Shown in pieces: positions 1 through 60,331 of a stretch of DNA of 60,331 nucleotides. Source of the stretch: a virus. Numbering within the stretch: the first letter of the stretch is position 1; every line of letters begins with the position of its first letter. Under the pieces are notes generated by a model. The model ran no database searches. It was not told where the DNA came from and worked only from the letters and a program-made list of their open reading frames with translations. The translations under genes and the position numbers were made by a program. The stretch lies in IMG/VR virus record IMGVR_UViG_3300044641_010300, positions 1 to 60,331 of that record; one strand, written 5' to 3'.

Positions 1-3000
1 ATAATCCTTCATCACCACAGTTGTAACAAACAATACAATTTCCTGTTGCGTGTTTTCGATGATTTCGTAAGTAACCGGAGCTTGGATGGTACTAGAGTCT
101 TCGGGGATTACCCTCAAGATAGAAGAAAAATTGTAACCTTCAAATCCTCGATAATTCAAAACGTATTTGTCAAGATCTGAAGTTGGATTTGGAATATTAC
201 TTTTTCTTTTCAAAGAAATCTTTACCCCTCTAAAAACTGTGTCATAAAATCCTGTAGCAGAATTGTAGAAAAAGGGGGTGAAAAATTCTTTAGTAACATT
301 GGATGGGTCAACATAGGGAGCAGGATAATCTGTAGGTTCAACGGTAAGAAAAGAATAGGAATAAAGACTAGAAGATGGATTGGCATCCCTCACTTGTTGT
401 AAATCAATCTTACCTGGCAGATAACTACTTTGCTCTGAAATCTTATCAGCCGGGAATTCTCTGGGTACACCTTCTAATAAAAACCATTCATGGGTGAAAT
501 AGGATGGATTTGGCGAGTCATTTTGGAAACTAGGTGAAAAATTAGTGGGAGCAAAGGCAGGAGAAGAATTCAAACGGTACACATTGCCTCTAACATCAGT
601 TCCACCTAAGTAACCCCACTTGTTGATAAAAGGTACTACTCTGGATACATTGGCCCTTGCCACGGTGAAGTTTTCTTGAAGATATTGATATTCGGTTTCT
701 AACTTGCCGTAAGTAAAAACTTCCTGTTTATTTAAAGAATTTGGGGTTGGATTGACGGCTGTGATAGATTGTATCCCATAAAAACCAACGAAAGAATCCA
801 AATTTGGCTCGGCCGAGATTCCACCCATGGGATAGGTGTAATTTGAATCTACCCAGCCTACTTGGCTAAAGATAGCGGGTAACACAATTGCTGATACACC
901 TGTCGTGGCAGAACCAGAGTCAATAAACAGGTCAGATGATGATACGCCTATAAAAGCTTGGTTAGCTTGATAGACGGTAGAGTTATATGTAATTTGACCC
1001 TGTCTAACCAAATATTTAACATTTGTTTTGATTTGGCCTGCTTGATTTGGGATTAATTGAAAATAACGATGAAACTCCGGGGTAGGGGTTAGCCCGTAAG
1101 TAGAAGCAAGAAAATCAAAATCAAAATCCTTCAAATCAAAAAATGAAAAAACTCCACTTTCCAAATTAACAATCTCGAACAGATTAAAGTTACCATCAGA
1201 ACCCAAGCTAATGATTGCATTTTTGTCTTGTAAATGGGCAACCAAAAATTCGTTAAACCCCTTGAAACCTGTTACTTCTGCTGAGATTTGATTCGTGGTG
1301 TTTGACACTGGGTCATCTACATATCGTGTGACCTCAGTAATCATCGAGACCGATCCTGTTACGCCTTTCCCACTTTCTACCTCTATCCATGTACCCGGCA
1401 CAATTTTATCTTTTTCCTCAATTGAAAAGATAACTCTAGATTTTAAATAATCAGATCCTCCTCTGAAATTTAAATTTCCGGTTAGAGAGGAAGCATCCAA
1501 ATCTCCTATTTTTAAAATTCCGGCTTGGGAAAATGTTTGATATCTAGACCAATTGGAATCCGTTTCGGGATTTGGATTTAAATTTCCTGGGCTTGGTGCT
1601 GGGATTGAATTTAAAGCAACAAAATAAGTGTCGGAAAAGGTAACAATTTGGCCTGTTACATAAGCAGCAGTATTGGACCAAATCCCTTGGTAGTTTGTTG
1701 AAAAAGATTCATAGTCAGAAAAAACCGCTATTTTAAATTCGGTGTTAGAATTGGGTCCAGCTTTTTTGGACCGTATAATAGAAGAATTCTGGGAATTTGC
1801 AGAATCCCAAACCACAGAGCTCACACTTTTTACACACGCTGAAAATGCAGAGGCAATTTGACTTGTTTGTCCTTCAGATAAATTAAAATAATGTACATTT
1901 CCCGTGTTGTAAGCAGACCCTGGTTTCCACCCTAAAATTGTACCACCTAATTTGGCAGACTGAATTAAATCGAATTTTTGTTGTAAATTACCCCGAGTTC
2001 CACCAGGCCAGAAAATCTTAAAGGTTACAGGAAGACTAGAATCATATGAGCTTAAAAATTCAATGTTGATGTTTGCATGTCCTTTTGTGTCTGGCAGGAT
2101 TCCCGAAAATCCACCTATTTTTTCCCCTGGGCCAGTGAAATTTAGCAAATTAACAGAACGATTCGGTATAACCAAATTACCAGAATAAGGAGAAGGTCCA
2201 GTAATGCCCCCAGTTGCAAATGTTCCGTTTACATAAGGTCCGAATTGAGATTCAATAGGGGTATTGTCTTGCCAAGTTTCAGTGATAGAATTATAATTTT
2301 CATTCCTTTTTAAACTATAAAAACCATCAAATTTGTCGGTTACGTAAAAGAGTTTCTGTGGATCAGCCACGTTTACATCATATGAACCAGGAATCCATCC
2401 CTGTCCATCCTCGTAATATAAACGCACTCCTGTTGTTGAACTTTGAAAATTGTTAGCGGTGGAATTGTAAAACCCGACGTTATTTAACGAAGGCTTAGGT
2501 AAATTGTTATTACCTGCAGATTCGCCAAATTGAAAAAAGAAATTTCCATTCAGTTTAAAACTACCTAAACAATTTTTTGAAACATAACAACCAAAATATC
2601 TGTTAATGGTGTACAAATCAGAATCAGGATCGTTGAACAAAAATTCTAAATTCAAGATATTAGGAGCAATAATATTATTCCTTGCAAACCCATTTGTAAT
2701 ATAATTTTCAAAATCAATCTGAGGAGTTGATTCGTTAGAAATTAAAAAATCATATAACAGTTCACCTTTTTTGGTCATAGCTCCTGTTTGAATGTCTATT
2801 CCATGAAAATAAGTGTAAGAATTTATCTCATATGAAAATTGAATTGGGGCTTGGCTGAATGATGGATCGTTAGTAATAGATCTGATGTATTTTCCGATTG
2901 TTGTGTTGTCTCTTAAATCGAAGGTTGAGATAACTGAAGCATAGGGTAAAATTTTCGAATTAAAAAAACTTTGAACATCATTCACTTCAGATTGGTAAAG

Positions 3001-3714
3001 AAGTTCATCCATAAGAACAACCTTTCCTGTTCCATTCAAAACAGTATATGTAGAATATACGGAATTGCCAGTGAAAAATTGCCCAGCAGAATAAATTAAA
3101 TCGTTACCCAGAGAATCTTTACCATATGATATTTGGAAAACTTCTGCAGAAGATACATCTTGAATTACTTTGTATTGTGATCCGTCATTAATTTGGACTT
3201 GATTAGTAGAGTAAGGATAACTTAAAGGCTCTGGAACTTTAAATACAACAAAAAATTCAGGCAACTCGTCACGCAACCAAAGGGGTTGAAAATAACGAAA
3301 ATTTTCAGTGTAGTTCCTGTCTATTAAAGTTGAAGCTCCAGAACCATAAAAAAAATCATATTGAGAAGAAAAATTTTCTACCGGCTTATTTTCTCCATCC
3401 GTAAATTTCCCAACTCCAAAAATAACATCAGGATTTAAAGAGCTTTGCAAATTTTTACCTATCGAAAAAAATCTTTGTAAATCTTTTCCATAAGTATTTT
3501 GACCCGTAACCCGATACTTCTTGAATCTTTGGTCACTCAAAATTGGATTTGCGTCCATAGAATTCAGCCAAACGCCTCCATCAGAATCCAAAGAAATTTT
3601 AACATTTCCCGATATTTTCGGATTGGCTCTTAAAACACCAAAAGAAGAATTAGAATCAAATAGTTTAGAGGGCGAATTCCCACAAATATTTTGGAATGTA
3701 TTTTCGTTACTCAT
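1..3714 (-). CDS. Large virion structural protein, 3' part missing (runs off left edge)
   Basis: An uninterrupted minus-strand frame runs from an ATG at 3714 to the window edge, giving at least 1238 codons with no stop, so the C-terminus lies outside. The protein starts MSNENTFQNICGNSP and is followed by segments such as GVLRANPKISGNVKISLDSDGGVWL. The rest is rich in N, S, T, G, Y and F with few charged stretches, typical of beta-rich tail or baseplate proteins. No enzyme motif was seen. It is the last of four consecutive large structural genes (10428 down to 1), separated by 1 base from the stop of the gene before it, so it is probably translated from the same late transcript. A baseplate or fibre-attachment protein is the best guess; the family is not recognised with certainty. 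Confidence 0.85.
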   Translation of the reverse strand, partial: MSNENTFQNICGNSPSKLFDSNSSFGVLRANPKISGNVKISLDSDGGVWLNSMDANPILSDQRFKKYRVTGQNTYGKDLQRFFSIGKNLQSSLNPDVIFGVGKFTDGENKPVENFSSQYDFFYGSGASTLIDRNYTENFRYFQPLWLRDELPEFFVVFKVPEPLSYPYSTNQVQINDGSQYKVIQDVSSAEVFQISYGKDSLGNDLIYSAGQFFTGNSVYSTYTVLNGTGKVVLMDELLYQSEVNDVQSFFNSKILPYASVISTFDLRDNTTIGKYIRSITNDPSFSQAPIQFSYEINSYTYFHGIDIQTGAMTKKGELLYDFLISNESTPQIDFENYITNGFARNNIIAPNILNLEFLFNDPDSDLYTINRYFGCYVSKNCLGSFKLNGNFFFQFGESAGNNNLPKPSLNNVGFYNSTANNFQSSTTGVRLYYEDGQGWIPGSYDVNVADPQKLFYVTDKFDGFYSLKRNENYNSITETWQDNTPIESQFGPYVNGTFATGGITGPSPYSGNLVIPNRSVNLLNFTGPGEKIGGFSGILPDTKGHANINIEFLSSYDSSLPVTFKIFWPGGTRGNLQQKFDLIQSAKLGGTILGWKPGSAYNTGNVHYFNLSEGQTSQIASAFSACVKSVSSVVWDSANSQNSSIIRSKKAGPNSNTEFKIAVFSDYESFSTNYQGIWSNTAAYVTGQIVTFSDTYFVALNSIPAPSPGNLNPNPETDSNWSRYQTFSQAGILKIGDLDASSLTGNLNFRGGSDYLKSRVIFSIEEKDKIVPGTWIEVESGKGVTGSVSMITEVTRYVDDPVSNTTNQISAEVTGFKGFNEFLVAHLQDKNAIISLGSDGNFNLFEIVNLESGVFSFFDLKDFDFDFLASTYGLTPTPEFHRYFQLIPNQAGQIKTNVKYLVRQGQITYNSTVYQANQAFIGVSSSDLFIDSGSATTGVSAIVLPAIFSQVGWVDSNYTYPMGGISAEPNLDSFVGFYGIQSITAVNPTPNSLNKQEVFTYGKLETEYQYLQENFTVARANVSRVVPFINKWGYLGGTDVRGNVYRLNSSPAFAPTNFSPSFQNDSPNPSYFTHEWFLLEGVPREFPADKISEQSSYLPGKIDLQQVRDANPSSSLYSYSFLTVEPTDYPAPYVDPSNVTKEFFTPFFYNSATGFYDTVFRGVKISLKRKSNIPNPTSDLDKYVLNYRGFEGYNFSSILRVIPEDSSTIQAPVTYEIIENTQQEIVLFVTTVVMKDY

Positions 3715-3715
3715 T

Positions 3716-6700
3716 TTATCCTAGGTTTGTCCCTCCTTGAGAAGAAAAATTAGGGGAAGAAAGTGTATCATTCTTGTATTTTGCTGTCACTTCCAGATCA
3801 AACGAGAAGGGACTTTGATTTCTTACCTGAATGTCCAATCCTAATTTTTTTGTATATGTAATATTGGTTGGATTCCCACTAGCCTTAAAACCTCCGATGT
3901 AACCCAACTTATCCGTTGCTCTAAATTGAAAAATTAAAGGGATAATAATCGCATTGTTGGTACCTTGCTGAACAAATTGACTGGCTAGTGAGGTTGAACC
4001 TTGAACCTGAACCAAAGAAGAAGTAGATGGTCCCAAAAAGAGATAAGATCCACAGGAATATCTACCAATCAACCATTCATCGTTACTTTCAAATCCTAAT
4101 TTCAAAGGATACATAGCATCCTGCCTGGTTGCAGTTGCACCCGTAACAAAATCATCAGTCACTGTGGTATAACCAAGTTGCATCCAATAATTGGGTAATG
4201 AATTGTCGTAATAGAAATAATCAGACTGTCTGAAATAAGGATAGACAACAGTACCCGCCGAAGAATAATCAGGCGTAACTAGATTTGTAAAAGATAAACC
4301 AGTAGATAAAGCGGGGTGGTTTTTATGCACACAGAATTCACTTAGATAACCATTTCCCAATCCAGTATAGGGTACGGCAGAACCAGTGTATCCACCATTC
4401 CACACGGATCCATTTTGTCCCGATGCAGTGGGCACGGTAGAAATTGTGGGGTTAAAAGGAATCAAAGAAGAACCATTTTGAGGTTGACCGTTAGAATTAC
4501 CTTCATAATCATAACCAGAAGCATAGGGTTGGGAGATAAAATATAAATCTTGATCCAAACCCACACTTTTCCATCTGGGGTAAATGAATTGACTATTGGC
4601 ATTTCCGGAAGAATAAGGAGAAGCTTGTCTTAGCTGTTGAAAAGATTGATTGTTTGCTGCCCCGGTTGAACCAGGAGGAATAATATCTGCAGCTGTCAAA
4701 GAGGTTATAGAAATACCAATTTCACCATATCTTAAATTTTGGGCATATCCGGTCGGCAAAGAATAGGTGGAAGATGTTCCCGCCAAAGTATCCAATCCAC
4801 CAGGTAAAGAAGAAGCGAGTTCCAATAAACCAGCAGCAGTATTCACTAACTTTAGCTGATAAATTCTAGAAGCAATTTTACCTGCATCGCTGGTGGTGGG
4901 ATTGGAGAAAATTTGATTATAGTAGCCAGCGTTTACTTTGATCGTCTGTCCGTTAGAAATGATTTGAGTGTTGCCTGCTTCGTCCACAAGTTGTACTTCC
5001 AACACACCTACAGATTTTTCTATGATTGATCTTAAAGAAGCAATTTGATTTTGCATATCCGTTAGCTTCTGAAAAAGATCCATTGGATTTCCACTTGCAT
5101 CTGTGAATCCGCTGGAAATAACAGGAGCATCAACCAAAAAAGTTTTATTTCCTGCAGTAAATTGTCTGTTTAACAAAGCATCTACTCCCCGGGAAGATAA
5201 ATCTTGCTGGATAGCAAGCAAAGCTTCATCTTTTAAATTGCCAGTCAAAGAAACAACAGCACTTTCGGTTGTTGCATCAGGAGGGAAAGAAATCGTCACA
5301 GATTCAGACCAATCCGAGGTTACAGGATTATCGGGCCAGCCTGCTTCAGAAACAGATTTAACTCTAATTTCTACTTGCTCACCGCTTGTAATTGGAATAT
5401 CTAATTGATTAATGTTGTTGGCATCAGCATCGTCTGTTATTTCTGGAGCCCAGACATAAGTTCCAGTATTAACATCATAAATTTTGGATCTGATATTCGT
5501 TATTTCGCGTGTCCAGTTGCTAAAAGCACCGGTTTTTTCTTGTCCGTTGTTATCCTGAAAATTAATTTGCTGGACCGGAGGAGCAACCCCAGAATCACTC
5601 AAATACCTATACTCTATGATAAATTGGATTACTTCCTGTCTGCCTGTAGTTGGATTTATTTTGGGAGGAGGAATAGGCCAAAATCCTCTAACTCTATATT
5701 TTGGTTCTGCTAAGAGCTGAGGGGTAGAAGCAGAAATGGTAGAAATGTCGCTTATGACGGAAGCTAACAATTGTTGTTTTTGAACTCTTTGCTGTGTTAG
5801 AGAATTTAGATTTGCCTGAAGAGCCTGAGTGTTTTGGGTTGAACTTGTCAGACTTGTTGATATTGAAGACAAAGCATTATCTAAACCAACTCTAGACTGG
5901 GGCAGCACTGATGTGTTACTGGCAGAATTAATTTGAGCCCGACTAGTGTTGATTGCTGTGTCCAATTGGGAAATCTCACTTTGCAAAGTTGCCTTTAAAG
6001 CCACTTTTTCGTTCAGTGTTTGAACGTCAGTAGATTGTGTTAACTGAGTGTTAATCTGGACAACTCTGAAATTAGTGGGAACGATAGAGGGAGCTTCCGG
6101 AGTTAATCCCGAGATAGCTGCTATTTTTTTCTCCTTGGCCATCGCCAAAAGTTGCTGGCCCAAATCTGCTACAGAATTAAGGTAAAATTGTTCAAGTGTT
6201 TGAACTCCCGAAGTCGTATTTATTCTGAGCTGATTACTCCAAAAAACAACACCGGGAGACCAAGAAGAGGCCACGATGTTGTAATTGTCATCGATTTTTT
6301 TAAAAAAAACTCCTTGCCTTTCGTTATAACCAACATTGACGTCCACAAATCTAGGATTAAATTGGGTAGATAAAAGTGTCAAACTGTTGGTACCTATCAT
6401 AACAGGTTGATATCCAGAAGTTCTTTTTAATTGGACAGACGTTTGATTGATGTTGATGGATATAATTTCATATCTGCTTCCATCGGCAGTTAATAGAACG
6501 TTCCCCACATCCAAGGTTCTGCCGTTTGTTACTCCTGTGCTGGTGTCTGTATATTGAACAGAATTTAATTTGTAATTTCTACGAGTTTCTTGGACAGTTT
6601 GCCCGTTTGCGTCTGTGGTGCTTACAGTGTCATCGTAAAAAGAAAGGACACTAAAATTTCCTTTATTTCTAATCGTTCTCAAAGGTAAAGGAATAATCTC

Positions 6701-7294
6701 TTCGTCTACAAAATAAAAAATTCCATTGTCTGTCAAAGCATTAATGAATTCCTGTTCGCCGATGTTGTTTCTTCCACTCAAATTAGAGTCAAAATAAGCT
6801 TTTTGTTCGTCAGTTTCTGTGTTGGCAATAATTCTCTTTACCAAAATTCGGTCTGCGTCGTCTGGAAGCTGACCGGTTACATCAATGCTGATGTAGAGCA
6901 AAGGAGACAAAAAGCTTTCGAAAAACCAATTGTCCCGAGCTGAAAATGTGCTGGGAACTTGCAGATTAATAAAAGGTTGAGGATCTCGTAGAGGCTCGGA
7001 CTTGTAAATTTGGGAATAGGTTCCATCTGGATTTCTGACAGTGGAAAAATTATCTCCCAAGCCAGCTAAAGCCTGGATGTTTGAATCTAGTCTTTGAATT
7101 TGGGAACTTAGGTAGCCATATGCTGGAATACTCACGTTTGTGGGCATACCAGCTTCATCCAGCATCTCAATTTGTACGTTTTGGTTAGTTGAGGTCGCTA
7201 CCTCATTTAGACCATTAATAATTTCCAATGCGTTTTTCTGTAATCTCAGAAATTGAGCTACTAAAGAACTAATACTGTTTTGTGTGCCTGACAT
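3716..7294 (-). CDS. Large tail/fibre structural protein with FN3-like domain
   Basis: This 1192-residue protein has no enzymatic motif. The first 40 residues and the stretch at roughly 400-560 (Q, L, S, N and T rich) look like coiled coil. After that comes a segment of about 150 residues with a fibronectin type III feel, ending near GEQVEIRVKSVSEAGW and SDWSESVTISFP. A second predicted coiled coil (MDLFQKLTDMQNQIASLRS) precedes a Gly/Ser/Tyr-rich C-terminal half that is probably a beta-structured tip. This alternation of coiled coil, Ig/FN3-like module and glycine-rich tip suits a tail fibre or a fibre-connecting baseplate protein. The start ATG at 7294 follows the previous gene stop by 18 bases. 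The structural role comes from composition and context; the exact role is not recognised. Confidence 0.8.
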   Translation of the reverse strand: MSGTQNSISSLVAQFLRLQKNALEIINGLNEVATSTNQNVQIEMLDEAGMPTNVSIPAYGYLSSQIQRLDSNIQALAGLGDNFSTVRNPDGTYSQIYKSEPLRDPQPFINLQVPSTFSARDNWFFESFLSPLLYISIDVTGQLPDDADRILVKRIIANTETDEQKAYFDSNLSGRNNIGEQEFINALTDNGIFYFVDEEIIPLPLRTIRNKGNFSVLSFYDDTVSTTDANGQTVQETRRNYKLNSVQYTDTSTGVTNGRTLDVGNVLLTADGSRYEIISININQTSVQLKRTSGYQPVMIGTNSLTLLSTQFNPRFVDVNVGYNERQGVFFKKIDDNYNIVASSWSPGVVFWSNQLRINTTSGVQTLEQFYLNSVADLGQQLLAMAKEKKIAAISGLTPEAPSIVPTNFRVVQINTQLTQSTDVQTLNEKVALKATLQSEISQLDTAINTSRAQINSASNTSVLPQSRVGLDNALSSISTSLTSSTQNTQALQANLNSLTQQRVQKQQLLASVISDISTISASTPQLLAEPKYRVRGFWPIPPPKINPTTGRQEVIQFIIEYRYLSDSGVAPPVQQINFQDNNGQEKTGAFSNWTREITNIRSKIYDVNTGTYVWAPEITDDADANNINQLDIPITSGEQVEIRVKSVSEAGWPDNPVTSDWSESVTISFPPDATTESAVVSLTGNLKDEALLAIQQDLSSRGVDALLNRQFTAGNKTFLVDAPVISSGFTDASGNPMDLFQKLTDMQNQIASLRSIIEKSVGVLEVQLVDEAGNTQIISNGQTIKVNAGYYNQIFSNPTTSDAGKIASRIYQLKLVNTAAGLLELASSLPGGLDTLAGTSSTYSLPTGYAQNLRYGEIGISITSLTAADIIPPGSTGAANNQSFQQLRQASPYSSGNANSQFIYPRWKSVGLDQDLYFISQPYASGYDYEGNSNGQPQNGSSLIPFNPTISTVPTASGQNGSVWNGGYTGSAVPYTGLGNGYLSEFCVHKNHPALSTGLSFTNLVTPDYSSAGTVVYPYFRQSDYFYYDNSLPNYWMQLGYTTVTDDFVTGATATRQDAMYPLKLGFESNDEWLIGRYSCGSYLFLGPSTSSLVQVQGSTSLASQFVQQGTNNAIIIPLIFQFRATDKLGYIGGFKASGNPTNITYTKKLGLDIQVRNQSPFSFDLEVTAKYKNDTLSSPNFSSQGGTNLG

Positions 7295-7312
7295 AATTTT
7301 AAATTTCAGATT

Positions 7313-9523
7313 TTACGTGTTGTTAGTAAGACTTTTTCCAATTTGGTCCACCTGAAATATCAAATTTTCAGGATCTACGCAAACGATATCTATCACCGGT
7401 TTATAATCATAGGAAACAAATTCGTTGTTGGTCAAAGAAAGAATTAAAGTGGAATAAGGTACTTGAGTTGGATTTGCAAGAGGGTACCTTCCTTGGGCAT
7501 TAGTCAGGAAGTTAACATTGAAATTGCCGGGAATAATTTGGTCTCCGAAAGAGAATCTCATGACTTGTCCCAATTTCCAGTTGACCCCGGAATCATCCAA
7601 CCGTATAACTAAATCGGAAGTCAGAGTGATGGGCACGCCGTTATTGACGTGCTTATAATAATTACCAAAGGTCAAAAGTGGGATTGTGTTGGGAGAGGAG
7701 TTTTGTAAAGTAACAGTTCCCTTTCTAGCACCGACATGATAGTCTTGGTTGTTGTTAGAAATCGTGAGTTCATTAGGAATTGATCTGTCCACAATTATAC
7801 CCTGACCTTGTTTAATTAGATTCAAGTTATACGAAATCTCTACCGAAGTTTCATTATTGATAATAGCTCTAATTAATTCATAATTTTGATTAATTAATCC
7901 CATTACGGCCTGAGTGTTGTTAAACAAAGCCTGATTTGCCGCCAAAGAATTTTCAATTTCAGTTATCCTTCTGTCGAAAGTAAAAGTCGTTTCAGAGGAT
8001 AGGACCAAATTTTCTAAAGCATTAACTCTATCTTCCAAAGAAGAATAAATTCCCGCCGTGTTATTTAAAGTTCCGGAAGCATCCTGTAAAACATTCATAG
8101 CGTCCATGAACATAGACAGAGAAAAAGGCGAATAATCATTGATAGCCTGCTCTACTCCAGTCTGGTCTATATCAACATCAAATTTAAGATTCAATTTGAA
8201 GCCATATGAATTGCCATTTAACTTGGTTACTGGGTTTGGTTTGTACTTTTTAAAGCCGGGGATTTCGAAGGTGCCTATTCCGGTGTCTTGAACATCATCC
8301 AGAAAAAGAACCCCATATAAATTGGTGGCAGAATCGGCAGGAATAGCCGGGTCATACACATCATAATAAATTAGAACCGCATTGAAAGAAAAATCACTGG
8401 ATAAAGAAGTGGAATTGAATTCTTCTAAGGTTGAAATTGCTGGGTCATCCACAATTTGTTTGTAAGAACTAGGATCGAAGTCAATACCGATCGAATCCAA
8501 TTTTGTTCTAACATATTTTTGGTAGCCATTTCCCCCAGTAGCACCATTGTAGGATTTTTCTAAGATCTGTGCGGTTGGATCGGTAAAAGTTGCATCTGTG
8601 AAATAGGAGTCTGCAATAGCACGTGGAGAGTACCAGTTACCAGATCCGGTTGAACCATTAGAAGTATTTTCGAAAGTTACTGTGGGTGAACCTAAAACAT
8701 CACAATCGAAAATTGCTAAGTTGGTTAAACCACTGGGATTAAATTCATTGTAAGATCTTCCTGTTAAATACTCGTCATTTAACGGGTCGATGGGATTGTT
8801 TGTCCAACCAAAATCCATGGGATAATTGGGGTCTACCACATTTTTAAATAAGACAGTGGGGGTGTTTCCGTCTTTAGTAGGAACCAAGACATACACTTCG
8901 GAATATGTGTTGTTGTTGTTTTTGACTGAATTAACAATGTCCAGATTGCCTATGTACTGAACTACCCTGTTGTAGGTCGCACCAGTTAATCCAAAAGAAC
9001 CTGTTGCACCACTAGGATCTCCCTCCACATATCTTTTTTGTGTTACTGGCAAACCATTGATGGTTGTAACTGTGTTTTGATCCAAAGTAGAAACAACTTG
9101 AGCAGACGAAGCTGGCTGGAATCTAATCCCACCCAATTCTTTCAGCCATTTCCAAAAAACTCTTTCCGAAATATTTTGCTTCGAAGATTGGTCGTAATTA
9201 TTACCGCTCAAAATGGTGGTTTCTAGATTCAAGCAATAACTTTGAAAACTTTGAGAAAAATTTACATTCTGGTTCGAAGTGATTATCTGATCCGCACCTG
9301 TTGCTTTATCGAGGAATGCACTATCTGGAGCATTGAGTTTAAGCGTGTTTCCTAGTGGATTCGTAGAATCAATATTCGGGATATTCAATAATGCGAACTT
9401 AGAAAACTTAAAACGATTGATGGAATTATTGAAAGTAAAAGATAGATCTTCTGCCGCTGAAGAAAAAGCGTAAAAGGTACCGCCTTGCACCTGCAACGGA
9501 CGTATAAAAGGGGTTTTAGCCAT
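7313..9523 (-). CDS. Tail fibre-like structural protein
   Basis: I place the start at the ATG at 9523 (MAKTPFIRPLQVQGG). A longer frame reaches 9577, but it would run into the preceding gene and adds a peptide unlike the other phage N-termini. The resulting 736-residue protein is rich in N, S, T, G and D. It contains GxTG turns (DPSGATGSFGLTGATYN) that recur in the neighbouring fibre genes, and a short coiled-coil-like stretch around LEDRVNALENLVLSSETTFTFDRRITEIENSLAANQ (quoted ends only: LEDRVNALENL ... ITEIENSLAANQ). The C-terminal part looks beta-rich. It sits 14 bases after the gene above and 18 bases before the gene below, in one operon. Virion tail or fibre component is likely; the specific function is unknown. 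Confidence 0.75.
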   Translation of the reverse strand: MAKTPFIRPLQVQGGTFYAFSSAAEDLSFTFNNSINRFKFSKFALLNIPNIDSTNPLGNTLKLNAPDSAFLDKATGADQIITSNQNVNFSQSFQSYCLNLETTILSGNNYDQSSKQNISERVFWKWLKELGGIRFQPASSAQVVSTLDQNTVTTINGLPVTQKRYVEGDPSGATGSFGLTGATYNRVVQYIGNLDIVNSVKNNNNTYSEVYVLVPTKDGNTPTVLFKNVVDPNYPMDFGWTNNPIDPLNDEYLTGRSYNEFNPSGLTNLAIFDCDVLGSPTVTFENTSNGSTGSGNWYSPRAIADSYFTDATFTDPTAQILEKSYNGATGGNGYQKYVRTKLDSIGIDFDPSSYKQIVDDPAISTLEEFNSTSLSSDFSFNAVLIYYDVYDPAIPADSATNLYGVLFLDDVQDTGIGTFEIPGFKKYKPNPVTKLNGNSYGFKLNLKFDVDIDQTGVEQAINDYSPFSLSMFMDAMNVLQDASGTLNNTAGIYSSLEDRVNALENLVLSSETTFTFDRRITEIENSLAANQALFNNTQAVMGLINQNYELIRAIINNETSVEISYNLNLIKQGQGIIVDRSIPNELTISNNNQDYHVGARKGTVTLQNSSPNTIPLLTFGNYYKHVNNGVPITLTSDLVIRLDDSGVNWKLGQVMRFSFGDQIIPGNFNVNFLTNAQGRYPLANPTQVPYSTLILSLTNNEFVSYDYKPVIDIVCVDPENLIFQVDQIGKSLTNNT

Positions 9524-9537
9524 CGATGATATTTTTA

Positions 9538-10428
9538 TTAAGACCAAGACATATTTGAGGCAGAAAGAACCACCCAAGATCCTTGTTGAGTTCCTGTACC
9601 CTGCGATATTCTAGGTTCCCATTGTAATGTAATAGCAGACTGATAAGGTCTTCCAGGATCACAAGTAATTCCCAGAGAGGGGAAATTTCCATAAGAAGCA
9701 TCCGTGTTAAATCCAGTGTAATAAGCTCCAGAATTTTGCAAACCAGTGGCAATATAACCACCTGTACATGCAGTGTTAATAATTGTAATTCTGCTTCCAG
9801 CAACTAGGGAGGATGCAGAGGCTCCTGTTGTTCCCACCGACATAAACCATCCACCAGCGCAATTAGCATAAATGACATCTTCCAGGCCAGTTAAAACATA
9901 CTCAGAAGCTACAGCCGTTACTCTTCCGCCCCCTCCAGATGTACAATCCGAAAAAGCTTGACCAGCGGTCGCTCCCGAAGCACCAATAGAATTTTGGCTC
10001 ACAAAATGACCCAAACCTAACAAAGTAAACGCTCCATTAAGATTGTTATTAGCGGCAAATAAATTAGTTGTAGAATTCAAAGTAACAACATTATTAGAAG
10101 TTACAGTTCCAGAAAAAAGACTGGCCCCACTTGCAGTTAAAGTAGTAGTAGAAATATTTACAAATTGACCAGAACCACTTGAATTAATTTGGGCTAAAGC
10201 TGTCCCACCTACTGGAACAATAATTTGATCAAATTTTCCTGTCTTAGCAGAAATCCTACCAGTAGAGGAATTAGAAAGATCTAAAATTCCATTGACAGAA
10301 TCAATTCCAAATACATTCACGTATTGATTGATCCAATTTTCAAGAAGTAAAAAGTTTGAGTTAATTGTAATTCTAGAAGCCGAAATGGAATCTGAACCTA
10401 AAATTGAGGTTGTACTGACGGTTGACAT
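9538..10428 (-). CDS. Small fibre/whisker-like structural protein
   Basis: The start is taken as the ATG at 10428 (MSTVSTTSILGSD), 18 bases downstream of a late-promoter-like decamer; a longer frame to 10509 would cross that promoter and the divergent phoH start. The 297-residue protein has a short N-terminal segment (ASRITINSNFLLLENWINQYV) that could be helical. A glycine, serine and threonine rich body follows, with many short hydrophobic beta-like repeats (TTTLTASGASLFSGTV). The C-terminus is Trp-rich and compact (WVVLSASNMSWS). This resembles small trimeric fibre or whisker proteins. It opens the leftward fibre operon. Structural role likely, exact part unknown. Confidence 0.7.
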   Translation of the reverse strand: MSTVSTTSILGSDSISASRITINSNFLLLENWINQYVNVFGIDSVNGILDLSNSSTGRISAKTGKFDQIIVPVGGTALAQINSSGSGQFVNISTTTLTASGASLFSGTVTSNNVVTLNSTTNLFAANNNLNGAFTLLGLGHFVSQNSIGASGATAGQAFSDCTSGGGGRVTAVASEYVLTGLEDVIYANCAGGWFMSVGTTGASASSLVAGSRITIINTACTGGYIATGLQNSGAYYTGFNTDASYGNFPSLGITCDPGRPYQSAITLQWEPRISQGTGTQQGSWVVLSASNMSWS

Positions 10429-10446
10429 TGTTTCTAATTTTAATTT

Positions 10447-10458
10447 GGAATATATATC
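10447..10458 (-). promoter_or_regulatory. Late-promoter-like TATA box, divergent intergenic region
   Basis: On the minus strand this reads GATATATATTCC, 18 bases before the ATG at 10428. The site is near-palindromic, so it reads GGAATATATATC on the plus strand, 23 bases before the phoH-like ATG at 10482. It could therefore serve both directions in the 53-base divergent gap. It belongs to the set of GATATATA sites described in the findings. Confidence 0.55.
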
Positions 10459-10481
10459 AAAACAATTCACAACACTAAAAT

Positions 10482-11183
10482 ATGCCTCCAACAAAAAGTA
10501 GATTAACACTCAAAGATTTTCATCAAATCAATTTCACTCCAAAACAAAAAAAATATTGCGATTGTATCACTGAAAATACCATAACTTTTTGTTGGGGACC
10601 AGCAGGATCCTCCAAAACTTTTTCGGCATGCTATGCAGCTTTGAAGATGGTACAAAAAGGAGAAATCGAGAAGATAATCTTCACTAAACCCATCCAAGAA
10701 TCAGGAGAAAAATTAGGCAGCTTACCGGGAGATGTCAGTGAAAAAATTTCTCCTTTCATGGAAAGTTTTTTAATTACCATGGAGAAGATTATCACCAAAG
10801 AAAAATTAGGTCAGCTGATTTCCGAAAAAATTATAGAATTCAGGCCTTTGGCATACATGAGGGGGGCAACTTTTGATCGATCTATGATGATCTTGGACGA
10901 AGCACAGAATTGCGACATGAAACAATTAATGTTGTATATTTCCAGAGTGGGGGAAGGATCTAAAGTATTGGTGGCGGGTGATATCACTCAACACGATATT
11001 TCATACGAAAAAGTAGCCTTGCCTATCTTTGTAGATTTAGTTCAAGGAATAGAGGGAGTGGGCGAATTTAGATTTGGGGAAGAAGATATTGTGAGAAGCA
11101 AGATCCTCAAAGAAATCGTGAGAAGATACGAACAATGGAAATATAAATTAGTCGGGGGAACTGGAAATCAACGACCTAAATAA
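10482..11183 (+). CDS. phoH: PhoH-like P-loop ATPase
   Basis: This 233-residue protein matches the PhoH family, a helicase-like P-loop ATPase domain common in phages. Walker A is GPAGSSKT at residues 39-46, followed by a conserved FTKP block near 67-70 and the GSLPGD element near 79-84. Walker B is MMILDEAQN at 135-143, followed by a KVLVAGDITQHD-type sensor segment. Length and order are those of the ATPase core alone. It is one of only two plus-strand genes in the window and sits alone between divergent and convergent fibre genes. Its stop codon abuts the stop codon of the convergent gene with no base between. The physiological role of phage PhoH proteins is not settled; RNA metabolism and phosphate stress have both been suggested. 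Identification is strong, function open. Confidence 0.9.
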   Translation: MPPTKSRLTLKDFHQINFTPKQKKYCDCITENTITFCWGPAGSSKTFSACYAALKMVQKGEIEKIIFTKPIQESGEKLGSLPGDVSEKISPFMESFLITMEKIITKEKLGQLISEKIIEFRPLAYMRGATFDRSMMILDEAQNCDMKQLMLYISRVGEGSKVLVAGDITQHDISYEKVALPIFVDLVQGIEGVGEFRFGEEDIVRSKILKEIVRRYEQWKYKLVGGTGNQRPK

Positions 11184-14100
11184 TTATCTCTCTCTGAAAG
11201 TTGAATTTTCATCATCTTTAATATTGAGACCAGACCCAAAATCAGGTACGTTTTGAGATCTGATTGCTAGTTGTTCCTGGAAAATAGACCTATCTAAATC
11301 TGCGGCTTGAGATTGAAAATCTCTATTTTGCGGAATAAACCCATAATCAGCGGAGTTAACAAACAAAGGATTTGGATCATTTGCCTGCGGGATAGATTGA
11401 TTGACTACCGTGATAAATGCGGGCTTTGAAATTTCGTAAACATTTCCGGCTGAATCCTCCACTGAATTTTGAATTGAATAGTACCCAGACTCAGTAAAAG
11501 TGTAAATGAAATAGGGGGTAAATTTAACATCTAAAATTACCTGTCCAGTTCTAGCATCACTGAGAACCCATCTATTGTTATTTTTACCAAAAATCTCTGA
11601 ATCATAATTCGAAAAGAACACGGTGGAAAGCATGGGAACATACAATTGATTATTGGAATTGTGAACATCAACCCAAGTCCAAGCTCCGGACCCTGCTCTT
11701 GAAATTATGTTCCCCAAATCGATTCCTCTGGGGGATTTATAACTTTCTAGGAAAGATATGAAGGGGGAAAAATTAGAGGGAGGATAGGGAAGACTAGCAG
11801 GTCCAGTAAGACCTTGATTTGTTCCCGAGACAAAAATATTCAATTCAGGAGAAACAGTAAAAAATAAATCATTTTGGGTGCCGGTCATTCCAACATCAAA
11901 AGTTGAAAGAGAATCAATAAAAGTTCCAGACACACTTCTTTTTATAATTATATTACCACTACCAGTAAGACCAGGTTGTAAAGGATAATTTACAGAAAGA
12001 TAGTAATCTTGATTCCCCCTTATACCTTGAACGTCCGTAATTCGAGTAACATAAACATCCTCGTAAGAAGATGGTAAAATTTCGAAAGAAGATTCAGATT
12101 GAAATTTTCCTCCGGGAGAGATAGACAAAATACCAGCTTGCAGAGCTCCAGAGACGCCGGATACAATCAAGTTTGAAGTGGAAGAACTTTGAATTGTAGC
12201 ATCTCCAGTGAAAAGATAGGCAGTGTAATAAGTAGAAGAACTTCCAAAAGCACGGATAGTTTTGTTCCATCCCGAATGGTAATTGGGATCATTAATCTCA
12301 TAATTACGAACGAAAGTTCCGGTAATTCCAACAAAATTAGAATCCGACAACAAAATCCAAGGATAAGAATAACCTACATTAGGGTGGGAAATACTTATTC
12401 CACCAAAATTAACATCATGAGTTGATGTTCCGGTTGTCAAGAAAGTTTGCCCGTTAGGTAAACTAACCAATGAATCAGAATATGAATTATTCCCGGTAAT
12501 ACCAATTACCTTGGCATTAACTAAAGAAAAATCTGGATTTAATTCCAAAACGAAAGAGCTTGGCTTGTAAATATTGTTTTCAATGGGGCTAAAAATGAAT
12601 TCGGGTGCAAAAGGGAAGTCGCTTTCATTACCATATTCATTTTTTAAAGTTGAGTATCCCCCGATAAAGTTACTCATCAATCTGATCGAATTCTGACTGA
12701 TCGCCAGTTGGGTACCTCCGCTCACTCCTATGCCGGAAGGGTAAAATCCGGTGGGTCCTGGGACAGGATTTAAGGCTGAATCAACAGCAGGAAAATATCT
12801 AAATTTTTTCAAATTAAATCTTGATTCCAGAGATTGTGTAGCAAAATCAATTCCGCCGTAACTTGTTTGGTCTCCCAATTCAAAATCAACTTCAGCTATA
12901 AAATAAGATGGATTATCATAAATTAAAGAAGAATCTGGAATATAAACTCCAGAACCAGAAATTGGAGAATTTAGAATCCATGGATAATCAAACGTTCCAG
13001 TTATACCAGGTGTTTCTAAATTTGAAAAACCTACCGGACCTCCTGTAGGTCCGGTTATTCCAGTAATAGTAAGGTCTGCAGAGTTTGGAAATCTGGTATT
13101 CCACACAAATTTTCCAGCTTCTAAATAATAAGTAAATTTACCAGTGACAATTAAAGTTTTTCCATCATAAGAAGGTTTAGCATCAAAAACTCTGGAAGTG
13201 TCACCTCTAAAAGGAATCACTCCCTGAACTTGTCCTTGGTCGGTATAAAAAGCAACAAATCCCGTTTCTTTATTTCCTGCAGTAGCTCCGGTTGGGTTTG
13301 GATTTTCGAAAATATATTCTTCTTCAGTATTACTAGATGGGCCAAAATTAATTGTTTTACCATTTAAATAACCAGTTACAACATTTAAATTTGCAAATCT
13401 ACTTGTCGAAGTTATCACAACATACGGATTCGTAAAAAGAGGAGGAGATGAAGAGGTAATTCCTATCATCCATGAATAATTTGGGATTGATTGGGCTTGT
13501 ACTTGCTGTTCGTAAGTTGGAATCTGTCCCCAATTCCAATAGTTTTGATTTTCCACCTCTCCGTTAGCAATGGATTTGAAGTCAGCGGTTAGAAAAAGGT
13601 TTCTGGGATCCATTCCGGGATGTGCCGCAGCCAATTCTGAATTGTCATATCCTTGCCAAGATGGATAGATCCAATTGTATTTTTGAACCTTGGGCAAAAG
13701 GACTTGATCCGAGGTTGGACCAGTTGCTGAAGGTGTATAATATAGGAAATTCCATCCAGTAGTTCCTTCATACTTACTCGATGCATAAAGATGTGGAATT
13801 ACATAGTCAAATAACACAATATTATTACCCGAAATTATCCAAAGATCATTTGGATAAGTCGTCAAACCATTCTCAATAGATTTAGTTGTGGCAAGATCAA
13901 AATCAACAATGACGTCCGAAGGTAAATTCGAATTAGAAGAATTAAAATGGGTGAAAGTGACACCATTAAAATGATAGAAGCCATTCGTAGTTGGGGGATT
14001 AGATTGTGGGTTGCCACATCTAAAAAAAACATGACCGTTGGGTCTAGCTACAACTTTAGTAACAGGTAAAAGAACAGGCACTGCCCAATTGTAAAACTTT

Positions 14101-16049
14101 TGACCATCCCAATAGGTTAAACCGTCTTCAGTACCTAACCAATAATTTCCATTTTCGTCAAAATCGATTGAATAAATCCTTTGAGAATTTAAAGAAGAAT
14201 TGAATTTATTTAATTTTCTTAATTCTGGTAAATACTCACTTCCGTCCTGTAATACAGAAGGAATCAAAATTCCAGAATTTATAATTTGCAACCCATCATC
14301 TGTCGCTAAATAATAATCCCATTTTTTTCCTTGCTCCCCTTTAGCTTTTATGTCATGTATAACAGGCCAAGTGTAACCAGGAGAAACCTCCTGCCAACTT
14401 TGGGTTATTTTATTGTAATTCCAAAGAAATCCTCCAGTTGCACCAGGATTACAGGTTGCACCCGTTCCTGCCCCACCGTTCAGAGGCGAAATGAAAGCCA
14501 AGACTTCTTGACCATAAGGACTCGCATAAATTAAGGGTACTTCCCAATCTGGAGAATTCAACCCAAATTCACTCAAATTCCAAGAATTTCCTGTAGCAGC
14601 ATCTGGGCCCTTTACGGAAAAAATCAAAACCTGAGATGTGGGGGCTGAGACTGCACATCCTACCCATTTAACATCATTACCATCTATTGAGATAGATCTT
14701 GTGTCTAAATACCAGGGCGCATTGGAGGGAACTGCAGAATTTGTCGAATCGTAAGCAAACCAAACACCCTCGCTAAAGACTGTTAGATTTCTACCTACGC
14801 ACCACACAGATTCATTGGGTGTATAAACACCTGCATTTAAAACTGATGGATCTGCAAATGGAGTTTGTGTTGGGGTAGGGGTTAAAGTTGGGGTAGCAGT
14901 TAAAGTTTGTGTTGGTGTAGGGGTTAAAGTTGGGGAAGCAGTTAAAGTTTGTGTTGGTGTAGGGGTTAAAGTTGGGGTAGCAGTTAAAGTTTGTGTTGGT
15001 GTAGGGGTTAAAGTTGGGGTAGCAGTTAAAGTTTGTGTTGGTGTAGGGGTTAAAGTTGGGGTAGCAGTTAAAGTTTGTGTTGGGGTAGGAGTAGCAGTTA
15101 AAGTTTGTGTTGGTGTAGGGGTTAAAGTTGGGGTAGCAGTTAAAGTTTGTGTTGGTGTAGGGGTTAAAGTTGGGGTAGCAGTTAAAGTTTGTGTTGGGGT
15201 AGGAGTAGCAGTTAAAGTTTGTGTTGGTGTAGGGGTTGGTGCTGCGGCACACGTTCCCGGAACTGAAATTGTTCCAGAGTTATTTAAACCATTAAATAAA
15301 AACCAATATCTTGTTCCCGTATTCGTATCATTATCTGTGAAAGCATAATAATCATTTGCTGCATTTTCGAATGGGGTTGTAAGGGGAAAGGGTTGATTGG
15401 GTTCATAAATAATATCGGAAACTGTAAGTAAATTAATTGGCTTTAAAGACCAAGCCACTTCCAATAAAGGGGCTGGGGTCAATGCCAAATCATTACAAGC
15501 ATCAGAATCTGTATTAAAACCAGGATTCCCTCCCGGTATAGAACCATAAAGTTTATAAAAAACAGGGGTAGAGGTTGGAGTTAATGTTGGGGTAGATGTT
15601 GGAGTTAATGTTGGGGTAGATGTTGGAGTTAATGTTGGGGTTGGAGTTGGGGTTAGAGTAGGTGTTGCAGTTTGTGTAGGACAAGGAGGTTCAGTTACTG
15701 TATTGACTAAAGAAACCCACCCGCCGCTAGAATAATCTCCTAATAAAGTCAAATTAGTGAGGTCATTGGACGGAGCAACATAAAAAGTGGGGGAATTATC
15801 TGCTGAAACTATCTCAATATATGGAATTCCAGTGTTTGGATCCCCATTAACAAAAAGAACACCGTTGGTATCGATTAGAGAGGAAATATTCAGAGTAACC
15901 AGAGGAAACCCAGCTTGGCATTCATCGTTGCGAGTAACAAGGTAAGACCAGAAAGGTTTGGGATACAAAACATCTAACCTTTGATTACTCAAAGTTTCTT
16001 GGTAAATTTGATATCTAAATTTATTAATACCGGGTACGGGAGCAGCCAT
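11184..16049 (-). CDS. Giant adhesin/tail-fibre protein with TP-rich repeats and beta-propeller-like region
   Basis: This is a 1621-residue protein. After an N-terminal domain of about 130 residues come two low-complexity linkers built of Thr/Pro repeats: three copies of an 8-residue unit (LTPTSTPT) and about ten copies of TQTLTATP spaced 10 or 14 residues apart. A domain of about 100 residues lies between them. The following region has several strands with the pattern IDFDENGNYWLGTEDGLTYW and DLWIISGNNIVLFD, typical of two-component-regulator-type beta-propeller blades. The rest contains many GITG/GPTG turns. Known proteins with such Thr/Pro linkers use them as extended, often glycosylated spacers between binding modules. 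A receptor-binding or cell-surface-binding role is inferred. A late-promoter-like box lies 16 bases before the ATG. Confidence 0.8.
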   Translation of the reverse strand: MAAPVPGINKFRYQIYQETLSNQRLDVLYPKPFWSYLVTRNDECQAGFPLVTLNISSLIDTNGVLFVNGDPNTGIPYIEIVSADNSPTFYVAPSNDLTNLTLLGDYSSGGWVSLVNTVTEPPCPTQTATPTLTPTPTPTLTPTSTPTLTPTSTPTLTPTSTPVFYKLYGSIPGGNPGFNTDSDACNDLALTPAPLLEVAWSLKPINLLTVSDIIYEPNQPFPLTTPFENAANDYYAFTDNDTNTGTRYWFLFNGLNNSGTISVPGTCAAAPTPTPTQTLTATPTPTQTLTATPTLTPTPTQTLTATPTLTPTPTQTLTATPTPTQTLTATPTLTPTPTQTLTATPTLTPTPTQTLTATPTLTPTPTQTLTASPTLTPTPTQTLTATPTLTPTPTQTPFADPSVLNAGVYTPNESVWCVGRNLTVFSEGVWFAYDSTNSAVPSNAPWYLDTRSISIDGNDVKWVGCAVSAPTSQVLIFSVKGPDAATGNSWNLSEFGLNSPDWEVPLIYASPYGQEVLAFISPLNGGAGTGATCNPGATGGFLWNYNKITQSWQEVSPGYTWPVIHDIKAKGEQGKKWDYYLATDDGLQIINSGILIPSVLQDGSEYLPELRKLNKFNSSLNSQRIYSIDFDENGNYWLGTEDGLTYWDGQKFYNWAVPVLLPVTKVVARPNGHVFFRCGNPQSNPPTTNGFYHFNGVTFTHFNSSNSNLPSDVIVDFDLATTKSIENGLTTYPNDLWIISGNNIVLFDYVIPHLYASSKYEGTTGWNFLYYTPSATGPTSDQVLLPKVQKYNWIYPSWQGYDNSELAAAHPGMDPRNLFLTADFKSIANGEVENQNYWNWGQIPTYEQQVQAQSIPNYSWMIGITSSSPPLFTNPYVVITSTSRFANLNVVTGYLNGKTINFGPSSNTEEEYIFENPNPTGATAGNKETGFVAFYTDQGQVQGVIPFRGDTSRVFDAKPSYDGKTLIVTGKFTYYLEAGKFVWNTRFPNSADLTITGITGPTGGPVGFSNLETPGITGTFDYPWILNSPISGSGVYIPDSSLIYDNPSYFIAEVDFELGDQTSYGGIDFATQSLESRFNLKKFRYFPAVDSALNPVPGPTGFYPSGIGVSGGTQLAISQNSIRLMSNFIGGYSTLKNEYGNESDFPFAPEFIFSPIENNIYKPSSFVLELNPDFSLVNAKVIGITGNNSYSDSLVSLPNGQTFLTTGTSTHDVNFGGISISHPNVGYSYPWILLSDSNFVGITGTFVRNYEINDPNYHSGWNKTIRAFGSSSTYYTAYLFTGDATIQSSSTSNLIVSGVSGALQAGILSISPGGKFQSESSFEILPSSYEDVYVTRITDVQGIRGNQDYYLSVNYPLQPGLTGSGNIIIKRSVSGTFIDSLSTFDVGMTGTQNDLFFTVSPELNIFVSGTNQGLTGPASLPYPPSNFSPFISFLESYKSPRGIDLGNIISRAGSGAWTWVDVHNSNNQLYVPMLSTVFFSNYDSEIFGKNNNRWVLSDARTGQVILDVKFTPYFIYTFTESGYYSIQNSVEDSAGNVYEISKPAFITVVNQSIPQANDPNPLFVNSADYGFIPQNRDFQSQAADLDRSIFQEQLAIRSQNVPDFGSGLNIKDDENSTFRER
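14863..15240 (-). repeat. In-frame tandem repeat, 42-base unit with 30-base variants
   Basis: The stretch encodes about ten copies of the octapeptide TQTLTATP within units of 14 residues (TLTPTPTQTLTATP) and some shortened units of 10 residues. Copies are almost identical at the DNA level, and one has a T-to-S change. The plus strand of the array is nearly free of C and carries repeated GGGG runs. Confidence 0.95.
15574..15645 (-). repeat. In-frame 24-base tandem repeat, three copies
   Basis: Three near-identical 24-base units encode an 8-residue Thr/Pro/Ser/Leu repeat (LTPTSTPT). This forms the first, N-terminal linker of the giant fibre protein and is related in sequence to the larger array at 14863-15240. 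Confidence 0.9.
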
Positions 16050-16065
16050 TTCTTAATTAGTTGTG

Positions 16066-16075
16066 TTTATATATT
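16066..16075 (-). promoter_or_regulatory. Late-promoter-like TATA box
   Basis: On the minus strand this reads AATATATAAA, 16 bases upstream of the ATG at 16049. It is the weakest match to the GATATATAGA set but has the same spacing, and it lies in the 88-base gap between two large structural genes. Confidence 0.45.
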
Positions 16076-16137
16076 TGGTTTTTGATCGAAGAACTAAATT
16101 AATTTTGCAATTTTTCTTTTGTTAGTCACTGTTTTAG

Positions 16138-19100
16138 TTATGGACAAGGAGTTAAGACAGTCGGGGGAACAGGTTGTGAAACAACAAAGACCGGAAAGGA
16201 TGTAAACTGAGTCTGTGTGGGACCACTGATTGTGGGTTCATTCTCGGCTGAAGAAGGCATCACACGGTAATAGAAATTGGTGATATTAGGATCCAAAGAA
16301 TTATTTAGCTGGCTAGCTGCTTGAGAAAGGATCAGATTTCCGCTTCCCGAAAAAGTGACTCCCGTTGGGAAAGGAAATGTTTCATTGCCTGTGCTAATTT
16401 TAATGTTGTCTCCAACCTGAACCGAATGAATCTCAAATCCTCCTAGCCATCCGTTTTGGTATTCAAAATCATACCATCCATGGGCGTAAGCCTCGTCCCA
16501 AATAGATTCATTGAATGTATCCCAAGTCAGATTTTTGGTGCCATAATATTTCAAAGCTTCAACAGGGAATCCTCCCGTTAAAGGACTCCACGAAACATAA
16601 GAAGCAGAGCCAGTAGATCCTCCGGAAAGAGCTGGGTCTGCCGACACAACCTGCAAAGATCCAGTTACACTTACATTCAAAGTATCACCATTCCCAATAT
16701 TGCCTGTGTTTGTGTCTGCCGTGACATTAACTGAGGCTGGAATGACATCAGGTGCAAAAGTTTGTGCAAAGTAATCTGGTTGGGTTACAAATGAATTTAT
16801 TTCTTGTACTATGGAATTAACTGTAGACTGCAAATTAGCTCCAGAAGATGTTGCCCCCACGACTCGATTATTGATTGAAACTGTGATGGATCCAGTGCTA
16901 GTTACCGTTTGGCTGGTCCAGACGGCGGGATCAACAAAATAGGCAGTACCCCCGGAAATTGAACCGGGACCCCCGGTCAAACCCACCCCAGCGGTAGGTC
17001 CTAACACATACGGTATTTGGAAAGAGAATCCCGTAGCTCCAGGAGGAATTGAAATATTCCACTGAGAGTTTATCTCGGGCATAAAACCGCTCAAATAAAT
17101 TCCGGTTCCATCTGCGTAATTATGGGGAACGGAAGTAAAGATATTTAAAAATCCAAACTGAGAACCGGAGATAAAAAGAGAATAAGCCTTAGTTACGTTT
17201 AAAATATTTTGGTTCAACACAAAATTTCCAGAAGCTCCCACCGCTGGGATTTCAGCATAAACCTGGAGATTTTGTCCCTCGTTACCATTATTGCCATAAA
17301 CTGCAAAATTTAAAATTTCAGGCGGGATTTCTTTGGAAAGTTCATCGAAAGTTTTACCCTCTGCAGGATATTCCCAAATCGATTGATAATCGTCCCAGCT
17401 ACGAATGGTTTGGTCCCAGATATAAAGTTCATTTTCTCTATAACGAGTCCATGCATCCAAAGTAATTTCTTTTGGTGAAACTGTAACAGCTGTTTTCTTA
17501 ATTTTGCGGTTCACAAAATTAAAGGAGTCATACACTAAACAAGTAACATCATATTGACCGGTGAAAGGTAAAAAATGAGCAAGTTTATAATAATCGAGAA
17601 TGTTCCCTCGGAAAGAATAATAGTAACCAGATCCAACTTGATTTTGTGATTTTTCTATGATCCACTCGATTTCATTATAAGCTGAAAAATCAATTGTGTC
17701 CCAAGTTAAAGCGGTGGGTTGGGAGGTAAAAGTAGGCAGTGACATAGAATCCCAGGATTGACCCATTTCATCCCAAATCCAGCGATCCACCAAAAATTCT
17801 AAAATTAAAGGCATACCAATTGGATTGACATACGTCTCACCTGTTGAAGGATCTATAAATTGAATCGGATCCTGCGCTGAGTCGCCTAAAAATTTAAGCA
17901 ATCCATTCTCTTTGAAGTAGTAGAAGTTTGAAATTGCGGTTTGCATCGACAAATTTTGTTCTCCCGTGTACTTTTGATTGTTAAATAGAGGTGGGACTAA
18001 ATTACCAAAATCGGAAATAGAACTAGGGGAGAGAGTTATTTGTCCATTCAAAGAATTTGTGTTAACCGATGAATAATAATATAAATTACTTTGTTCTTGT
18101 GGATTAACATTCAAAACAACCGTACCCCCAGAAGCACCATTGTTTTGAACACCCAAAGGATCTATCTGGGTTAAATTTGATTGGGTTGTTAGGTAAAAAT
18201 CATAACCCGGTGTTAACAAATTAAAATTGTAAGTTTTACCCAAGTTTAAATTGAAAGTTGGATTATCCCCAGTTGCACCAAATAAAAAAGTTGGAGTCCC
18301 AGAAGCTCCAGCAAAACGAAAAACGTTGCCGGAGGGTCCTGCCACGGTCACATCAATTTCTATAACATCGTTATAATTCATGGGAGCCTGAATACTGTAG
18401 GGATCTTGCCTAATACCAAATGCTCTTAGATCCTCAATAAATCCAAAATCCGGATTTGAAATAAAATCAACATTGTTCCCAGATTCTATATCGCTGCGAT
18501 CCAGAAAATCTGTCCATTCTTTCGTATTGTAAACGTTAAAATAAATACCTTCTCCAGTGATGTCTACGATTCTAGCATTTAAAGGAAGATAAGATTGCTT
18601 CAGTCTTTCTTTTAAAGCAAATAGTTTCAAAAGAACTTCTTCTTGGGTAAAAGCGAAAGTTTCTTGTGTGATAGGATATCCATAGGGGTCCAACTCATCA
18701 TTAGCTCTGATAATATCATAATACAATCCAAATAAAGCAGTTTTCTTGTAGGTTCGACTGGGTACTAAAGTCTGTTCTCCGGAAACATCCAACACATATT
18801 CACCTTCCTCGTTGGGACCATAGGTTTGCACCAATCGATATTTTCCAGAATTAGGGTTGTCTAAAACATCTGCAATTAAAGATTGTTGATTTGGAAATAA
18901 AGTGTTACCATAATTGTCCAGAAATTCTTGGTTTTGTTGTAAAGGTTGTAATTTTACCCTATCGAAATTTAAATTCAACCAATACTCTTTAATTCGGAGA
19001 TCCTGATATCCGAAAAATTTTAACGCTCCAATCAATCCTTTGTAGCTGCCTATATAGGGAAAAATATCCTCCCCCGCAACCATAAGTTCTTTTCTTTTTT

Positions 19101-20166
19101 CGTTGATTTCAACGTAGTTAGGTAGAATTTCGTTGGGATCGTGATTTTTTAAAATAACGGAATCTGAACCGAAAAAAGCACGTCCTAAATTTTGAGTTAA
19201 AACATCTAACCGCGAATCTTCACCGATGATCTGACCATAGAATAAAATCTCCGCAATTTTATAAGGAGATTCTAATCCATAAGTGATATCTTCTAAAATT
19301 AATTTTCTTTCGTAAATATTAGAAGCAACGTCGTTGGAATTAATCCCAACGTTAATTTGCATAGCTCTAGAGGGAGTTCCAGCTTCGGGGGTTTGAATAT
19401 ATCCATTGGCATAAACATCGCTTGGATTTTGAATAACCGGATAAGATAAATTTTGAAAATTTAAAATCGAAGGCAGTCCGTTTAATTCTGGATCATTTTC
19501 TACAATCTGGTAGGTGAAAATTATATTTGATACATCCACATCTCCATAAGTAGAATTTTCCCATCTGCTCCTCCAAAGTGGAGGATTGGCGGATCCGGTC
19601 GCGCCAGTGTGTGGGAACCCTATAAAAATTTGATTGGTTGATGTGTCTTTAAACTGTTGAACGATAAAAAGTTGTTCATTCTCATATAAACCTGCAGATA
19701 CCTCATCAAAGAAAACAGTTCCTCTAAAATAACCTCCCGCTAAATTTTCATATTTGGTTTCACAAGAAACTGGAGTTCCACCCGATATAAAAGGAGATCC
19801 AATAACTTGAGAAATAACCAAAGTTATAACCCCTCCACTTAAACTTGCAGACGAAATCACACACATTAAGGTTTGGGCAGGATAATAAGTGAAGGTTAAC
19901 ACCACGCTGGTGCCTTGGCTTAAAGATGTAACAACAGAATTAAACCAGGGAATAATTGAAAATCCGCTCTGGTCGGTAACACTAAGATAAACTAAATTGG
20001 AATTCAAATCCTGCAAGGACATAAACCCTGAGGACGGCGTGTTTGTTGTAGGGTCAGATAAAAAATTAAAGATAGCAGCCAAAGGACCTGACGCAGTTGG
20101 ACCAACATACTCAAAATTTAGAGGTTCTCCTCTTTTATTAAAAAACTTAAGATCTTGACTGGTCAT
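16138..20166 (-). CDS. Very large baseplate protein, possible gpI/gp7-type wedge component
   Basis: This 1342-residue protein follows the gp25-like and gpJ/gp6-like genes, the place where myophages encode gpI (P2) or gp7/gp8 (T4). Around residues 280-400 is a helical segment ending in a GSYKGLIGALKFFGYQDL element. It resembles the G-x-x-x-x-L-x-x-L-x-x-x-G-Y feature of gpI-like proteins that attach fibres; this is a memory-based resemblance and weak. C-terminal to it are beta-rich modules with GATG/GPTG turns, a PKD-like strand pattern (YDVTCLVYDSFNFVNRKIKK), and many Trp residues. No enzymatic motif is visible. It starts 3 bases after the stop of the 176-residue gene before it. It is probably a wedge protein that carries fibre domains. 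Confidence 0.65.
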   Translation of the reverse strand: MTSQDLKFFNKRGEPLNFEYVGPTASGPLAAIFNFLSDPTTNTPSSGFMSLQDLNSNLVYLSVTDQSGFSIIPWFNSVVTSLSQGTSVVLTFTYYPAQTLMCVISSASLSGGVITLVISQVIGSPFISGGTPVSCETKYENLAGGYFRGTVFFDEVSAGLYENEQLFIVQQFKDTSTNQIFIGFPHTGATGSANPPLWRSRWENSTYGDVDVSNIIFTYQIVENDPELNGLPSILNFQNLSYPVIQNPSDVYANGYIQTPEAGTPSRAMQINVGINSNDVASNIYERKLILEDITYGLESPYKIAEILFYGQIIGEDSRLDVLTQNLGRAFFGSDSVILKNHDPNEILPNYVEINEKRKELMVAGEDIFPYIGSYKGLIGALKFFGYQDLRIKEYWLNLNFDRVKLQPLQQNQEFLDNYGNTLFPNQQSLIADVLDNPNSGKYRLVQTYGPNEEGEYVLDVSGEQTLVPSRTYKKTALFGLYYDIIRANDELDPYGYPITQETFAFTQEEVLLKLFALKERLKQSYLPLNARIVDITGEGIYFNVYNTKEWTDFLDRSDIESGNNVDFISNPDFGFIEDLRAFGIRQDPYSIQAPMNYNDVIEIDVTVAGPSGNVFRFAGASGTPTFLFGATGDNPTFNLNLGKTYNFNLLTPGYDFYLTTQSNLTQIDPLGVQNNGASGGTVVLNVNPQEQSNLYYYSSVNTNSLNGQITLSPSSISDFGNLVPPLFNNQKYTGEQNLSMQTAISNFYYFKENGLLKFLGDSAQDPIQFIDPSTGETYVNPIGMPLILEFLVDRWIWDEMGQSWDSMSLPTFTSQPTALTWDTIDFSAYNEIEWIIEKSQNQVGSGYYYSFRGNILDYYKLAHFLPFTGQYDVTCLVYDSFNFVNRKIKKTAVTVSPKEITLDAWTRYRENELYIWDQTIRSWDDYQSIWEYPAEGKTFDELSKEIPPEILNFAVYGNNGNEGQNLQVYAEIPAVGASGNFVLNQNILNVTKAYSLFISGSQFGFLNIFTSVPHNYADGTGIYLSGFMPEINSQWNISIPPGATGFSFQIPYVLGPTAGVGLTGGPGSISGGTAYFVDPAVWTSQTVTSTGSITVSINNRVVGATSSGANLQSTVNSIVQEINSFVTQPDYFAQTFAPDVIPASVNVTADTNTGNIGNGDTLNVSVTGSLQVVSADPALSGGSTGSASYVSWSPLTGGFPVEALKYYGTKNLTWDTFNESIWDEAYAHGWYDFEYQNGWLGGFEIHSVQVGDNIKISTGNETFPFPTGVTFSGSGNLILSQAASQLNNSLDPNITNFYYRVMPSSAENEPTISGPTQTQFTSFPVFVVSQPVPPTVLTPCP

Positions 20167-20169
20167 AAA

Positions 20170-20700
20170 TTAGAACACTTTTCTGTTATTAAAAGGTACG
20201 GTGTAATTGAAGTAGTTTTTAATTTGTTTAACACTTTCAATTAAAGCAAACACAACTCTTTGAAAATATTCTAAAATTAGATTTTTAGTCGGATCCCGAA
20301 ATAGAAGATTAGACATTGTTCTTTCAAAGATTTGATTTTTATAATTAAACCCCTCATAGCCAAAATTATTAATGGAGGACTGAAGATCATTTATATTTTC
20401 GGTCGGGTCAAAGGCATACCATCTTCTGGGCGTGTTAGCAGGTGTCATTTGACTCATTATCATTTGGTAAGTGCTCAATGAAGAACAAGGTGCATATTGA
20501 ATTTGACCGACAGAATTTGTGATAGCATTTCGATAGCCGGTGCAACCCAAATTATATGCTCTAAGCTCAGCCTGTTGTACGGTTAAATATAAATCGTTAT
20601 TGGTTTCAAACGCAGGAGTTGAGGATTTGAACTTTACTCCACTTACAGTATAAGAATTAACCGTATTTTGTGGAAAATCTGGTGAAAAATCTTGTGCCAT
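20170..20700 (-). CDS. Baseplate-associated protein of unknown function
   Basis: This 176-residue protein is not recognised. It begins MAQDFSPDFPQNTV and includes a Cys-containing central part (LGCTGYRNAITN). The C-terminal third is helical (LLFRDPTKNLILEYFQRVVF...IKNYFNYTVPF). It lies between the gpJ/gp6-like gene (3 bases upstream) and the very large wedge-type gene (3 bases downstream), so co-translation and a baseplate role are likely. Its size is similar to small wedge proteins, but I see no family signature. Confidence 0.65.
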   Translation of the reverse strand: MAQDFSPDFPQNTVNSYTVSGVKFKSSTPAFETNNDLYLTVQQAELRAYNLGCTGYRNAITNSVGQIQYAPCSSLSTYQMIMSQMTPANTPRRWYAFDPTENINDLQSSINNFGYEGFNYKNQIFERTMSNLLFRDPTKNLILEYFQRVVFALIESVKQIKNYFNYTVPFNNRKVF

Positions 20701-20703
20701 GTC

Positions 20704-22434
20704 CTACTGATTTTGAGCTATGATTTTTGCTCTTTGCTCGGAGTTTAATTGGGTCGAAAGAGTTCTGGGATTGATTGAAGAAATGACAATATTCAATGCG
20801 GAGGGTTTACCTGGTACAATCCCGACCTCGTAATACGTACCATACCTATCCGTCCAACCACCTCTCATCAAAACCAATTCTCCCGTGTTAATTATAACGT
20901 CGCCAAACTCGTCCAAACCAATTTGGCGATTTAATTGAGCCGCACTAACATTGGGTAGTTTATCAACCGCAGTGTGATATTCCTCATTGGCCTGACCAAC
21001 AAAATAAAAAGAAACAGAATCAACTCCCTCAATTGCTTCAACAATGGCAATGATGTCTGATTTTGGAATTCTATCTCTTCTTTTCAAATTTAAGAAATAC
21101 TCGGCAATAGAACTACGAGCTTTATCCTTGATAATTTCTGGGTCATAACCTTCGAAAATAGACAACACTAAATTGCCAACGAAGTTTTGAATTTCTGGAT
21201 CTAAAATTTTCACAACAGTTGTGGCGATCATTTGACCAGAATCTTCCAATAAATTTAAAATCGAAAGCTTCTGAGCAGTGGTTAAAACAAAATTTTCTGC
21301 CGGCACGTCAAAATAATCCTGACCACTCAAAATATTTATTGATACATCGGGTACCAGAAAAAGATAAATAACGTTATCATCATCTAAAAAATCATCTCCA
21401 TAAGTGGTAAATGCATGAATCTGAGAAAAAATGTTAAATCTTTGTAAATAAATTTCATAGTTCTCAGAATTAGCAAACACAAAGGCTCTAGAAGTTTTGG
21501 GTGCGACCAAACGAGTTAATTCAATGGGTTCTGGATCACTGCCAAAAGATGGATCCAGCACGCCTAAAATTGTAAGATACGTGTTTAAATTAACCTCTTT
21601 ACCAAATAGATCTGTGCCAGTATCCATAAATCGATAGGTCAATTGCAAATCTTTTCTAGAGGCGATGTTACCACTAAATCCGCTGGTTTGAAGATATTCA
21701 GCCTTGATAATGCTTCCTCTCAAAGGGGGTTGTCCAAAATTTCCATTTCCAAAATAAATATCAATTCCTTCAGAAATTCCGGATTTAACCAGATAGCCTC
21801 TAGCATTCAAAGGAATATCATACAAAGAAAAATATTTTTTCCATGGCACATCATTGACCGAAATGTCGACGTAAAATTGGTCTATCAAAGTTCCAGATTT
21901 CGACACGACATTATAACTTTGTAAAGCTGCTCCTGTTCCGGTAAAGGTAGATGTTTGAAAAGCCCCCTGTACAATCTTAAAATTGAAGGTAGCCCCTCTA
22001 TTTAAAGGAACTTTAACTGAAGGTCCATTCAGTAACAGAGTGTAAATTAATCCATTTTGTTCACATTGTATTTTAGGTCTGCCAGACAAAATCACTGCTC
22101 CTCCACCCACGTCAGATTCTCTCAAATTCCACGTGATAGCAACTTCCCCTTGAGCAGCCATGCCCCGTGCGGGATCATAACCAGCAATCCGCGCTAAACT
22201 TTTAATGGAATAATCCCGGCTGGCCTGATAAATGTTTAATTCTGTAATTGAATCCTCGATAAAGTATAAAATCAACTGGGAAATATTTTCCAACACAAAA
22301 AGAATTTGACCCCAGGCAGAGGCAACAGTAAACACATTTCGAGTTTGATTGTAAGTTCTCTGGAGAAAATTGTAGGTGTCGTTTAGCAGACCCCTAATCA
22401 GGATATTGTTTTTCTGGAAAATATTAGTTGACAT
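20704..22434 (-). CDS. Baseplate wedge protein, gp6 / gpJ-like
   Basis: This 576-residue protein matches the Baseplate_J / T4 gp6 type in architecture and position. The N-terminus is helical (LLNDTYNFLQRTYNQTRNVF), followed by an LYFIEDSITELNIYQASRDYS helix and the family-like turn SIKSLARIAGYDPARG near residues 75-90. A beta-rich middle follows (IYFGNGNFGQPPLRGSIIKA, the typical FGDG..G..P..G pattern). Later comes a helical dimerisation-like domain (LNLLEDSGQMIATTVVKILDPE) containing IPKSDIIAIVEAIEGVDSV, which matches the usual C-terminal ferredoxin-like part. Such proteins form the wedge ring around the hub and control sheath contraction. It lies 4 bases after the gp25-like gene, as in most myophages. 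Confidence 0.8.
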   Translation of the reverse strand: MSTNIFQKNNILIRGLLNDTYNFLQRTYNQTRNVFTVASAWGQILFVLENISQLILYFIEDSITELNIYQASRDYSIKSLARIAGYDPARGMAAQGEVAITWNLRESDVGGGAVILSGRPKIQCEQNGLIYTLLLNGPSVKVPLNRGATFNFKIVQGAFQTSTFTGTGAALQSYNVVSKSGTLIDQFYVDISVNDVPWKKYFSLYDIPLNARGYLVKSGISEGIDIYFGNGNFGQPPLRGSIIKAEYLQTSGFSGNIASRKDLQLTYRFMDTGTDLFGKEVNLNTYLTILGVLDPSFGSDPEPIELTRLVAPKTSRAFVFANSENYEIYLQRFNIFSQIHAFTTYGDDFLDDDNVIYLFLVPDVSINILSGQDYFDVPAENFVLTTAQKLSILNLLEDSGQMIATTVVKILDPEIQNFVGNLVLSIFEGYDPEIIKDKARSSIAEYFLNLKRRDRIPKSDIIAIVEAIEGVDSVSFYFVGQANEEYHTAVDKLPNVSAAQLNRQIGLDEFGDVIINTGELVLMRGGWTDRYGTYYEVGIVPGKPSALNIVISSINPRTLSTQLNSEQRAKIIAQNQ

Positions 22435-22438
22435 ACTT

Positions 22439-22810
22439 TTAAGTTACTTTCAGGGAAACCAGGGGACTTTTGCCACCATAGCTTGGAATAAAGAAATTTA
22501 GATAGACAATATCTCTTTCTGTTCCAGCATAAAATTCAACATTGAAATAGCCATTCAATTGATAGAAAATAGGCACATAATTTTTGATTTGCCTGGCAAT
22601 TTCGTCAGTAAGAGTTTTTTGGGAAAGTTCTTGGCTGAAAACCAATTCCTCTAAACTTAAACCAAAAGAGGGATCTCCAAGTACCTCTCCTTTGATCGTT
22701 AGTAACAACATTTTAAGTTGACCGATGCAAATTTCGATCGGATCTGTTGTTTCTAAAACATCAGATTTATAAAAAGGATCTCCTGGATCTCGATTGTAAA
22801 TTTCTATCAT
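22439..22810 (-). CDS. Baseplate wedge protein, gp25 / gpW-like
   Basis: This 123-residue protein fits the GPW_gp25 family in length and pattern. It has an acidic, Pro-containing start (DPGDPFYKSDVLETTDP) and a helix ending in the conserved LLTIKGEVLGDPSFGLSLEEL. A terminal DEIARQIKNYVP helix and beta strands (YFNVEFYAGTERDIVYLNFFI) follow. gp25 proteins have a lysozyme-like fold without activity and act as the initiator of sheath assembly in the wedge. The gene begins the wedge operon, 17 bases after a GATATATA box. Confidence 0.88.
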   Translation of the reverse strand: MIEIYNRDPGDPFYKSDVLETTDPIEICIGQLKMLLLTIKGEVLGDPSFGLSLEELVFSQELSQKTLTDEIARQIKNYVPIFYQLNGYFNVEFYAGTERDIVYLNFFIPSYGGKSPLVSLKVT

Positions 22811-22827
22811 GGAAAAATTGCTTTCCC

Positions 22828-22837
22828 ATTATATATC
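22828..22837 (-). promoter_or_regulatory. Late-promoter-like TATA box
   Basis: On the minus strand this reads GATATATAAT, 17 bases before the ATG of the gp25-like gene, in an 81-base gap. It would drive the wedge operon 22810-16138. Confidence 0.6.
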
Positions 22838-22891
22838 CAGGTAAAATAAGAAGGAAAAATTGGAAAATCTGGAATGAAAAATGTATATTTT

Positions 22892-23674
22892 TCAATTCCA
22901 CTGCAAAAAATAAGATGGCGTGTTCTCGCCATTAATCATGGTCATCACCTCCTGTAATTCGTTGGAAGCTTCTTGTGACAATGTTGAAGTGTTGACTCTT
23001 ACGCCTCCTGGTAGGTTATAATCGAACGCACTCAATACTTTTACTAAAGATTGTTTGGCTTTAGCAAAACAATATCGAATAAAAAGTTCATCGTTGTATA
23101 ATTCATAATCCTCGATTGCCACATAACAACTGACAACTACAGCCTGTGTCAAATTGTAACCAGCGTTGCTTTGGGGAGAAGAAGAGTTTTTGGCGGGAGA
23201 TGGATCTCTCCCCAGAATGGTTAATTTTTTGGTGTTTTTATTCCAGCTGAAAGCGTAAGTTGGCAGAAGATAAGCCTTAGCCAAATCAAAATAAGAATAC
23301 ATTACAGTTCTATAAACCAGATTGTCCCCCGTAAAAGGAGAAAGCAGGAGTTCGGAACCAATCAACTTGGAATCTCCGAAATCTTTGTCTGGGTTGCCAG
23401 AAATTCCATTCCCGTTGGTTTCTCTCACATCGAAAACTGTGACAATCTTATCTGGGAGTTGGACCTGTCTGGTGTTTCTAAATTGAGGGGTTTGGAAGAA
23501 AGCACCACCCAGAACAAAGTACCTTTTTTCGACTGCATACTGATAGTTATCATACATCCAGGCCTTAGCACGATTGATAATCCTTTTGATTTCTTGGTCG
23601 TTGAGATTATAAGGCAAAGCGCAACTAGCTGAAAGATCATCCTTAATTTCCTGAATCAATTCTTCTAAAGTCAT
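22892..23674 (-). CDS. Virion protein, possible head-tail neck/adaptor component
   Basis: This 260-residue protein starts MTLEELIQEIKDDLSASCALP, then NDQEIKRIINRAKAWMYDNYQYA. A helical N-terminus with regularly spaced I/L followed by a Trp-containing helix is common in small connector/adaptor proteins that sit under the portal. The middle is beta-rich (QVQLPDKIVTVFDVRE) and the C-terminal half helical (LFIRYCFAKAKQSLVKVLSAF). No catalytic motif is seen. It lies 1 base after the amidoligase-like gene and before the wedge operon. The neck/adaptor call is a weak inference from the N-terminus; virion association is more secure. Confidence 0.6.
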   Translation of the reverse strand: MTLEELIQEIKDDLSASCALPYNLNDQEIKRIINRAKAWMYDNYQYAVEKRYFVLGGAFFQTPQFRNTRQVQLPDKIVTVFDVRETNGNGISGNPDKDFGDSKLIGSELLLSPFTGDNLVYRTVMYSYFDLAKAYLLPTYAFSWNKNTKKLTILGRDPSPAKNSSSPQSNAGYNLTQAVVVSCYVAIEDYELYNDELFIRYCFAKAKQSLVKVLSAFDYNLPGGVRVNTSTLSQEASNELQEVMTMINGENTPSYFLQWN

Positions 23675-23675
23675 A

Positions 23676-25067
23676 TTAGTAGTTGATATTTTTGAATTTA
23701 ATCTTGGTGATTGGGTCGTTCAAATTTTTCAATCTAGAATCGGAAATAAAACGACTTGTTCTAATTTCATTGAAATCTTTCACCTTTTCAGTTTGTTCCG
23801 AAATGAGCGAATTCCTGCCCAAATCTGCTTTCCTTAACACTCCCCCTTTAACTTCACAGTCTACCATTTGTTGAGGACAATCTATATAACAATTCTCCAA
23901 CAGGTTACCATAGTCTGCAATTGAATTTTGAAATTTGCTTTCGAAAAGTTTGTTACCAAAAACAAGTTTGCAATCATACAACTCTGAATTTTTAACCTGT
24001 GTTCCGTATAAATTACAATTGGATAATTTTCCATTTTTGACTACACTATCAAAAATATCAATGTCTTTCAGAATCAGACCATTTTTACTTTTAGCATCCT
24101 TGATCTGAAAACGCCCAATCGAGGTATCATAATTGAAGAAACAAGAGTTTATTCCACCTTCCACAATAAGGTCGAAAATTTTTTCTCTGATGTGTGACCA
24201 GTAAGTTTTGATGTTTTCTTCGTATCCCTTCAAATCGACCAACACGTGGAAATCTGGATAATTCACAAAGAAAGAATCTGGATTTGAGAAGCTTCTGACC
24301 ACTTTTGTGTGTTGTCTCATCATCTCCTGTAACTTTTCAACATCACCTTGACCGTATCCTTTTTTACCAGATAAAATGTCATGTAACAACAGTGTAACGT
24401 AATCGGTGACTTCTAATATAGGTCCAATTTTCTTTTGGTAATCCTTGCCTCCAAGATAGCGTATTTCAACATACCCATCTTGCAATTTGGTGAAATTGGC
24501 TCCATAATATTTCTCGCCTGGCAATTTGAAAAGTTTGGGATCTATGGTGGTGATATTTTCTAAAATAGAAAATTTATTGACCGGAACAATCTTTTTTAGA
24601 GATTTAGCGTAGACATTGTTGGTTCTATTTCCAAAAGAAGAATACACAATTCCCTCGTCAATCCCCAAGATAAACTTCAGGCGGTCCAATCTTTCCATCT
24701 TTTCCAATTCCCGATTAGTGGGGTCGAATGAAATTGAAAATTGAAATGCACACCTATCATTGGTCCAACCGTTAGACTCAATCCACTTCAAAATCTTAAT
24801 TAACACAGGCATAGCTTCACCATAAGGCATAGGACCTGTGATAAGTTCGTTCATTTTACTGCCTCCAGAATAATCTGGTTCCAACTTGAAGCTATTTGCG
24901 CTGACTGGAATTTTGGAATGGTACTTGTCAGATAAAACGACTTTTTTGTTCAATAATTTAGACAAAGACTCAACAATTCTCCCTCTCACCATCTCGGAAA
25001 AGAATTCAAATTCAAATCCGAGAATGGCAGAAGAGAGAGCCTGGTATTTGTCAAAATGTGAGTTCAT
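23676..25067 (-). CDS. Amidoligase-like protein with C-terminal beta-helix repeats
   Basis: This 463-residue protein has the motif order of the putative amidoligase (COOH-NH2 ligase, glutamine-synthetase-like) superfamily. GFEFE is at 17-21, EPDYSGGSKMNELITGP at 63-79, and a G-x-x-N-R-C segment is followed by FQFSIS at 109-114, where family members usually have H-x-H. An N-F-T-K-L plus YVEIRYLGG segment (190-207) corresponds to the usual N...EfR strand. The region from about 320 to 430 is a run of short N, C, L, K repeats (LSNCNLYGTQVKNSELYDCKL) that looks like a pentapeptide-type beta-helix. Its ATG overlaps the stop of the S1-domain gene by one base (TAATG). Amide ligation to a peptide or amine is the family activity; the substrate here is unknown. 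The changed H-x-H leaves activity uncertain. Confidence 0.6.
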   Translation of the reverse strand: MNSHFDKYQALSSAILGFEFEFFSEMVRGRIVESLSKLLNKKVVLSDKYHSKIPVSANSFKLEPDYSGGSKMNELITGPMPYGEAMPVLIKILKWIESNGWTNDRCAFQFSISFDPTNRELEKMERLDRLKFILGIDEGIVYSSFGNRTNNVYAKSLKKIVPVNKFSILENITTIDPKLFKLPGEKYYGANFTKLQDGYVEIRYLGGKDYQKKIGPILEVTDYVTLLLHDILSGKKGYGQGDVEKLQEMMRQHTKVVRSFSNPDSFFVNYPDFHVLVDLKGYEENIKTYWSHIREKIFDLIVEGGINSCFFNYDTSIGRFQIKDAKSKNGLILKDIDIFDSVVKNGKLSNCNLYGTQVKNSELYDCKLVFGNKLFESKFQNSIADYGNLLENCYIDCPQQMVDCEVKGGVLRKADLGRNSLISEQTEKVKDFNEIRTSRFISDSRLKNLNDPITKIKFKNINY

Positions 25068-26227
25068 TAAACTTGTCGAGCGAATATTTTTCCTGCTAAG
25101 GCATCTACCTGATAAACCTGAACTCTAATGGTGTCACCAGCTTGAAGATTTTTTGAATTTTTGCCCAATTTTTCCTGTGGAACTAGTGCTAGTTGGCCAG
25201 AGTCCCCAATTTCAATCAAGGCTCCATTTTTTCTTTTATGCTTAACAATAGCTTCCATGGGTTCGATTGTACCTTCTTCGACACTTTTTTTCAATTCAAA
25301 CAGCCACTTATTTTTTTCTAAAGGCTCTCCAAAGGTCAAAGTCAATCTATTATCATCTTTAATTTCTTTGATGTAAAATTCAATTTCATCTCCCGGATTA
25401 AAACCAGTTATAACTTGATTTTCAAATTCAGTTTTGTGAATCAAGCCAGTAAAAATTTCTTCCCATTCGACAAAAACACCAAAAGCAGAAGTACCTGTCA
25501 CATGTCCTTTGTACTTTTTGCTTAAATCCAGTTCTTGGATTTTGTGATCCATGATTTTTTGTAAATACTTTTTGTAGGAAACAACAAAAATGTCTTTTGC
25601 TGCCACGTAACCATCGATCATTACATAAAACTTTTTACCAATATAAGCGTCAAAGTCTGTAATCTTATTCGCAGCGGCTAAGGATCCAGGTAAGAAACAT
25701 TTGATTCCGTTAACATCCACAATGTATCCTCCTTTATTGATGGACTCCACTCTAGCTTCGTAAGCCAAAGTTTCTTTTTTGATTTGATCAAAGAATTCTG
25801 TTTTCAAATTTTGAGTGTAACTTTCAACGACAGAACCGTAATAGGTACCAGAGATTTGTCTCACAACAGCGGAAATCTCGTTGCCGACTTCGAAATTGAT
25901 TACCTCTCCCAGGCCCAATCTTTCGGCGTCCTTTTTTTCTTTTTTAAGGTCGATGTAGATGGTTTGGCCGGAAGAAGTTTGAGCCAAAGCGTGAGTTGAA
26001 TCAGAAGCGGAGATGACACAAGAATAAGAACCTCCAGGGGTCAAATCTTTGGAGGTATTCAACCCCATCATGTTGCCTACCATGAGATTGTACAATTCCA
26101 AAGCGTAACTCTCGTGACAATAAACTTTGGTTTTTTCAGCGGTCTTAAATTTAGAATTAACCGTGAAATTGTTGGGAATATCCCAGTTGAAACTTGTGGT
26201 TTCGATAGAAATTTTTTTTGATTTCAT
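25067..26227 (-). CDS. Multi-S1-domain RNA-binding protein (ribosomal protein S1-like)
   Basis: I place the start at the ATG at 26227 (MKSKKISIETTSF). A longer frame reaches 26266, but it would overlap the late-promoter-like box at 26250-26259. The 386-residue protein contains about four S1/OB-type repeats. The third is the clearest (LSKKYKGHVTGTSAFGVFVE, then FTGLIHKTEF, then FNPGDEIEFYIKEI). The second (VESINKGGYIVDVNGIKCFLPGS) and the last (MEAIVKHKRKNGALIEIGDSG) also fit. S1 domains bind single-stranded RNA, and ribosomal S1 feeds mRNA to the 30S subunit. The gene lies in the middle of the baseplate cluster, upstream of an amidoligase-like gene. A role in phage mRNA translation or stability is inferred, not shown. 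Confidence 0.85.
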   Translation of the reverse strand: MKSKKISIETTSFNWDIPNNFTVNSKFKTAEKTKVYCHESYALELYNLMVGNMMGLNTSKDLTPGGSYSCVISASDSTHALAQTSSGQTIYIDLKKEKKDAERLGLGEVINFEVGNEISAVVRQISGTYYGSVVESYTQNLKTEFFDQIKKETLAYEARVESINKGGYIVDVNGIKCFLPGSLAAANKITDFDAYIGKKFYVMIDGYVAAKDIFVVSYKKYLQKIMDHKIQELDLSKKYKGHVTGTSAFGVFVEWEEIFTGLIHKTEFENQVITGFNPGDEIEFYIKEIKDDNRLTLTFGEPLEKNKWLFELKKSVEEGTIEPMEAIVKHKRKNGALIEIGDSGQLALVPQEKLGKNSKNLQAGDTIRVQVYQVDALAGKIFARQV

Positions 26228-26249
26228 TTTTTTAGGTTTAAAAAGACAA

Positions 26250-26259
26250 TCTATATATC
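26250..26259 (-). promoter_or_regulatory. Late-promoter-like TATA box
   Basis: On the minus strand this reads GATATATAGA, 22 bases before the preferred ATG at 26227 of the S1-like gene. It is one of four exact matches to the consensus. Confidence 0.65.
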
Positions 26260-26288
26260 TTTTCAAAACCTAAACTAAAAACGAAATC

Positions 26289-29036
26289 TTAATTTTGAAG
26301 AGCAGGTAATAAAATATCTTTGGCGAACCTAAAATTGTATTGAACATAATACCTCACAAATCTTGCTTCAAACCTATTTTCAGTTGTGGGTATTTCAGGA
26401 TCATAATTTCTGAAAAAAGAATAATCCAGAAAAGATTGAAATAGTTGACCGTTGTTGATTAACTTGAACTCACCTTCTCCATTTTCGTTTAAAGCCCATA
26501 CTGTGATAGGAATCGATTTATCAACTAAATCACTTTGGCTTCTGTCAGTTGCTCTAAAAGAAAGTTCGTATGCTACTCTGGAAAGAACTTTCAGATTCTC
26601 CCCGATTTGATTTAAAGTTAAAGAATCCCAACGGAAGTTAGATTGAAATTCCGCTGGTAAATTTCTTCTGAAAACAGAAATAGGCTTTCCCTCCTCTTGT
26701 CTTATTTTTTGAAGATCCAGAAGGACTTCTTGAATCCCTCCTTCCGTATTAGGTGCATTTTCGGAACCCCCCGGCTGCCCTGGATAAATCTCTCTCAATA
26801 AAATGTCTCTAAAAAATTCTTGAGAAATCTCTCTAGCCTCTCCCGATTTATATTCCCCAAAGTTGTTCCTATTTGGATCGGTTTCAATGCCTAACGAAGA
26901 AATCAAACCTTGAAGTAAATCTCCGGAAGCCTCTTGTGTTTGAGAAATAGGATTTTGATTTGGTTTATTTTGAGAGAAAATACAGGTAAAACACAATGGG
27001 ATTAAACGGGGAATTTGTGCAGCCAAAGCAACAGTGATCGAGAATAATCCTTTGATACTTTCCCAGGCTGCAATAGCTTTAAGGGGTAAGTATCTCTCCA
27101 AAATAAACAGAAAAGTTTTATTGGGATTATTCACACTAATAGAGGCTTTAAATTGGTCAGAAACTATCCCATTGTAGGCAGATTGAAGTTGTTGATTTTC
27201 TGAATTTCCATAAACTTCAACCACATCCACAGGCTGCACAAGGAAATCGAAATATGATTGTTGATTAAATTCCAATAAGTTTTTGGCAGTAACTCTAAAA
27301 TTTTGAAATTGTCCATTTGAACTCAAATAAAACGTGTCCCCTACTTTAAGAGAAGCCAAATAAGCCAAACCATTTTCTACCGTATCTGTGATTGTGCTAA
27401 ATCTCATAGAACTATTTTGGTTTAGAATTTGGGATTGTAAACTAACCTCTCCCAAATCTGGGATAGGATTTTGTGTTAAATTATAACTCAATTGCACGAT
27501 TGGACTTTCCCCAGGTAAAATTTGTAACTTAGATGACTCCCGAACAAAGAAATTTGCATCTGGGTTATATGAGTTTAATTTTCTATCAAAAGCCCCACAA
27601 ATAAGATCAGAAAATAGAGGCTTGAGTCCTCTACCTCGATCATTTGGATCTTGTACAAGTTCATCCCACGGGATCAAAGGTATTAGTGGAGGTTCTAAAT
27701 AGGGACGAAGAAATTTTAAAAAAGCATCAGAAATTATATCACATAAAAACCTTATTGGATTTGATATAATTTTGAAAACAGTTTTAATTAAAGAAATTGG
27801 GTTGGAAATTTGTGAAGCCACTGTTTGAATAACGGAGATGAAAACAGAAATAGGCAACAGCAACAATTTCAAATAATTCAAAATAATTTTAATTAGAAAA
27901 AAGGGATTTTCAGTTCCAATTTGAAGAAAACGAGCCAAATTCAATAATTCTAATTTGGCTACTTCTTGGGCATTTCTTAATGTAGGATCTTTTTGAATTT
28001 CTTCCCAATCAATTACCGGGAAAATTCCATCGATCATATCCCCTAAGACTTTGGAGAAATCCAAATTGGTCCTGGCCTCAAGGTCTTTAATAAATTTATA
28101 AGTTGGATTGTTTTCTGAAAGTCGATCAAAATTTCCAAGTTCTAAAGAAATTCTATCTATTAACGGGAGATTGATACCCAAAGCAGAAAATGGGATTCTT
28201 AAAAAACCATCGGGGGTAAGAAATTGTCTTAAGTTTATTTTTCTTGATAGTCTCAAGGAAGCATTTGAAAATCCGGGCACAAAAACTTTTTCTTCTCCTG
28301 TTCCAATACCTTGGGAGGAAGCTGCCTCTAATTGAAAAAAAATGGAAACGAAATTTGTTCCCAAATCAACAGAAGAAACTCGGTATGTGTTGGTAAAATT
28401 TTCGAAATCTAACGAAAAATAATCCCCCGGTTTCAGAAAAACCAATGGAGAATCAGTTTCGCCATTTTCACTGATGAAATTAATTTTCATTTGTCTTAGA
28501 GTGTCCAGAGAATCGTTGGGGGTTGTGATGATCCCGGATTCTGGATCTAAAATGGAGTTAAATTCAATTTTGTAATTGAAAAGAAGATCAGAAGAAGTTA
28601 TTTCGGTAGGGACAGTCTCAATTTCTCTTAACAATGTTTGTGTATTTCCTCCGGAAGACCTGTTGCCAAAGAGCAAAGCAACAGGGAAAGGAAAATCTTC
28701 GGCTAATGGGTTATTCACTCCTTGGTCCAAAAGAAACTGTATTGGATTCGAAAAAAAGGTTCTTAATTCATTTAATCTTTCTCTAATGTAACCTAGAACA
28801 TTCAATCGTTTGAAAGCTTCTTCTAAAATTTGTTTACCTATTAAAATAGGGGCTAGATTGCTGAGGATTGATTTTTCAAAAATTCTAATTTGGAGTTTCA
28901 CCAATAAACCTAGCCCAGGTAATTCGGGTCTGGGTATTTCGAATTTGCTGTCTCCTATGATTTCATCAGCCGTTTCATTGACCCTGTCTACAAAATTGGA
29001 AATTTGCTGGTCTGTTAAACATTTTGGAATTAGCAT
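26289..29036 (-). CDS. Large virion protein of the baseplate cluster
   Basis: This 915-residue protein is not recognised. The first 120 residues are helical and proline-punctuated (DRVNETADEIIGDSKFEIP, KSILSNLAPILIGKQILEEAF). The middle (about 390-460) has hydrophobic helices (LKLLLLPISVFISVIQTVASQI) that could insert in a membrane or pack in a hub. Another hydrophobic segment is near KAIAAWESIKGLFSITVALAAQIPRL (quoted ends: KAIAAWESIKG ... ALAAQIPRL). The C-terminus is aromatic-rich (RYYVQYNFRFAKDILLP). It sits between the spike gene (2 bases after its stop) and the S1-like gene. A hub-associated or membrane-contacting component is possible, as is a tape-measure-like role, though its position argues against the latter. 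Confidence 0.7.
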   Translation of the reverse strand: MLIPKCLTDQQISNFVDRVNETADEIIGDSKFEIPRPELPGLGLLVKLQIRIFEKSILSNLAPILIGKQILEEAFKRLNVLGYIRERLNELRTFFSNPIQFLLDQGVNNPLAEDFPFPVALLFGNRSSGGNTQTLLREIETVPTEITSSDLLFNYKIEFNSILDPESGIITTPNDSLDTLRQMKINFISENGETDSPLVFLKPGDYFSLDFENFTNTYRVSSVDLGTNFVSIFFQLEAASSQGIGTGEEKVFVPGFSNASLRLSRKINLRQFLTPDGFLRIPFSALGINLPLIDRISLELGNFDRLSENNPTYKFIKDLEARTNLDFSKVLGDMIDGIFPVIDWEEIQKDPTLRNAQEVAKLELLNLARFLQIGTENPFFLIKIILNYLKLLLLPISVFISVIQTVASQISNPISLIKTVFKIISNPIRFLCDIISDAFLKFLRPYLEPPLIPLIPWDELVQDPNDRGRGLKPLFSDLICGAFDRKLNSYNPDANFFVRESSKLQILPGESPIVQLSYNLTQNPIPDLGEVSLQSQILNQNSSMRFSTITDTVENGLAYLASLKVGDTFYLSSNGQFQNFRVTAKNLLEFNQQSYFDFLVQPVDVVEVYGNSENQQLQSAYNGIVSDQFKASISVNNPNKTFLFILERYLPLKAIAAWESIKGLFSITVALAAQIPRLIPLCFTCIFSQNKPNQNPISQTQEASGDLLQGLISSLGIETDPNRNNFGEYKSGEAREISQEFFRDILLREIYPGQPGGSENAPNTEGGIQEVLLDLQKIRQEEGKPISVFRRNLPAEFQSNFRWDSLTLNQIGENLKVLSRVAYELSFRATDRSQSDLVDKSIPITVWALNENGEGEFKLINNGQLFQSFLDYSFFRNYDPEIPTTENRFEARFVRYYVQYNFRFAKDILLPALQN

Positions 29037-29038
29037 AA

Positions 29039-29707
29039 TTATCTAGTTTTACTCACCGTAGAAAGATGGTCAGGAGTAGAAGGAACCACGGGAGGAGAAG
29101 TGGGAGCACCCAGATTACCAACATGGGTGTGTGAATTAAAATAAGTTTGAAAGGTATTACCTTTTATCACTGCCTCGATGGCAGCTTCGCCCAGTTCTAT
29201 ATTATTAGAGTTAATAATCACTTTGTTATTTTCCATCCGAATTTGGTCTTGCCCCATTTCAATTACGATTCTCAGCTGACCCCCATCTTGAGTATCCAAT
29301 TGAATTTTAGCATTTCCCAGAGAAAAAACAGCTCCCTTTTTTTTAGTGTAAAATAATGTTAAAGGTCCAGGCTCAGCCTCTGTGTCATACATAAGAACCT
29401 GTGCGCCTTCATAGGAGTCAGCTATCTCGGCTAACATGTCCTGGGCATAGTCCTTCTCCCCATAATAGTTCATCTTGTAGTAATTCTGGCCATCGAACTG
29501 AACGACAACAACAGCTCCTAATTTTGGGATAGAAATGGTACCCGCTCCGCCCCTTCCAAAAGACAACCCACTGATTTGACTAGCCCACGGAATGTCCTGG
29601 TCCTCCAAACCATCAAACAATCCAAAAACTCTGATTCTAGCTCGGCCAGATTTTCTGGGATCGTTGATATCTACAACCTGTCCTAAATAAAAACGGGGGC
29701 TTGACAT
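29039..29707 (-). CDS. Baseplate spike protein, gp5/gpV-like OB-fold
   Basis: This 222-residue protein has the gp5 OB-fold signature at its start: FYLGQVVDINDPRKSGRARI, then VFGLFDGLEDQDIPWA and an SIPKLGAVVVVQFDG segment. The C-terminal part carries the short strand repeats and the FNSHTHVGNLGAPTSPP motif commonly seen at the end of spike proteins (DSHTH-like). It lacks the lysozyme domain of T4 gp5. The gp5/gpV protein forms the trimeric needle under the hub that pierces the outer membrane. It overlaps the start of the VYP-repeat gene by one base and precedes the 915-residue gene by two bases. Confidence 0.85.
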   Translation of the reverse strand: MSSPRFYLGQVVDINDPRKSGRARIRVFGLFDGLEDQDIPWASQISGLSFGRGGAGTISIPKLGAVVVVQFDGQNYYKMNYYGEKDYAQDMLAEIADSYEGAQVLMYDTEAEPGPLTLFYTKKKGAVFSLGNAKIQLDTQDGGQLRIVIEMGQDQIRMENNKVIINSNNIELGEAAIEAVIKGNTFQTYFNSHTHVGNLGAPTSPPVVPSTPDHLSTVSKTR

Positions 29708-32067
29708 TACTGTTCGTCTTCTATTTCTTCAGTGGGATTAAAAGTACCTAAACTAGGGTTAAATTTAGTAGAAGGTTTCATGTTTCCTAAATTCAAAGGA
29801 GGCTCTATGATAAAATCTCCTACTGTGGGGGGATAAACATCCCCAAGACCACCTTGAATAGGCCTTGCCCTCGGGATCTCATAGACAGATCCAGGAGGTT
29901 CAGTAAAAGAATTTTCTCTGGCTCTAAGCTCTCCTGCTATATTTGCAAAAGTGCTAGGAGCATAAACTTGTTCACGTGGCAAAGAGTCTGTAAAGTTGTT
30001 TTCTGTATAAACATCTCCTCGAGTGATGGGGTAAACCCGATCAGGAACTCCCAAATCCGGTCCAGGTACACCAGAATAAATGTCCCCTATGGGATCAGTG
30101 GGATAAACCCTATCAGGTACACCCAAATCTCTACCTGGAACATCCGTATAAACATCTCCTCCGGGAATAGGATAAACTCGATCGGGAACTCCTAGATCTG
30201 GCCCAGGTACATCCTCGTATACATCCCCACTTGTAACTGGATACACCCGATCGGGAACACCGAGATCTGAACCAGGAACTTGGTCATAAACATCTCCCAC
30301 TGGATTTGGATAAACTCGATCAGGAACTCCCAGATCTGTCCCTGGTACATCCGGGTAAACATCCCCAACAGGTCGAGGATAAACTCGATCCGGGGGTCCT
30401 AAATCGAGTCCAGGTACCGTATCATAAACGTCTCCTGTAGGAACGGGATAAACCCGATCAGGAGGACCTAAATCCTGGCCAGGTACAGAATCATACACGT
30501 CTCCAGTAGGGGGTGGATAAACTCTACCTGGAGCTCCTAGATCAGTACCGGGAACTCTGGGGTACACGTCTTCCGGAGGAGAAATTGGAGGGTAGGCTCT
30601 TTCTGGTGGACCTCCCAATCCCACCTTTTGCGGGTTGGGCAAATTGCCTTTGAAAATGTTATCTATGCCGGTTGACGCTGCTCCATTGAGGAAATTTTGA
30701 GCATCGTTAAAGTTAAATCCATTTGGGGTAACCATTCTCCCAATTTGAGATGGATTGAAAGAATAAATGTTGCCTAGGAGGGATTGGTTTAATCCAGACA
30801 GAGCAGGATTGACAAATTGGTTGACCCCTTCATTAACCAAATCGTTGACAGCAGCAGAAGTGAAATTGGTTATCAATTCATTAGCTTGGCTGGCGATGGT
30901 TTCCAAAGTTAAGGCGGCAGTTTGTACAGAAGATCTTGATTGGTATGCCCCATCTGCTAGAATCAAGGGTTTTTTATCGTTTCGAATGTTGGGATATTGA
31001 TTTTTCATTCTGACTTTCCCCACGTGAATCTTAAAACTTTGTTTGGCCATCAGTGAATCTGCCGAGGAGCTACCCATATCAATTGTAGAAGCTAGAGGAG
31101 TGCTGGTGCTAAAATCAAATTCACACTGGTGACACTCATAAATAAAAACGGGTTTGATGCCACTTTGATCTTGTTGATTGCGGAAAGCCTGCACATCATT
31201 TTGTAAACCAGATTGACCAAACACATTCGACACAAAACTGGTAAAAGAGTTGCCTGGATTTCCGGACACATTTTCGATGGGGTCTTCTATGCCCAGATTT
31301 TGAATATTAGAACCAGGATTGCGATTGGTGGTTAAAACATTAGATAAATTATCTAAAGAAGCCAAAACAGTTGACGCACCAGTTAGTCTAGAGGTTTTAA
31401 AGAAATTCCTAATTTCCGTCACGAAAATATACATCGTGAATTTTCTCAAATTTCTGGGCACTAGCCATCTCATGTTATCGGCATCGAACATAGCGGTTTC
31501 GTACAAGTCTGCCAAAGCAGAAATTCTCAAATTCAAGGATTCTAAGCAACCAATTGTTAAAGTTTTACCGTCTGTTTTTTGGGGATTGAATCCATCAAAA
31601 CCCGCTTCATCTTGGAAACCAGTTCTGGTAATTTTATCTAATTTATCTAATCCTTCAATGGATTGAAAAAACCAAGGAGAATTATTATTAATATTATTTA
31701 ATAAAACCTGAAATTGTCGCAAAGCATTGGCTCTTTTGATACGATCGGATTCTGCTCCAAAAGCTCCTTCTCTCTGTAACAAATAATTGTAAGTGGAATA
31801 ATAAATAGGTCCACCTAAATTGTAAGCAGGTTGTCCAAAAGGGTTTTCAAGTCCTGATGCCATCCCGGCCCCATTGCCGGCGGTATAATTGGCGATTCGC
31901 AGCAATGGACTCGGAGCCCAACCATATTCAGGATTGACAGGTAAGGTGCCAAAATCAAAGACAAACTTGAAACCCAAATATGTGGGGTCCTCATTTTTTC
32001 CCTGATCTGAAAGTCTAAATCCTTTCAAAAACAAATTTCTATTTCTGTCTGTGGCCTGAATTCCCAT
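29707..32067 (-). CDS. Baseplate/tail protein with C-terminal VYP tandem repeats
   Basis: The first 450 or so residues of this 786-residue protein are a globular part. It starts with KGFRLSDQGKNEDPTYLGFKF and ends in Asn/Gln-rich helices. The remainder is a run of eight 23-residue repeats, GDVYDSVPGQDLGPPDRVYP and variants, preceded by related degenerate text and ending in a ninth partial copy. A tail of about 80 residues, containing PPTVGDFIIEPPLNL, follows. The repeats are rich in P, G, D, V and Y and look like extended or polyproline-like beta turns. The gene lies between the gp27/gpD-like hub gene and the spike gene, so it probably binds the hub or central needle. The family is unknown. 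Confidence 0.75.
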   Translation of the reverse strand: MGIQATDRNRNLFLKGFRLSDQGKNEDPTYLGFKFVFDFGTLPVNPEYGWAPSPLLRIANYTAGNGAGMASGLENPFGQPAYNLGGPIYYSTYNYLLQREGAFGAESDRIKRANALRQFQVLLNNINNNSPWFFQSIEGLDKLDKITRTGFQDEAGFDGFNPQKTDGKTLTIGCLESLNLRISALADLYETAMFDADNMRWLVPRNLRKFTMYIFVTEIRNFFKTSRLTGASTVLASLDNLSNVLTTNRNPGSNIQNLGIEDPIENVSGNPGNSFTSFVSNVFGQSGLQNDVQAFRNQQDQSGIKPVFIYECHQCEFDFSTSTPLASTIDMGSSSADSLMAKQSFKIHVGKVRMKNQYPNIRNDKKPLILADGAYQSRSSVQTAALTLETIASQANELITNFTSAAVNDLVNEGVNQFVNPALSGLNQSLLGNIYSFNPSQIGRMVTPNGFNFNDAQNFLNGAASTGIDNIFKGNLPNPQKVGLGGPPERAYPPISPPEDVYPRVPGTDLGAPGRVYPPPTGDVYDSVPGQDLGPPDRVYPVPTGDVYDTVPGLDLGPPDRVYPRPVGDVYPDVPGTDLGVPDRVYPNPVGDVYDQVPGSDLGVPDRVYPVTSGDVYEDVPGPDLGVPDRVYPIPGGDVYTDVPGRDLGVPDRVYPTDPIGDIYSGVPGPDLGVPDRVYPITRGDVYTENNFTDSLPREQVYAPSTFANIAGELRARENSFTEPPGSVYEIPRARPIQGGLGDVYPPTVGDFIIEPPLNLGNMKPSTKFNPSLGTFNPTEEIEDEQ
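30019..30573 (-). repeat. In-frame 69-base tandem repeat, eight copies
   Basis: Eight units encode GDVYxxVPGxDLGxPDRVYPxP. Seven units are 69 bases and one has a 3-base insertion (TDPIGD), so the array is 555 bases. The amino-acid pattern is well conserved, while third codon positions vary widely. Confidence 0.95.
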
Positions 32068-32075
32068 GTTCTTAT

Positions 32076-33578
32076 TTATCCTGTAATTAAATTGATCGGG
32101 AACGCTTTGGGGAATTCCCCAGCACTATTCAAAATCCATTCTCTCTTACACAAATCCAACTGCATGTAAATCCCCCTGAAAGAATCATAATTTACCTTCA
32201 TGCCCATGACGATGTAAACACCAGACAGAAATCTATCCATAACCGGGTTTATGTCTTGCTCTGGGTTTTGGTTGTTATTCGCACCGGTGTTCTCTTTTCT
32301 TTTACCTTGATCGTTCACATAGATGAAGACCGGAATTGCCATTCCTCGGTATATGCCCCCATAATAAGAAGCTGTTTCAATCTTCAAGGTGAATTTCCTT
32401 ATGTCGTCGTTGTTAATTTCATTTTGCACTAGGGCCTGGATGAAATTTTCATGCACTCCCCCGTCTTGAAAATTATTGAGAATTCCATACCAATTTTTCC
32501 TGTATTCTCTTTGATATATTTTTTCTTTTGCTCTGCCCCTTTGTAAAATCATATTTTCTCCTACATTTTCTGTGGTGATGGTTTCAACTGTGTATCTGAT
32601 GTATTTTTCTATTTCATTTTCTGTGATCAGACCTTCGTCCCAAAATTGAACTTCGTGGATATATCCCCGGTGGTTGGTGATATTGCCGGCATTTGAAATA
32701 AGAGTGTAACCTTGAATATATGTGGGTAAATCTGCGTTTCCTTTTTCATTGGTCAAAACCAAGGGAATTAATTGCTCAGATAACTCCGTTTTAGCAAAGG
32801 CGGTATCATCCGCTGTGCCTGTTGCAGAACCTCTTACAACTCGACACTCTTGAATCACATCAGAGGTGGTAATTTGATTGTTGAGATTGACAAAGTTTAG
32901 ATTGTAATAGCAATCAATAAAAGCCGTGAAAAAACTGCGGTCATCTTTATAGGATCTAGACACAACCTCTCTGATGAAATCATAGTAAGACATATTGGGA
33001 CAAATCCAAGTCATGGTATCCACAACTTCCGTTTCATTGGCAGAAAATCCCAAATCAAGATCCTGGGAAACTTGAAATAGAACATCATAAGAAGTGGAAT
33101 TTCTAAAAGCCTTTGAAACCTCGTTATACAAGGCAGGGATTCGACATTCCCCCAGAATATTGAAAGTAATATTTGTCCCTTCAGGGTTTTCAGAAACACC
33201 TGATTTGACAGTTAAAACGTTGAAGTCCATTCTGAGAGGACGATAGACAGAAACCCAACTTCGAAAATAAACAGAAACTATATCCCCATCTTTAGGATAA
33301 TTTATGTTTAAAAACATGGGATTATCCATCGAGAATTGAAATCTAATTTCGGGTAAAAATCCGGTCATATCCAATTCCAGATGGGAAAGATATTTGTCTA
33401 CAAAATACCCGTTGATGAAAACTACTGGTCTATATCCACCAAAAGATTTATCATCGGCATCCATCAAGGCATCATCTAAACCCTGATTTTCTCCTCCAGT
33501 TCTGTTGGGAACTACCAGCTGATCTAACTGAATACTGGTTCGAGCCAGATTGTTGATGATAATTTGATCTGCTGCCAT
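32076..33578 (-). CDS. Baseplate hub protein, gp27/gpD-like
   Basis: This 500-residue protein sits one gene above the spike gene, as gpD/gp27 does. Its N-terminal part contains YRPVVFINGYFVDKYLSHLE, then LPEIRFQFSMDNP and YPKDGDIVSVYFRS. This corresponds to the usual tube-like hub domain (beta strands and a K-D-G-D/V loop). The middle holds TSYDVLFQVSQDLDLGFSANE and VDTMTWICPNMSYYDFIREV, matching the typical peptide T..d.l..i....g..... and the aromatic segment before the embedded domain. The C-terminal part (YGGIYRGMAIPVFIYVNDQG) continues the hub fold. Hub proteins link tube and spike and need no catalysis. The assignment rests on pattern plus gene order. Confidence 0.65.
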   Translation of the reverse strand: MAADQIIINNLARTSIQLDQLVVPNRTGGENQGLDDALMDADDKSFGGYRPVVFINGYFVDKYLSHLELDMTGFLPEIRFQFSMDNPMFLNINYPKDGDIVSVYFRSWVSVYRPLRMDFNVLTVKSGVSENPEGTNITFNILGECRIPALYNEVSKAFRNSTSYDVLFQVSQDLDLGFSANETEVVDTMTWICPNMSYYDFIREVVSRSYKDDRSFFTAFIDCYYNLNFVNLNNQITTSDVIQECRVVRGSATGTADDTAFAKTELSEQLIPLVLTNEKGNADLPTYIQGYTLISNAGNITNHRGYIHEVQFWDEGLITENEIEKYIRYTVETITTENVGENMILQRGRAKEKIYQREYRKNWYGILNNFQDGGVHENFIQALVQNEINNDDIRKFTLKIETASYYGGIYRGMAIPVFIYVNDQGKRKENTGANNNQNPEQDINPVMDRFLSGVYIVMGMKVNYDSFRGIYMQLDLCKREWILNSAGEFPKAFPINLITG

Positions 33579-33580
33579 TT

Positions 33581-34180
33581 TTAATTCGGGATAGAATTCA
33601 AATTGCCGGCCGGATTGGCTGGTGCATTGCTGACGTCTGGTGCCAAGCCAATAACCACGTTAGTTCTAACAGTTTGTCTTTCTCCAGGTTGGGTAAAGTT
33701 TGGCGGTAAAATCTGCTCGGGTGCGTTTTTTGCTTTTGCTCTCTGTTCTAAAAATTTCTGTCTGGAGTTAGAGATTTGAAATTTCTTTTGTTCTTGTACA
33801 TTTCTGAATTGTTGGTTTGGATTCTGGGTTGTGTTAGACTGGAGTAAAGTTGCCTGTCTAAGGGTGAAGGCAGCATCTATTCTTTCTTTTTTGGCCACCA
33901 CAATCAAATTACCTTCCTTTAAGGCGAAAGGATTTGAGATCCCATTAATTTTCATCAGAGATCCAGTTAAAGAAATGTCACCGAAGGCCTGAAAAGCCAG
34001 CTGATCTGGTCTCATCTGAAATTCCTCCCGAACCAAAAAATAACGATTGATCTTCAGATTGATGTTTCTAAAATCCATGGAACCTGCGGTTAGATCCCAA
34101 ATACCGATGCCGTTACTTTGTAAATCTCGGTTAGGATTAAAGATGGTTTTATTTCTAAATAAAGTGTCAATATTTAACAT
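33581..34180 (-). CDS. LysM-domain tail/baseplate protein (gp53/gpX-like)
   Basis: This 199-residue protein carries a LysM-like segment: MRPDQLAFQAFGDISLTGSL, then MKINGISNPFALKEGNLIVV. It follows the D-x-x-A-x-x-x-Y-G...L...I...NgI.nP..l..G..l.vP pattern of LysM proteins that link tube and baseplate (P2 gpX, T4 gp53). The C-terminal half is an unstructured, Q, N, A and P rich tail. It starts 4 bases after the 654-residue gene and ends 2 bases before the hub gene, which fits the usual gpX-gpD-gpV order. It may hold the hub-tube joint or touch peptidoglycan. Confidence 0.7.
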   Translation of the reverse strand: MLNIDTLFRNKTIFNPNRDLQSNGIGIWDLTAGSMDFRNINLKINRYFLVREEFQMRPDQLAFQAFGDISLTGSLMKINGISNPFALKEGNLIVVAKKERIDAAFTLRQATLLQSNTTQNPNQQFRNVQEQKKFQISNSRQKFLEQRAKAKNAPEQILPPNFTQPGERQTVRTNVVIGLAPDVSNAPANPAGNLNSIPN

Positions 34181-34184
34181 GAGT

Positions 34185-36149
34185 TTATGGAGTAGGATTG
34201 ATGGGGCTAATCACGTTGTTTTGAATTGCTCCAGGGGTGAAATCATAATTAGAGATAAATAAATAAGGATTAGCCAAGGTAGAATCGTTGGGATCAACCG
34301 GGATAGATTGGCCATCTGTTAAAGCCTGGCTGTTTAGAGACTGGGTGTTAGAGTAAGTAGGCAAAGTTGATTGGTATAATCTACCATCACCTCGATTAAA
34401 CATCGATTCAATTTCGCCCCTTTCGCGATCTCTGCCGTGCTCCATAGTAAATGTGGCTATAATTTCGGTGGGAAAATCGTCAGGACCCAACACTTCACCA
34501 AAATCAATGTCTAAATTTGTGCAGGCCAAATTTCCAATCATGGCGATAGGATTCATGGGGTTTCCCACCACCAGATGCCATTCCCCCACAGGTGCTCCAG
34601 TTTTAAGGGATAAGGGCGCCTGGAATTTTTCAATTAGATCATCCGCCAAAGAATAGGCCAAAATGTTACCCAAAGGTCCATCAATCTCTTTCGCCAATGC
34701 CTGAGCTCCACCTCCTCCTGCTTCAATCTGGGCTAACATAGTTTGGATTTGGGCTGTAGATTTTTGAATGTCGCTGGTGAATTTTTTCAGTTGTTGAGCC
34801 TGTGGATCATCATTGGTGGTTCCATCGGGATCGGCCAAATATTTAATTGTGGTTTTGACCCATCCGATAGGATCGGAATAAAACGACATCAAACCTTTAT
34901 CTCCCCCAGGAAAGCCTATGGGAAAGAATCCGTTGTCATATCTAACATCGGGAGTTAAAAAATTTCCATAGTTAGTTCCCAGACCTAGGAGATTTCCAAT
35001 AATATCCACCAAAGCAGCCTTGGTATTTACCTCTCCAACGGAGGTTAGCTCATAGTGAAATTTGAGTATAATGGGTCCTGCTTCATAAGTCAAACCCCTG
35101 CCTCTCATCAAAGTTTTATCCACCGTATCTACCGCATTAAAAATAAAATCTGATAAAGGACCATTGTTGGAATTTTGCATTTTATCCCTCAGAGCATTAT
35201 TAATTTTTGGAATTGTTATTCCGCCCCTTCCAGAATCCGTAGAAGAAATGATCACCGAAGCTACGTCGCCCAGGGCTCCAAATAAAGCACCACCTCCTAA
35301 AATATTAGCCGATGTTCCCAAAGCTCTACCCAAAACTGATTTAAAAAAACCTTGGTCAAAACCTTCAACTTTAGCTATTTCTGCTTGAGTTTTAGGGTCA
35401 AATTTCAAACCAGTTGAAAAAGACAAAATGTCATTTAAAGTGTTTCCGGTCTGTCCACCCCACCAGGTGACTGCTTGAGCGACCGGCCGTCCAGCCCCCT
35501 CTTTTTTGAAAGCATCAGATTGATTAAGGTCAGGGGGAAGAGATAAATTATCCCTCATGGGAGCAGGGAATCTGCGCAGGGTAATCATGTAATTATTAGG
35601 AATTGTTCCATAATATTTACAATACAAAAAGTCTCTCCAATAATAAGGAGCAGATGCTCCACCAATAATTTTACCTGGATTGCCAATCGTATTGTTACCG
35701 GTGTTGGTTGTGTTTCCCATCTGACCTGGCTGGGTAGAGGCCATGGTTTCATTGCTGGCTCTGACTAAAGCTCCGGCGGATGGATTTTTAGATGCTACCG
35801 AAGAAATTGCCGGGTTGAACTGAGTTTGTTCAGATTGGTAATATTCTTGACGGAAAGTATTTGAATTGTTTGAAAAAGAATAAAAAAGAAATTGTCCATA
35901 TTTGGCATCATCTCCATATAAATTGGCAGCATTATAAAAGAGAGATCTGGCAGTGGGTCCTTTGTTGGGATTTACCGACCCCAGATTAGAAAATCTAGAA
36001 ACGATGTCATTCGAAATCTCTTGTTGAGAAGCTTCTCTTGATCCAAACCAATAATCCTTTAACAAAGGATTTAAATTCTGATCCGCAAGAGAAAAGGTGT
36101 TACCTGGGGTGGATACATTTGTTCCTTGAAAAGAACTGTTGTTTGGCAT
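34185..36149 (-). CDS. Tail tube/baseplate junction protein, gp48/gp54-like candidate
   Basis: This 654-residue protein has an N-terminal half rich in N, Q, S and G and a conserved-looking aromatic segment, YYWRDFLYCKYYGTIPNNYM. A glycine and alanine rich stretch (GTSANILGGGALFGALGD) follows. The C-terminal domain has the tube-like pattern GEWHLVVGNPMNPIAMIGN, then FGEVLGPDDFPTEIIATFTM and EIESMFNRGDGRLY. This last part resembles the tail-tube-fold repeats of gp48/gp54, which start tube polymerisation on the hub. It lies directly above the LysM gene, where a tube-initiating protein is expected. Assignment is by fold-like pattern and position; a plain virion protein is the alternative. Confidence 0.5.
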   Translation of the reverse strand: MPNNSSFQGTNVSTPGNTFSLADQNLNPLLKDYWFGSREASQQEISNDIVSRFSNLGSVNPNKGPTARSLFYNAANLYGDDAKYGQFLFYSFSNNSNTFRQEYYQSEQTQFNPAISSVASKNPSAGALVRASNETMASTQPGQMGNTTNTGNNTIGNPGKIIGGASAPYYWRDFLYCKYYGTIPNNYMITLRRFPAPMRDNLSLPPDLNQSDAFKKEGAGRPVAQAVTWWGGQTGNTLNDILSFSTGLKFDPKTQAEIAKVEGFDQGFFKSVLGRALGTSANILGGGALFGALGDVASVIISSTDSGRGGITIPKINNALRDKMQNSNNGPLSDFIFNAVDTVDKTLMRGRGLTYEAGPIILKFHYELTSVGEVNTKAALVDIIGNLLGLGTNYGNFLTPDVRYDNGFFPIGFPGGDKGLMSFYSDPIGWVKTTIKYLADPDGTTNDDPQAQQLKKFTSDIQKSTAQIQTMLAQIEAGGGGAQALAKEIDGPLGNILAYSLADDLIEKFQAPLSLKTGAPVGEWHLVVGNPMNPIAMIGNLACTNLDIDFGEVLGPDDFPTEIIATFTMEHGRDRERGEIESMFNRGDGRLYQSTLPTYSNTQSLNSQALTDGQSIPVDPNDSTLANPYLFISNYDFTPGAIQNNVISPINPTP

Positions 36150-36166
36150 TTATCTCATACAAATTT

Positions 36167-36499
36167 TTAAACCATTTCTATCTTAAACTCAAAATTATCT
36201 CCATATTCTTGTAAAAAACAAGTCAGATTTTCAATAAAATCTGGGGAGATATTTTTGTGGACGATCAAAATGGTGTTATTCTTTGTATTATATATCCCCT
36301 GGTCTATTTTCCTACGAACAGTGTAATTTATGATGAATTCAGACTCTTGAGTTAAATTTTGATTATTATATCCCAGTTCGCGGATAACCTTCCCAATATC
36401 TATAAGATAGAAGTCTGAATAACCAAAGAATTTTCTTTTAGCCTCTTTGGCAGAGCATTCGGTCAGAAAAAATTTGAATCCAGCCAAACAATCAATCAT
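36167..36499 (-). CDS. Small protein of unknown function
   Basis: This 110-residue protein is not recognised. Its C-terminal half has an alternating hydrophobic strand and helix (NTILIVHKNISPDFIENLTC, then LQEYGDNFEFKIEMV) that could be a small alpha/beta domain. It starts next to the stop of the 107-residue gene (1-base gap) and ends 17 bases before the 654-residue tail gene, so it is in the same operon. No motif or membrane segment was found. Confidence 0.7.
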   Translation of the reverse strand: MIDCLAGFKFFLTECSAKEAKRKFFGYSDFYLIDIGKVIRELGYNNQNLTQESEFIINYTVRRKIDQGIYNTKNNTILIVHKNISPDFIENLTCFLQEYGDNFEFKIEMV

Positions 36500-36500
36500 A

Positions 36501-36824
36501 CTATTTTGGGTTATCTGGGATCTCTATTTCAGACGATCCCTCGGGTTTGAATTCGCTTAAAAAATCGAACGAATTCAAATTAGTTCCAAAATTCTCTTCA
36601 TTATTGTTTTTTTCAATCGCCAAATTTTCCAAGTTTTTATTAGTTAAAATCCTACCTGCCTGAATTTCTTGATTCATAATATTTTGGAGATGGATGGTGT
36701 GAAATTGTTTACCCATCTGATGTGCTCTCCTGACTCTTTCTCTAAAAGATAACACGGATTCATCTTTTTTAAGATACCCCAAAGATTTTGCAAGTGCCCT
36801 TCTGGCTTTTCTAGCTTGACTCAT
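36501..36824 (-). CDS. Small basic protein of unknown function
   Basis: This 107-residue protein starts SQARKARRALAKSLGYLKKD, a highly basic N-terminal helix that suggests nucleic-acid or head contact, and ends in an acidic, N and S rich tail. It lies between the Nudix gene (5 bases) and the 110-residue gene (1 base). No family recognised. Confidence 0.7.
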   Translation of the reverse strand: MSQARKARRALAKSLGYLKKDESVLSFRERVRRAHQMGKQFHTIHLQNIMNQEIQAGRILTNKNLENLAIEKNNNEENFGTNLNSFDFLSEFKPEGSSEIEIPDNPK

Positions 36825-36829
36825 ATAAT

Positions 36830-37411
36830 TTAAATTGAAAATTTAAAACCTTTGCTTTTTTCCAAACCCTCTTGTTTGTTTTGCACATCGAATCCCAAGA
36901 CGAATTTGAACAGCTTCAGAAAAAGTCCAGGTATAAAAATATCTTTATGTTTGACAACATCGTTTGCTGAAATAAATTTGAATTCTATTAAATTCTCCTT
37001 CTCGTTGTTATCTGGATTTGGTTCTCCCTTTACAACATCTGTAACGTCCACTGCAAAACAAGGTTGTTCATGGTCGACAAATTTGGAAGCGGTAACAGAT
37101 CCTAAATAAAACCACCTTTTGTTGTCTTGTACATCATAGCCACTTTCTTCTTTTAGTTCTCTCTTGGCGGTCGAAAGTAAATCTGGATCTTCTTCTTCGG
37201 TAGTACCAGTAATTAAGGAAATAGACATGCCTCCATCTCTAAAAGGATTTGGTTCTTTTAGAACTCCGATGGACAGGGGTAAACCTTGTTCATCAGAAAT
37301 GAATGGCATAATCACAACGTTCGTGAAAAGAGGCACCATCCCGGTATAACCGTTTCTTTCTTCCACACGGAAGAGTTTGTTTTCAAAAAGTAAATTACTT
37401 TCCATCTTCAA
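36830..37411 (-). CDS. Nudix hydrolase
   Basis: This 193-residue protein contains the core of the Nudix box, RELKEESGY at residues 84-92. It is preceded by a less conserved first half (GTTEEEDPDLLSTAK at 69-83) with extra residues between the Gly and the helix, so the box is somewhat divergent. A strand before it (VVIMPFISDEQGLPLSIGVL) and one after (WFYLGSVTASKFVDHEQPCF) fit the fold. Nudix enzymes hydrolyse nucleoside diphosphates linked to another group; phage enzymes act on ADP-ribose, NAD(H), dNTPs or mRNA caps. The substrate cannot be read from sequence alone. The gene overlaps the end of the 214-residue gene by 17 bases; a start at the third residue (Met) would reduce that overlap. Confidence 0.85.
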   Translation of the reverse strand: MKMESNLLFENKLFRVEERNGYTGMVPLFTNVVIMPFISDEQGLPLSIGVLKEPNPFRDGGMSISLITGTTEEEDPDLLSTAKRELKEESGYDVQDNKRWFYLGSVTASKFVDHEQPCFAVDVTDVVKGEPNPDNNEKENLIEFKFISANDVVKHKDIFIPGLFLKLFKFVLGFDVQNKQEGLEKSKGFKFSI

Positions 37412-38039
37412 TTTGGTCTAAAAATTTATCGGAAGAAACTAGGTTTTTTTTCTTGTCGTAGTACGACAGTATTGATTCACCTAAAGCAGCTTTGATCTCA
37501 TCAATATCTACACCTTCAGTCACAAAATTGACGATTTCAGTGTCGGCATCTTCGAAAGAAGAAGTAAGGACGCCATATAAATTTTTCGAAGGAAGATTTA
37601 ATTTTAAGCTGATATTCACGTTAACCCAATTGTTTTTTTGTTTCTTCAACAAACTATATATCGGAGATTCCGAAAGTTGTATTGAAGAAACAGTATTGGT
37701 TTTACTTTTAACTGTCGTGGAATTCTCTCCAGTGAGTTGCTTTGGCTGGGATGGAGTAGCAGAGGCCGATGAAGCAAAGTCAATGTTTTGAGAGTGAAAA
37801 ACATCCATGTATTCCTGTACTAAATCTACATTCATTCTTCCACCAGAACGAAAACAAATAAAAGTAAATCCAGTAGATTCATCTTTTTCAATTGCTTTAA
37901 ATTTTTCTATATTTCCCATCTGATCTCCCTTCAACCATTGAAAATCTTTAGTTTGAAAGAATTCCTGGATCTCCTCTAAGCTTTTTTCTTTCCAATTCAT
38001 TTTTTTCGATTTATTAAAAAACTGCTTTAGCCATTTCAT
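37395..38039 (-). CDS. Protein of unknown function
   Basis: This 214-residue protein is not recognised. It has a basic start (MKWLKQFFNKSKKMNWKEKS), a Ser/Thr/Lys-rich linker in the middle (TGENSTTVKSKTNTVSSI), and a C-terminal domain with VNVNISLKLNLPSKNLYGVL. The linker suggests two small domains. It precedes the Nudix gene with a 17-base overlap. A possible host-type promoter lies upstream (TTG, 17 bases, TATATTTT about 30 bases before the ATG), but this is weak. Confidence 0.75.
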   Translation of the reverse strand: MKWLKQFFNKSKKMNWKEKSLEEIQEFFQTKDFQWLKGDQMGNIEKFKAIEKDESTGFTFICFRSGGRMNVDLVQEYMDVFHSQNIDFASSASATPSQPKQLTGENSTTVKSKTNTVSSIQLSESPIYSLLKKQKNNWVNVNISLKLNLPSKNLYGVLTSSFEDADTEIVNFVTEGVDIDEIKAALGESILSYYDKKKNLVSSDKFLDQIEDGK

Positions 38040-38144
38040 GTTTAAAAATTCAAAACTTTGACTTTAAAAATATACAACACAAAAGGATTCACAACTTGAT
38101 TGGATTTTATATGAAAAATGAAAAGAAAGTTCCTTTCAAAGAAC

Positions 38145-39035
38145 TTATTCGCTTTGGAGAATTTCTTCCAACTTTGAGTTTTCGATTGAATTGGTTAGAA
38201 TTCCTCTTAAATTTTGAATATCACTTTTTCTTTTTTCTAGTTTTTCGACATTTTTCGGATCGATCTTCTCTGACAATGTCTTTTTCAATTGTTCAATTAA
38301 ATAAGATTCTTCTGTTAGACAATCCATTTCTAAAACGCATTTGGTAAGATAGGTACAAATCTTGTTTTCGAACAGATCAGTCAAAGATTCTTCGGATTCA
38401 TGAAATTTCCCGGCGGGACCTCTGAATTCCATCTGGTATTTGTCATTTTTTCTTTTAATTCTAACATCCGGAAATTTAGCATCTGATGATTTGTAAATTT
38501 TGAAGTCAGAAAAAAGTTCAGATTCTTCTGTTTTTTGCATTTCGATTTGCATCCCATTATCCAATGTTAACTCGTAAAGGCCGGGAAACCTAGTTTTGGT
38601 ATTTTGAACATCCGAATGTATTCCAAACAAATCCAACAGTATTTGAGTGCTTTCTGCAATTCTTTCTGAATCTTTTTCTTTTTTTATGGCATGAGATTCT
38701 ATGAAATTATCAACGAATTCTTCCATTTCTTCTCTATTTTTCAATTTCGAAAACCACTTAGTGTGAGGTTTAATGTGGATAACTGCAGAGTTGGGATTAG
38801 ATTTCATCTCACAGCAAGATTTTGGGAATCTGACTTTTTTATTTTCGTGAAATATTTCAATCCAATTTTCATCTATAGCATAACCAATCATGCCCTGATT
38901 GGGCTCTGGATAAACCTGAAGTTTAAGAGACCAGTTTGCCAAAGGACCTATGATTCCCAGGTTTTTCTTGGATGTTGATTCTGATTCGTTTAGATTTGTA
39001 AAATCTGAAAAACTAGGAATTGTATTCTTATTCAT
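38145..39035 (-). CDS. Candidate packaged (internal) virion protein with N-terminal targeting-like peptide
   Basis: I prefer the ATG at 39035 (MNKNTIPSFSDFTNLNE) over the longer frame to 39071. It has the same N-terminal form as several proteins near the capsid gene: a short peptide with F..F and a terminal LNE followed by S, here after residue 17. The 297-residue protein is otherwise mixed alpha/beta with a charged C-terminus (LKKTLSEKIDPKNVEKLEKR). If the prohead protease acts as in T4, cleavage after E17 would release residues 18-297 inside the head. No enzymatic motif was identified. It overlaps the 144-residue gene before it by 8 bases. Confidence 0.65.
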   Translation of the reverse strand: MNKNTIPSFSDFTNLNESESTSKKNLGIIGPLANWSLKLQVYPEPNQGMIGYAIDENWIEIFHENKKVRFPKSCCEMKSNPNSAVIHIKPHTKWFSKLKNREEMEEFVDNFIESHAIKKEKDSERIAESTQILLDLFGIHSDVQNTKTRFPGLYELTLDNGMQIEMQKTEESELFSDFKIYKSSDAKFPDVRIKRKNDKYQMEFRGPAGKFHESEESLTDLFENKICTYLTKCVLEMDCLTEESYLIEQLKKTLSEKIDPKNVEKLEKRKSDIQNLRGILTNSIENSKLEEILQSE

Positions 39036-39462
39036 TCTTACCAAATAAAACTGTAATTCTAAAGTCGGCAACTTTAGCAGACTTCTTCATGTCTATATGT
39101 AAAAAAGTAGGACTTGTAGGGATTAAAGATTCTCCCTTTCTAACCACAACCAAATTTGGATCTATATTTTCACCCGGAACAATCTCAAATTCAAATTCTT
39201 TAGGGTCATCTGGATGGTCGTCGACTTTTAACTCCAGCTCAATTTGATTTATCTTAAATGAAATATCTTGAACTCCTTCTTTTTTTCTTTCTATTGAAAT
39301 TTCATATTCTATTTCACACTTTAAATCATCTACATCTGACAATTCGGGAGGTCTGTTTGTTAGCTTGACATCCAAATAATCCAAGGGACAGGTGAATGTA
39401 TACTCTGAAGTGAAATTTTTTTTCTTCTGTACAGAATATGAACCAAAATCTTGAATTCTCAT
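39028..39462 (-). CDS. Small protein of unknown function, first gene of operon
   Basis: This 144-residue protein starts MRIQDFGSYSVQKKKNFTS. It is rich in acidic residues and beta-forming segments (ISFKINQIELELKVDDHPDD, then FEFEIVPGENIDP) and may be a compact beta-sandwich. It starts 17 bases after a GATATATAGA box, so it opens the operon that runs toward the baseplate cluster. It overlaps the next gene by 8 bases. The function is not recognised. Confidence 0.75.
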   Translation of the reverse strand: MRIQDFGSYSVQKKKNFTSEYTFTCPLDYLDVKLTNRPPELSDVDDLKCEIEYEISIERKKEGVQDISFKINQIELELKVDDHPDDPKEFEFEIVPGENIDPNLVVVRKGESLIPTSPTFLHIDMKKSAKVADFRITVLFGKNE

Positions 39463-39479
39463 GCCTTAAAATTTGTTTG

Positions 39480-39489
39480 TCTATATATC
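39480..39489 (-). promoter_or_regulatory. Late-promoter-like TATA box
   Basis: An exact GATATATAGA on the minus strand, 17 bases before the ATG at 39462, in the 99-base divergent gap between 39462 and 39562. Confidence 0.65.
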
Positions 39490-39524
39490 GTCAATTCTTT
39501 TTTTCTTTTCAGATCGTTCATAAG

Positions 39525-39534
39525 AATATATAAA
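39525..39534 (+). promoter_or_regulatory. Possible late-promoter-like box for the plus-strand gene
   Basis: On the plus strand this reads AATATATAAA, 27 bases before the ATG at 39562. It is a looser match and the spacing is longer than for the minus-strand set, so the call is tentative. Confidence 0.3.
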
Positions 39535-39561
39535 CAGAATTCAAAAAATTAAACCAAGGGC

Positions 39562-40272
39562 ATGGAAAATATTGATACAACCTGGTTTCTAAAGTCCCCA
39601 ATAGATGCCGAACATAAACAATACATTTTGTTAAATTTTTTACAGGGGGTAAATAAAGAAATTCGTAAAGAGAACATTTATCAACCTATTAGAAAAGTTT
39701 TTACTCTAATCAAAGATTTGAAGTTGATGGACAGAATCATGGGCGATCAAATTTTTACATCTCATAATTTAGAAGCCAAAGAAAAAGAGATCGCACAAGA
39801 ATTTGAAGCCCTCAAATTAACTTCATCGGAGAGGGATGAATTGGCTAGTATAATTGAAATTTCTTTAGATTCTTTGTATCGCTATGCCGAGGTAATTACT
39901 TCCATCTGGAAAAAATTAGAAGATAGAATTTCGGTGTATAATTTAAACCCAGAAGTTAAAAACTCAGACTGTGGTATTCTTTTGGTTAGAAATATGGCAA
40001 CCGACGAGATTCATTCTTTTTGGTGGTCAAGATATTCAAATTCCTCATCTTTCGGAATTTTGATGAAAAAAGTTAAGATGTCAAACAATTTTTTTTCCAT
40101 TAATTATGATCATATAATTAACGAAATCCTTTTAACAATCGGGGTTAAATCCAATTCTCTGAGCATCACAGCGATGGAAATTCACGAGGATTTTGATTCA
40201 AATTCAAATATTTTAAAAATAGCTAAAGAACTATTTATTCGTGATACGGAAAGAAAGCTGGAACTATTGTGA
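39562..40272 (+). CDS. Lone plus-strand protein of unknown function
   Basis: This 236-residue protein starts MENIDTTWFLKSPIDAEHKQ and is mostly helical with charged heptad-like parts (SHNLEAKEKEIAQEFEALKL). It ends in an alpha/beta C-terminus (NYDHIINEILLTIGVKSNSL). No family is recognised. It is transcribed divergently from the small-gene operon and ends 9 bases inside the convergent glycosyltransferase-like gene. It is one of only two plus-strand genes here, which suggests it belongs to a different expression class. Confidence 0.75.
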   Translation: MENIDTTWFLKSPIDAEHKQYILLNFLQGVNKEIRKENIYQPIRKVFTLIKDLKLMDRIMGDQIFTSHNLEAKEKEIAQEFEALKLTSSERDELASIIEISLDSLYRYAEVITSIWKKLEDRISVYNLNPEVKNSDCGILLVRNMATDEIHSFWWSRYSNSSSFGILMKKVKMSNNFFSINYDHIINEILLTIGVKSNSLSITAMEIHEDFDSNSNILKIAKELFIRDTERKLELL

Positions 40273-40935
40273 TTCTTTCCAACAATCGTCTATCAAAGAA
40301 TGTCCTTCGTGTTGATAGGCGGATCTTTCCCAAGAAATAGCAAACCGGTAATTATTATGAAGCCAATTTACTTCATTAAACCAAATATCTGGACTATCCC
40401 AAGAGTGGTTTTTTAAAGCCTCTAGATAAAATTCTCTTCCGTTCTTGTGTAAAACAACACAGTGGGCCAAAATAATTTTTGTTGTGATATAAAAGTCCCC
40501 AAAATCCGGATCTGTTTCGGAGACTGGGCTCTGAAGAAATCCGTTTACAAACCTAGACCCTAAGGAAAGATAACGAATATCATGTTTGGAACAAAATTGG
40601 ATGCCCCTATCCAGGGTTTGCATAAAGTTATGATGGGGAACTTCCAGCACGCAATCACACTCACAAAGAACTAAAGCATCCAGATCAGGTGTAAAATTTT
40701 CTTCTATTGCTTTTTTGAAAGAATGAAAAGCACCATAATGTCCAGGTCCGTGATTTGTGTGCTCGCTTTGAGTTAAAGCTTTTGTTAATTTCCACTCTTC
40801 TCCTTTGTATCTCTGATTTACTTGTTGGACGTATTCAAGCCCAAGTTCACCAAGTGGGGACAAAGAATTGATAGATGCTTTTTCCCTGGGAGTGTCCATT
40901 TCTGTTAAAATATGGACTAAACGAATTCTCGACAT
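40264..40935 (-). CDS. Glycosyltransferase-like protein (GT-A type)
   Basis: This 223-residue protein has a GT-A-like pattern. A start strand (IRLVHILTEMD) is followed by a GHYGAFHSFKKAIEE helix and then a DALVLCECDCVLEVP strand near residues 86-100, whose E-C-D is in the place of the metal-binding DxD. Later come an AHCVVLHKNGREFYLEAL segment and a DIWFNEVNWLHNN block typical of an acceptor loop. Enzymes of this fold move sugars from nucleotide sugars to an acceptor. The acceptor could be phage DNA, a virion protein or host surface sugar. It is preceded by a terminator and overlaps the convergent plus-strand gene by 9 bases. Confidence 0.65.
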   Translation of the reverse strand: MSRIRLVHILTEMDTPREKASINSLSPLGELGLEYVQQVNQRYKGEEWKLTKALTQSEHTNHGPGHYGAFHSFKKAIEENFTPDLDALVLCECDCVLEVPHHNFMQTLDRGIQFCSKHDIRYLSLGSRFVNGFLQSPVSETDPDFGDFYITTKIILAHCVVLHKNGREFYLEALKNHSWDSPDIWFNEVNWLHNNYRFAISWERSAYQHEGHSLIDDCWKESQ

Positions 40936-40962
40936 ATAAATAATTTAAAAGTTATACACAAA

Positions 40963-40993
40963 AAAAGGGACGAGTTTCAATCCCGTCCCTTTT
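40963..40993 (-). terminator. Rho-independent terminator
   Basis: A 10-base stem (AAAAGGGACG paired with CGTCCCTTTT) with an 11-base loop. On the minus strand it is followed by a run of T residues, so it ends leftward transcription from the 41012-42088 operon. A shorter U-run in the other direction may make it bidirectional. Confidence 0.85.
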
Positions 40994-41011
40994 ATTTTAC
41001 AAATTAGAATT

Positions 41012-41356
41012 TTAAAAATCTGACAATCTTTTAATTTTAGTGTGGTCCACACTTTCAGACTCATTGGTAGCAGAAGTTTGTGCTAATCCTGGACCACCGA
41101 TAGCATTAATATATTGTCTGTGGCCTCCCGCATTGTAACCAGGCAGACCGATTCCTGCTCTTTCTGGTGAAAAGACTGCGTCGGCATAACCTACAAAATC
41201 ATAGGCAGGCTCTCTTTTAATTTTATGGAATCCTGTGCGATCATAGCTGTCTTTTTGATTTTCAGCAGCTAAAGGTTTAAAGGTATTATCCATAACCTTG
41301 CCCAAAAAATCTTTGAAATCTAAAATTTCTCTTTTGGATACATCGTTTATATTCAT
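41012..41356 (-). CDS. Small protein of unknown function, head region
   Basis: This 114-residue protein starts MNINDVSKREILDFKDFLGK and continues with Gly/Pro/Tyr-rich sequence (GIGLPGYNAGGHRQYINAIG). The first 20 residues have the F..F spacing of the neighbouring targeting-like peptides, but no LxE follows directly. It lies 9 bases after the 240-residue gene and is followed by the terminator at 40963-40993. Capsid decoration or internal protein is a guess only. Confidence 0.65.
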   Translation of the reverse strand: MNINDVSKREILDFKDFLGKVMDNTFKPLAAENQKDSYDRTGFHKIKREPAYDFVGYADAVFSPERAGIGLPGYNAGGHRQYINAIGGPGLAQTSATNESESVDHTKIKRLSDF

Positions 41357-41365
41357 CTTGAATTT

Positions 41366-42088
41366 TTATTTTGTAGGTTGGATCAAACTTGTAAATAAAT
41401 CTTCTCCCGCGGTATTTGCGATCTGAGTTGGATTGGCTTGATTTAAAGATCCCAGATTTGCAAAGAAGTTGGTCAGCATAGCATTTTTTTCTTCTGGTTT
41501 TTCTGTTTTGATTCCCGCAGATTTTGCTTTTGTGGCCAGGTCGTTTTGTAATTTTGCTTTTTCTTCAGGCTTAAGAGATTTTTGAAAGATTTCTACAGAC
41601 TGTTCGGGAACTCCACCAAACAACATCAGATAAAAAGATTCCAATCTTTTGGCAAAATCTTTTCGGGTAACCTCATTTGCCAATCCTTCTTCGATTGTTC
41701 TATAAATAAAACCATTAGTATCGGTTACACCCAAGGCTTTGGCTACTTCTCCGAATCCCTTTTCAACTAAAAACTCCATGGTAGCATTAGCAGCTTTTGG
41801 GGCAAGATAACGAGCATTCATCTTCGATTTGAATAGAATAGCGTAATAATCTTTAACCTCAATTTGTTCAACAAAGTTTTGAACCAGTTTACTTAAAATT
41901 GTGCCTTCTCCTATACCCAAATATTCCATCAGATAAGCTGTGACCTTACCCTTGAGAACGTCGGTAAAAGCATCAAACCCTTTGTTAAAAAGATTACCTA
42001 AAAAATCAAAAGAGAAAAACGAATCGTTAGCTTCTTCAATTTTTTGGGAGGTAAACTGGTCAAAATTTTGGACTTTCTGAATTTTCAT
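41366..42088 (-). CDS. Candidate packaged protein with targeting-like N-terminus
   Basis: This 240-residue protein starts MKIQKVQNFDQFTSQKIEEAND. Its F..F spacing and an I-E-E site (after residue 19, followed by A) resemble T4 capsid-targeting sequences. The body is helical and hydrophobic in parts (FFSFDFLGNLFNKGFDAFTD, MEYLGIGEGTILSKLVQNF). No enzymatic motif is seen. It starts 14 bases after a GATATATAGA box and is followed by the 114-residue gene and a terminator, which makes a two-gene late transcription unit. Confidence 0.65.
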   Translation of the reverse strand: MKIQKVQNFDQFTSQKIEEANDSFFSFDFLGNLFNKGFDAFTDVLKGKVTAYLMEYLGIGEGTILSKLVQNFVEQIEVKDYYAILFKSKMNARYLAPKAANATMEFLVEKGFGEVAKALGVTDTNGFIYRTIEEGLANEVTRKDFAKRLESFYLMLFGGVPEQSVEIFQKSLKPEEKAKLQNDLATKAKSAGIKTEKPEEKNAMLTNFFANLGSLNQANPTQIANTAGEDLFTSLIQPTK

Positions 42089-42102
42089 GAAGTAGACTTT
42101 TT

Positions 42103-42112
42103 TCTATATATC
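42103..42112 (-). promoter_or_regulatory. Late-promoter-like TATA box
   Basis: An exact GATATATAGA on the minus strand, 14 bases upstream of the ATG at 42088; this is the shortest spacing in the set. Confidence 0.65.
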
Positions 42113-42129
42113 TACTTTCCTTTTTGAAA

Positions 42130-43539
42130 TCATTGGTTAGATTCGGGATCTAAAAAAAGGTCTACCGCTTGCTGACGGTATTTTAATTTGTTTTCTTTAA
42201 TTTTGGGGTTCTTCAATGCTTCCTTCGGTCTATTTACAATTTCTTCAGGCAGTAAGGGCCCAAAGGTGTCTTTTAGAATTTTTTTATCGGTTCTCCATTC
42301 TTTAGGAAGATGAAGGGCAAATCGTACTAAATCCAAATTGAGGAAAGGATTTCTAAGTTCTAAGGTGTGTGCCATAGAAAGCTTATCTAGTCTAGGTAAA
42401 TGATAAAATCTCAACTCATCGAAAACATCCGAAAATTGAGAATCATATTCGTGAATTCTAGAGTAACCCCCAAAAAGCTCATCAGCTCCATCCCCACTCA
42501 AAACAATTCTAGATTCACCATATTTTTTAACAGATTCAAAAAGGAAGTATTGAGGAACTACAGATCCTAAATCAATGGGACTTTCGTTCCAATCCTGATA
42601 GATTTTTTTAATTTGCAATTCATCCATCTTGTAATCTAGAAAATTCACCGTCTTTTGATGAAATCTGGATAAAATATTAACATATTCAGATTCTCCATTT
42701 TCAATAGAAAACCATTTTACCTCTGGTGCAAGCTCTTTTAAAATCCCAGCAATAATTGAGGAATCTAAACCTCCAGATACCAAAAGAGAAATAGGATAGT
42801 TTTTAGAAATTAATCTGTTTCGGACAGATTCAAAAAGTTTTGCCCACAGCCACTCCATATGGGCTTCATAATCTCCGGAAGCTAAATTTTCGATGGGGAA
42901 ATTAAAACCTCGATAATAATTAGCATAAGTGGTTTTAAAACTTGGAGAATTTAGATTATAATGGTAGATTGTGTTTGGTAAAATTCTTTTAACATCCAAA
43001 TATGGAGTGGAATCGTTGGTCACATAGCCAAATTTTCTAACAGTAGAAATAAAATGAGAATCTTTGGGACTAAACCAATGTTTAACCGCTTTTATCTCAG
43101 AAGCTAGTTCGCCGTCTTCATTAACATAAAGACATTTTTTCCCCAAAGGGTCCGTAAAACAGATAACATCTTTATTTTTAGCATCATAGATAGCTAAAGC
43201 CCAAAAACCATCCCATGTCTGAATTCTAGGCATGAACATCGAACAAAACATTTCGAAAGAACCTCCTTTCCAAGAAGAGAAAATGTGACATAAATATTCA
43301 ATATCACACCCAAACACAGCGGTGTCATAATTGAAGATTTCCCCGTTGTACAAAAGAAAAATTCCAGGGGAAATCTCAATTGGTTGCTTCCAGCCGTCAC
43401 CCTCTTCTGTTTGGATGGGAAGTCTAGTATGACATAAATAGATTCCCTCTCTTTCGATAGTATTAGATTCGATGCCTCTGTGGGACAAAGAATTTAATCT
43501 TTCTTTTTCTCCGTCTATGTTTATGAAGATTCCACACAT
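42130..43539 (-). CDS. asnB: Asparagine synthetase (glutamine-hydrolysing), AsnB-like
   Basis: This 469-residue protein has both AsnB domains. The class II glutamine amidotransferase half has the nucleophile Cys2 in MCGIF, SHRGIESN at 19-26, the substrate-binding HTRLP at 37-41 and LLYNGEIFNYD at 62-72. The ATP-pyrophosphatase half has SGGLDSS at 255-261 and a LSGDGADELFGGYSR block near 345-360. It transfers ammonia from glutamine to aspartate, forming asparagine with AMP and pyrophosphate; some relatives amidate sugars instead. It is shorter than most bacterial AsnB proteins. It closes a four-gene cassette with a kinase (1-base gap), a glycosyltransferase-like gene and a lipoprotein gene. 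That setting makes an amidotransfer step in a modification pathway as likely as free asparagine supply. Confidence 0.9.
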   Translation of the reverse strand: MCGIFINIDGEKERLNSLSHRGIESNTIEREGIYLCHTRLPIQTEEGDGWKQPIEISPGIFLLYNGEIFNYDTAVFGCDIEYLCHIFSSWKGGSFEMFCSMFMPRIQTWDGFWALAIYDAKNKDVICFTDPLGKKCLYVNEDGELASEIKAVKHWFSPKDSHFISTVRKFGYVTNDSTPYLDVKRILPNTIYHYNLNSPSFKTTYANYYRGFNFPIENLASGDYEAHMEWLWAKLFESVRNRLISKNYPISLLVSGGLDSSIIAGILKELAPEVKWFSIENGESEYVNILSRFHQKTVNFLDYKMDELQIKKIYQDWNESPIDLGSVVPQYFLFESVKKYGESRIVLSGDGADELFGGYSRIHEYDSQFSDVFDELRFYHLPRLDKLSMAHTLELRNPFLNLDLVRFALHLPKEWRTDKKILKDTFGPLLPEEIVNRPKEALKNPKIKENKLKYRQQAVDLFLDPESNQ

Positions 43540-43540
43540 A

Positions 43541-44083
43541 TCAAATTAATTCGGTTAAATTACTTGATGTCTTATCTGTAAAATCATTGGTAAGTTTCAC
43601 AATTTGTATATCTGGTTCAATTAATTGAAGTGTGGAAACCAAATTAAGTAAAGTTTCTTTTTCCTGCGAGGTATTTTCTCTAAAATCCCACAAATCTTTA
43701 TTTCGGGCTTCAGATGAAGGATTTGTACCTTCGACTAAAATAATTTTCAAATTGCCCAATAAACCTTTATCTCTGAAGAGATTGAGCTGTTGTAAAGCCA
43801 GTTGATGAGTAATCCGGTCACTAATAATTCCCCAAGTTAAAACTGTGAGAAATCCCCGATCCAAAATAAAATCAGATAAAAATCCATCTCTGTTTAGTTG
43901 TAGTAGCATGGCCTCTTTGCCCAAAGCAAAATAGTGAGTTACAGGATCATCATCTGGAATCATTAATTCAGAAAACCAACCTGAAAATTCAAATTTGTAA
44001 ATAGGGAGGTTAGTTTGTTTGGCATAAGAGTTGGCAAGAAAGGTTTTTCCCGAGTTCCTGGCACCTTCAAAAATTGTAATCAT
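43541..44083 (-). CDS. P-loop nucleotide kinase-like protein
   Basis: This 180-residue protein starts MITIFEGARNSGKTFLANSY with a Walker A motif GARNSGKT at residues 7-14. A DRGFLTVLTWG segment near 93-103 matches the D-R-x-x-x-S/T feature of thymidylate-kinase-like enzymes, and a terminal strand (IQIVKLTNDF) follows. Length and order suit a deoxynucleoside monophosphate kinase or a polynucleotide/base kinase. Phage DNA hypermodification pathways use such kinases on 5-hydroxymethyl bases, but the substrate here is not readable. It overlaps the start of the next gene by 17 bases. Confidence 0.75.
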   Translation of the reverse strand: MITIFEGARNSGKTFLANSYAKQTNLPIYKFEFSGWFSELMIPDDDPVTHYFALGKEAMLLQLNRDGFLSDFILDRGFLTVLTWGIISDRITHQLALQQLNLFRDKGLLGNLKIILVEGTNPSSEARNKDLWDFRENTSQEKETLLNLVSTLQLIEPDIQIVKLTNDFTDKTSSNLTELI

Positions 44084-44930
44084 GGATAGTTTGAATTTTT
44101 TTTAGATAATTAAATAGATTTTTATTTTTATAGGATTCTAAATATTCATCGATTCTCATCCTTCTATGGCAAAATCTAAATCTTGGAAAGTACGGATGAA
44201 GTTTACCTTCTGTGATGTATTTAAACACCAACAAATTTAATATGTGTTGTTCTGGACACGAATGAATGAATTCTGGATGCGGATCTGGATTTGGCCATTT
44301 AGTTAAAAGGTCCTTTTTCTCGTTGAATTTTCTAAAATCAGAGAAAAACTGTCTTGAGGCAGGAGTGTTTCTAATAATCATTCTAGAAGATCCCAGCATA
44401 GGGGATTCTTCTAAAATTCTAACCAATTCCTGATCTGTAAAAAAATACTGAGTTGTGTATCTTTTTCCAAAATGTTTAACCTTAGGATAATTTCCTGCAT
44501 GATCCCTTTCCTCGAAAGGAATAAAAAAATCAGAAAAGTTTTGATCCAAAAAATATTCACAAATATTTTCCAAATCTGACCAATCAGTTTGCCAATACTG
44601 AACGTATTTTTCAAAGTTACAGTCGTGATAAATCAACAGAGAATTGGGTGGAATTTGATCCAGTGTATATTCAATCAAAAACGATTTGAAATCCCCGCAC
44701 CCTATTTGATTCAAACCAGGATTCAATGAAAATTCACCTTCGTGAAAATTACAAAAATTTTCTGAACCCGGAAGTTGTTTTAACTTACGTGGTGTATAAA
44801 TCAGAATATCCGTAAAAACCCCACTTAAAGCTTTTTGTACGTCTTGGGTAGATTTAGAAATATCAAACCCCTCGTCGTGTGGAAATCCCTCCGTGTGAAA
44901 CAGCAACAAATAGATAGATTGTTTGGACAT
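44067..44930 (-). CDS. Glycosyltransferase-like protein
   Basis: This 287-residue protein has a GT-A-like order. A nucleotide-sugar strand (IYLLLFHTEGFPHDEGFD) is followed by IPPNSLLIYHDCNFEKY, with D-C-N (103-105) at the DxD position. Later, PEQHILNLLVFKYIT resembles the E/D-Q-x-x-L/I-N segment found in many sugar transferases. The C-terminus is basic (RFRFCHRRMRIDEYLESYKN). It lies between the lipoprotein and kinase genes in the accessory cassette. The acceptor (DNA, virion or host surface) is unknown. Confidence 0.6.
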   Translation of the reverse strand: MSKQSIYLLLFHTEGFPHDEGFDISKSTQDVQKALSGVFTDILIYTPRKLKQLPGSENFCNFHEGEFSLNPGLNQIGCGDFKSFLIEYTLDQIPPNSLLIYHDCNFEKYVQYWQTDWSDLENICEYFLDQNFSDFFIPFEERDHAGNYPKVKHFGKRYTTQYFFTDQELVRILEESPMLGSSRMIIRNTPASRQFFSDFRKFNEKKDLLTKWPNPDPHPEFIHSCPEQHILNLLVFKYITEGKLHPYFPRFRFCHRRMRIDEYLESYKNKNLFNYLKKIQTIHDYNF

Positions 44931-44938
44931 TTATCAAT

Positions 44939-45298
44939 TTATTCACTCTTTCTTATGTGAATAATTTGCATAAGTTCCTTTTTGGGATAACCCAATTCTT
45001 TCCAAATTTTTTTGAATTTTCTGTTACCTTTTAGAAAATTTGCTTTTTCAATCTCCACATAAACTTGGCTAAATTTCACATATTCTTCCGGGTATTGGGC
45101 TCTGAATTTTGCTAATGACTTATTGATTTTGAGGGAGAGAGGTTTATCTTTCAAAAGATTACCTTGTTGTAAAGCTGGATTTATGATCTGCTCGTTAATT
45201 TCAGATTTAGTAAATTCGGGATCGATTGGGCTGATGGTTTGTTTATTCTGACAGGAAAGAAGCAGAATTGTACACCAAAATAAAATTAATTTGTACAT
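44939..45298 (-). CDS. Phage-encoded lipoprotein
   Basis: I use the ATG at 45298 (MYKLILFWCTILLLSCQNKQ) because a longer frame to 45319 would overlap the -7 element of a host-type promoter. The result is a 119-residue protein with a short positive N-region, a hydrophobic core and a lipobox LLSC, so signal peptidase II would leave a lipid-modified Cys at residue 16. The mature part is small and basic, and ends in LGYPKKELMQIIHIRKSE. Lipoproteins are used by several phages to block receptor function or superinfection. The role here is inferred, as nothing shows the target. Confidence 0.8.
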   Translation of the reverse strand: MYKLILFWCTILLLSCQNKQTISPIDPEFTKSEINEQIINPALQQGNLLKDKPLSLKINKSLAKFRAQYPEEYVKFSQVYVEIEKANFLKGNRKFKKIWKELGYPKKELMQIIHIRKSE

Positions 45299-45316
45299 GA
45301 AATTCAATTTAATGCA

Positions 45317-45349
45317 CAAATTTAAGACAAAAATAACATTCTAGGACAA
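45317..45349 (-). promoter_or_regulatory. Host-type (Bacteroidota sigma factor) promoter
   Basis: On the minus strand there is TTG (45349-45347), 22 bases, then TAAATTTG (45324-45317), matching the Bacteroidota vegetative consensus TTG-N17-23-TAnnTTTG. It lies 18 bases before the lipoprotein ATG at 45298. It differs from the GATATATA sites and suggests early or middle expression of the accessory cassette by host RNA polymerase. Confidence 0.55.
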
Positions 45350-45354
45350 GAAGC

Positions 45355-47817
45355 TCAATCTAAATTAACAACAAAAACATTTTTCGAATCGAAAGTCTTG
45401 ATGTCTTCCTTTGTTTTGTAGTTGATTCTATCCGCATGTCTCTGGATTAAAGGCTCCAGTACAGATGAAGCTCTTTCTAAATTTTCTTTGAAAATTCTTT
45501 TGGAATTGCCTTCGTATCCTTTGTTTAAAATTTCCACCCCCTCTTTATTTAGAGATGGAATTAAAGCCTTAGGATCATTTTCAACCACTTTATTTTCCAT
45601 AATTCTGTTGAGGACCCCTTCCTTCAAAACTTTATCTTTCAGAATTGAAAGAGAAGAATCCCATTTTTTCTTTTCTGAATTCCACGCCAAAGTAGAACCA
45701 CATAGAAAAACACAAACTGCTAACATAAGAAAATCATAGAAATCCAAGTCCGGTTCTTCATCGTCAATTTGTGCAGCTCTCGATGCAGCTGCTACAATTT
45801 TTTGCAGAGCTTCAGTTGTTAAATAACCCTGTTTAAAATATTCATAGGTTTCCGCGTCAGGGGAAGATTTTCCACTCTTCAATGCATCTTTAATATCATC
45901 ATAGAAGTTAGCACAAGAGTTGAAAGATTCAACTAATTTGGGATTAACCCCGGAGGAATTTTTGGGGTTAGAGTAAAAGTTTAAAATTTCACTAATTACT
46001 TTTTCTCTTTGGTCGTCCTGAATTCCACCAAACTTAGAGAAATATCCAGTATACCATTTGGCAAAAGAATCTCTGTCTTGCTGGGTATCGCCACCAGAAA
46101 ATTCTTTCCACTTGGACCAATTGTAAGGTTTTTTGTAATTTCCAGCCAATCTTTTGGTCGAGTAGAGAGATCCCGTTTTCTCGTCAGAATCCTGCATCCA
46201 AAAGAACGCTGGTTTATCGGATTCCTGTGAATTTGTTTCCAAAGTTTTCAACCAGGCCTCCACAAATTCGGTTGGGTAAGAACTTTTCAATGTTCCATCC
46301 TCCTTTAAAAAATCCTCCTCCTCTGCATTTTTATTGTAACCCTTTCTTAAATTTTTGGCTAAATTTTTGGCCAATTTAGAGTCAGCAGTCGTCTTTTCTT
46401 CTTTTTCTGCTCCTGTTCCAGAATCTGGCATTTTGGCTAATTCTGCCGTGTTTTTTTGAAGTTCTCTTTCCAAATCATCGTCATCGATAAAAATGGCCTC
46501 GAACATCTTTGAAAATTGATCCATTCCAACAACTTCTGATTCAGACATAGCATATGTTTTTTTCAAAACATCCAAAGCCTTAGTTAATGCTTTTTTGTTT
46601 TCGGATGAAATTTGTTCGATTTTTAAAAATGAATCGAACAAAGGTTTGTCTAATTCACCATTGGCGTTTTTGTTGCCCAGTAGAGACTGGATAGATTTAA
46701 TACAGGCTGAGGTTGCGGGTCCATATTTACCGTCTGCCCCCCCATGTTTTTGCAAAAAAGTTTTGAATGGAGGGAAAGCTGCCATTAAAGATTTTTGAAC
46801 TGCAGCTATGATACCAGACTTCTTAAATTTCAAATCTGTATCTTTTGCTCCTATCTTAATTGGAAAAATCTTTTGAATAACTTTTTGTTCCATCTCATCC
46901 ATCTCCTCGCGTAAACTTTTATCAATCAGTAATTCTTGCACGTTTGCTTTAGCAATCATATCCAAAGCAGCAGTAATAATCTCGGTTACATCGGAATATT
47001 TGGTAATGAGCTCATCGTCTTCAATGATTTTTTTCATACTCATTTCAGCGGCTTTGATCTTGTAGTTGTAATATTCTTCAGATAAAGAATCCGCCTGTTT
47101 TTCCAACTCTCCTAAAGTTTTTCTGTCTCTTTCTCCGGTTAAATCTTTGGAATTCTCAATCGCTTCTAGTTTTTGTTCTAAAGCGGTGAAAAGTCTTTGC
47201 CAATCTCTACCATAACCGTTTTTGGCATCTTTACCTTTAGAATCGGAAATTAAATTTACCAGTTTCTTTCTTAGTTTTTCGATTCTGCCTTTAAATCCGA
47301 TGAACAAAGATTCGTTGATATTGTCAAGACCAAAGCCTAAACTAAAATTTTCATTGGTGGTTTGTTTCTTAGAATAGTTAACAGCAATAGAATCTAAAGA
47401 CGAAATCAATCTATTTGAAGAAATTTTAAATGTATTGATGATCCCATCTTCCAATTTGGAATCCACCTCAACGAGTCTTTTAAGTGCATCACCCAAAGAA
47501 TTTAGGGCGTTAATATACATATTTTTAACTTTGGAGAATCTAGCATCACCTAGTTCCGCTTCACCGGCATAGTCTTTAAATTTGGCCACCAGACTTTTGA
47601 CAGTTTTAGCAGAGGCAACGTCCAACAACATAGCTCTTAAAACATCAGGGTTACGGTTATCATGAGAAGCCAGATCAAAAACAATTTTCTTGAAAGTATC
47701 AAGACTAATTTCGGTGGCCCTTTTGAGAAGATTGTCCACTGAAGCGTTTTCATTCAAATTCATAAAATTTGTGATGATAGCTTTAGCAGCTGGATTGTGT
47801 GTGAAATAATTATGCAT
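45355..47817 (-). CDS. Large putative internal virion protein with peptidoglycan-binding-like domain
   Basis: This 820-residue protein has an N-terminal peptide ending in FMNLNE followed by N (after residue 23), which fits the targeting/cleavage pattern. It also has an internal NINE followed by S at 169. Helical charged regions dominate. At about 336-398 is a peptidoglycan-binding-like module (IIAAVQKSLMAAFPPF, DGKYGPATSACIKSIQSLLG). A hydrophobic helix near the C-terminus (FLMLAVCVFLCGSTLAW) could cross a membrane. The combination suggests a protein packed in the head or tail and delivered with DNA, possibly to help pass the wall. It is last in the 49597-45355 operon. Functions of the rest are unknown. 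Confidence 0.65.
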   Translation of the reverse strand: MHNYFTHNPAAKAIITNFMNLNENASVDNLLKRATEISLDTFKKIVFDLASHDNRNPDVLRAMLLDVASAKTVKSLVAKFKDYAGEAELGDARFSKVKNMYINALNSLGDALKRLVEVDSKLEDGIINTFKISSNRLISSLDSIAVNYSKKQTTNENFSLGFGLDNINESLFIGFKGRIEKLRKKLVNLISDSKGKDAKNGYGRDWQRLFTALEQKLEAIENSKDLTGERDRKTLGELEKQADSLSEEYYNYKIKAAEMSMKKIIEDDELITKYSDVTEIITAALDMIAKANVQELLIDKSLREEMDEMEQKVIQKIFPIKIGAKDTDLKFKKSGIIAAVQKSLMAAFPPFKTFLQKHGGADGKYGPATSACIKSIQSLLGNKNANGELDKPLFDSFLKIEQISSENKKALTKALDVLKKTYAMSESEVVGMDQFSKMFEAIFIDDDDLERELQKNTAELAKMPDSGTGAEKEEKTTADSKLAKNLAKNLRKGYNKNAEEEDFLKEDGTLKSSYPTEFVEAWLKTLETNSQESDKPAFFWMQDSDEKTGSLYSTKRLAGNYKKPYNWSKWKEFSGGDTQQDRDSFAKWYTGYFSKFGGIQDDQREKVISEILNFYSNPKNSSGVNPKLVESFNSCANFYDDIKDALKSGKSSPDAETYEYFKQGYLTTEALQKIVAAASRAAQIDDEEPDLDFYDFLMLAVCVFLCGSTLAWNSEKKKWDSSLSILKDKVLKEGVLNRIMENKVVENDPKALIPSLNKEGVEILNKGYEGNSKRIFKENLERASSVLEPLIQRHADRINYKTKEDIKTFDSKNVFVVNLD

Positions 47818-47819
47818 TT

Positions 47820-48089
47820 CTAGTATATGTTTGTTTTATCCCCTGATTTTTCTTTTGCTTCCATCGCCGTAGCCAGTTTGTTCAACATGGCAGGTAAAGC
47901 AGCGTATAAAGTTGCCTGTTTTTTTAAACTGGCAGATTTTTGTGCTACTTCTGTTTGGTTTTTTTCATTTTGGATCTCATCCCGAATCGCCTGTAATTGG
48001 TCATTGACCGCTTTTTTTGCATTCACCAAATCGGAATTTATATCCTCGTTGAGTTGAAAATCGTTTAAATTCAAAAGAATTTTAGTCAT
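47820..48089 (-). CDS. Small prohead-core-like protein with cleavable N-terminus
   Basis: An 89-residue, mostly helical and charged protein. Its first 15 residues, MTKILLNLNDFQLNE, end in a L-N-E site followed by D. The rest (AKKAVNDQLQAIRDEIQNEK) looks like a coiled coil, as in prohead core or small internal proteins. It overlaps the previous gene by 8 bases and ends 2 bases before the 820-residue gene. Confidence 0.7.
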   Translation of the reverse strand: MTKILLNLNDFQLNEDINSDLVNAKKAVNDQLQAIRDEIQNEKNQTEVAQKSASLKKQATLYAALPAMLNKLATAMEAKEKSGDKTNIY

Positions 48090-48993
48090 ATCTTCTTGCT
48101 AAAGTTATTTTCGTTCTAAGATCTCCTATTTTGTTGGTGTGGTAATTTCTAAGATCCCTGATTTCTTTTCGCATTTGGGCTTCACTCATGCCCTTTCTTT
48201 TAGCTTCATCCTCGAATTTTTCTAAATCCAAATCTCTGAGTGCACACATCTCATTTTTAACCCTAGTTAATTCCCGAATCAAATCCCTAGCATCTTCTTT
48301 ACTCAATTCCTCTGCATATTTTTCAAACTCAGAACCAGAGTAGGACATGATTTTATTTAGAGAATCCTTAGATAATTTTGACTGTCCATAGTATTTCGGA
48401 GATTTTTTGGTAGTAGAGGATGAAACAAGAGACGAAGAAGGCAATTTCATGTCGCCATATTTCTTTCTGAAATCTTCATCTTTTTGTTTTGCTATTAAAG
48501 CTGCCTGTTTATATTTATCATATAATTCTTCACCCAAATCAGGATCTGTGAGTTTCTTAGCAACATCATATAATCTCTCAGCAATTTCTTTTTCCGCCTC
48601 AGTTTTTTTTAAATTCCAATAGGACACCAATTTGGAATCTTTGTCCACAATTTTTTTCACCTTTTCTTCTAGCTCCATCACGGAAGAGTTCTTTTTACTG
48701 AGCATAGAATTGAGAAGTCTTTCATTCCTTTCAATCATTCTGTCCAATTTTCTAGATTCGGCTGGGTCGTTAGATATCTGGGCTTTTTGGACCTGTAAAG
48801 AATCAATTTCTGTGACAACTTTATCCCACTCTTTGATGTAATCTTCTTCGATCTGCACAATATCTTCCAAATAAGAATCTATCTTGGACAGGGATCCCCC
48901 GAAAAAAGAACCAAACCAATTCAAAATATCTTTCATCGATCTACCCTCATTCAGAGAATTATAATGGTCCCACTGTTTAAAATTATAAAGCAT
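48082..48993 (-). CDS. Prohead-core-like coiled-coil protein with cleavable N-terminus
   Basis: I place the start at the ATG at 48993 (MLYNFKQWDHYNSLNEGRS). A longer frame to 49023 overlaps the previous gene and spoils the N-terminal pattern. The LNE site is after residue 16 and is followed by G. The 303-residue protein is strongly helical and charged, with long Lys/Glu heptad-like stretches (DKVVTEIDSLQVQKAQ, ELEEKVKKIVDKDSKLVSYW), as in T4 gp22-type core proteins. It starts 14 bases after the 196-residue gene and overlaps the next gene by 8 bases. Confidence 0.7.
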   Translation of the reverse strand: MLYNFKQWDHYNSLNEGRSMKDILNWFGSFFGGSLSKIDSYLEDIVQIEEDYIKEWDKVVTEIDSLQVQKAQISNDPAESRKLDRMIERNERLLNSMLSKKNSSVMELEEKVKKIVDKDSKLVSYWNLKKTEAEKEIAERLYDVAKKLTDPDLGEELYDKYKQAALIAKQKDEDFRKKYGDMKLPSSSLVSSSTTKKSPKYYGQSKLSKDSLNKIMSYSGSEFEKYAEELSKEDARDLIRELTRVKNEMCALRDLDLEKFEDEAKRKGMSEAQMRKEIRDLRNYHTNKIGDLRTKITLARRYD

Positions 48994-49006
48994 CACTTGG
49001 ATTATT

Positions 49007-49597
49007 TTAAGGGGTTGGAGCATTGCTCAGCTTATTCAGCATTTCTTGAGCTTCTTTTTTAGCTTGTTCTAGAGCATCTTTCAAATTTTGTATTTCTCCA
49101 GCTTCTGCTGAAATCTTTTTAGCTTGTTCATATTCAAATTCCGCCAATTCAATCTCCAATTCAGCCATTTTTGCTTTCATGACTTCCTTTAAGCGAGGGG
49201 ATTTAGCTCCTTCCCTTCTTAGCAAATCTTTGGCTTTTTCTAAAGCTACGGTTTTGGATTTAATCATAGCTCTATATTCATTCTTCTTGGCTTCGATTTC
49301 TTCTTTAATAGAATCAACTGCTTCTGTATTAACCGGGGTTCTACCTCTGATTTCTCGAAGTTTTAACTCCATGGATTTCAAAGTTTTTTTAAGTTCATAT
49401 TTTGCCTTCAATAAGTCCTTTTCATACTCTAACATATTATCAATGACTGAATTGATTGTTTTTGTTTTTGAAAATGGCATTAGGCTATCGATTGCATTTG
49501 CCAAAGAATCCATAAATCCTTCTTGAAGATGTGAATTGTCTGATTTTGATTTAAAATGCGAATCAACGAAATGATTGAAATCTTGTACTTTCGACAT
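49007..49597 (-). CDS. Prohead-core-like coiled-coil protein with cleavable N-terminus
   Basis: This 196-residue protein starts MSKVQDFNHFVDSHFKSKSD and reaches an L-Q-E site followed by G after residue 26, again matching the targeting pattern. The body is a near-continuous charged helix (YEKDLLKAKYELKKTLKSME, EIEAKKNEYRAMIKSKTVAL) with heptad spacing, typical of scaffolding-core proteins. It starts 18 bases after a GATATATAGA box and opens the operon that ends at 45355. Confidence 0.7.
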   Translation of the reverse strand: MSKVQDFNHFVDSHFKSKSDNSHLQEGFMDSLANAIDSLMPFSKTKTINSVIDNMLEYEKDLLKAKYELKKTLKSMELKLREIRGRTPVNTEAVDSIKEEIEAKKNEYRAMIKSKTVALEKAKDLLRREGAKSPRLKEVMKAKMAELEIELAEFEYEQAKKISAEAGEIQNLKDALEQAKKEAQEMLNKLSNAPTP

Positions 49598-49615
49598 GTT
49601 CTGAGGTGTATTTTA

Positions 49616-49625
49616 TCTATATATC
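49616..49625 (-). promoter_or_regulatory. Late-promoter-like TATA box
   Basis: An exact GATATATAGA on the minus strand, 18 bases upstream of the ATG at 49597. It lies just downstream, in transcription order, of the terminator that follows the capsid gene, so it re-starts transcription for the core-protein operon. Confidence 0.7.
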
Positions 49626-49640
49626 TTTTCTATTTCAACA

Positions 49641-49670
49641 AAAAACCCCAGGTCGAAACCCGGGGTTTTT
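49641..49670 (-). terminator. Rho-independent terminator after the capsid gene
   Basis: A 9-base stem, AAAAACCCC pairing with GGGGTTTTT, with a 12-base loop. On the minus strand a T-run follows. It lies 19 bases past the stop of the major capsid gene and so ends the high-expression capsid transcript. Confidence 0.85.
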
Positions 49671-49688
49671 GGTGTTAGCTGGTTAAAA

Positions 49689-51407
49689 TTAAACCAGACC
49701 GCCAGCAGGCAAGTTAACATTGAAGCAAAGATACATGGTTTCGGGATGGAAACCAGCCTCTACAAGAGCGTAACGAGACTTAACTGCGATTTTAGGAGAC
49801 ATCGTACCTTCAGAGATTGTCTGAATGGATTCTGCCATCATGTAAGGCATGAATTTGAGACCTGGCTCATCATCACCACCTTTTCTTCCAACGAGGATTC
49901 TGGTATCGTTGTACTTCATGTTTTGGTCCACATACACTGTCATACCGGCCAAAGAACCAACTGGGTACAAAGTACCGTTGTTCTGAGTCAAGGTATTAGT
50001 GAAAGGAGCAAAGGTGAATTGGCTGATATCTTGCATTGCCGAAGCCAAGTTTGCGTTGGTAACAATGAAGTTAGCAGGACCTCTTCTACCTCTGTTGGCT
50101 ACTACGTTAGCGGCTGCCAGGATACGAGAGAAAAGTCTTCTCTGTAGAGTTGACAAGTTCTCATAAGTTCCAGAAGCAGGACCTGCAGTACCAGTCATGG
50201 TCAAAGCCTGGTCTGTTTTTCCAACATAAGAAGGAATGGTGTAAGAACCAGCGGTTCCACCGATAACCAGATTCAAATTCAAATTTTGACCCTCTACTGT
50301 GTTGAAGTCATAACAGTTAGACCAGCCCAAAGCAAAAGCTCTGGCTAGAATGTGCTTGTTGATAGCCTGAGAAACCTCATTGACCAGTGCGTTCTCAATC
50401 ATCGAAATGACATCGATACCGAACTGCTTATTGAGGTCTTGAATTTGCTCCGTGGTGACGGAAGCAGCTACTTGGAAAGTGTCGGCTTCTACAAACTTTG
50501 TGAAAGTCGAAAGACCCATCAAGTTGTAGTAGTTTTCTTCACCTACGCTTCTAAGCATTGGGTTGTACGTCTTGGTACCATCAACGAAAGGCCCCTGCCA
50601 GTTTTGGTTGTCGTAGAAACCAGCTCCAGAGAAACCTTGGATGTGATCTTCAAGTGCCTTAACTAGAGAAGCCGAAGCAGTAGTGGTTCCTGCTTGGTTT
50701 CCATCTACTCCAGTACCAACTTTGGTAGCACCTCCATTGATAACAGATGCAACAGATTCCCCTGCAGTGATTGCAGTAATTTCGAAGATTGGGAAACCAT
50801 CGATTCTTGAAAGACCAACAAACTTAGTGGTGATATATTCAGCTGCTGAAGAAGCATTGGTGATGAAATAAGTTGTACCTACTACGAAACTATCAGGATA
50901 TCCTGCAGCATAGGAAGTAATTTGCAGCTTAATCATAGCAGGAGCTGCGGCCAAGGCATCGGCTGCAGTGGTACCTGTAGATTGTGGGCTGAGCTTACCA
51001 CCAGCATACACATAATCCAAATAGGATAGAACACCGGAAGGACCAGACATTGGAATAACTGGAACGATATCGAAACCTACGGTTTTTGCAGCTACCTGAA
51101 TAGCCAAAGGCAAAAGCGAAGGAAACTTATCGCCAGATCCTTGCCAAGATTGGCTGTAGAATCCTTGGTTTGGCGCGTAACCACCAACTGAGCCAGCTTG
51201 AGTTGAGGCTGGGAAAACAGGAGGTGCAACGGCTCCCATACCGTTGACGACGTTCAAAGACTGGTATGCACCAGCAGACTCGTTGAGGGAGTGATAGTGG
51301 CAGTATACAGACAACCACGCTTTTTTGGATGGATCAGTGATACCGGCTTTCTGCTCGATGATAGGCGACCAGGTATCGAAGATCTCAGCTTCATTAATTA
51401 GTTTCAT
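49689..51407 (-). CDS. Major capsid protein, T4 gp23-like
   Basis: This 572-residue protein has the gp23 pattern. The N-terminal helix contains EIFDTWSPIIEQKAG, matching ELLNKWKPLLEGEG in T4 gp23. A pro-segment follows that could be cut at HYHSLNE (after residue 43, before SAGAY), a site for the prohead protease. The C-terminal half has a QIQDLNKQFGIDVISMIENA helix, then GRRGPANFIVTNANLASAMQ and GMTVYVDQNMKYNDTRILVG. These match the GRGEGNFIIASRN and Y-I-D segments of the HK97-fold. The leader is A-rich, without a Shine-Dalgarno sequence. It lies 26 bases after the protease-scaffold gene and before a strong terminator. Confidence 0.9.
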   Translation of the reverse strand: MKLINEAEIFDTWSPIIEQKAGITDPSKKAWLSVYCHYHSLNESAGAYQSLNVVNGMGAVAPPVFPASTQAGSVGGYAPNQGFYSQSWQGSGDKFPSLLPLAIQVAAKTVGFDIVPVIPMSGPSGVLSYLDYVYAGGKLSPQSTGTTAADALAAAPAMIKLQITSYAAGYPDSFVVGTTYFITNASSAAEYITTKFVGLSRIDGFPIFEITAITAGESVASVINGGATKVGTGVDGNQAGTTTASASLVKALEDHIQGFSGAGFYDNQNWQGPFVDGTKTYNPMLRSVGEENYYNLMGLSTFTKFVEADTFQVAASVTTEQIQDLNKQFGIDVISMIENALVNEVSQAINKHILARAFALGWSNCYDFNTVEGQNLNLNLVIGGTAGSYTIPSYVGKTDQALTMTGTAGPASGTYENLSTLQRRLFSRILAAANVVANRGRRGPANFIVTNANLASAMQDISQFTFAPFTNTLTQNNGTLYPVGSLAGMTVYVDQNMKYNDTRILVGRKGGDDEPGLKFMPYMMAESIQTISEGTMSPKIAVKSRYALVEAGFHPETMYLCFNVNLPAGGLV

Positions 51408-51433
51408 TTTTTTAGAATTTTTTTTGGTTTTTT

Positions 51434-53461
51434 TTAGAATTTACCTTCTAGCGACTTAGCCACCCAACTTAGGTAATCATTGTTGTAAGGAGTTGGGGTC
51501 TGAGTGTTAGAGGCCTCTGAGAAATTTTCATTCTCTTGCAATTTTTGCAAAGCCAAAGGCTTAGGTCCAAACTGACGAGTTGACCAGAAATTTCTAATCT
51601 GATAAGGGGTGTTAAGATTACGAAGAGCAGCCTGGGCAATAATAGATTGCTTGTGTCCTTCACTCAACGACTCCCAAATCGGAACGTAATCCGTTGGCAT
51701 CTCATCGATGAACTTATGGCCAGTTTTGAATTTGGCTTCATTGTTCTCATTGAGAACTTGATCTGCTTTTTGTGTGTCAGCAGTCGGCTGCCATCTGCTT
51801 GCAGCCTGTTTTTGGTTTGTTTCGGTCTTTTGGGTTTGGACCGACTCAATTAGGAAATCAATTTGTTTGCCGAGATTGGTGTAATCTCCGGCAAAGCCAG
51901 ACTCCGCTAATTCAGTTCTTGAGGCAACTTCTGCCTGTCTCCGTGCGTTGTTTTGAACGACAGGTTGATAACCAACGCTTTCGGACAGAGACTCGGTGTA
52001 AGAAATCGTGCCATTTAATTTTTCGGCGATGTACTCGGAATAGGAGATGGTTCTATTCACATTTTCCGCCAGATATTCCGAATAAGAAATTCCTTGTTCC
52101 AATTTTTCACCCAGGTATTCGGAGTAAGCAATACCTTTATCAAGATTTTCGCCCAGATACTCAGAGTAGGCTATGCCTTTGTCCAAATTCTCGGCCAGAT
52201 ATTCGGCATAGGAAATGTTTCTATCCAACTTCTCTGCCAAATACTCAGAATAAGAAATATTTCTGTCCACATTTTCGGCCAGGTATTCGGAATACGAAAT
52301 TGTGTGATCCACGTTTTCAGCGAGGTATTCTGCATATTGAATGCTGTCATCCAATTTCTCGGCGAGATATTTAGAGTAGTTAATTCCCTTGTCGACATTT
52401 TCTGCCACGTACTCTGAATAGAGAATTGACTTATCTACGTTCTCGGCCAGATACTTAGAGTAAGAAATGTTCTTGTCCAAATTCTCGGCTAGATATTTAC
52501 TGTAAGTGATGGAATTGTCCAAATTCTCGGCTACATATTCACCATACTTGATGGAATTTTCCAAATTCTCGGCCAAATACTCACAGTACTTTTCAAGGCG
52601 GTCTACCCTTTCTTCAAGTTTTTGTGTGTATGAATCCGAGCTTTCTACCAAATTCTGGGTAGACTTAGCTTCCCTAATTTGAGACTCGAGCTCATCCATT
52701 TTTTTCTTTAAGAAAATGGAATAATTGTTGAGTTCTTCACTCGTTACATATTCTTTTCTGGACTCCATGATGTCAATTTTATTTTTTTCTGTTTTGAATA
52801 TTTTTTTGAATTCTTCGTTATCATCAACCTTATATATCATTACTCCCGAATCATTTTTGATTCCTAAGGACTCATTCAAACATTTTAAATCGTGAACAAC
52901 GGAATTTTTGTGTCTATCTGAAAATTCAGAGAATGAAAAACCGGCACTTTCGTACACTCTTTCTAGTTGTGCATCCTGAAATCCAGGATCAGCTACCAAA
53001 TCATAAGTGAAGATTTTTTTGATTTGAACTTTTTTGTCTGGACCCACATTACCAGCGGCACGGGAAGAAATAGAAAGAGGTATTCCAGCATCAACCAATT
53101 TTTTGGCAATTTGACCAGCTGGGGTGTCAAGCAATTTGACCTTGATCTTCAATACCCGACCACTCTTGTCGTACTGTAAATCTTCTATAATGTGAGAAAT
53201 GTTTTTCAGAGAAACGTCAAATTTTTCAGGATGGTCCAATTCTCCAACCAACCTTTTTTGTTTGATTTTATCGTTGAGATAATCTAGATGTGGCAGGTAC
53301 TCGCTTTCCTCGTAGATCCTGTTGTTGTTATTTTCTTTACCAAACTGTGCTGCTATACCCTGTAGAGTGTAGCCATCTGAGGTTTTAGAAGCCTCTACGT
53401 GATGACCTTGCTTCTCCAAAATAAACACCAAGTTCTCGTTCATAAATGGTAGATCTTCCAT
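51434..53461 (-). CDS. Prohead protease fused to repeat-rich scaffold
   Basis: This 675-residue protein is two modules in one frame. Residues 1-165 or so are a T4 gp21-type prohead protease: GELDHPEKFD with His77, then GIPLSISSRAAGN with Ser132/133, then YDLVADPGFQDA with Asp157. The second module is coiled coil and then 14 tandem 14-residue units of the form YSEYLAENLDKGIA (52588-52001), followed by a low-complexity tail containing QQ and NN stretches. In T4 the protease (gp21) and core (gp22) are separate genes, so this is a protease-scaffold fusion. Nearly every repeat holds an L-A-E or V-A-E, matching the protease target L/I-x-E. The gene starts 20 bases after a GATATATAAA box. Confidence 0.85.
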   Translation of the reverse strand: MEDLPFMNENLVFILEKQGHHVEASKTSDGYTLQGIAAQFGKENNNNRIYEESEYLPHLDYLNDKIKQKRLVGELDHPEKFDVSLKNISHIIEDLQYDKSGRVLKIKVKLLDTPAGQIAKKLVDAGIPLSISSRAAGNVGPDKKVQIKKIFTYDLVADPGFQDAQLERVYESAGFSFSEFSDRHKNSVVHDLKCLNESLGIKNDSGVMIYKVDDNEEFKKIFKTEKNKIDIMESRKEYVTSEELNNYSIFLKKKMDELESQIREAKSTQNLVESSDSYTQKLEERVDRLEKYCEYLAENLENSIKYGEYVAENLDNSITYSKYLAENLDKNISYSKYLAENVDKSILYSEYVAENVDKGINYSKYLAEKLDDSIQYAEYLAENVDHTISYSEYLAENVDRNISYSEYLAEKLDRNISYAEYLAENLDKGIAYSEYLGENLDKGIAYSEYLGEKLEQGISYSEYLAENVNRTISYSEYIAEKLNGTISYTESLSESVGYQPVVQNNARRQAEVASRTELAESGFAGDYTNLGKQIDFLIESVQTQKTETNQKQAASRWQPTADTQKADQVLNENNEAKFKTGHKFIDEMPTDYVPIWESLSEGHKQSIIAQAALRNLNTPYQIRNFWSTRQFGPKPLALQKLQENENFSEASNTQTPTPYNNDYLSWVAKSLEGKF
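52001..52588 (-). repeat. In-frame 42-base tandem repeat, 14 copies, with protease-site-like core
   Basis: Exactly 588 bases, encoding 14 units of 14 residues, Y-x-x-Y-[LVI]-[AG]-E-[NK]-[LV]-x-x-x-I-x, with no length variation. A degenerate fifteenth copy follows. Codon third positions vary between copies, so the protein pattern rather than the DNA is held. Confidence 0.95.
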
Positions 53462-53481
53462 CTTGATACTTTTTTTTATCT

Positions 53482-53491
53482 TTTATATATC
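53482..53491 (-). promoter_or_regulatory. Late-promoter-like TATA box
   Basis: GATATATAAA on the minus strand, 20 bases upstream of the ATG at 53461. It would drive the protease-scaffold and major capsid genes. Confidence 0.65.
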
Positions 53492-53532
53492 TAAGTGACT
53501 TTACAAAATTTTAATCTTTTGAAACTTTCAAA

Positions 53533-56175
53533 TTATTTGTATGAAATTCTATCTTTGATCTCTTCTGCGAATTTAACAGCTGCTTCAAACCCAGCCTGTC
53601 CTTTTCGGATTCTTCTAATTCTATCCCCTAAAATTCCAGCTTCTTTGTTTCTTAAAATTACCTTGGTGGGTTTTTTGTCTCTGTCATAAACCAATGTTAC
53701 TTTAGTCACAGTTTTCCAATTTTCAATGCCTAATTCTTTTCTTTGTTCTGGAGTCAAAAATTCTTCTGCAACGTTTACATCCTCTCCTGCATCTCCATCT
53801 GGATCATCCTTGATAACAAGTCTTCTTTTTTTATCTACAATTTGTACATCATCGGGAGAAGCTTTGATTTTATCCTTAGACCCTTTTTCTGGACCTGGTG
53901 TTAGAGGAGCAATTTCGTCTGCTTCCTCTTTTTCCGACCCGGAATCATCTTTTTTTGGAGCCTCATAAGTAGCCAATCCATACCGAGGATTATAAACAGG
54001 ATCATCCGTTGTTACTTCAACCACGATAGGATCTCCTGGAGAAGCGTCAAAACTTTCTTCTCCAACTACAAAATAAGCAATTTCTGGTGCTTGCTGTTTG
54101 ATGTTTGGGTCAACAAATTGAATAGTAGATATGCGATAAATTGGAGTAGCAAATCTGGAATAGGGAGAATCTTCTTCTCTCCGCATTATTTTTTCTTTGT
54201 TGGTCTTAACTTTTTCGGAACTTTCGAAATCTTCAGCCCATTCTTCTTCTGAACTTTTACCTTCTGACTTTTTAGAGTCTTTTTTATTTTGGTCTTCTTT
54301 TTTTCTGCCAAAAGGATTCAAAATAGGATTATCTTCCTCTGACTCTTCAGCTTCCGAAATCATTTTAAAATCTGAAAAAGAAACTAATTTCAAATTTTCG
54401 TTTAAAATTTGTTTTTGCGGGTAAGCGAAATTTTCTTTAACTTCTTGCTGATTTTCTCCTGCTAACGAAACTAATATTTTATCTACGCCTGCGTTTTTTA
54501 AATCTTCTTGCCCCATTAATTTTCCAGCCACATTTAATTTATTTCCATCCTGGTTTTGAAAATTAAATTCATAGGAATCTGGAGCATCTTCTGGCACAAA
54601 ATACATTTCATCCGGTGCTTCTGCATAAGCTTTTTCCATTTGGTCCCAATCACAGTAACCATAAAAAGAAGTTGCCACCATGTGTTCTTCCATAGATTGT
54701 AATGCAATTGTCTCGAATTCTAGATCATCATTATCTACCAATCCATGTCCAAACTTGTCATTGGCATTAAAAACTAAAAGAACAAGTTCATTTCCAGTGA
54801 CCAATTTTTTTAATTCCTTAGAATGGACATCAATTAGCAAGAAATAAGAGAGCCCATCTATTTGAGCTACTTTCATTAAATCCATTGTGGTTCTAGTTTC
54901 AGTACCAAAAACGTAACTAGCCCAGCCTCCACCGGCATCATTGGCCCAACAAATGGTGATTGGTTTTCCAGTTTGGATTTTACCTGGTTCAAACGTTTTT
55001 GAGGCAAAATCGTCTACCTCGCCATATCTTGGGGCTTGATTTTTTGAAAACCAGTTGTAGATTTGTTGACCGGCTTGTATCACACCTAAAACAAGAGCTA
55101 TTTTAGAACCTATTGAACCAACTGTTTTGCCTAAAAATTTTCCTCCTGCTTTAGTAGCTCCTTTGGCTGCAACTTTGCCCGATAATTTTTGTTGAGCTCT
55201 TTTCATAGCGGCATTTCCCTTTTTCCCCCTTAATTTTATGATCTTGCCTGCTTTTTTCACATAAGGAGTTCCATCTTTAACAAATACACCATTAGGGAGT
55301 TGAACTGTTTTCCCTTTCAAAGAAGAGCTTCCGCTAAAAAAACTTTTGAGAGTTTCCCATTTACCTTTACCTGCAACAGCTTGGATTGTATTTTTTCCCT
55401 TGAAAATACCCCTGGCTGCTTTTCTTAGAAGTAAAGCTGAAGCCATTGTCCCTGCTACTTTTGCAGCTACTAGAATACCCCCTAAACCAAGAGCAGCAGT
55501 GAAAGCTTGTGAAACAAATTCGGAGACTGACGAAAGGTAAGATTGTGCATCCCCTTTTAATTCCTTTTCCAAGGGAATCGAATAATCAACTTCGGCCACA
55601 ATTAAATTTGGGGTGTCTTTAATTTTTTTAAATCTGAGAGCTTGTCTGCCTTCAGGGACTGTGGTTCCTGCTTCATCAAAAGGGTCTATTACAACAGCGT
55701 ATTGTTTACCTTCTTCCAAACCATCCAGTTCTAAAGTGGTTTTAAGTTCTCCTGATTTTTCCAAAGCCTCGATTGCATACATAAAGCGGATTGCTCTTTT
55801 GTCTGGATCACCTGATTTTTCTTCGGCTTCGTATACTTTTAAAAATTCATCAAATCCGGAAAGATGACCAGAAGTTGTTAAAGAATTAACTTCAAATTCA
55901 AAAAATTGGCGGTAAAAATCATCGGCTTGCTCTATATTCTCCAGCAAGCTTTTTCCCAATTCAAAATAAGATTCTGCTTCTGCAGTCCAACTTCTGGGAT
56001 TTTTTTTCAACCATTCTTGCCATTTATCGGTATAAGACCACCACTGAAAATCATTTAAATCTGTGGGTGTTCCTTCTATATTTGTGGGTAGATTAATCAA
56101 AGGAAAAACGGAACCGGATTTATCCGGGTCTTTACTAGCAGTGAATGTGGAATTTTTTTTGAACAGTAAAATCAT
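53533..56175 (-). CDS. Large putative internal virion protein with two hydrophobic segments
   Basis: This 880-residue protein is not recognised. Residues 226-250 (AALGLGGILVAAKVAGTMAS) and 351-376 (TVGSIGSKIALVLGVIQAGQ) are hydrophobic and could insert in a membrane. They are separated by a lysine-rich stretch (KGKKGNAAMKRAQQK type) that could bind DNA. At residues 591-608, ILNENLKLVSFSDFKMISEA contains LNE and ISE sites in the middle of the protein, next to a SFSDF block like that of the 38145-39035 product. A highly acidic tail (EESEEDNP, then SEGKSSEEEWAED) follows. A packaged, DNA-linked and membrane-active role is inferred. It starts 9 bases after the nucleotidyltransferase-like gene and ends 72 bases before the protease-scaffold gene, in the head module. 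Confidence 0.65.
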   Translation of the reverse strand: MILLFKKNSTFTASKDPDKSGSVFPLINLPTNIEGTPTDLNDFQWWSYTDKWQEWLKKNPRSWTAEAESYFELGKSLLENIEQADDFYRQFFEFEVNSLTTSGHLSGFDEFLKVYEAEEKSGDPDKRAIRFMYAIEALEKSGELKTTLELDGLEEGKQYAVVIDPFDEAGTTVPEGRQALRFKKIKDTPNLIVAEVDYSIPLEKELKGDAQSYLSSVSEFVSQAFTAALGLGGILVAAKVAGTMASALLLRKAARGIFKGKNTIQAVAGKGKWETLKSFFSGSSSLKGKTVQLPNGVFVKDGTPYVKKAGKIIKLRGKKGNAAMKRAQQKLSGKVAAKGATKAGGKFLGKTVGSIGSKIALVLGVIQAGQQIYNWFSKNQAPRYGEVDDFASKTFEPGKIQTGKPITICWANDAGGGWASYVFGTETRTTMDLMKVAQIDGLSYFLLIDVHSKELKKLVTGNELVLLVFNANDKFGHGLVDNDDLEFETIALQSMEEHMVATSFYGYCDWDQMEKAYAEAPDEMYFVPEDAPDSYEFNFQNQDGNKLNVAGKLMGQEDLKNAGVDKILVSLAGENQQEVKENFAYPQKQILNENLKLVSFSDFKMISEAEESEEDNPILNPFGRKKEDQNKKDSKKSEGKSSEEEWAEDFESSEKVKTNKEKIMRREEDSPYSRFATPIYRISTIQFVDPNIKQQAPEIAYFVVGEESFDASPGDPIVVEVTTDDPVYNPRYGLATYEAPKKDDSGSEKEEADEIAPLTPGPEKGSKDKIKASPDDVQIVDKKRRLVIKDDPDGDAGEDVNVAEEFLTPEQRKELGIENWKTVTKVTLVYDRDKKPTKVILRNKEAGILGDRIRRIRKGQAGFEAAVKFAEEIKDRISYK

Positions 56176-56184
56176 AAGGTTTAA

Positions 56185-56955
56185 TTATTTGGTGTTATGT
56201 TCTAGCATTTTAACCAGTCTTTGTATGTATCCTCCTTCGAGGAGCTTACGGTAGGCAGATTGCTCTGCCAGTGATTTAGTCTTGGGGGTGTAAGCTTTTT
56301 TTCTCAATTTACCAAGATTAGATTGGATTTTTTTGATGATCTGCTTTTGGATCTTGGCATCTGCAAACTCCGAACTTTGAATTCTCTCCAATTTTTCGAG
56401 GAGATAACAAACACTCATGGCCTTTTTTTCATCTACCCCAAAATTTTCTTTTTCTTCCAGATTGGGTGGCTTTATCCATTTGTTTTGTTTTAAAGAATAA
56501 ATCCCAGACTTGACCCTAGATTCCCCAACACCTATGACTTCTAGATCGACCTCGTGGCCCCGCAGGGTAACTTCTGGTTTAGATTGCCACAAAAAAGCTT
56601 GGTGATTAATTTTCTCTGCTATTAAAGCTTTTTTTTCTTTTTGGGAATCTAAATCGAAAACAATCTCAACCTCCAATGGAGAATCCTCACTGTAATGTGG
56701 TCCACACATTGGACCAACCAAACGAATATCTGAAATTGTACAACTGTCTCCGATGGATTCCTCAAGATCTCCAATAAAAGACTCCGATATCTTAATTAAT
56801 TTTTTTCTAACGATGGGATCCAGATCCCATTTAGTCTTTCCTGTCGGATGTTTATATTTATCCCAAAATTTTTGACACAAATCAGAACTTAGAGGAGAAT
56901 GGATTGAATCATTCTCCCCTAAAAATTCATCGAAATTAAAAACAGGAAATCCCAA
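56185..56955 (-). CDS. Nucleotidyltransferase-like protein with targeting-like N-terminus, TTG start
   Basis: The only plausible start is a TTG at 56955, giving M/L-GFPVFNFDEFLGEN. The upstream frame has no ATG, and a GATATATAGT box lies 19 bases before it, the spacing seen for other genes. The N-terminus ends in L-G-E followed by N (after residue 14), matching the targeting-like pattern. The middle contains ISDIRLVGPMCGPHYSEDSP followed by LEVEIVFDLDSQ, and later LRGHEVDLEVIGVG. This resembles the Gs...D.D....hD.. layout of the polymerase-beta-type nucleotidyltransferase fold, with changes in the first motif (GPMCGPHYSEDS for GS...SDID). Enzymatic activity is therefore doubtful. It precedes the 880-residue virion gene. 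Confidence 0.55.
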   Translation of the reverse strand: MGFPVFNFDEFLGENDSIHSPLSSDLCQKFWDKYKHPTGKTKWDLDPIVRKKLIKISESFIGDLEESIGDSCTISDIRLVGPMCGPHYSEDSPLEVEIVFDLDSQKEKKALIAEKINHQAFLWQSKPEVTLRGHEVDLEVIGVGESRVKSGIYSLKQNKWIKPPNLEEKENFGVDEKKAMSVCYLLEKLERIQSSEFADAKIQKQIIKKIQSNLGKLRKKAYTPKTKSLAEQSAYRKLLEGGYIQRLVKMLEHNTK

Positions 56956-56974
56956 AATTCGGTCATTTATTTGG

Positions 56975-56984
56975 ACTATATATC
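56975..56984 (-). promoter_or_regulatory. Late-promoter-like TATA box
   Basis: GATATATAGT on the minus strand, 19 bases before the TTG start at 56955. The gap to the exonuclease gene that precedes it on the map is 50 bases. Confidence 0.65.
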
Positions 56985-57005
56985 CAAATAAATTTCCGAA
57001 GGGTA

Positions 57006-57707
57006 CTACAATTTACTTGCAGTAAGTAAAACTTGAATTACAGTTTCAACGTCTTTTTCACAATAGACCTTGATTCTTTCAAAATCTTTTTCTACCCAGA
57101 ATGTGGAATGGACCTGGGATCCGTCTATATCTTCTTTAGGAGATTCAACTCCCATCGAACAAGAAAGTAAGTCTAAACTTAAATATTTTTGCTGACTCCA
57201 GCTACCGAAAGCGAAAATTTCAGAGGTGTCCAAAAATGGAATTTCCCATGGTTTTTTATCCCAGACTTTTAAATTACCAGGAAGTTCAATTCCATTGTAA
57301 ATCATTCTTTTGCCCACACACGGAACATCAAAACCTTTAATGTTGTGCCCAGCAAGTTTCATGCCTTTGGTCATCGAGTTGGAAAGGACTTTTTTTGTCT
57401 TAGTCAGAATATCAATCTCATCTTCTCCATAAAAAGAAATAAATCTTGTACTTTCATCTTCGTTGATTGTACCAAAAGAAATACACACAATCCTGGAATA
57501 TTCTGGTTCTAGTCCCGCTTTTTGGAGGTAAATTTGATCACTAGTAGAGTTTTGGAATTCTGGATAGGATCTGTAATATTTTACCCTTCTTTCCCAGAGT
57601 TTAGCTAATCTAGGATTTTCTTCGCGGAGACATTCCAAGTCTGGACACCAACCAGCAGTTTCAACATCGAAGAAAAGACAATTTTTGAGGATTGAAAGTG
57701 GGATCAT
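57006..57707 (-). CDS. DEDD-family 3'-5' exonuclease
   Basis: I use the second Met (MIPLSILKNCLFFDVETAG, ATG at 57707). It lies 2 bases after the previous stop, while the longer frame overlaps that gene. The 233-residue protein has the DEDD layout. Exo I is FFDVET, Exo II is AGHNIKGFDVPCVGKRM and Exo III is VYCEKDVETVIQ, with a Tyr four residues before the last Asp (DEDDy). Between them lie a YYRSYPEFQNSTS insert and a PFLDTSEIFAFGSWSQ segment. Such enzymes remove nucleotides from 3' ends and serve proofreading, repair or DNA degradation. Family is clear; role is inferred from its place next to an Fpg-like glycosylase. Confidence 0.85.
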   Translation of the reverse strand: MIPLSILKNCLFFDVETAGWCPDLECLREENPRLAKLWERRVKYYRSYPEFQNSTSDQIYLQKAGLEPEYSRIVCISFGTINEDESTRFISFYGEDEIDILTKTKKVLSNSMTKGMKLAGHNIKGFDVPCVGKRMIYNGIELPGNLKVWDKKPWEIPFLDTSEIFAFGSWSQQKYLSLDLLSCSMGVESPKEDIDGSQVHSTFWVEKDFERIKVYCEKDVETVIQVLLTASKL

Positions 57708-57709
57708 AG

Positions 57710-58507
57710 TTATTTTTTTGTATTCCATTTGGGATTAAACCAAAAGGTTCTACCGTTTTTATCTGTTATTTTAGACATCAGAGGATTGCCGTAGCACAAC
57801 ATAAATTCATCCCAATTGGTAGGAATTTTGCCATCTGGATTTTTCCAATCTTTAATTCTACCCCCGCCGAGAGTGTAGGCTATGGTAGGTAAATCCCGAC
57901 ACAAATCTAAAATAATCGGGTGTTGGGCGATGTAATCTCCAGCGGCCTTAAAGGGGTCAGAGTCAATGCGATATAAAATTTCAGCTCTTAAATAGTTGCC
58001 AATTCCGTTGAAGAATTTTTGGTTCATCAAAACTTCATGAATGGGTTTCTCGAATGCTTTTGATTTCAAATTTGATAAGACATGAATTTTAAATGCTTCA
58101 AAATCTCTAGCTGGATCCGGACCTCGTTCCGGATTCCAAGATTCGAAAGACCATCTACCAAATCTTCTTACATCTACGAAACACACTTCTCCTTCAGAGG
58201 AAAGAAAACTTAAATGTGTGTGTTTAGGTCTTGAACCCAAATCTGCCCATTTGAAATGACCAGACATGCCCATAGTCATTTTTAAAGAAAGAATTTCAGA
58301 TTTGGTTGAAACCGGAAAATCTTCCATGGTTTCTAATAACAAAAGCATTTCCTTTCCTCTGGAAGTGGCTTGAATTTTAAACGGAGATTCTAAAGTAAAT
58401 TCCTTTCCTTTGTGTTCTGGATTTTTCCAAACCCCATGGAAAATTTTACCCTGTGAAATTTTTTGAACATATTCCGCGGTTAATCTGACTTCTGCTAATT
58501 CTGGCAT
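57710..58507 (-). CDS. Fpg/Nei-family DNA glycosylase
   Basis: This 265-residue protein begins MPELAEVRLTAEYVQKISQG, with the catalytic proline at position 2 and Glu3. K52 in SRGKEMLLLLE corresponds to the conserved lysine. The helix-two-turn-helix contains FFNGIGNYLRAEILYR. The C-terminal finger region is DKNGRTFWFNPKWN, without the four zinc-binding cysteines, as in zinc-less members of the family. The conserved Arg in GRTFW is kept. These enzymes excise oxidised bases and cut the backbone by a Schiff-base intermediate on Pro2. It lies 35 bases after the UvdE-like gene. Confidence 0.9.
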   Translation of the reverse strand: MPELAEVRLTAEYVQKISQGKIFHGVWKNPEHKGKEFTLESPFKIQATSRGKEMLLLLETMEDFPVSTKSEILSLKMTMGMSGHFKWADLGSRPKHTHLSFLSSEGEVCFVDVRRFGRWSFESWNPERGPDPARDFEAFKIHVLSNLKSKAFEKPIHEVLMNQKFFNGIGNYLRAEILYRIDSDPFKAAGDYIAQHPIILDLCRDLPTIAYTLGGGRIKDWKNPDGKIPTNWDEFMLCYGNPLMSKITDKNGRTFWFNPKWNTKK

Positions 58508-58542
58508 GGCGTAAAAATAAACAAATTAATTCAACAAATTTC

Positions 58543-59424
58543 TTAAATTTTTGGAATTATCAAAGGAATCAAAGATTTGTGTTCGGACAAATATTGGATA
58601 CAAGTTTTATAGGAATCTGGCGATTCAACAACAACATCTACATCCAAACCAAAAGTTGGAATACGGTGGGATAACCTTACAGAGGAATTTGGAGAGATTG
58701 AAATTCCTTTGTCATCTAAAATAGAACTTTCTCCGTGAAAATAAATTGGCTTATAAGGAGATTCCCAAGTAGAGCAACTTAAAAATAGAGCCTCTCTAAA
58801 ATTTAGACCCCCAGAATTAAATTGATGGGGTAGGGATCTGAAACAAATTGGAATTTTAACAGGGTAAAAAACTCCAGCTAATAAATCAGTTACAGAAAAA
58901 AGAGAGGGCTTATCATCATTTGTGACGGCCAGCATTTTTCTGATAGACAGCGGAAATTTTTGTATTTCTTCACAAAATCTCTGGGCAGTTTCTTTTCTAT
59001 TACCATAAGCACTTCCTACTCTGAGCAGCACACAAGGTTCAGAAATGCCCAATCCTTCTATCAAAGAAGCAAGTTTTCCTATCATCACATGGGTTTGTTC
59101 GACAGAATCTGGCAACTTTGAACCTAGAAAAAAGTGTTGTGATAGGAAAAATAAAATTCTGTGGGAATGAACTCTTAGATTTTGACTTAAATTATCTAGA
59201 AGGTTTAAATCTGAATGGCCTTCTTCCAAATTGGAAAAATCTGGCAAATTGTAATCTGCTTCGGTTAATTGAAAACAAGTGACATCTATCCCGTTTTTGA
59301 CGTGTCTGTCGATTGTATCCGACACAAATTGCAAAAATTGTCTGGGTGAAACTTCATCGTTCCTTGTGAACTTGAAATTTCCAACAATAGAACCTAATTT
59401 GTGAGGGGTTTTGCTTAAAATCAT
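58543..59424 (-). CDS. UvdE-like TIM-barrel protein with lost metal ligands
   Basis: This 293-residue protein follows the UV damage endonuclease layout: LGISEPCVLLRVGSAYGNRK (128-144), KMLAVTNDDKPSLFSVTDLL (163-182) and VKIPICFRSLPHQFNSGG (189-206). In active enzymes these blocks carry metal ligands. By memory-based alignment the His of L-x-H-x-G-G is Arg135, the Glu of L-E-N-D is Thr168, and the Asp of F-D-V-H-H is Arg196. The SFHPGQF strand is replaced by LFFLSQHFF (91-99). The fold looks kept but the catalytic centre is not. The protein may have become a binding or structural partner, or the residues may have moved; no activity should be assumed. It lies 34 bases after the 160-residue gene. 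Confidence 0.6.
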   Translation of the reverse strand: MILSKTPHKLGSIVGNFKFTRNDEVSPRQFLQFVSDTIDRHVKNGIDVTCFQLTEADYNLPDFSNLEEGHSDLNLLDNLSQNLRVHSHRILFFLSQHFFLGSKLPDSVEQTHVMIGKLASLIEGLGISEPCVLLRVGSAYGNRKETAQRFCEEIQKFPLSIRKMLAVTNDDKPSLFSVTDLLAGVFYPVKIPICFRSLPHQFNSGGLNFREALFLSCSTWESPYKPIYFHGESSILDDKGISISPNSSVRLSHRIPTFGLDVDVVVESPDSYKTCIQYLSEHKSLIPLIIPKI

Positions 59425-59458
59425 CCTGTGCTGTACACAGAAGAACAGTAAAAGTTTC

Positions 59459-59941
59459 TCAACTTCCTACCGCTTCGATTCCCAAACCAGGATTTGTATA
59501 AACTGTTTTAGAGTTATAAGCATCACCGGGCATATCGTTGAATTTATATTGAGATACAACCTGACGATGTCCTTTATCCCCCATATCCACAAATTCTACC
59601 GTGTCTGGCTTTAGTTCCAAAACTTTTTGGTCCTTCTTACCTTTGGTGTGGATCTGAACAAAAAAGCGATATGATTTGTGATCTGGGGCCAGAATATTTT
59701 TAACGACCATGCCGGCCACCTTCTTATCATCATTAATTGGTACTCCTATGACAATATCTCCCACCTGAAATTTTGATCCTGGGATGTTTCTAGGAACTCT
59801 AGGATCCGGTCCTACAGAAACGGACAAATCTTTATAGGGCTTATATTGAACCTTGAAAATGCCGTTTGCCCCACCATACCCATAGGTATCACCAAAAACT
59901 CCGGTGTCAAAAAATTCGTTGATGGTAAGAATGTGTTTCAA
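59459..59941 (-). CDS. Small protein of unknown function, TTG start
   Basis: This 160-residue protein starts at a TTG (59941); the upstream frame is closed by a stop with no ATG between, and a GATACATAGA box lies 15 bases before it. The start, M/L-KHILTINEFFDTGVFGD, resembles the targeting-like peptides, with I-N-E after residue 9, though less clearly. The body has a KOW/SH3-like strand pattern (GSKFQVGDIVIGVPINDDKK), and the C-terminus is Gly/Tyr-rich. Function unknown. Confidence 0.7.
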   Translation of the reverse strand: MKHILTINEFFDTGVFGDTYGYGGANGIFKVQYKPYKDLSVSVGPDPRVPRNIPGSKFQVGDIVIGVPINDDKKVAGMVVKNILAPDHKSYRFFVQIHTKGKKDQKVLELKPDTVEFVDMGDKGHRQVVSQYKFNDMPGDAYNSKTVYTNPGLGIEAVGS

Positions 59942-59956
59942 AGAAAACTGTTTTTT

Positions 59957-59966
59957 CTATGTATCT
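59957..59966 (-). promoter_or_regulatory. Late-promoter-like TATA box
   Basis: GATACATAGA on the minus strand, 15 bases upstream of the TTG start at 59941. One T is replaced by C compared with the consensus. It overlaps the end of the preceding gene. Confidence 0.5.
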
Positions 59967-60331
59967 AAATTTCTTCAGATTTGTGCGACATCTTCAGGAT
60001 GTCTTGAATTTTTTGGGCCATTTCATAATTTTCTTCGGCCAAAGCATTTTCCAACATGGCTTTTAAAGTGTCAAGATCTGAAACACCGGATGGGGTAACA
60101 CCAGTATCCATAGAAATACAAATTCTTTGTGGAGCATAAATTACCTCTAACTTGGTGTTCGGTAATTCAACTTCAAATTCAATTTCTTCGTCCTCTTGAC
60201 TTAGTGTTTCAATGATGGTGTCTTGATTCCATTCTTGGTTGTACCAAGACACGATCCAGTTCCCATAGGTGAAACTTTGATAGTCGTTTTCGACCACATA
60301 TTTAAGAATTGTTTTGAGTTCATGTTTAAGA
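59965..60331 (-). CDS. UVR-motif protein, N-terminus beyond right edge
   Basis: The reading frame is open to the window end, so the start lies outside; a GTG at 60297 is in frame but is not needed. The visible part has an acidic middle (TLSQEDEEIEFEVELPNTKL) and a C-terminal helix DTLKAMLENALAEENYEMAQ followed by KIQDILKMS. That helix matches the UVR motif (L..m..A....dyE.Aa.lRD.i) found in UvrB, UvrC and ClpC-type adaptor proteins, where it mediates protein-protein contact. A role in adapting a repair or proteolysis machine is possible. Confidence 0.65.
   Translation of the reverse strand, partial: LKHELKTILKYVVENDYQSFTYGNWIVSWYNQEWNQDTIIETLSQEDEEIEFEVELPNTKLEVIYAPQRICISMDTGVTPSGVSDLDTLKAMLENALAEENYEMAQKIQDILKMSHKSEEI

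Follow-up and report, generated by a model that had tools for sequence, protein, structure and literature searches.

The locus examined here raises two questions: why an amidoligase-like enzyme joined to a beta-helix is encoded among baseplate genes, and whether that enzyme, in which a metal-ligand histidine appears to be replaced, is still active. The window (the whole stretch of DNA analysed, a 60 kb IMG/VR record of 60,331 nucleotides) also encodes a Gp23-type major capsid protein, an S77-type prohead protease, a gp25-like protein, a wedge subunit and a gpV-like hub, and it is therefore a fragment of a T4-type myophage. The original prediction proved to be a real finding that had mostly been read correctly. 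Its coordinates correspond to a 463-aa open reading frame with an ATG start and a TAA stop (23676..25067), which lies on the minus strand, a point that had gone unstated. The quoted motifs were all found, namely GFEFE (residues 17-21), PDYSGG...NELITGP (64-79) and N191...EIRYLGG (201-207). The start codon shares one base with the stop codon of the upstream gene (TAATG), and the downstream gene begins 2 bases past the amidoligase stop.

Pfam, NCBIfam, PADLOC and PDB sequences contained no informative match to the window protein, and one weak PHROG match was obtained (E 0.007). Three IMG/VR scans confirmed 421, 529 and 492 relatives in overlapping sets. Six records of huge phages, 462-735 kb in size, contained relatives; huge-phage genomes of 634, 636, 642 and 735 kb have been described (PMC7162821). 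The Amidoligase_2 profile (PF12224) did not detect the window protein alone, but of 60 diverse relatives it matched 25 at E<=0.01, with a best value of 1.4e-9; several family members exceeded Pfam's curated cut-off. Comparison of the family with bacterial Amidoligase_2 by hhalign gave an E-value of 2e-6 over the first 55 columns, and profile comparisons with proteins of two cultured jumbo phages gave 4.5e-14 for gp196 of the Agrobacterium phage Atu_ph07 and 1.5e-11 for gp125 of SCTP-2. Across 60 diverse family sequences, 20 columns were invariant, and conservation of the motifs is far above chance.

The family shares with Amidoligase_2, surveyed by Iyer et al. 2009 (as cited in PMC10580990), the motif order GxExE, D-x-S, ExxxxP/GP, H-x-N, ExR and the GS/GCS fold. 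The window protein differs in falling under the detection limit of the profile, in its fusion to a middle segment and a pentapeptide beta-helix, and in its encoding within a tail operon. Because the metal-ligand histidine is replaced by Q109, it is a divergent relative inside the Amidoligase_2 superfamily and not a canonical member. The family is widespread in huge phages and apparently unannotated; most of it escapes current profiles, and it now gains an annotation.

The AlphaFold2 model of the window protein was confident, with a pLDDT of 87.5 and a pTM of 0.82. Foldseek analysis of the full model against the PDB returned glutamine synthetases (GS; 5e-6) and pentapeptide solenoids, and analysis against BFVD returned phage 'Amidoligase enzyme' models, including Atu_ph07 gp196 (1e-11). 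Residues 1-235 (24363..25067, minus strand; model pLDDT 88, Foldseek, hhalign) comprise the amidoligase domain, and this domain alone matched GS and E. coli gamma-GCS with low TM-scores of 0.36-0.40. The GS/GCS-like fold proposed for the protein was thus recovered. Its likeness to GS and gamma-GCS lies in the fold and the order of metal ligands, whereas identity is approximately 10%, the TM-score is low and no GS sequence profile matched. A helical and alpha/beta middle segment follows (residues 236-320; 24108..24362, minus strand; assigned from AlphaFold2 secondary structure), in which P271, D278 and N312 are conserved.

The C-terminal beta-helix is of the pentapeptide type (residues 326-416; 23820..24092, minus strand), as had been proposed. 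The predicted strands are spaced exactly 5 residues apart through residues 336-380, Pentapeptide_4 matched 30 of the 60 diverse relatives (best 8.7e-7; the window protein itself was not matched), and the family profile also matched PDB pentapeptide proteins. A 5-residue periodicity was not significant from the window sequence alone, with 977 of 10,000 shuffles equally good. The helix resembles those of pentapeptide repeat proteins (PF13599/PF00805; MfpA, Qnr, McbG-like) in its 5-residue strands, and it differs in being short and joined to an enzymatic domain, with nothing that points to gyrase binding.

The metal ligands of GS are E129, E131, E212, E220, H269 and E357; the ADP phosphates are contacted by H271, and glutamate by R359 (PMC6529630). 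Paired by order and spacing rather than by superposition, the family residues E19, E21, D65, E74, E201 and R203 parallel GS E129, E131, E212, E220, E357 and R359. All six were invariant in 88 of 88 representatives, including those from the 634-735 kb phages. At the place of the metal-ligand histidine motif, the 88-sequence alignment puts F108-Q109-F110-S111 of the window protein (24735..24746, minus strand). The metal-ligand position is histidine in 61 sequences and glutamine in 27, and the counterpart of the GS H269/H271 pair is accordingly H-x-N in the former and Q-x-S or Q-x-N in the latter. The window protein and its clade carry Q-x-S, the aligned changes being His to Q109 and Asn to S111. 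The sampled bacterial Amidoligase_2 proteins also carry H-x-N (FGLHLNPE). The claim that F-Q-F had replaced the usual H-x-H was correct as to the loss of the histidine, but it was off by one residue, and the family norm is H-x-N.

A single branch (support 89/61) sets the H rows apart from the rest of the tree, and 90% of bootstrap trees show one change; the switch between histidine and glutamine therefore most likely happened once. As the codon-model dS was saturated, raw codon counts were used in place of dN/dS. The window gene differed from the close relative L002 by 46 synonymous codon changes versus 5 of the other kind, and from L004 by 212 versus 28, counts that point to purifying selection on the amidoligase of the Q clade. 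The rate of evolution of the amidoligase was approximately that of its structural neighbours.

A protein whose GS-like fold has become a structural part of the baseplate or a chaperone, with the beta-helix as its functional portion and ATP catalysis lost in the Q clade, would fit this shared rate, the fixed position in a structural operon and the replacement of the metal-ligand histidine throughout a large clade. However, the remaining predicted ligands are invariant in both the H and the Q clade. Decay should scatter across the site, yet Q109 was the sole position of the enzymatic domain that cleanly separated the two clades in the test used. Moreover, glutamine can coordinate Mg. We consider such a loss of catalysis unlikely, although it deserves serious attention, and the pattern of conservation favours an enzyme that still works, its metal site altered, over a dead or decayed one. 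The dead-enzyme reading drawn from a lost H-x-H is weakened by the finding that the norm is H-x-N and that a single predicted ligand has changed; inactivity, raised in the original prediction, is less likely than altered function.

The gene lies in a block of structural genes, all on the minus strand. Immediately upstream is a gene for a protein with three S1 RNA-binding domains (25067..26266; Pfam S1, 2.2e-18). Downstream are genes for a head-tail adaptor-like protein (22892..23674; PHROG head-tail adaptor Ad2, 8e-12), a gp25-like baseplate wedge protein (22439..22810; PHROG wedge, 5e-5, and GPW_gp25, 4e-4, the latter below the cut-off) and a baseplate wedge subunit (20704..22434; PHROG 219, 2e-26). 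The baseplate hub (gpV-like) protein is encoded at 29039..29707 (PHROG 430, 1e-15; Phage_base_V, 6e-5). The order tail genes, gpV, S1 protein, amidoligase, adaptor, gp25, wedge was seen within the Q clade and was also found in a distant H clade (L176, L247, L256, L260, L265). At least one tail or baseplate gene was present in 112 of 135 unique loci longer than 9 kb, a count that is too low for distant clades because the neighbour families were seeded from the window. The adaptor gene was immediately downstream in 92 of 158 cases, and the S1 gene was immediately upstream of 73 of the 138 unique amidoligase genes with a called upstream neighbour. For the 634-642 kb phages or relatives of theirs, some tail genes were located within several kb of the amidoligase; the surroundings of the gene in the 735 kb phage record contained no recognised tail gene. 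The proposed baseplate cluster is thus a tail/baseplate operon conserved over deep divergence. Such a location indicates co-expression at most, and not the target of the enzyme.

The family was also seen on two contigs binned in bacterial MAGs, L106 in a Deltaproteobacteria MAG and L107 in a Bacteroidetes MAG. L106 is probably phage DNA, either misbinned or integrated, because S1, adaptor and gp25 genes are also present on it. The neighbouring genes of the L107/L119 clade matched connector and tail-fibre proteins only weakly.

RimK modifies ribosomal protein S6, and by analogy the amidoligase might modify the S1-domain protein encoded upstream and so alter translation. The TAATG overlap of the two genes and their frequent adjacency would suit this role. 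Against it, the 634-735 kb phages conserve the amidoligase equally well, yet no S1 gene was recognised in its vicinity there; we regard the proposal as remote. A tail/baseplate operon is in itself an odd location for a translation factor, and the three-S1-domain protein is conserved there over deep divergence. A 915-aa protein encoded before the S1 gene (26289-29036, minus strand) evolves far more rapidly than the genes around it: it showed 35% identity to its counterpart in L009, where neighbours keep approximately 66-89%, and no detectable similarity was found at this position in other relatives.

A metabolic role was also considered. The matches to GS and gamma-GCS, together with the H-x-N motif of the GS-like glutamate-putrescine ligase (PMC8394153), would be compatible with an enzyme that makes a gamma-glutamyl or amide metabolite for infection, as gamma-GCS and the GS-like polyamine ligases do. 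Neither the fusion to a beta-helix nor the fixed tail-operon context points to metabolism, and we think this explanation very doubtful.

Phage amidoligases of the phiEco32 type have been proposed to modify the host (PMC10580990, PMC11318856), and the window enzyme might correspondingly act on the host's wall peptides or surface molecules at a late stage of infection, one possible purpose being to prevent superinfection. A second enzyme in the same structural cluster is in keeping with this, namely an asparagine synthetase with a glutamine amidotransferase domain (42130..43539, minus strand; PF00733, 2e-37), which looks intact, with the MCGIF and SGGLDSS motifs kept. It was found approximately 16-17 kb from the amidoligase in 6 of 6 Q-clade records searched, but in 0 of 11 H-clade records searched. 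The match of the family profile to 17 of 17 of these records is circular, as the records had been selected for carrying the amidoligase gene. Also against host modification is the baseplate-operon position held across deep divergence. Furthermore, phiEco32/Marvin-type systems pair the amidoligase with an adjacent GATase or cyclotransferase gene, and in Geobacillus phage GR1 a gamma-glutamylcyclotransferase adjoins the amidoligase, whereas the window gene is flanked by those for the S1 protein and the adaptor. Overall, we consider modification of the host improbable.

Among cultured phages, Atu_ph07 gp196, annotated in UniProt as 'Amidoligase enzyme', resembles the family in its H-x-N and ExR-x-x-GG motifs and in being encoded near structural genes, and it retains the histidine that the window protein has lost. 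In place of baseplate genes, its neighbours are nucleotidyltransferase and portal genes, the portal gene being two genes away, and it is without the beta-helix, which is also absent from SCTP-2 gp125. The gp196 region is rich in proteins found in virions (PMC6102473); gp196 is not named in the main text of that virion proteome paper. In the searched literature, which did not include the main amidoligase survey, there was no mention of pentapeptide repeats joined to a phage amidoligase.

In GS and gamma-GCS, Mg-ATP phosphorylates a carboxylate, which is then attacked by an amine. By extension, we tentatively favour, short of real confidence, a divergent Amidoligase_2 enzyme that is carried on a beta-helix, is co-translated with the tail/baseplate operon in a large group of huge myophages and would, at the assembly stage, form amide bonds on a protein of the tail or baseplate. 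With Mg-ATP, the enzyme would convert a carboxylate into an acyl-phosphate and couple it to an amine. The beta-helix would act as a docking or scaffold module that holds or presents the substrate. The side-chain oxygen of Q109 could still hold the metal, resulting in altered kinetics or specificity rather than loss of activity. That the window protein is an active Amidoligase_2 relative is probable from the conservation of its predicted ligands. Counted against the favoured explanation were the lost histidine of the window clade, the low TM-scores, the beta-helix-free gp196 and gp125, and the 735 kb phage with no recognised tail gene nearby.

The genes for phage amidoligases are commonly regarded as auxiliary or as serving host modification. 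In this family, the amidoligase gene is a conserved member of the tail/baseplate operon of numerous huge phages, and the largest phages known also carry it; the enzyme is fused to a beta-helix and has, in one large clade, an altered metal site. Should it act on virion proteins, phage tails would have an enzyme for forming amide bonds, and the family could be a source of new protein-ligating enzymes.

The same operon encodes a protein with an Asp/Tyr/Pro repeat array (29707..32067, minus strand) that is, speculatively, a candidate acceptor. The array, at about 30002-30583 (minus strand), is a 69-nt (23-residue) tandem repeat of GDVYxxVPGxDLGVPDRVYP. Between 5 and 9 DLGxP units were present in 9 of 9 Q-clade homologues examined and in 0 of 7 H-clade homologues examined. 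The glutamine-type amidoligase on its beta-helix, the asparagine synthetase and the repeat acceptor might have arisen in the Q clade as one virion-modification system, in which the ATP-dependent ligase would amidate or cross-link tail proteins at the Asp/Tyr-rich repeats. We consider such a joint origin highly improbable. Gln109, the synthetase and the repeats all map to one branch and so are not independent evidence, and their co-occurrence could equally be explained by plain co-inheritance. Elsewhere in the window, a Fapy/Nei-type DNA glycosylase gene adjoins a UvdE-type UV endonuclease gene (57710-59424, minus strand), forming a DNA-repair pair.

Follow-up and report, generated by a model that had tools for sequence, protein, structure and literature searches.

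The head scaffold of phage T4, gp22, is cut at multiple sites into fragments by the prohead protease gp21 (PMC9026906), and we count 16 [LI]xE motifs in its 269 residues. The T4 proteins IPII and IPIII begin MKTYQEFIAEA, and the cut site in T4 gp23 reads FGSFLTE↓AE (arrows mark known or predicted cuts throughout). In the capsid-targeting sequence of IPIII, residues 4 and 7 direct targeting, whereas processing requires residues 8 and 10 and is inhibited by an aspartate at residue 10 (PMC9026906). N-terminal signals on head proteins, many of them cut by a gp21-like protease, are also described for the head propeptides of SPN3US and phiKZ and for the packaging signal of P1 DarB (PMC5694885, PMC10052503, PMC9024508); in SPN3US the cut falls after A-x-E, the SPN3US and phiKZ propeptides are mostly long, and the accessible parts of these papers report no tandem repeat. 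Protease-scaffold fusions occur in the huge Lak phages, with an acidic low-complexity region and without the repeat described below, of which the accessible part of the Lak description makes no mention.

Here we describe a putative protease-scaffold fusion in a virus (IMG/VR record IMGVR_UViG_3300044641_010300), whose complete stretch of 60,331 nucleotides we refer to as the window. The earlier note on this DNA took a self-shredding scaffold fused to its protease to be a non-standard arrangement, but both the fusion and the multi-site cutting of a scaffold (T4 gp22, PMC9026906) were already known. What is new, as far as we found, is that the presumed scaffold is a tandem array of a complete targeting and cleavage tag, and that the same tag recurs across many proteins. 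A literature search for a repeated scaffold, in journals open without subscription, returned nothing relevant.

A gp21-type protease fused to a repetitive domain

The fusion protein and its parts are arranged as follows.

51434..53461, minus strand: protease-scaffold fusion, 675 aa, one ORF with known relatives
52937..53416, minus strand: gp21-type (S77/S80) prohead protease domain, residues 16-175, assigned by profile, fold and alignment
52589..52936, minus strand: linker, residues 176-291, with a conserved LNE↓S at 195-197 (52871-52879) just past the protease
52589-52630, minus strand: degenerate first unit, residues 278-291, at the end of the linker
52001..52588, minus strand: 14 tandem 14-residue units, residues 292-487, consensus Y-S-E-Y-[LIV]-[AG]-E-[NK]-[LV]-D-x-x-I-x
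51959..52000, minus strand: degenerate 15th unit YTESLSE↓SVGYQPV, following the array
51437..51958, minus strand: C-terminal region, residues 502-675, with [LI]xE↓[SNG] at E520, E539, E572, E601 and E643

The N-terminus of the fusion matches Peptidase_S77 of Pfam (34.3 bits, cut-off 27) and, also above cut-off, S80 (28.4 bits vs 23.4); in PHROGs, the protein matches phrog_207, 'head maturation protease', at 7e-38. The top Foldseek matches of the protease domain are chains of 5JBL, T4 gp21 (E 1e-8, TMt 0.60-0.63), with which the catalytic residues His77 (GELDHP) and Ser133 (SISSRAAG) align, GELDHP facing GELNAP and ISSRAAG facing VASRGLG. The protein in 5JBL is an active-site mutant. Both catalytic columns are invariant across 34 relatives, and a major capsid gene of the Gp23 family follows immediately downstream. 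Judged by profile, modelled fold and alignment, the N-terminal domain is a T4 gp21-type prohead protease, and the earlier note was right to see one fused to a presumed scaffold. It shares with gp21 (Peptidase_S77, 5JBL) the fold, the His/Ser positions and a gene adjoining that of the Gp23 capsid protein, and may share the L/I-x-E specificity, but differs in being joined to a presumed scaffold domain in a single chain.

No scaffold family was among the Pfam or PHROGs matches of the fusion protein; weak Pfam matches on the repeat (LTI65, FERM_F2, PSCyt2) lay under the curated cut-off and were set aside as matches of composition. Like T4 gp22, the presumed scaffold domain sits between protease and major capsid protein, is mainly helical (here in a low-confidence prediction) and is rich in [LI]xE, but the T4 sites are irregular, whereas here they recur in tandem, one per 14 residues. 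Homology to gp22 was considered and rejected, the BLASTP match (E 0.31) being low-complexity only.

An old array maintained by selection on the protein

The array consists of exactly 14 units of 14 residues, with zero indels and one degenerate unit on either side. The earlier note had already described 14 units of equal length; its end coordinate differs from that of the array proper (52588..52001) because the weaker 15th unit follows. Its estimate that 12 to 14 units carry LAE or a close variant can now be sharpened, as [LIV]-[AG]-E is present in all 14 (nine LAE, two VAE, two LGE and one IAE). Composition shuffles of the array held on average 5.9 and at most 13 [LIV]xE motifs (5000 shuffles), compared with the 14 observed.

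Synonymous divergence between units is near saturation (pS 0.81) at a pN of 0.23, and both synonymous codons are used at E7, Y1 and Y4 across units. The array is therefore old and maintained by selection on the protein; such selection had already been suggested in the earlier note. Its exact tandem length could also be read as the product of recent replication slippage of DNA, an array without a selected role, but besides the near saturation of synonymous sites, this is opposed by the retention of the array in hundreds of stretches, and in megaphages at 33-39% overall identity. Given the codon data, we rule slippage out and allow it practically no chance.

Elsewhere in the window, a very long structural-looking ORF (11184-16049) contains a T/P-rich repeat (TPTLTPTPTQTLTA) that is repetitive at the DNA level over 14862-15237, and a tandem repeat with a 69/138-base period (30005-30524) lies within ORF 29707-32067.

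Spread and conservation of the repeat

A tblastn search confirmed relatives of the repeat at 436 places in IMG/VR; the best 80 were retained for comparison. The repeat is also found in the LR megaphages, whose genomes span 462-735 kb. No cultured phage of the INPHARED collection has it, the only matches there being uncultured LR megaphage records, and a search of GTDB genomes gave no relatives; the repeat thus appears restricted to phages as far as the GTDB search reaches. As a clade marker for the carriers, bS21 was tried and discarded, since it occurs in LR756501/502/504 and one contig, is absent from most carriers and is not diagnostic. A second protein of LR756501, 207 aa long (L048:1120-1743), combines collagen-like GxSGSSG stretches with three 14-residue scaffold units.

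Among 76 distinct proteins, unit spacing is 14 at nearly every step, and the rare 28-residue steps are single degenerate units that leave the period unbroken. Comparing copy number between relatives, as the earlier note had advised, gave 13-16 units per complete protein; six proteins gave a count of 9, at least some of them because a single degenerate unit interrupts the array. Between nearer relatives the units at the two ends correspond in order, and gains and losses affect those in the middle. A fixed unit length, 13 to 16 units and matched ends around a middle that turns over would be expected of a molecular ruler, in which the number of units sets the length of the rod and thereby head size. 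However, copy number is nearly constant across wide divergence and a ruler leaves E7 without explanation, and we regard it as very improbable.

Position 7 was assessed in 947 units (325 distinct), gathered by a rule blind to that position. It is E in 939, K in 5, Q in 2 and D in 1, and none of the other 13 positions has an entropy as low; positions 3 and 10 are acidic too but swap readily among D/E/K/N. The glutamate to which the earlier note had pointed is hence kept more strictly than any other residue of the unit and is almost never D. Relatives lacking it, which the note would have held against cutting, are the exception: most keep E, but LR756500 (L038), which retains the 14-residue period, has N, V or S in place of E in several units. 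Cutting of every unit is therefore not needed there, and the N-terminal tags of this phage retain [LI]xE despite the losses in its repeat. The residue after the glutamate, P1' of a putative cut, is N in about 66% and K in about 21% of units.

A conserved face on a predicted helical rod

In the best heptad register, 14 residues are two heptads with A6/I13 and S2/L9 forming the core, and Y1, Y4 and E7 fall at heptad positions c, f and b and thus point outwards from the predicted coil. Their entropies are 0.33, 0.29 and 0.17 bits, against 1.93, 2.82 and 3.23 bits for their heptad twins at positions 8, 11 and 14. Since one outer-face half is strict and its twin half variable, coiled-coil packing alone does not account for the conservation; some reader of the outer face on every second heptad would distinguish the two halves of the unit. 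Structure prediction, another suggestion of the earlier note, yielded the long helices (AlphaFold2; residues 276-390 and 398-495), but with a mean pLDDT of 52, and <50 over most of the repeat, the model is too uncertain for details.

These features raise the question whether the repeat is purely structural, a helical rod (coiled coil or helix lattice) whose tyrosine pair and glutamate are packing contacts and whose LAE is left uncut. The two heptads have a clean a/d core, long helices are predicted, the period persists in LR756500 despite the loss of E from several units, and the three units in the collagen-like protein of LR756501 suggest a structural module; a glutamate inside a long helix could be retained for packing. 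This explanation nevertheless seems unlikely to us, given that the strictest positions face outwards and belong to just one of the two heptads, that the conserved residue is E and almost never D, and that the T4 tag and the tags at protein N-termini in these phages share the signature.

The unit resembles the T4 capsid-targeting sequence

Compared at the level of sequence, the unit Y-x-E-Y-L-A-E reproduces the targeting and processing tag Y-Q-E-F-I-A-E↓A of T4 IPII and IPIII. Residues 4, 7, 8 and 10 of the IPIII tag (Y4, F7, I8, E10) correspond to unit positions 1, 4, 5 and 7, with equal spacing of targeting and processing residues in a shared Y-x-E-[FY]-[IL]-A-E. An aromatic pair at i,i+3 followed by aliphatic-x-Glu is found in 924 of the 947 units, while its chance in a random 14-residue unit is about 0.3%, as estimated from the interior motif rate in a related 434-kb contig, G007 (34 matches in ~114,000 residues, ~13 of them the repeat itself). 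The difference is one of arrangement: T4 has one N-terminal propeptide on its cargo, whereas here there are 13-16 internal copies in the scaffold and single copies elsewhere. The T4 tag is N-terminal and 10-19 residues long, which holds for the tags on other proteins only and for none of the internal units. The earlier note had read the units as cleavage sites, and each does contain [LIV]xE, but having seen the last three residues only, it missed both the match to the whole tag and the tags on other proteins.

N-terminal tags on other proteins

The tags found in the window, with examples from G007 (L154-L175), are the following.

38985..39035, minus strand: N-terminal tag MNKNTIPSFSDFTNLNE↓SE of ORF 38145-39071, from tag scan and homologues
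42032..42088, minus strand: N-terminal tag MKIQKVQNFDQFTSQKIEE↓A of ORF 41366-42088, from tag scan and homologues
48045..48089, minus strand: tag-like N-terminus MTKILLNLNDFQLNE↓D of ORF 47820-48089, no homologues among the loci compared
56914..56934, minus strand: single tag F-D-E-F-L-G-E↓N of ORF 56185-56955 (TTG start, uncertain), with the chemistry of a scaffold unit, not clearly kept in homologues
L159:3412-4257, L155:1670-3166, L173:16324-17796, L160:18358-19179: tagged unrelated enzymes in G007

In G007, 18 predicted proteins carry a strict N-terminal tag, compared with a mean of 1.3 and a maximum of 4 in 200 shuffles, and only 1 of 1351 interior segments matches it. The consensus there is M-x-x-[IL]-x-x-F-x-x-F-[IL]-N-E↓[SA]. 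The W04 part has 7 N-terminal tags (0.2 when shuffled) and the W01 part 6 (0.3). Two further carriers each have 4 tags in 200 kb (shuffle maximum 3-4), counts that are singly modest, though the sequences are uniform in form. In phages without the repeat, strict tags numbered 0 in PAU (whole), 0 in Phosso (200 kb) and 1 in Lak (200 kb), none above chance; T4, in the same scan, gave its two known tags (IPII, IPIII) and one other match. Tags and repeat thus co-occur across the genomes compared, in a comparison that ignores kinship, and carriers may share both by descent. An alignment of 38 strict N-terminal matches includes T4 IPII/IPIII and, the motif being short, a few likely chance matches. 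P1' among tags is mostly A/S, with A, S, N, G, E, D and M all occurring.

The tagged proteins of G007 include an RNase_T-type 3'-5' exonuclease, a MoxR-like AAA ATPase, a CHAP-domain protein, an L,D-transpeptidase-like protein and a RimK-like ATP-grasp ligase. To judge by their sequences, these enzymes are probably carried in the head of a large uncultured phage.

In LR756500 (L193), the W03part ORFs 7835-8746, 8758-9531 and 10318-11793 are clustered and encode different proteins whose N-termini are almost identical (MKYIQTYKDFL[IL]E or MKYIKSYENFIFE). LR756501 (L186-L190) shows a motif of its own, DPYGEE, usually followed by xW, which occurs 9 times in 6 proteins within 100 kb, sometimes near the C-terminus; it is absent from the other phages compared and may be a second peptide tag of LR756501.

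Putative cleavage sites in the head gene cluster

Downstream of the fusion gene lie three further head or head-like genes.

49689..51407, minus strand: major capsid protein, Gp23 family (Pfam Gp23, 4.5e-38), with SLNE↓SAGAY at 51279-51287
49007..49597, minus strand: core-like helical protein, with F-x-x-F near its start and LQE↓G at 49520-49528
48082..49023, minus strand: core-like helical protein, with tag MLYNFKQWDHYNSLNE↓G and site at 48946-48954

SLNESAGAY is present in each of the 14 sequences listed among 57 distinct capsid homologues found by BLAST and is the likely maturation site of the capsid protein. Core-like proteins retain [LI]NE↓[GSAK] while the preceding sequence diverges; for the protein at 49007..49597, [LI]NE↓G is kept in homologues with diverged propeptides. 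Of the seven conserved Glu columns in the fusion's C-terminal region, six are preceded by [LIVM]-x, five of them at >=0.8 and one at 0.74; E539, E572, E601 and E643 are among the conserved columns and E520 is not. The conserved sites fit an L/I-x-E specificity as in T4, and the conserved L/I-N-E sites on other head proteins are in keeping with the L/I-x-E rule on which the earlier note had relied. Near the head genes, a DNA repair cluster (window 57006-59424) encodes a PolB-type exonuclease, an Fpg/Nei-like glycosylase and a UvdE-like endonuclease.

One point speaks against cutting at the units: their P1' is N/K, whereas it is mostly S/N/G at the conserved C-terminal sites and A/S in the tags. 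The main rival to full shredding of the scaffold is partial cutting, in which cuts fall at the flanking LNE↓S, LAE↓S and LIE↓S and possibly within E↓N or E↓S units, the E↓K units resist, and the rod leaves the head or stays there as a few larger pieces. The E↓K units are a recurrent minority, and a serine at P1' is preferred by the SPN3US protease according to the accessible part of its description (PMC10052503). On the other hand, the predicted sites have a broad P1' (A, S, N, G, E, D, M), N and K also occur at such sites outside the units, in tags and core proteins, with E↓K at core-protein sites, and E7 is retained in E↓K units as well. We consider partial cutting somewhat unlikely.

A proposed scaffold of tandem tags

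The explanation that we favour and think rather likely is a scaffold built of tandem targeting and cleavage tags, which is dismantled at maturation by the same cut that releases cargo. The fusion protein would serve a large T4-like phage as head scaffold and carry the gp21-type protease at its N-terminus. Its repeat would form a long helical rod with a packing core of A6/I13 and S2/L9, displaying the signature Y-x-x-Y-[LIV]-x-E outwards on every second heptad; the aromatic pair would send proteins to the core, and the gp21-type protease would cut at the aliphatic-x-Glu, as in the T4 tag. The scaffold would thus present 13-16 tags in tandem and each cargo protein a single one at its N-terminus. 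Once the shell closes, the protease would cut after E7 in the units, and at the [LI]xE sites of the linker, the C-terminal region, the capsid protein and the cargo tags, turning the rod into 14-residue peptides that may escape and setting the cargo free.

The cargo tag may further be a one-unit copy of the scaffold, by which cargo docks in the helical lattice of the scaffold until one cut at the glutamate frees both. We put this forward tentatively, as possible though not probable, and direct binding of tags to scaffold units is speculative.

A scaffold of this kind would by its nature be a rod, with the pattern of cuts built in. Its tag would help to recognise, by sequence, the proteins that large uncultured phages pack into their heads and perhaps inject. 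If cargo does dock in the scaffold, the tag would predict the head-packed and injected proteome from sequence alone, and the predicted cargo would include a 3'-5' exonuclease-like protein, a MoxR-like ATPase and an ATP-grasp ligase.
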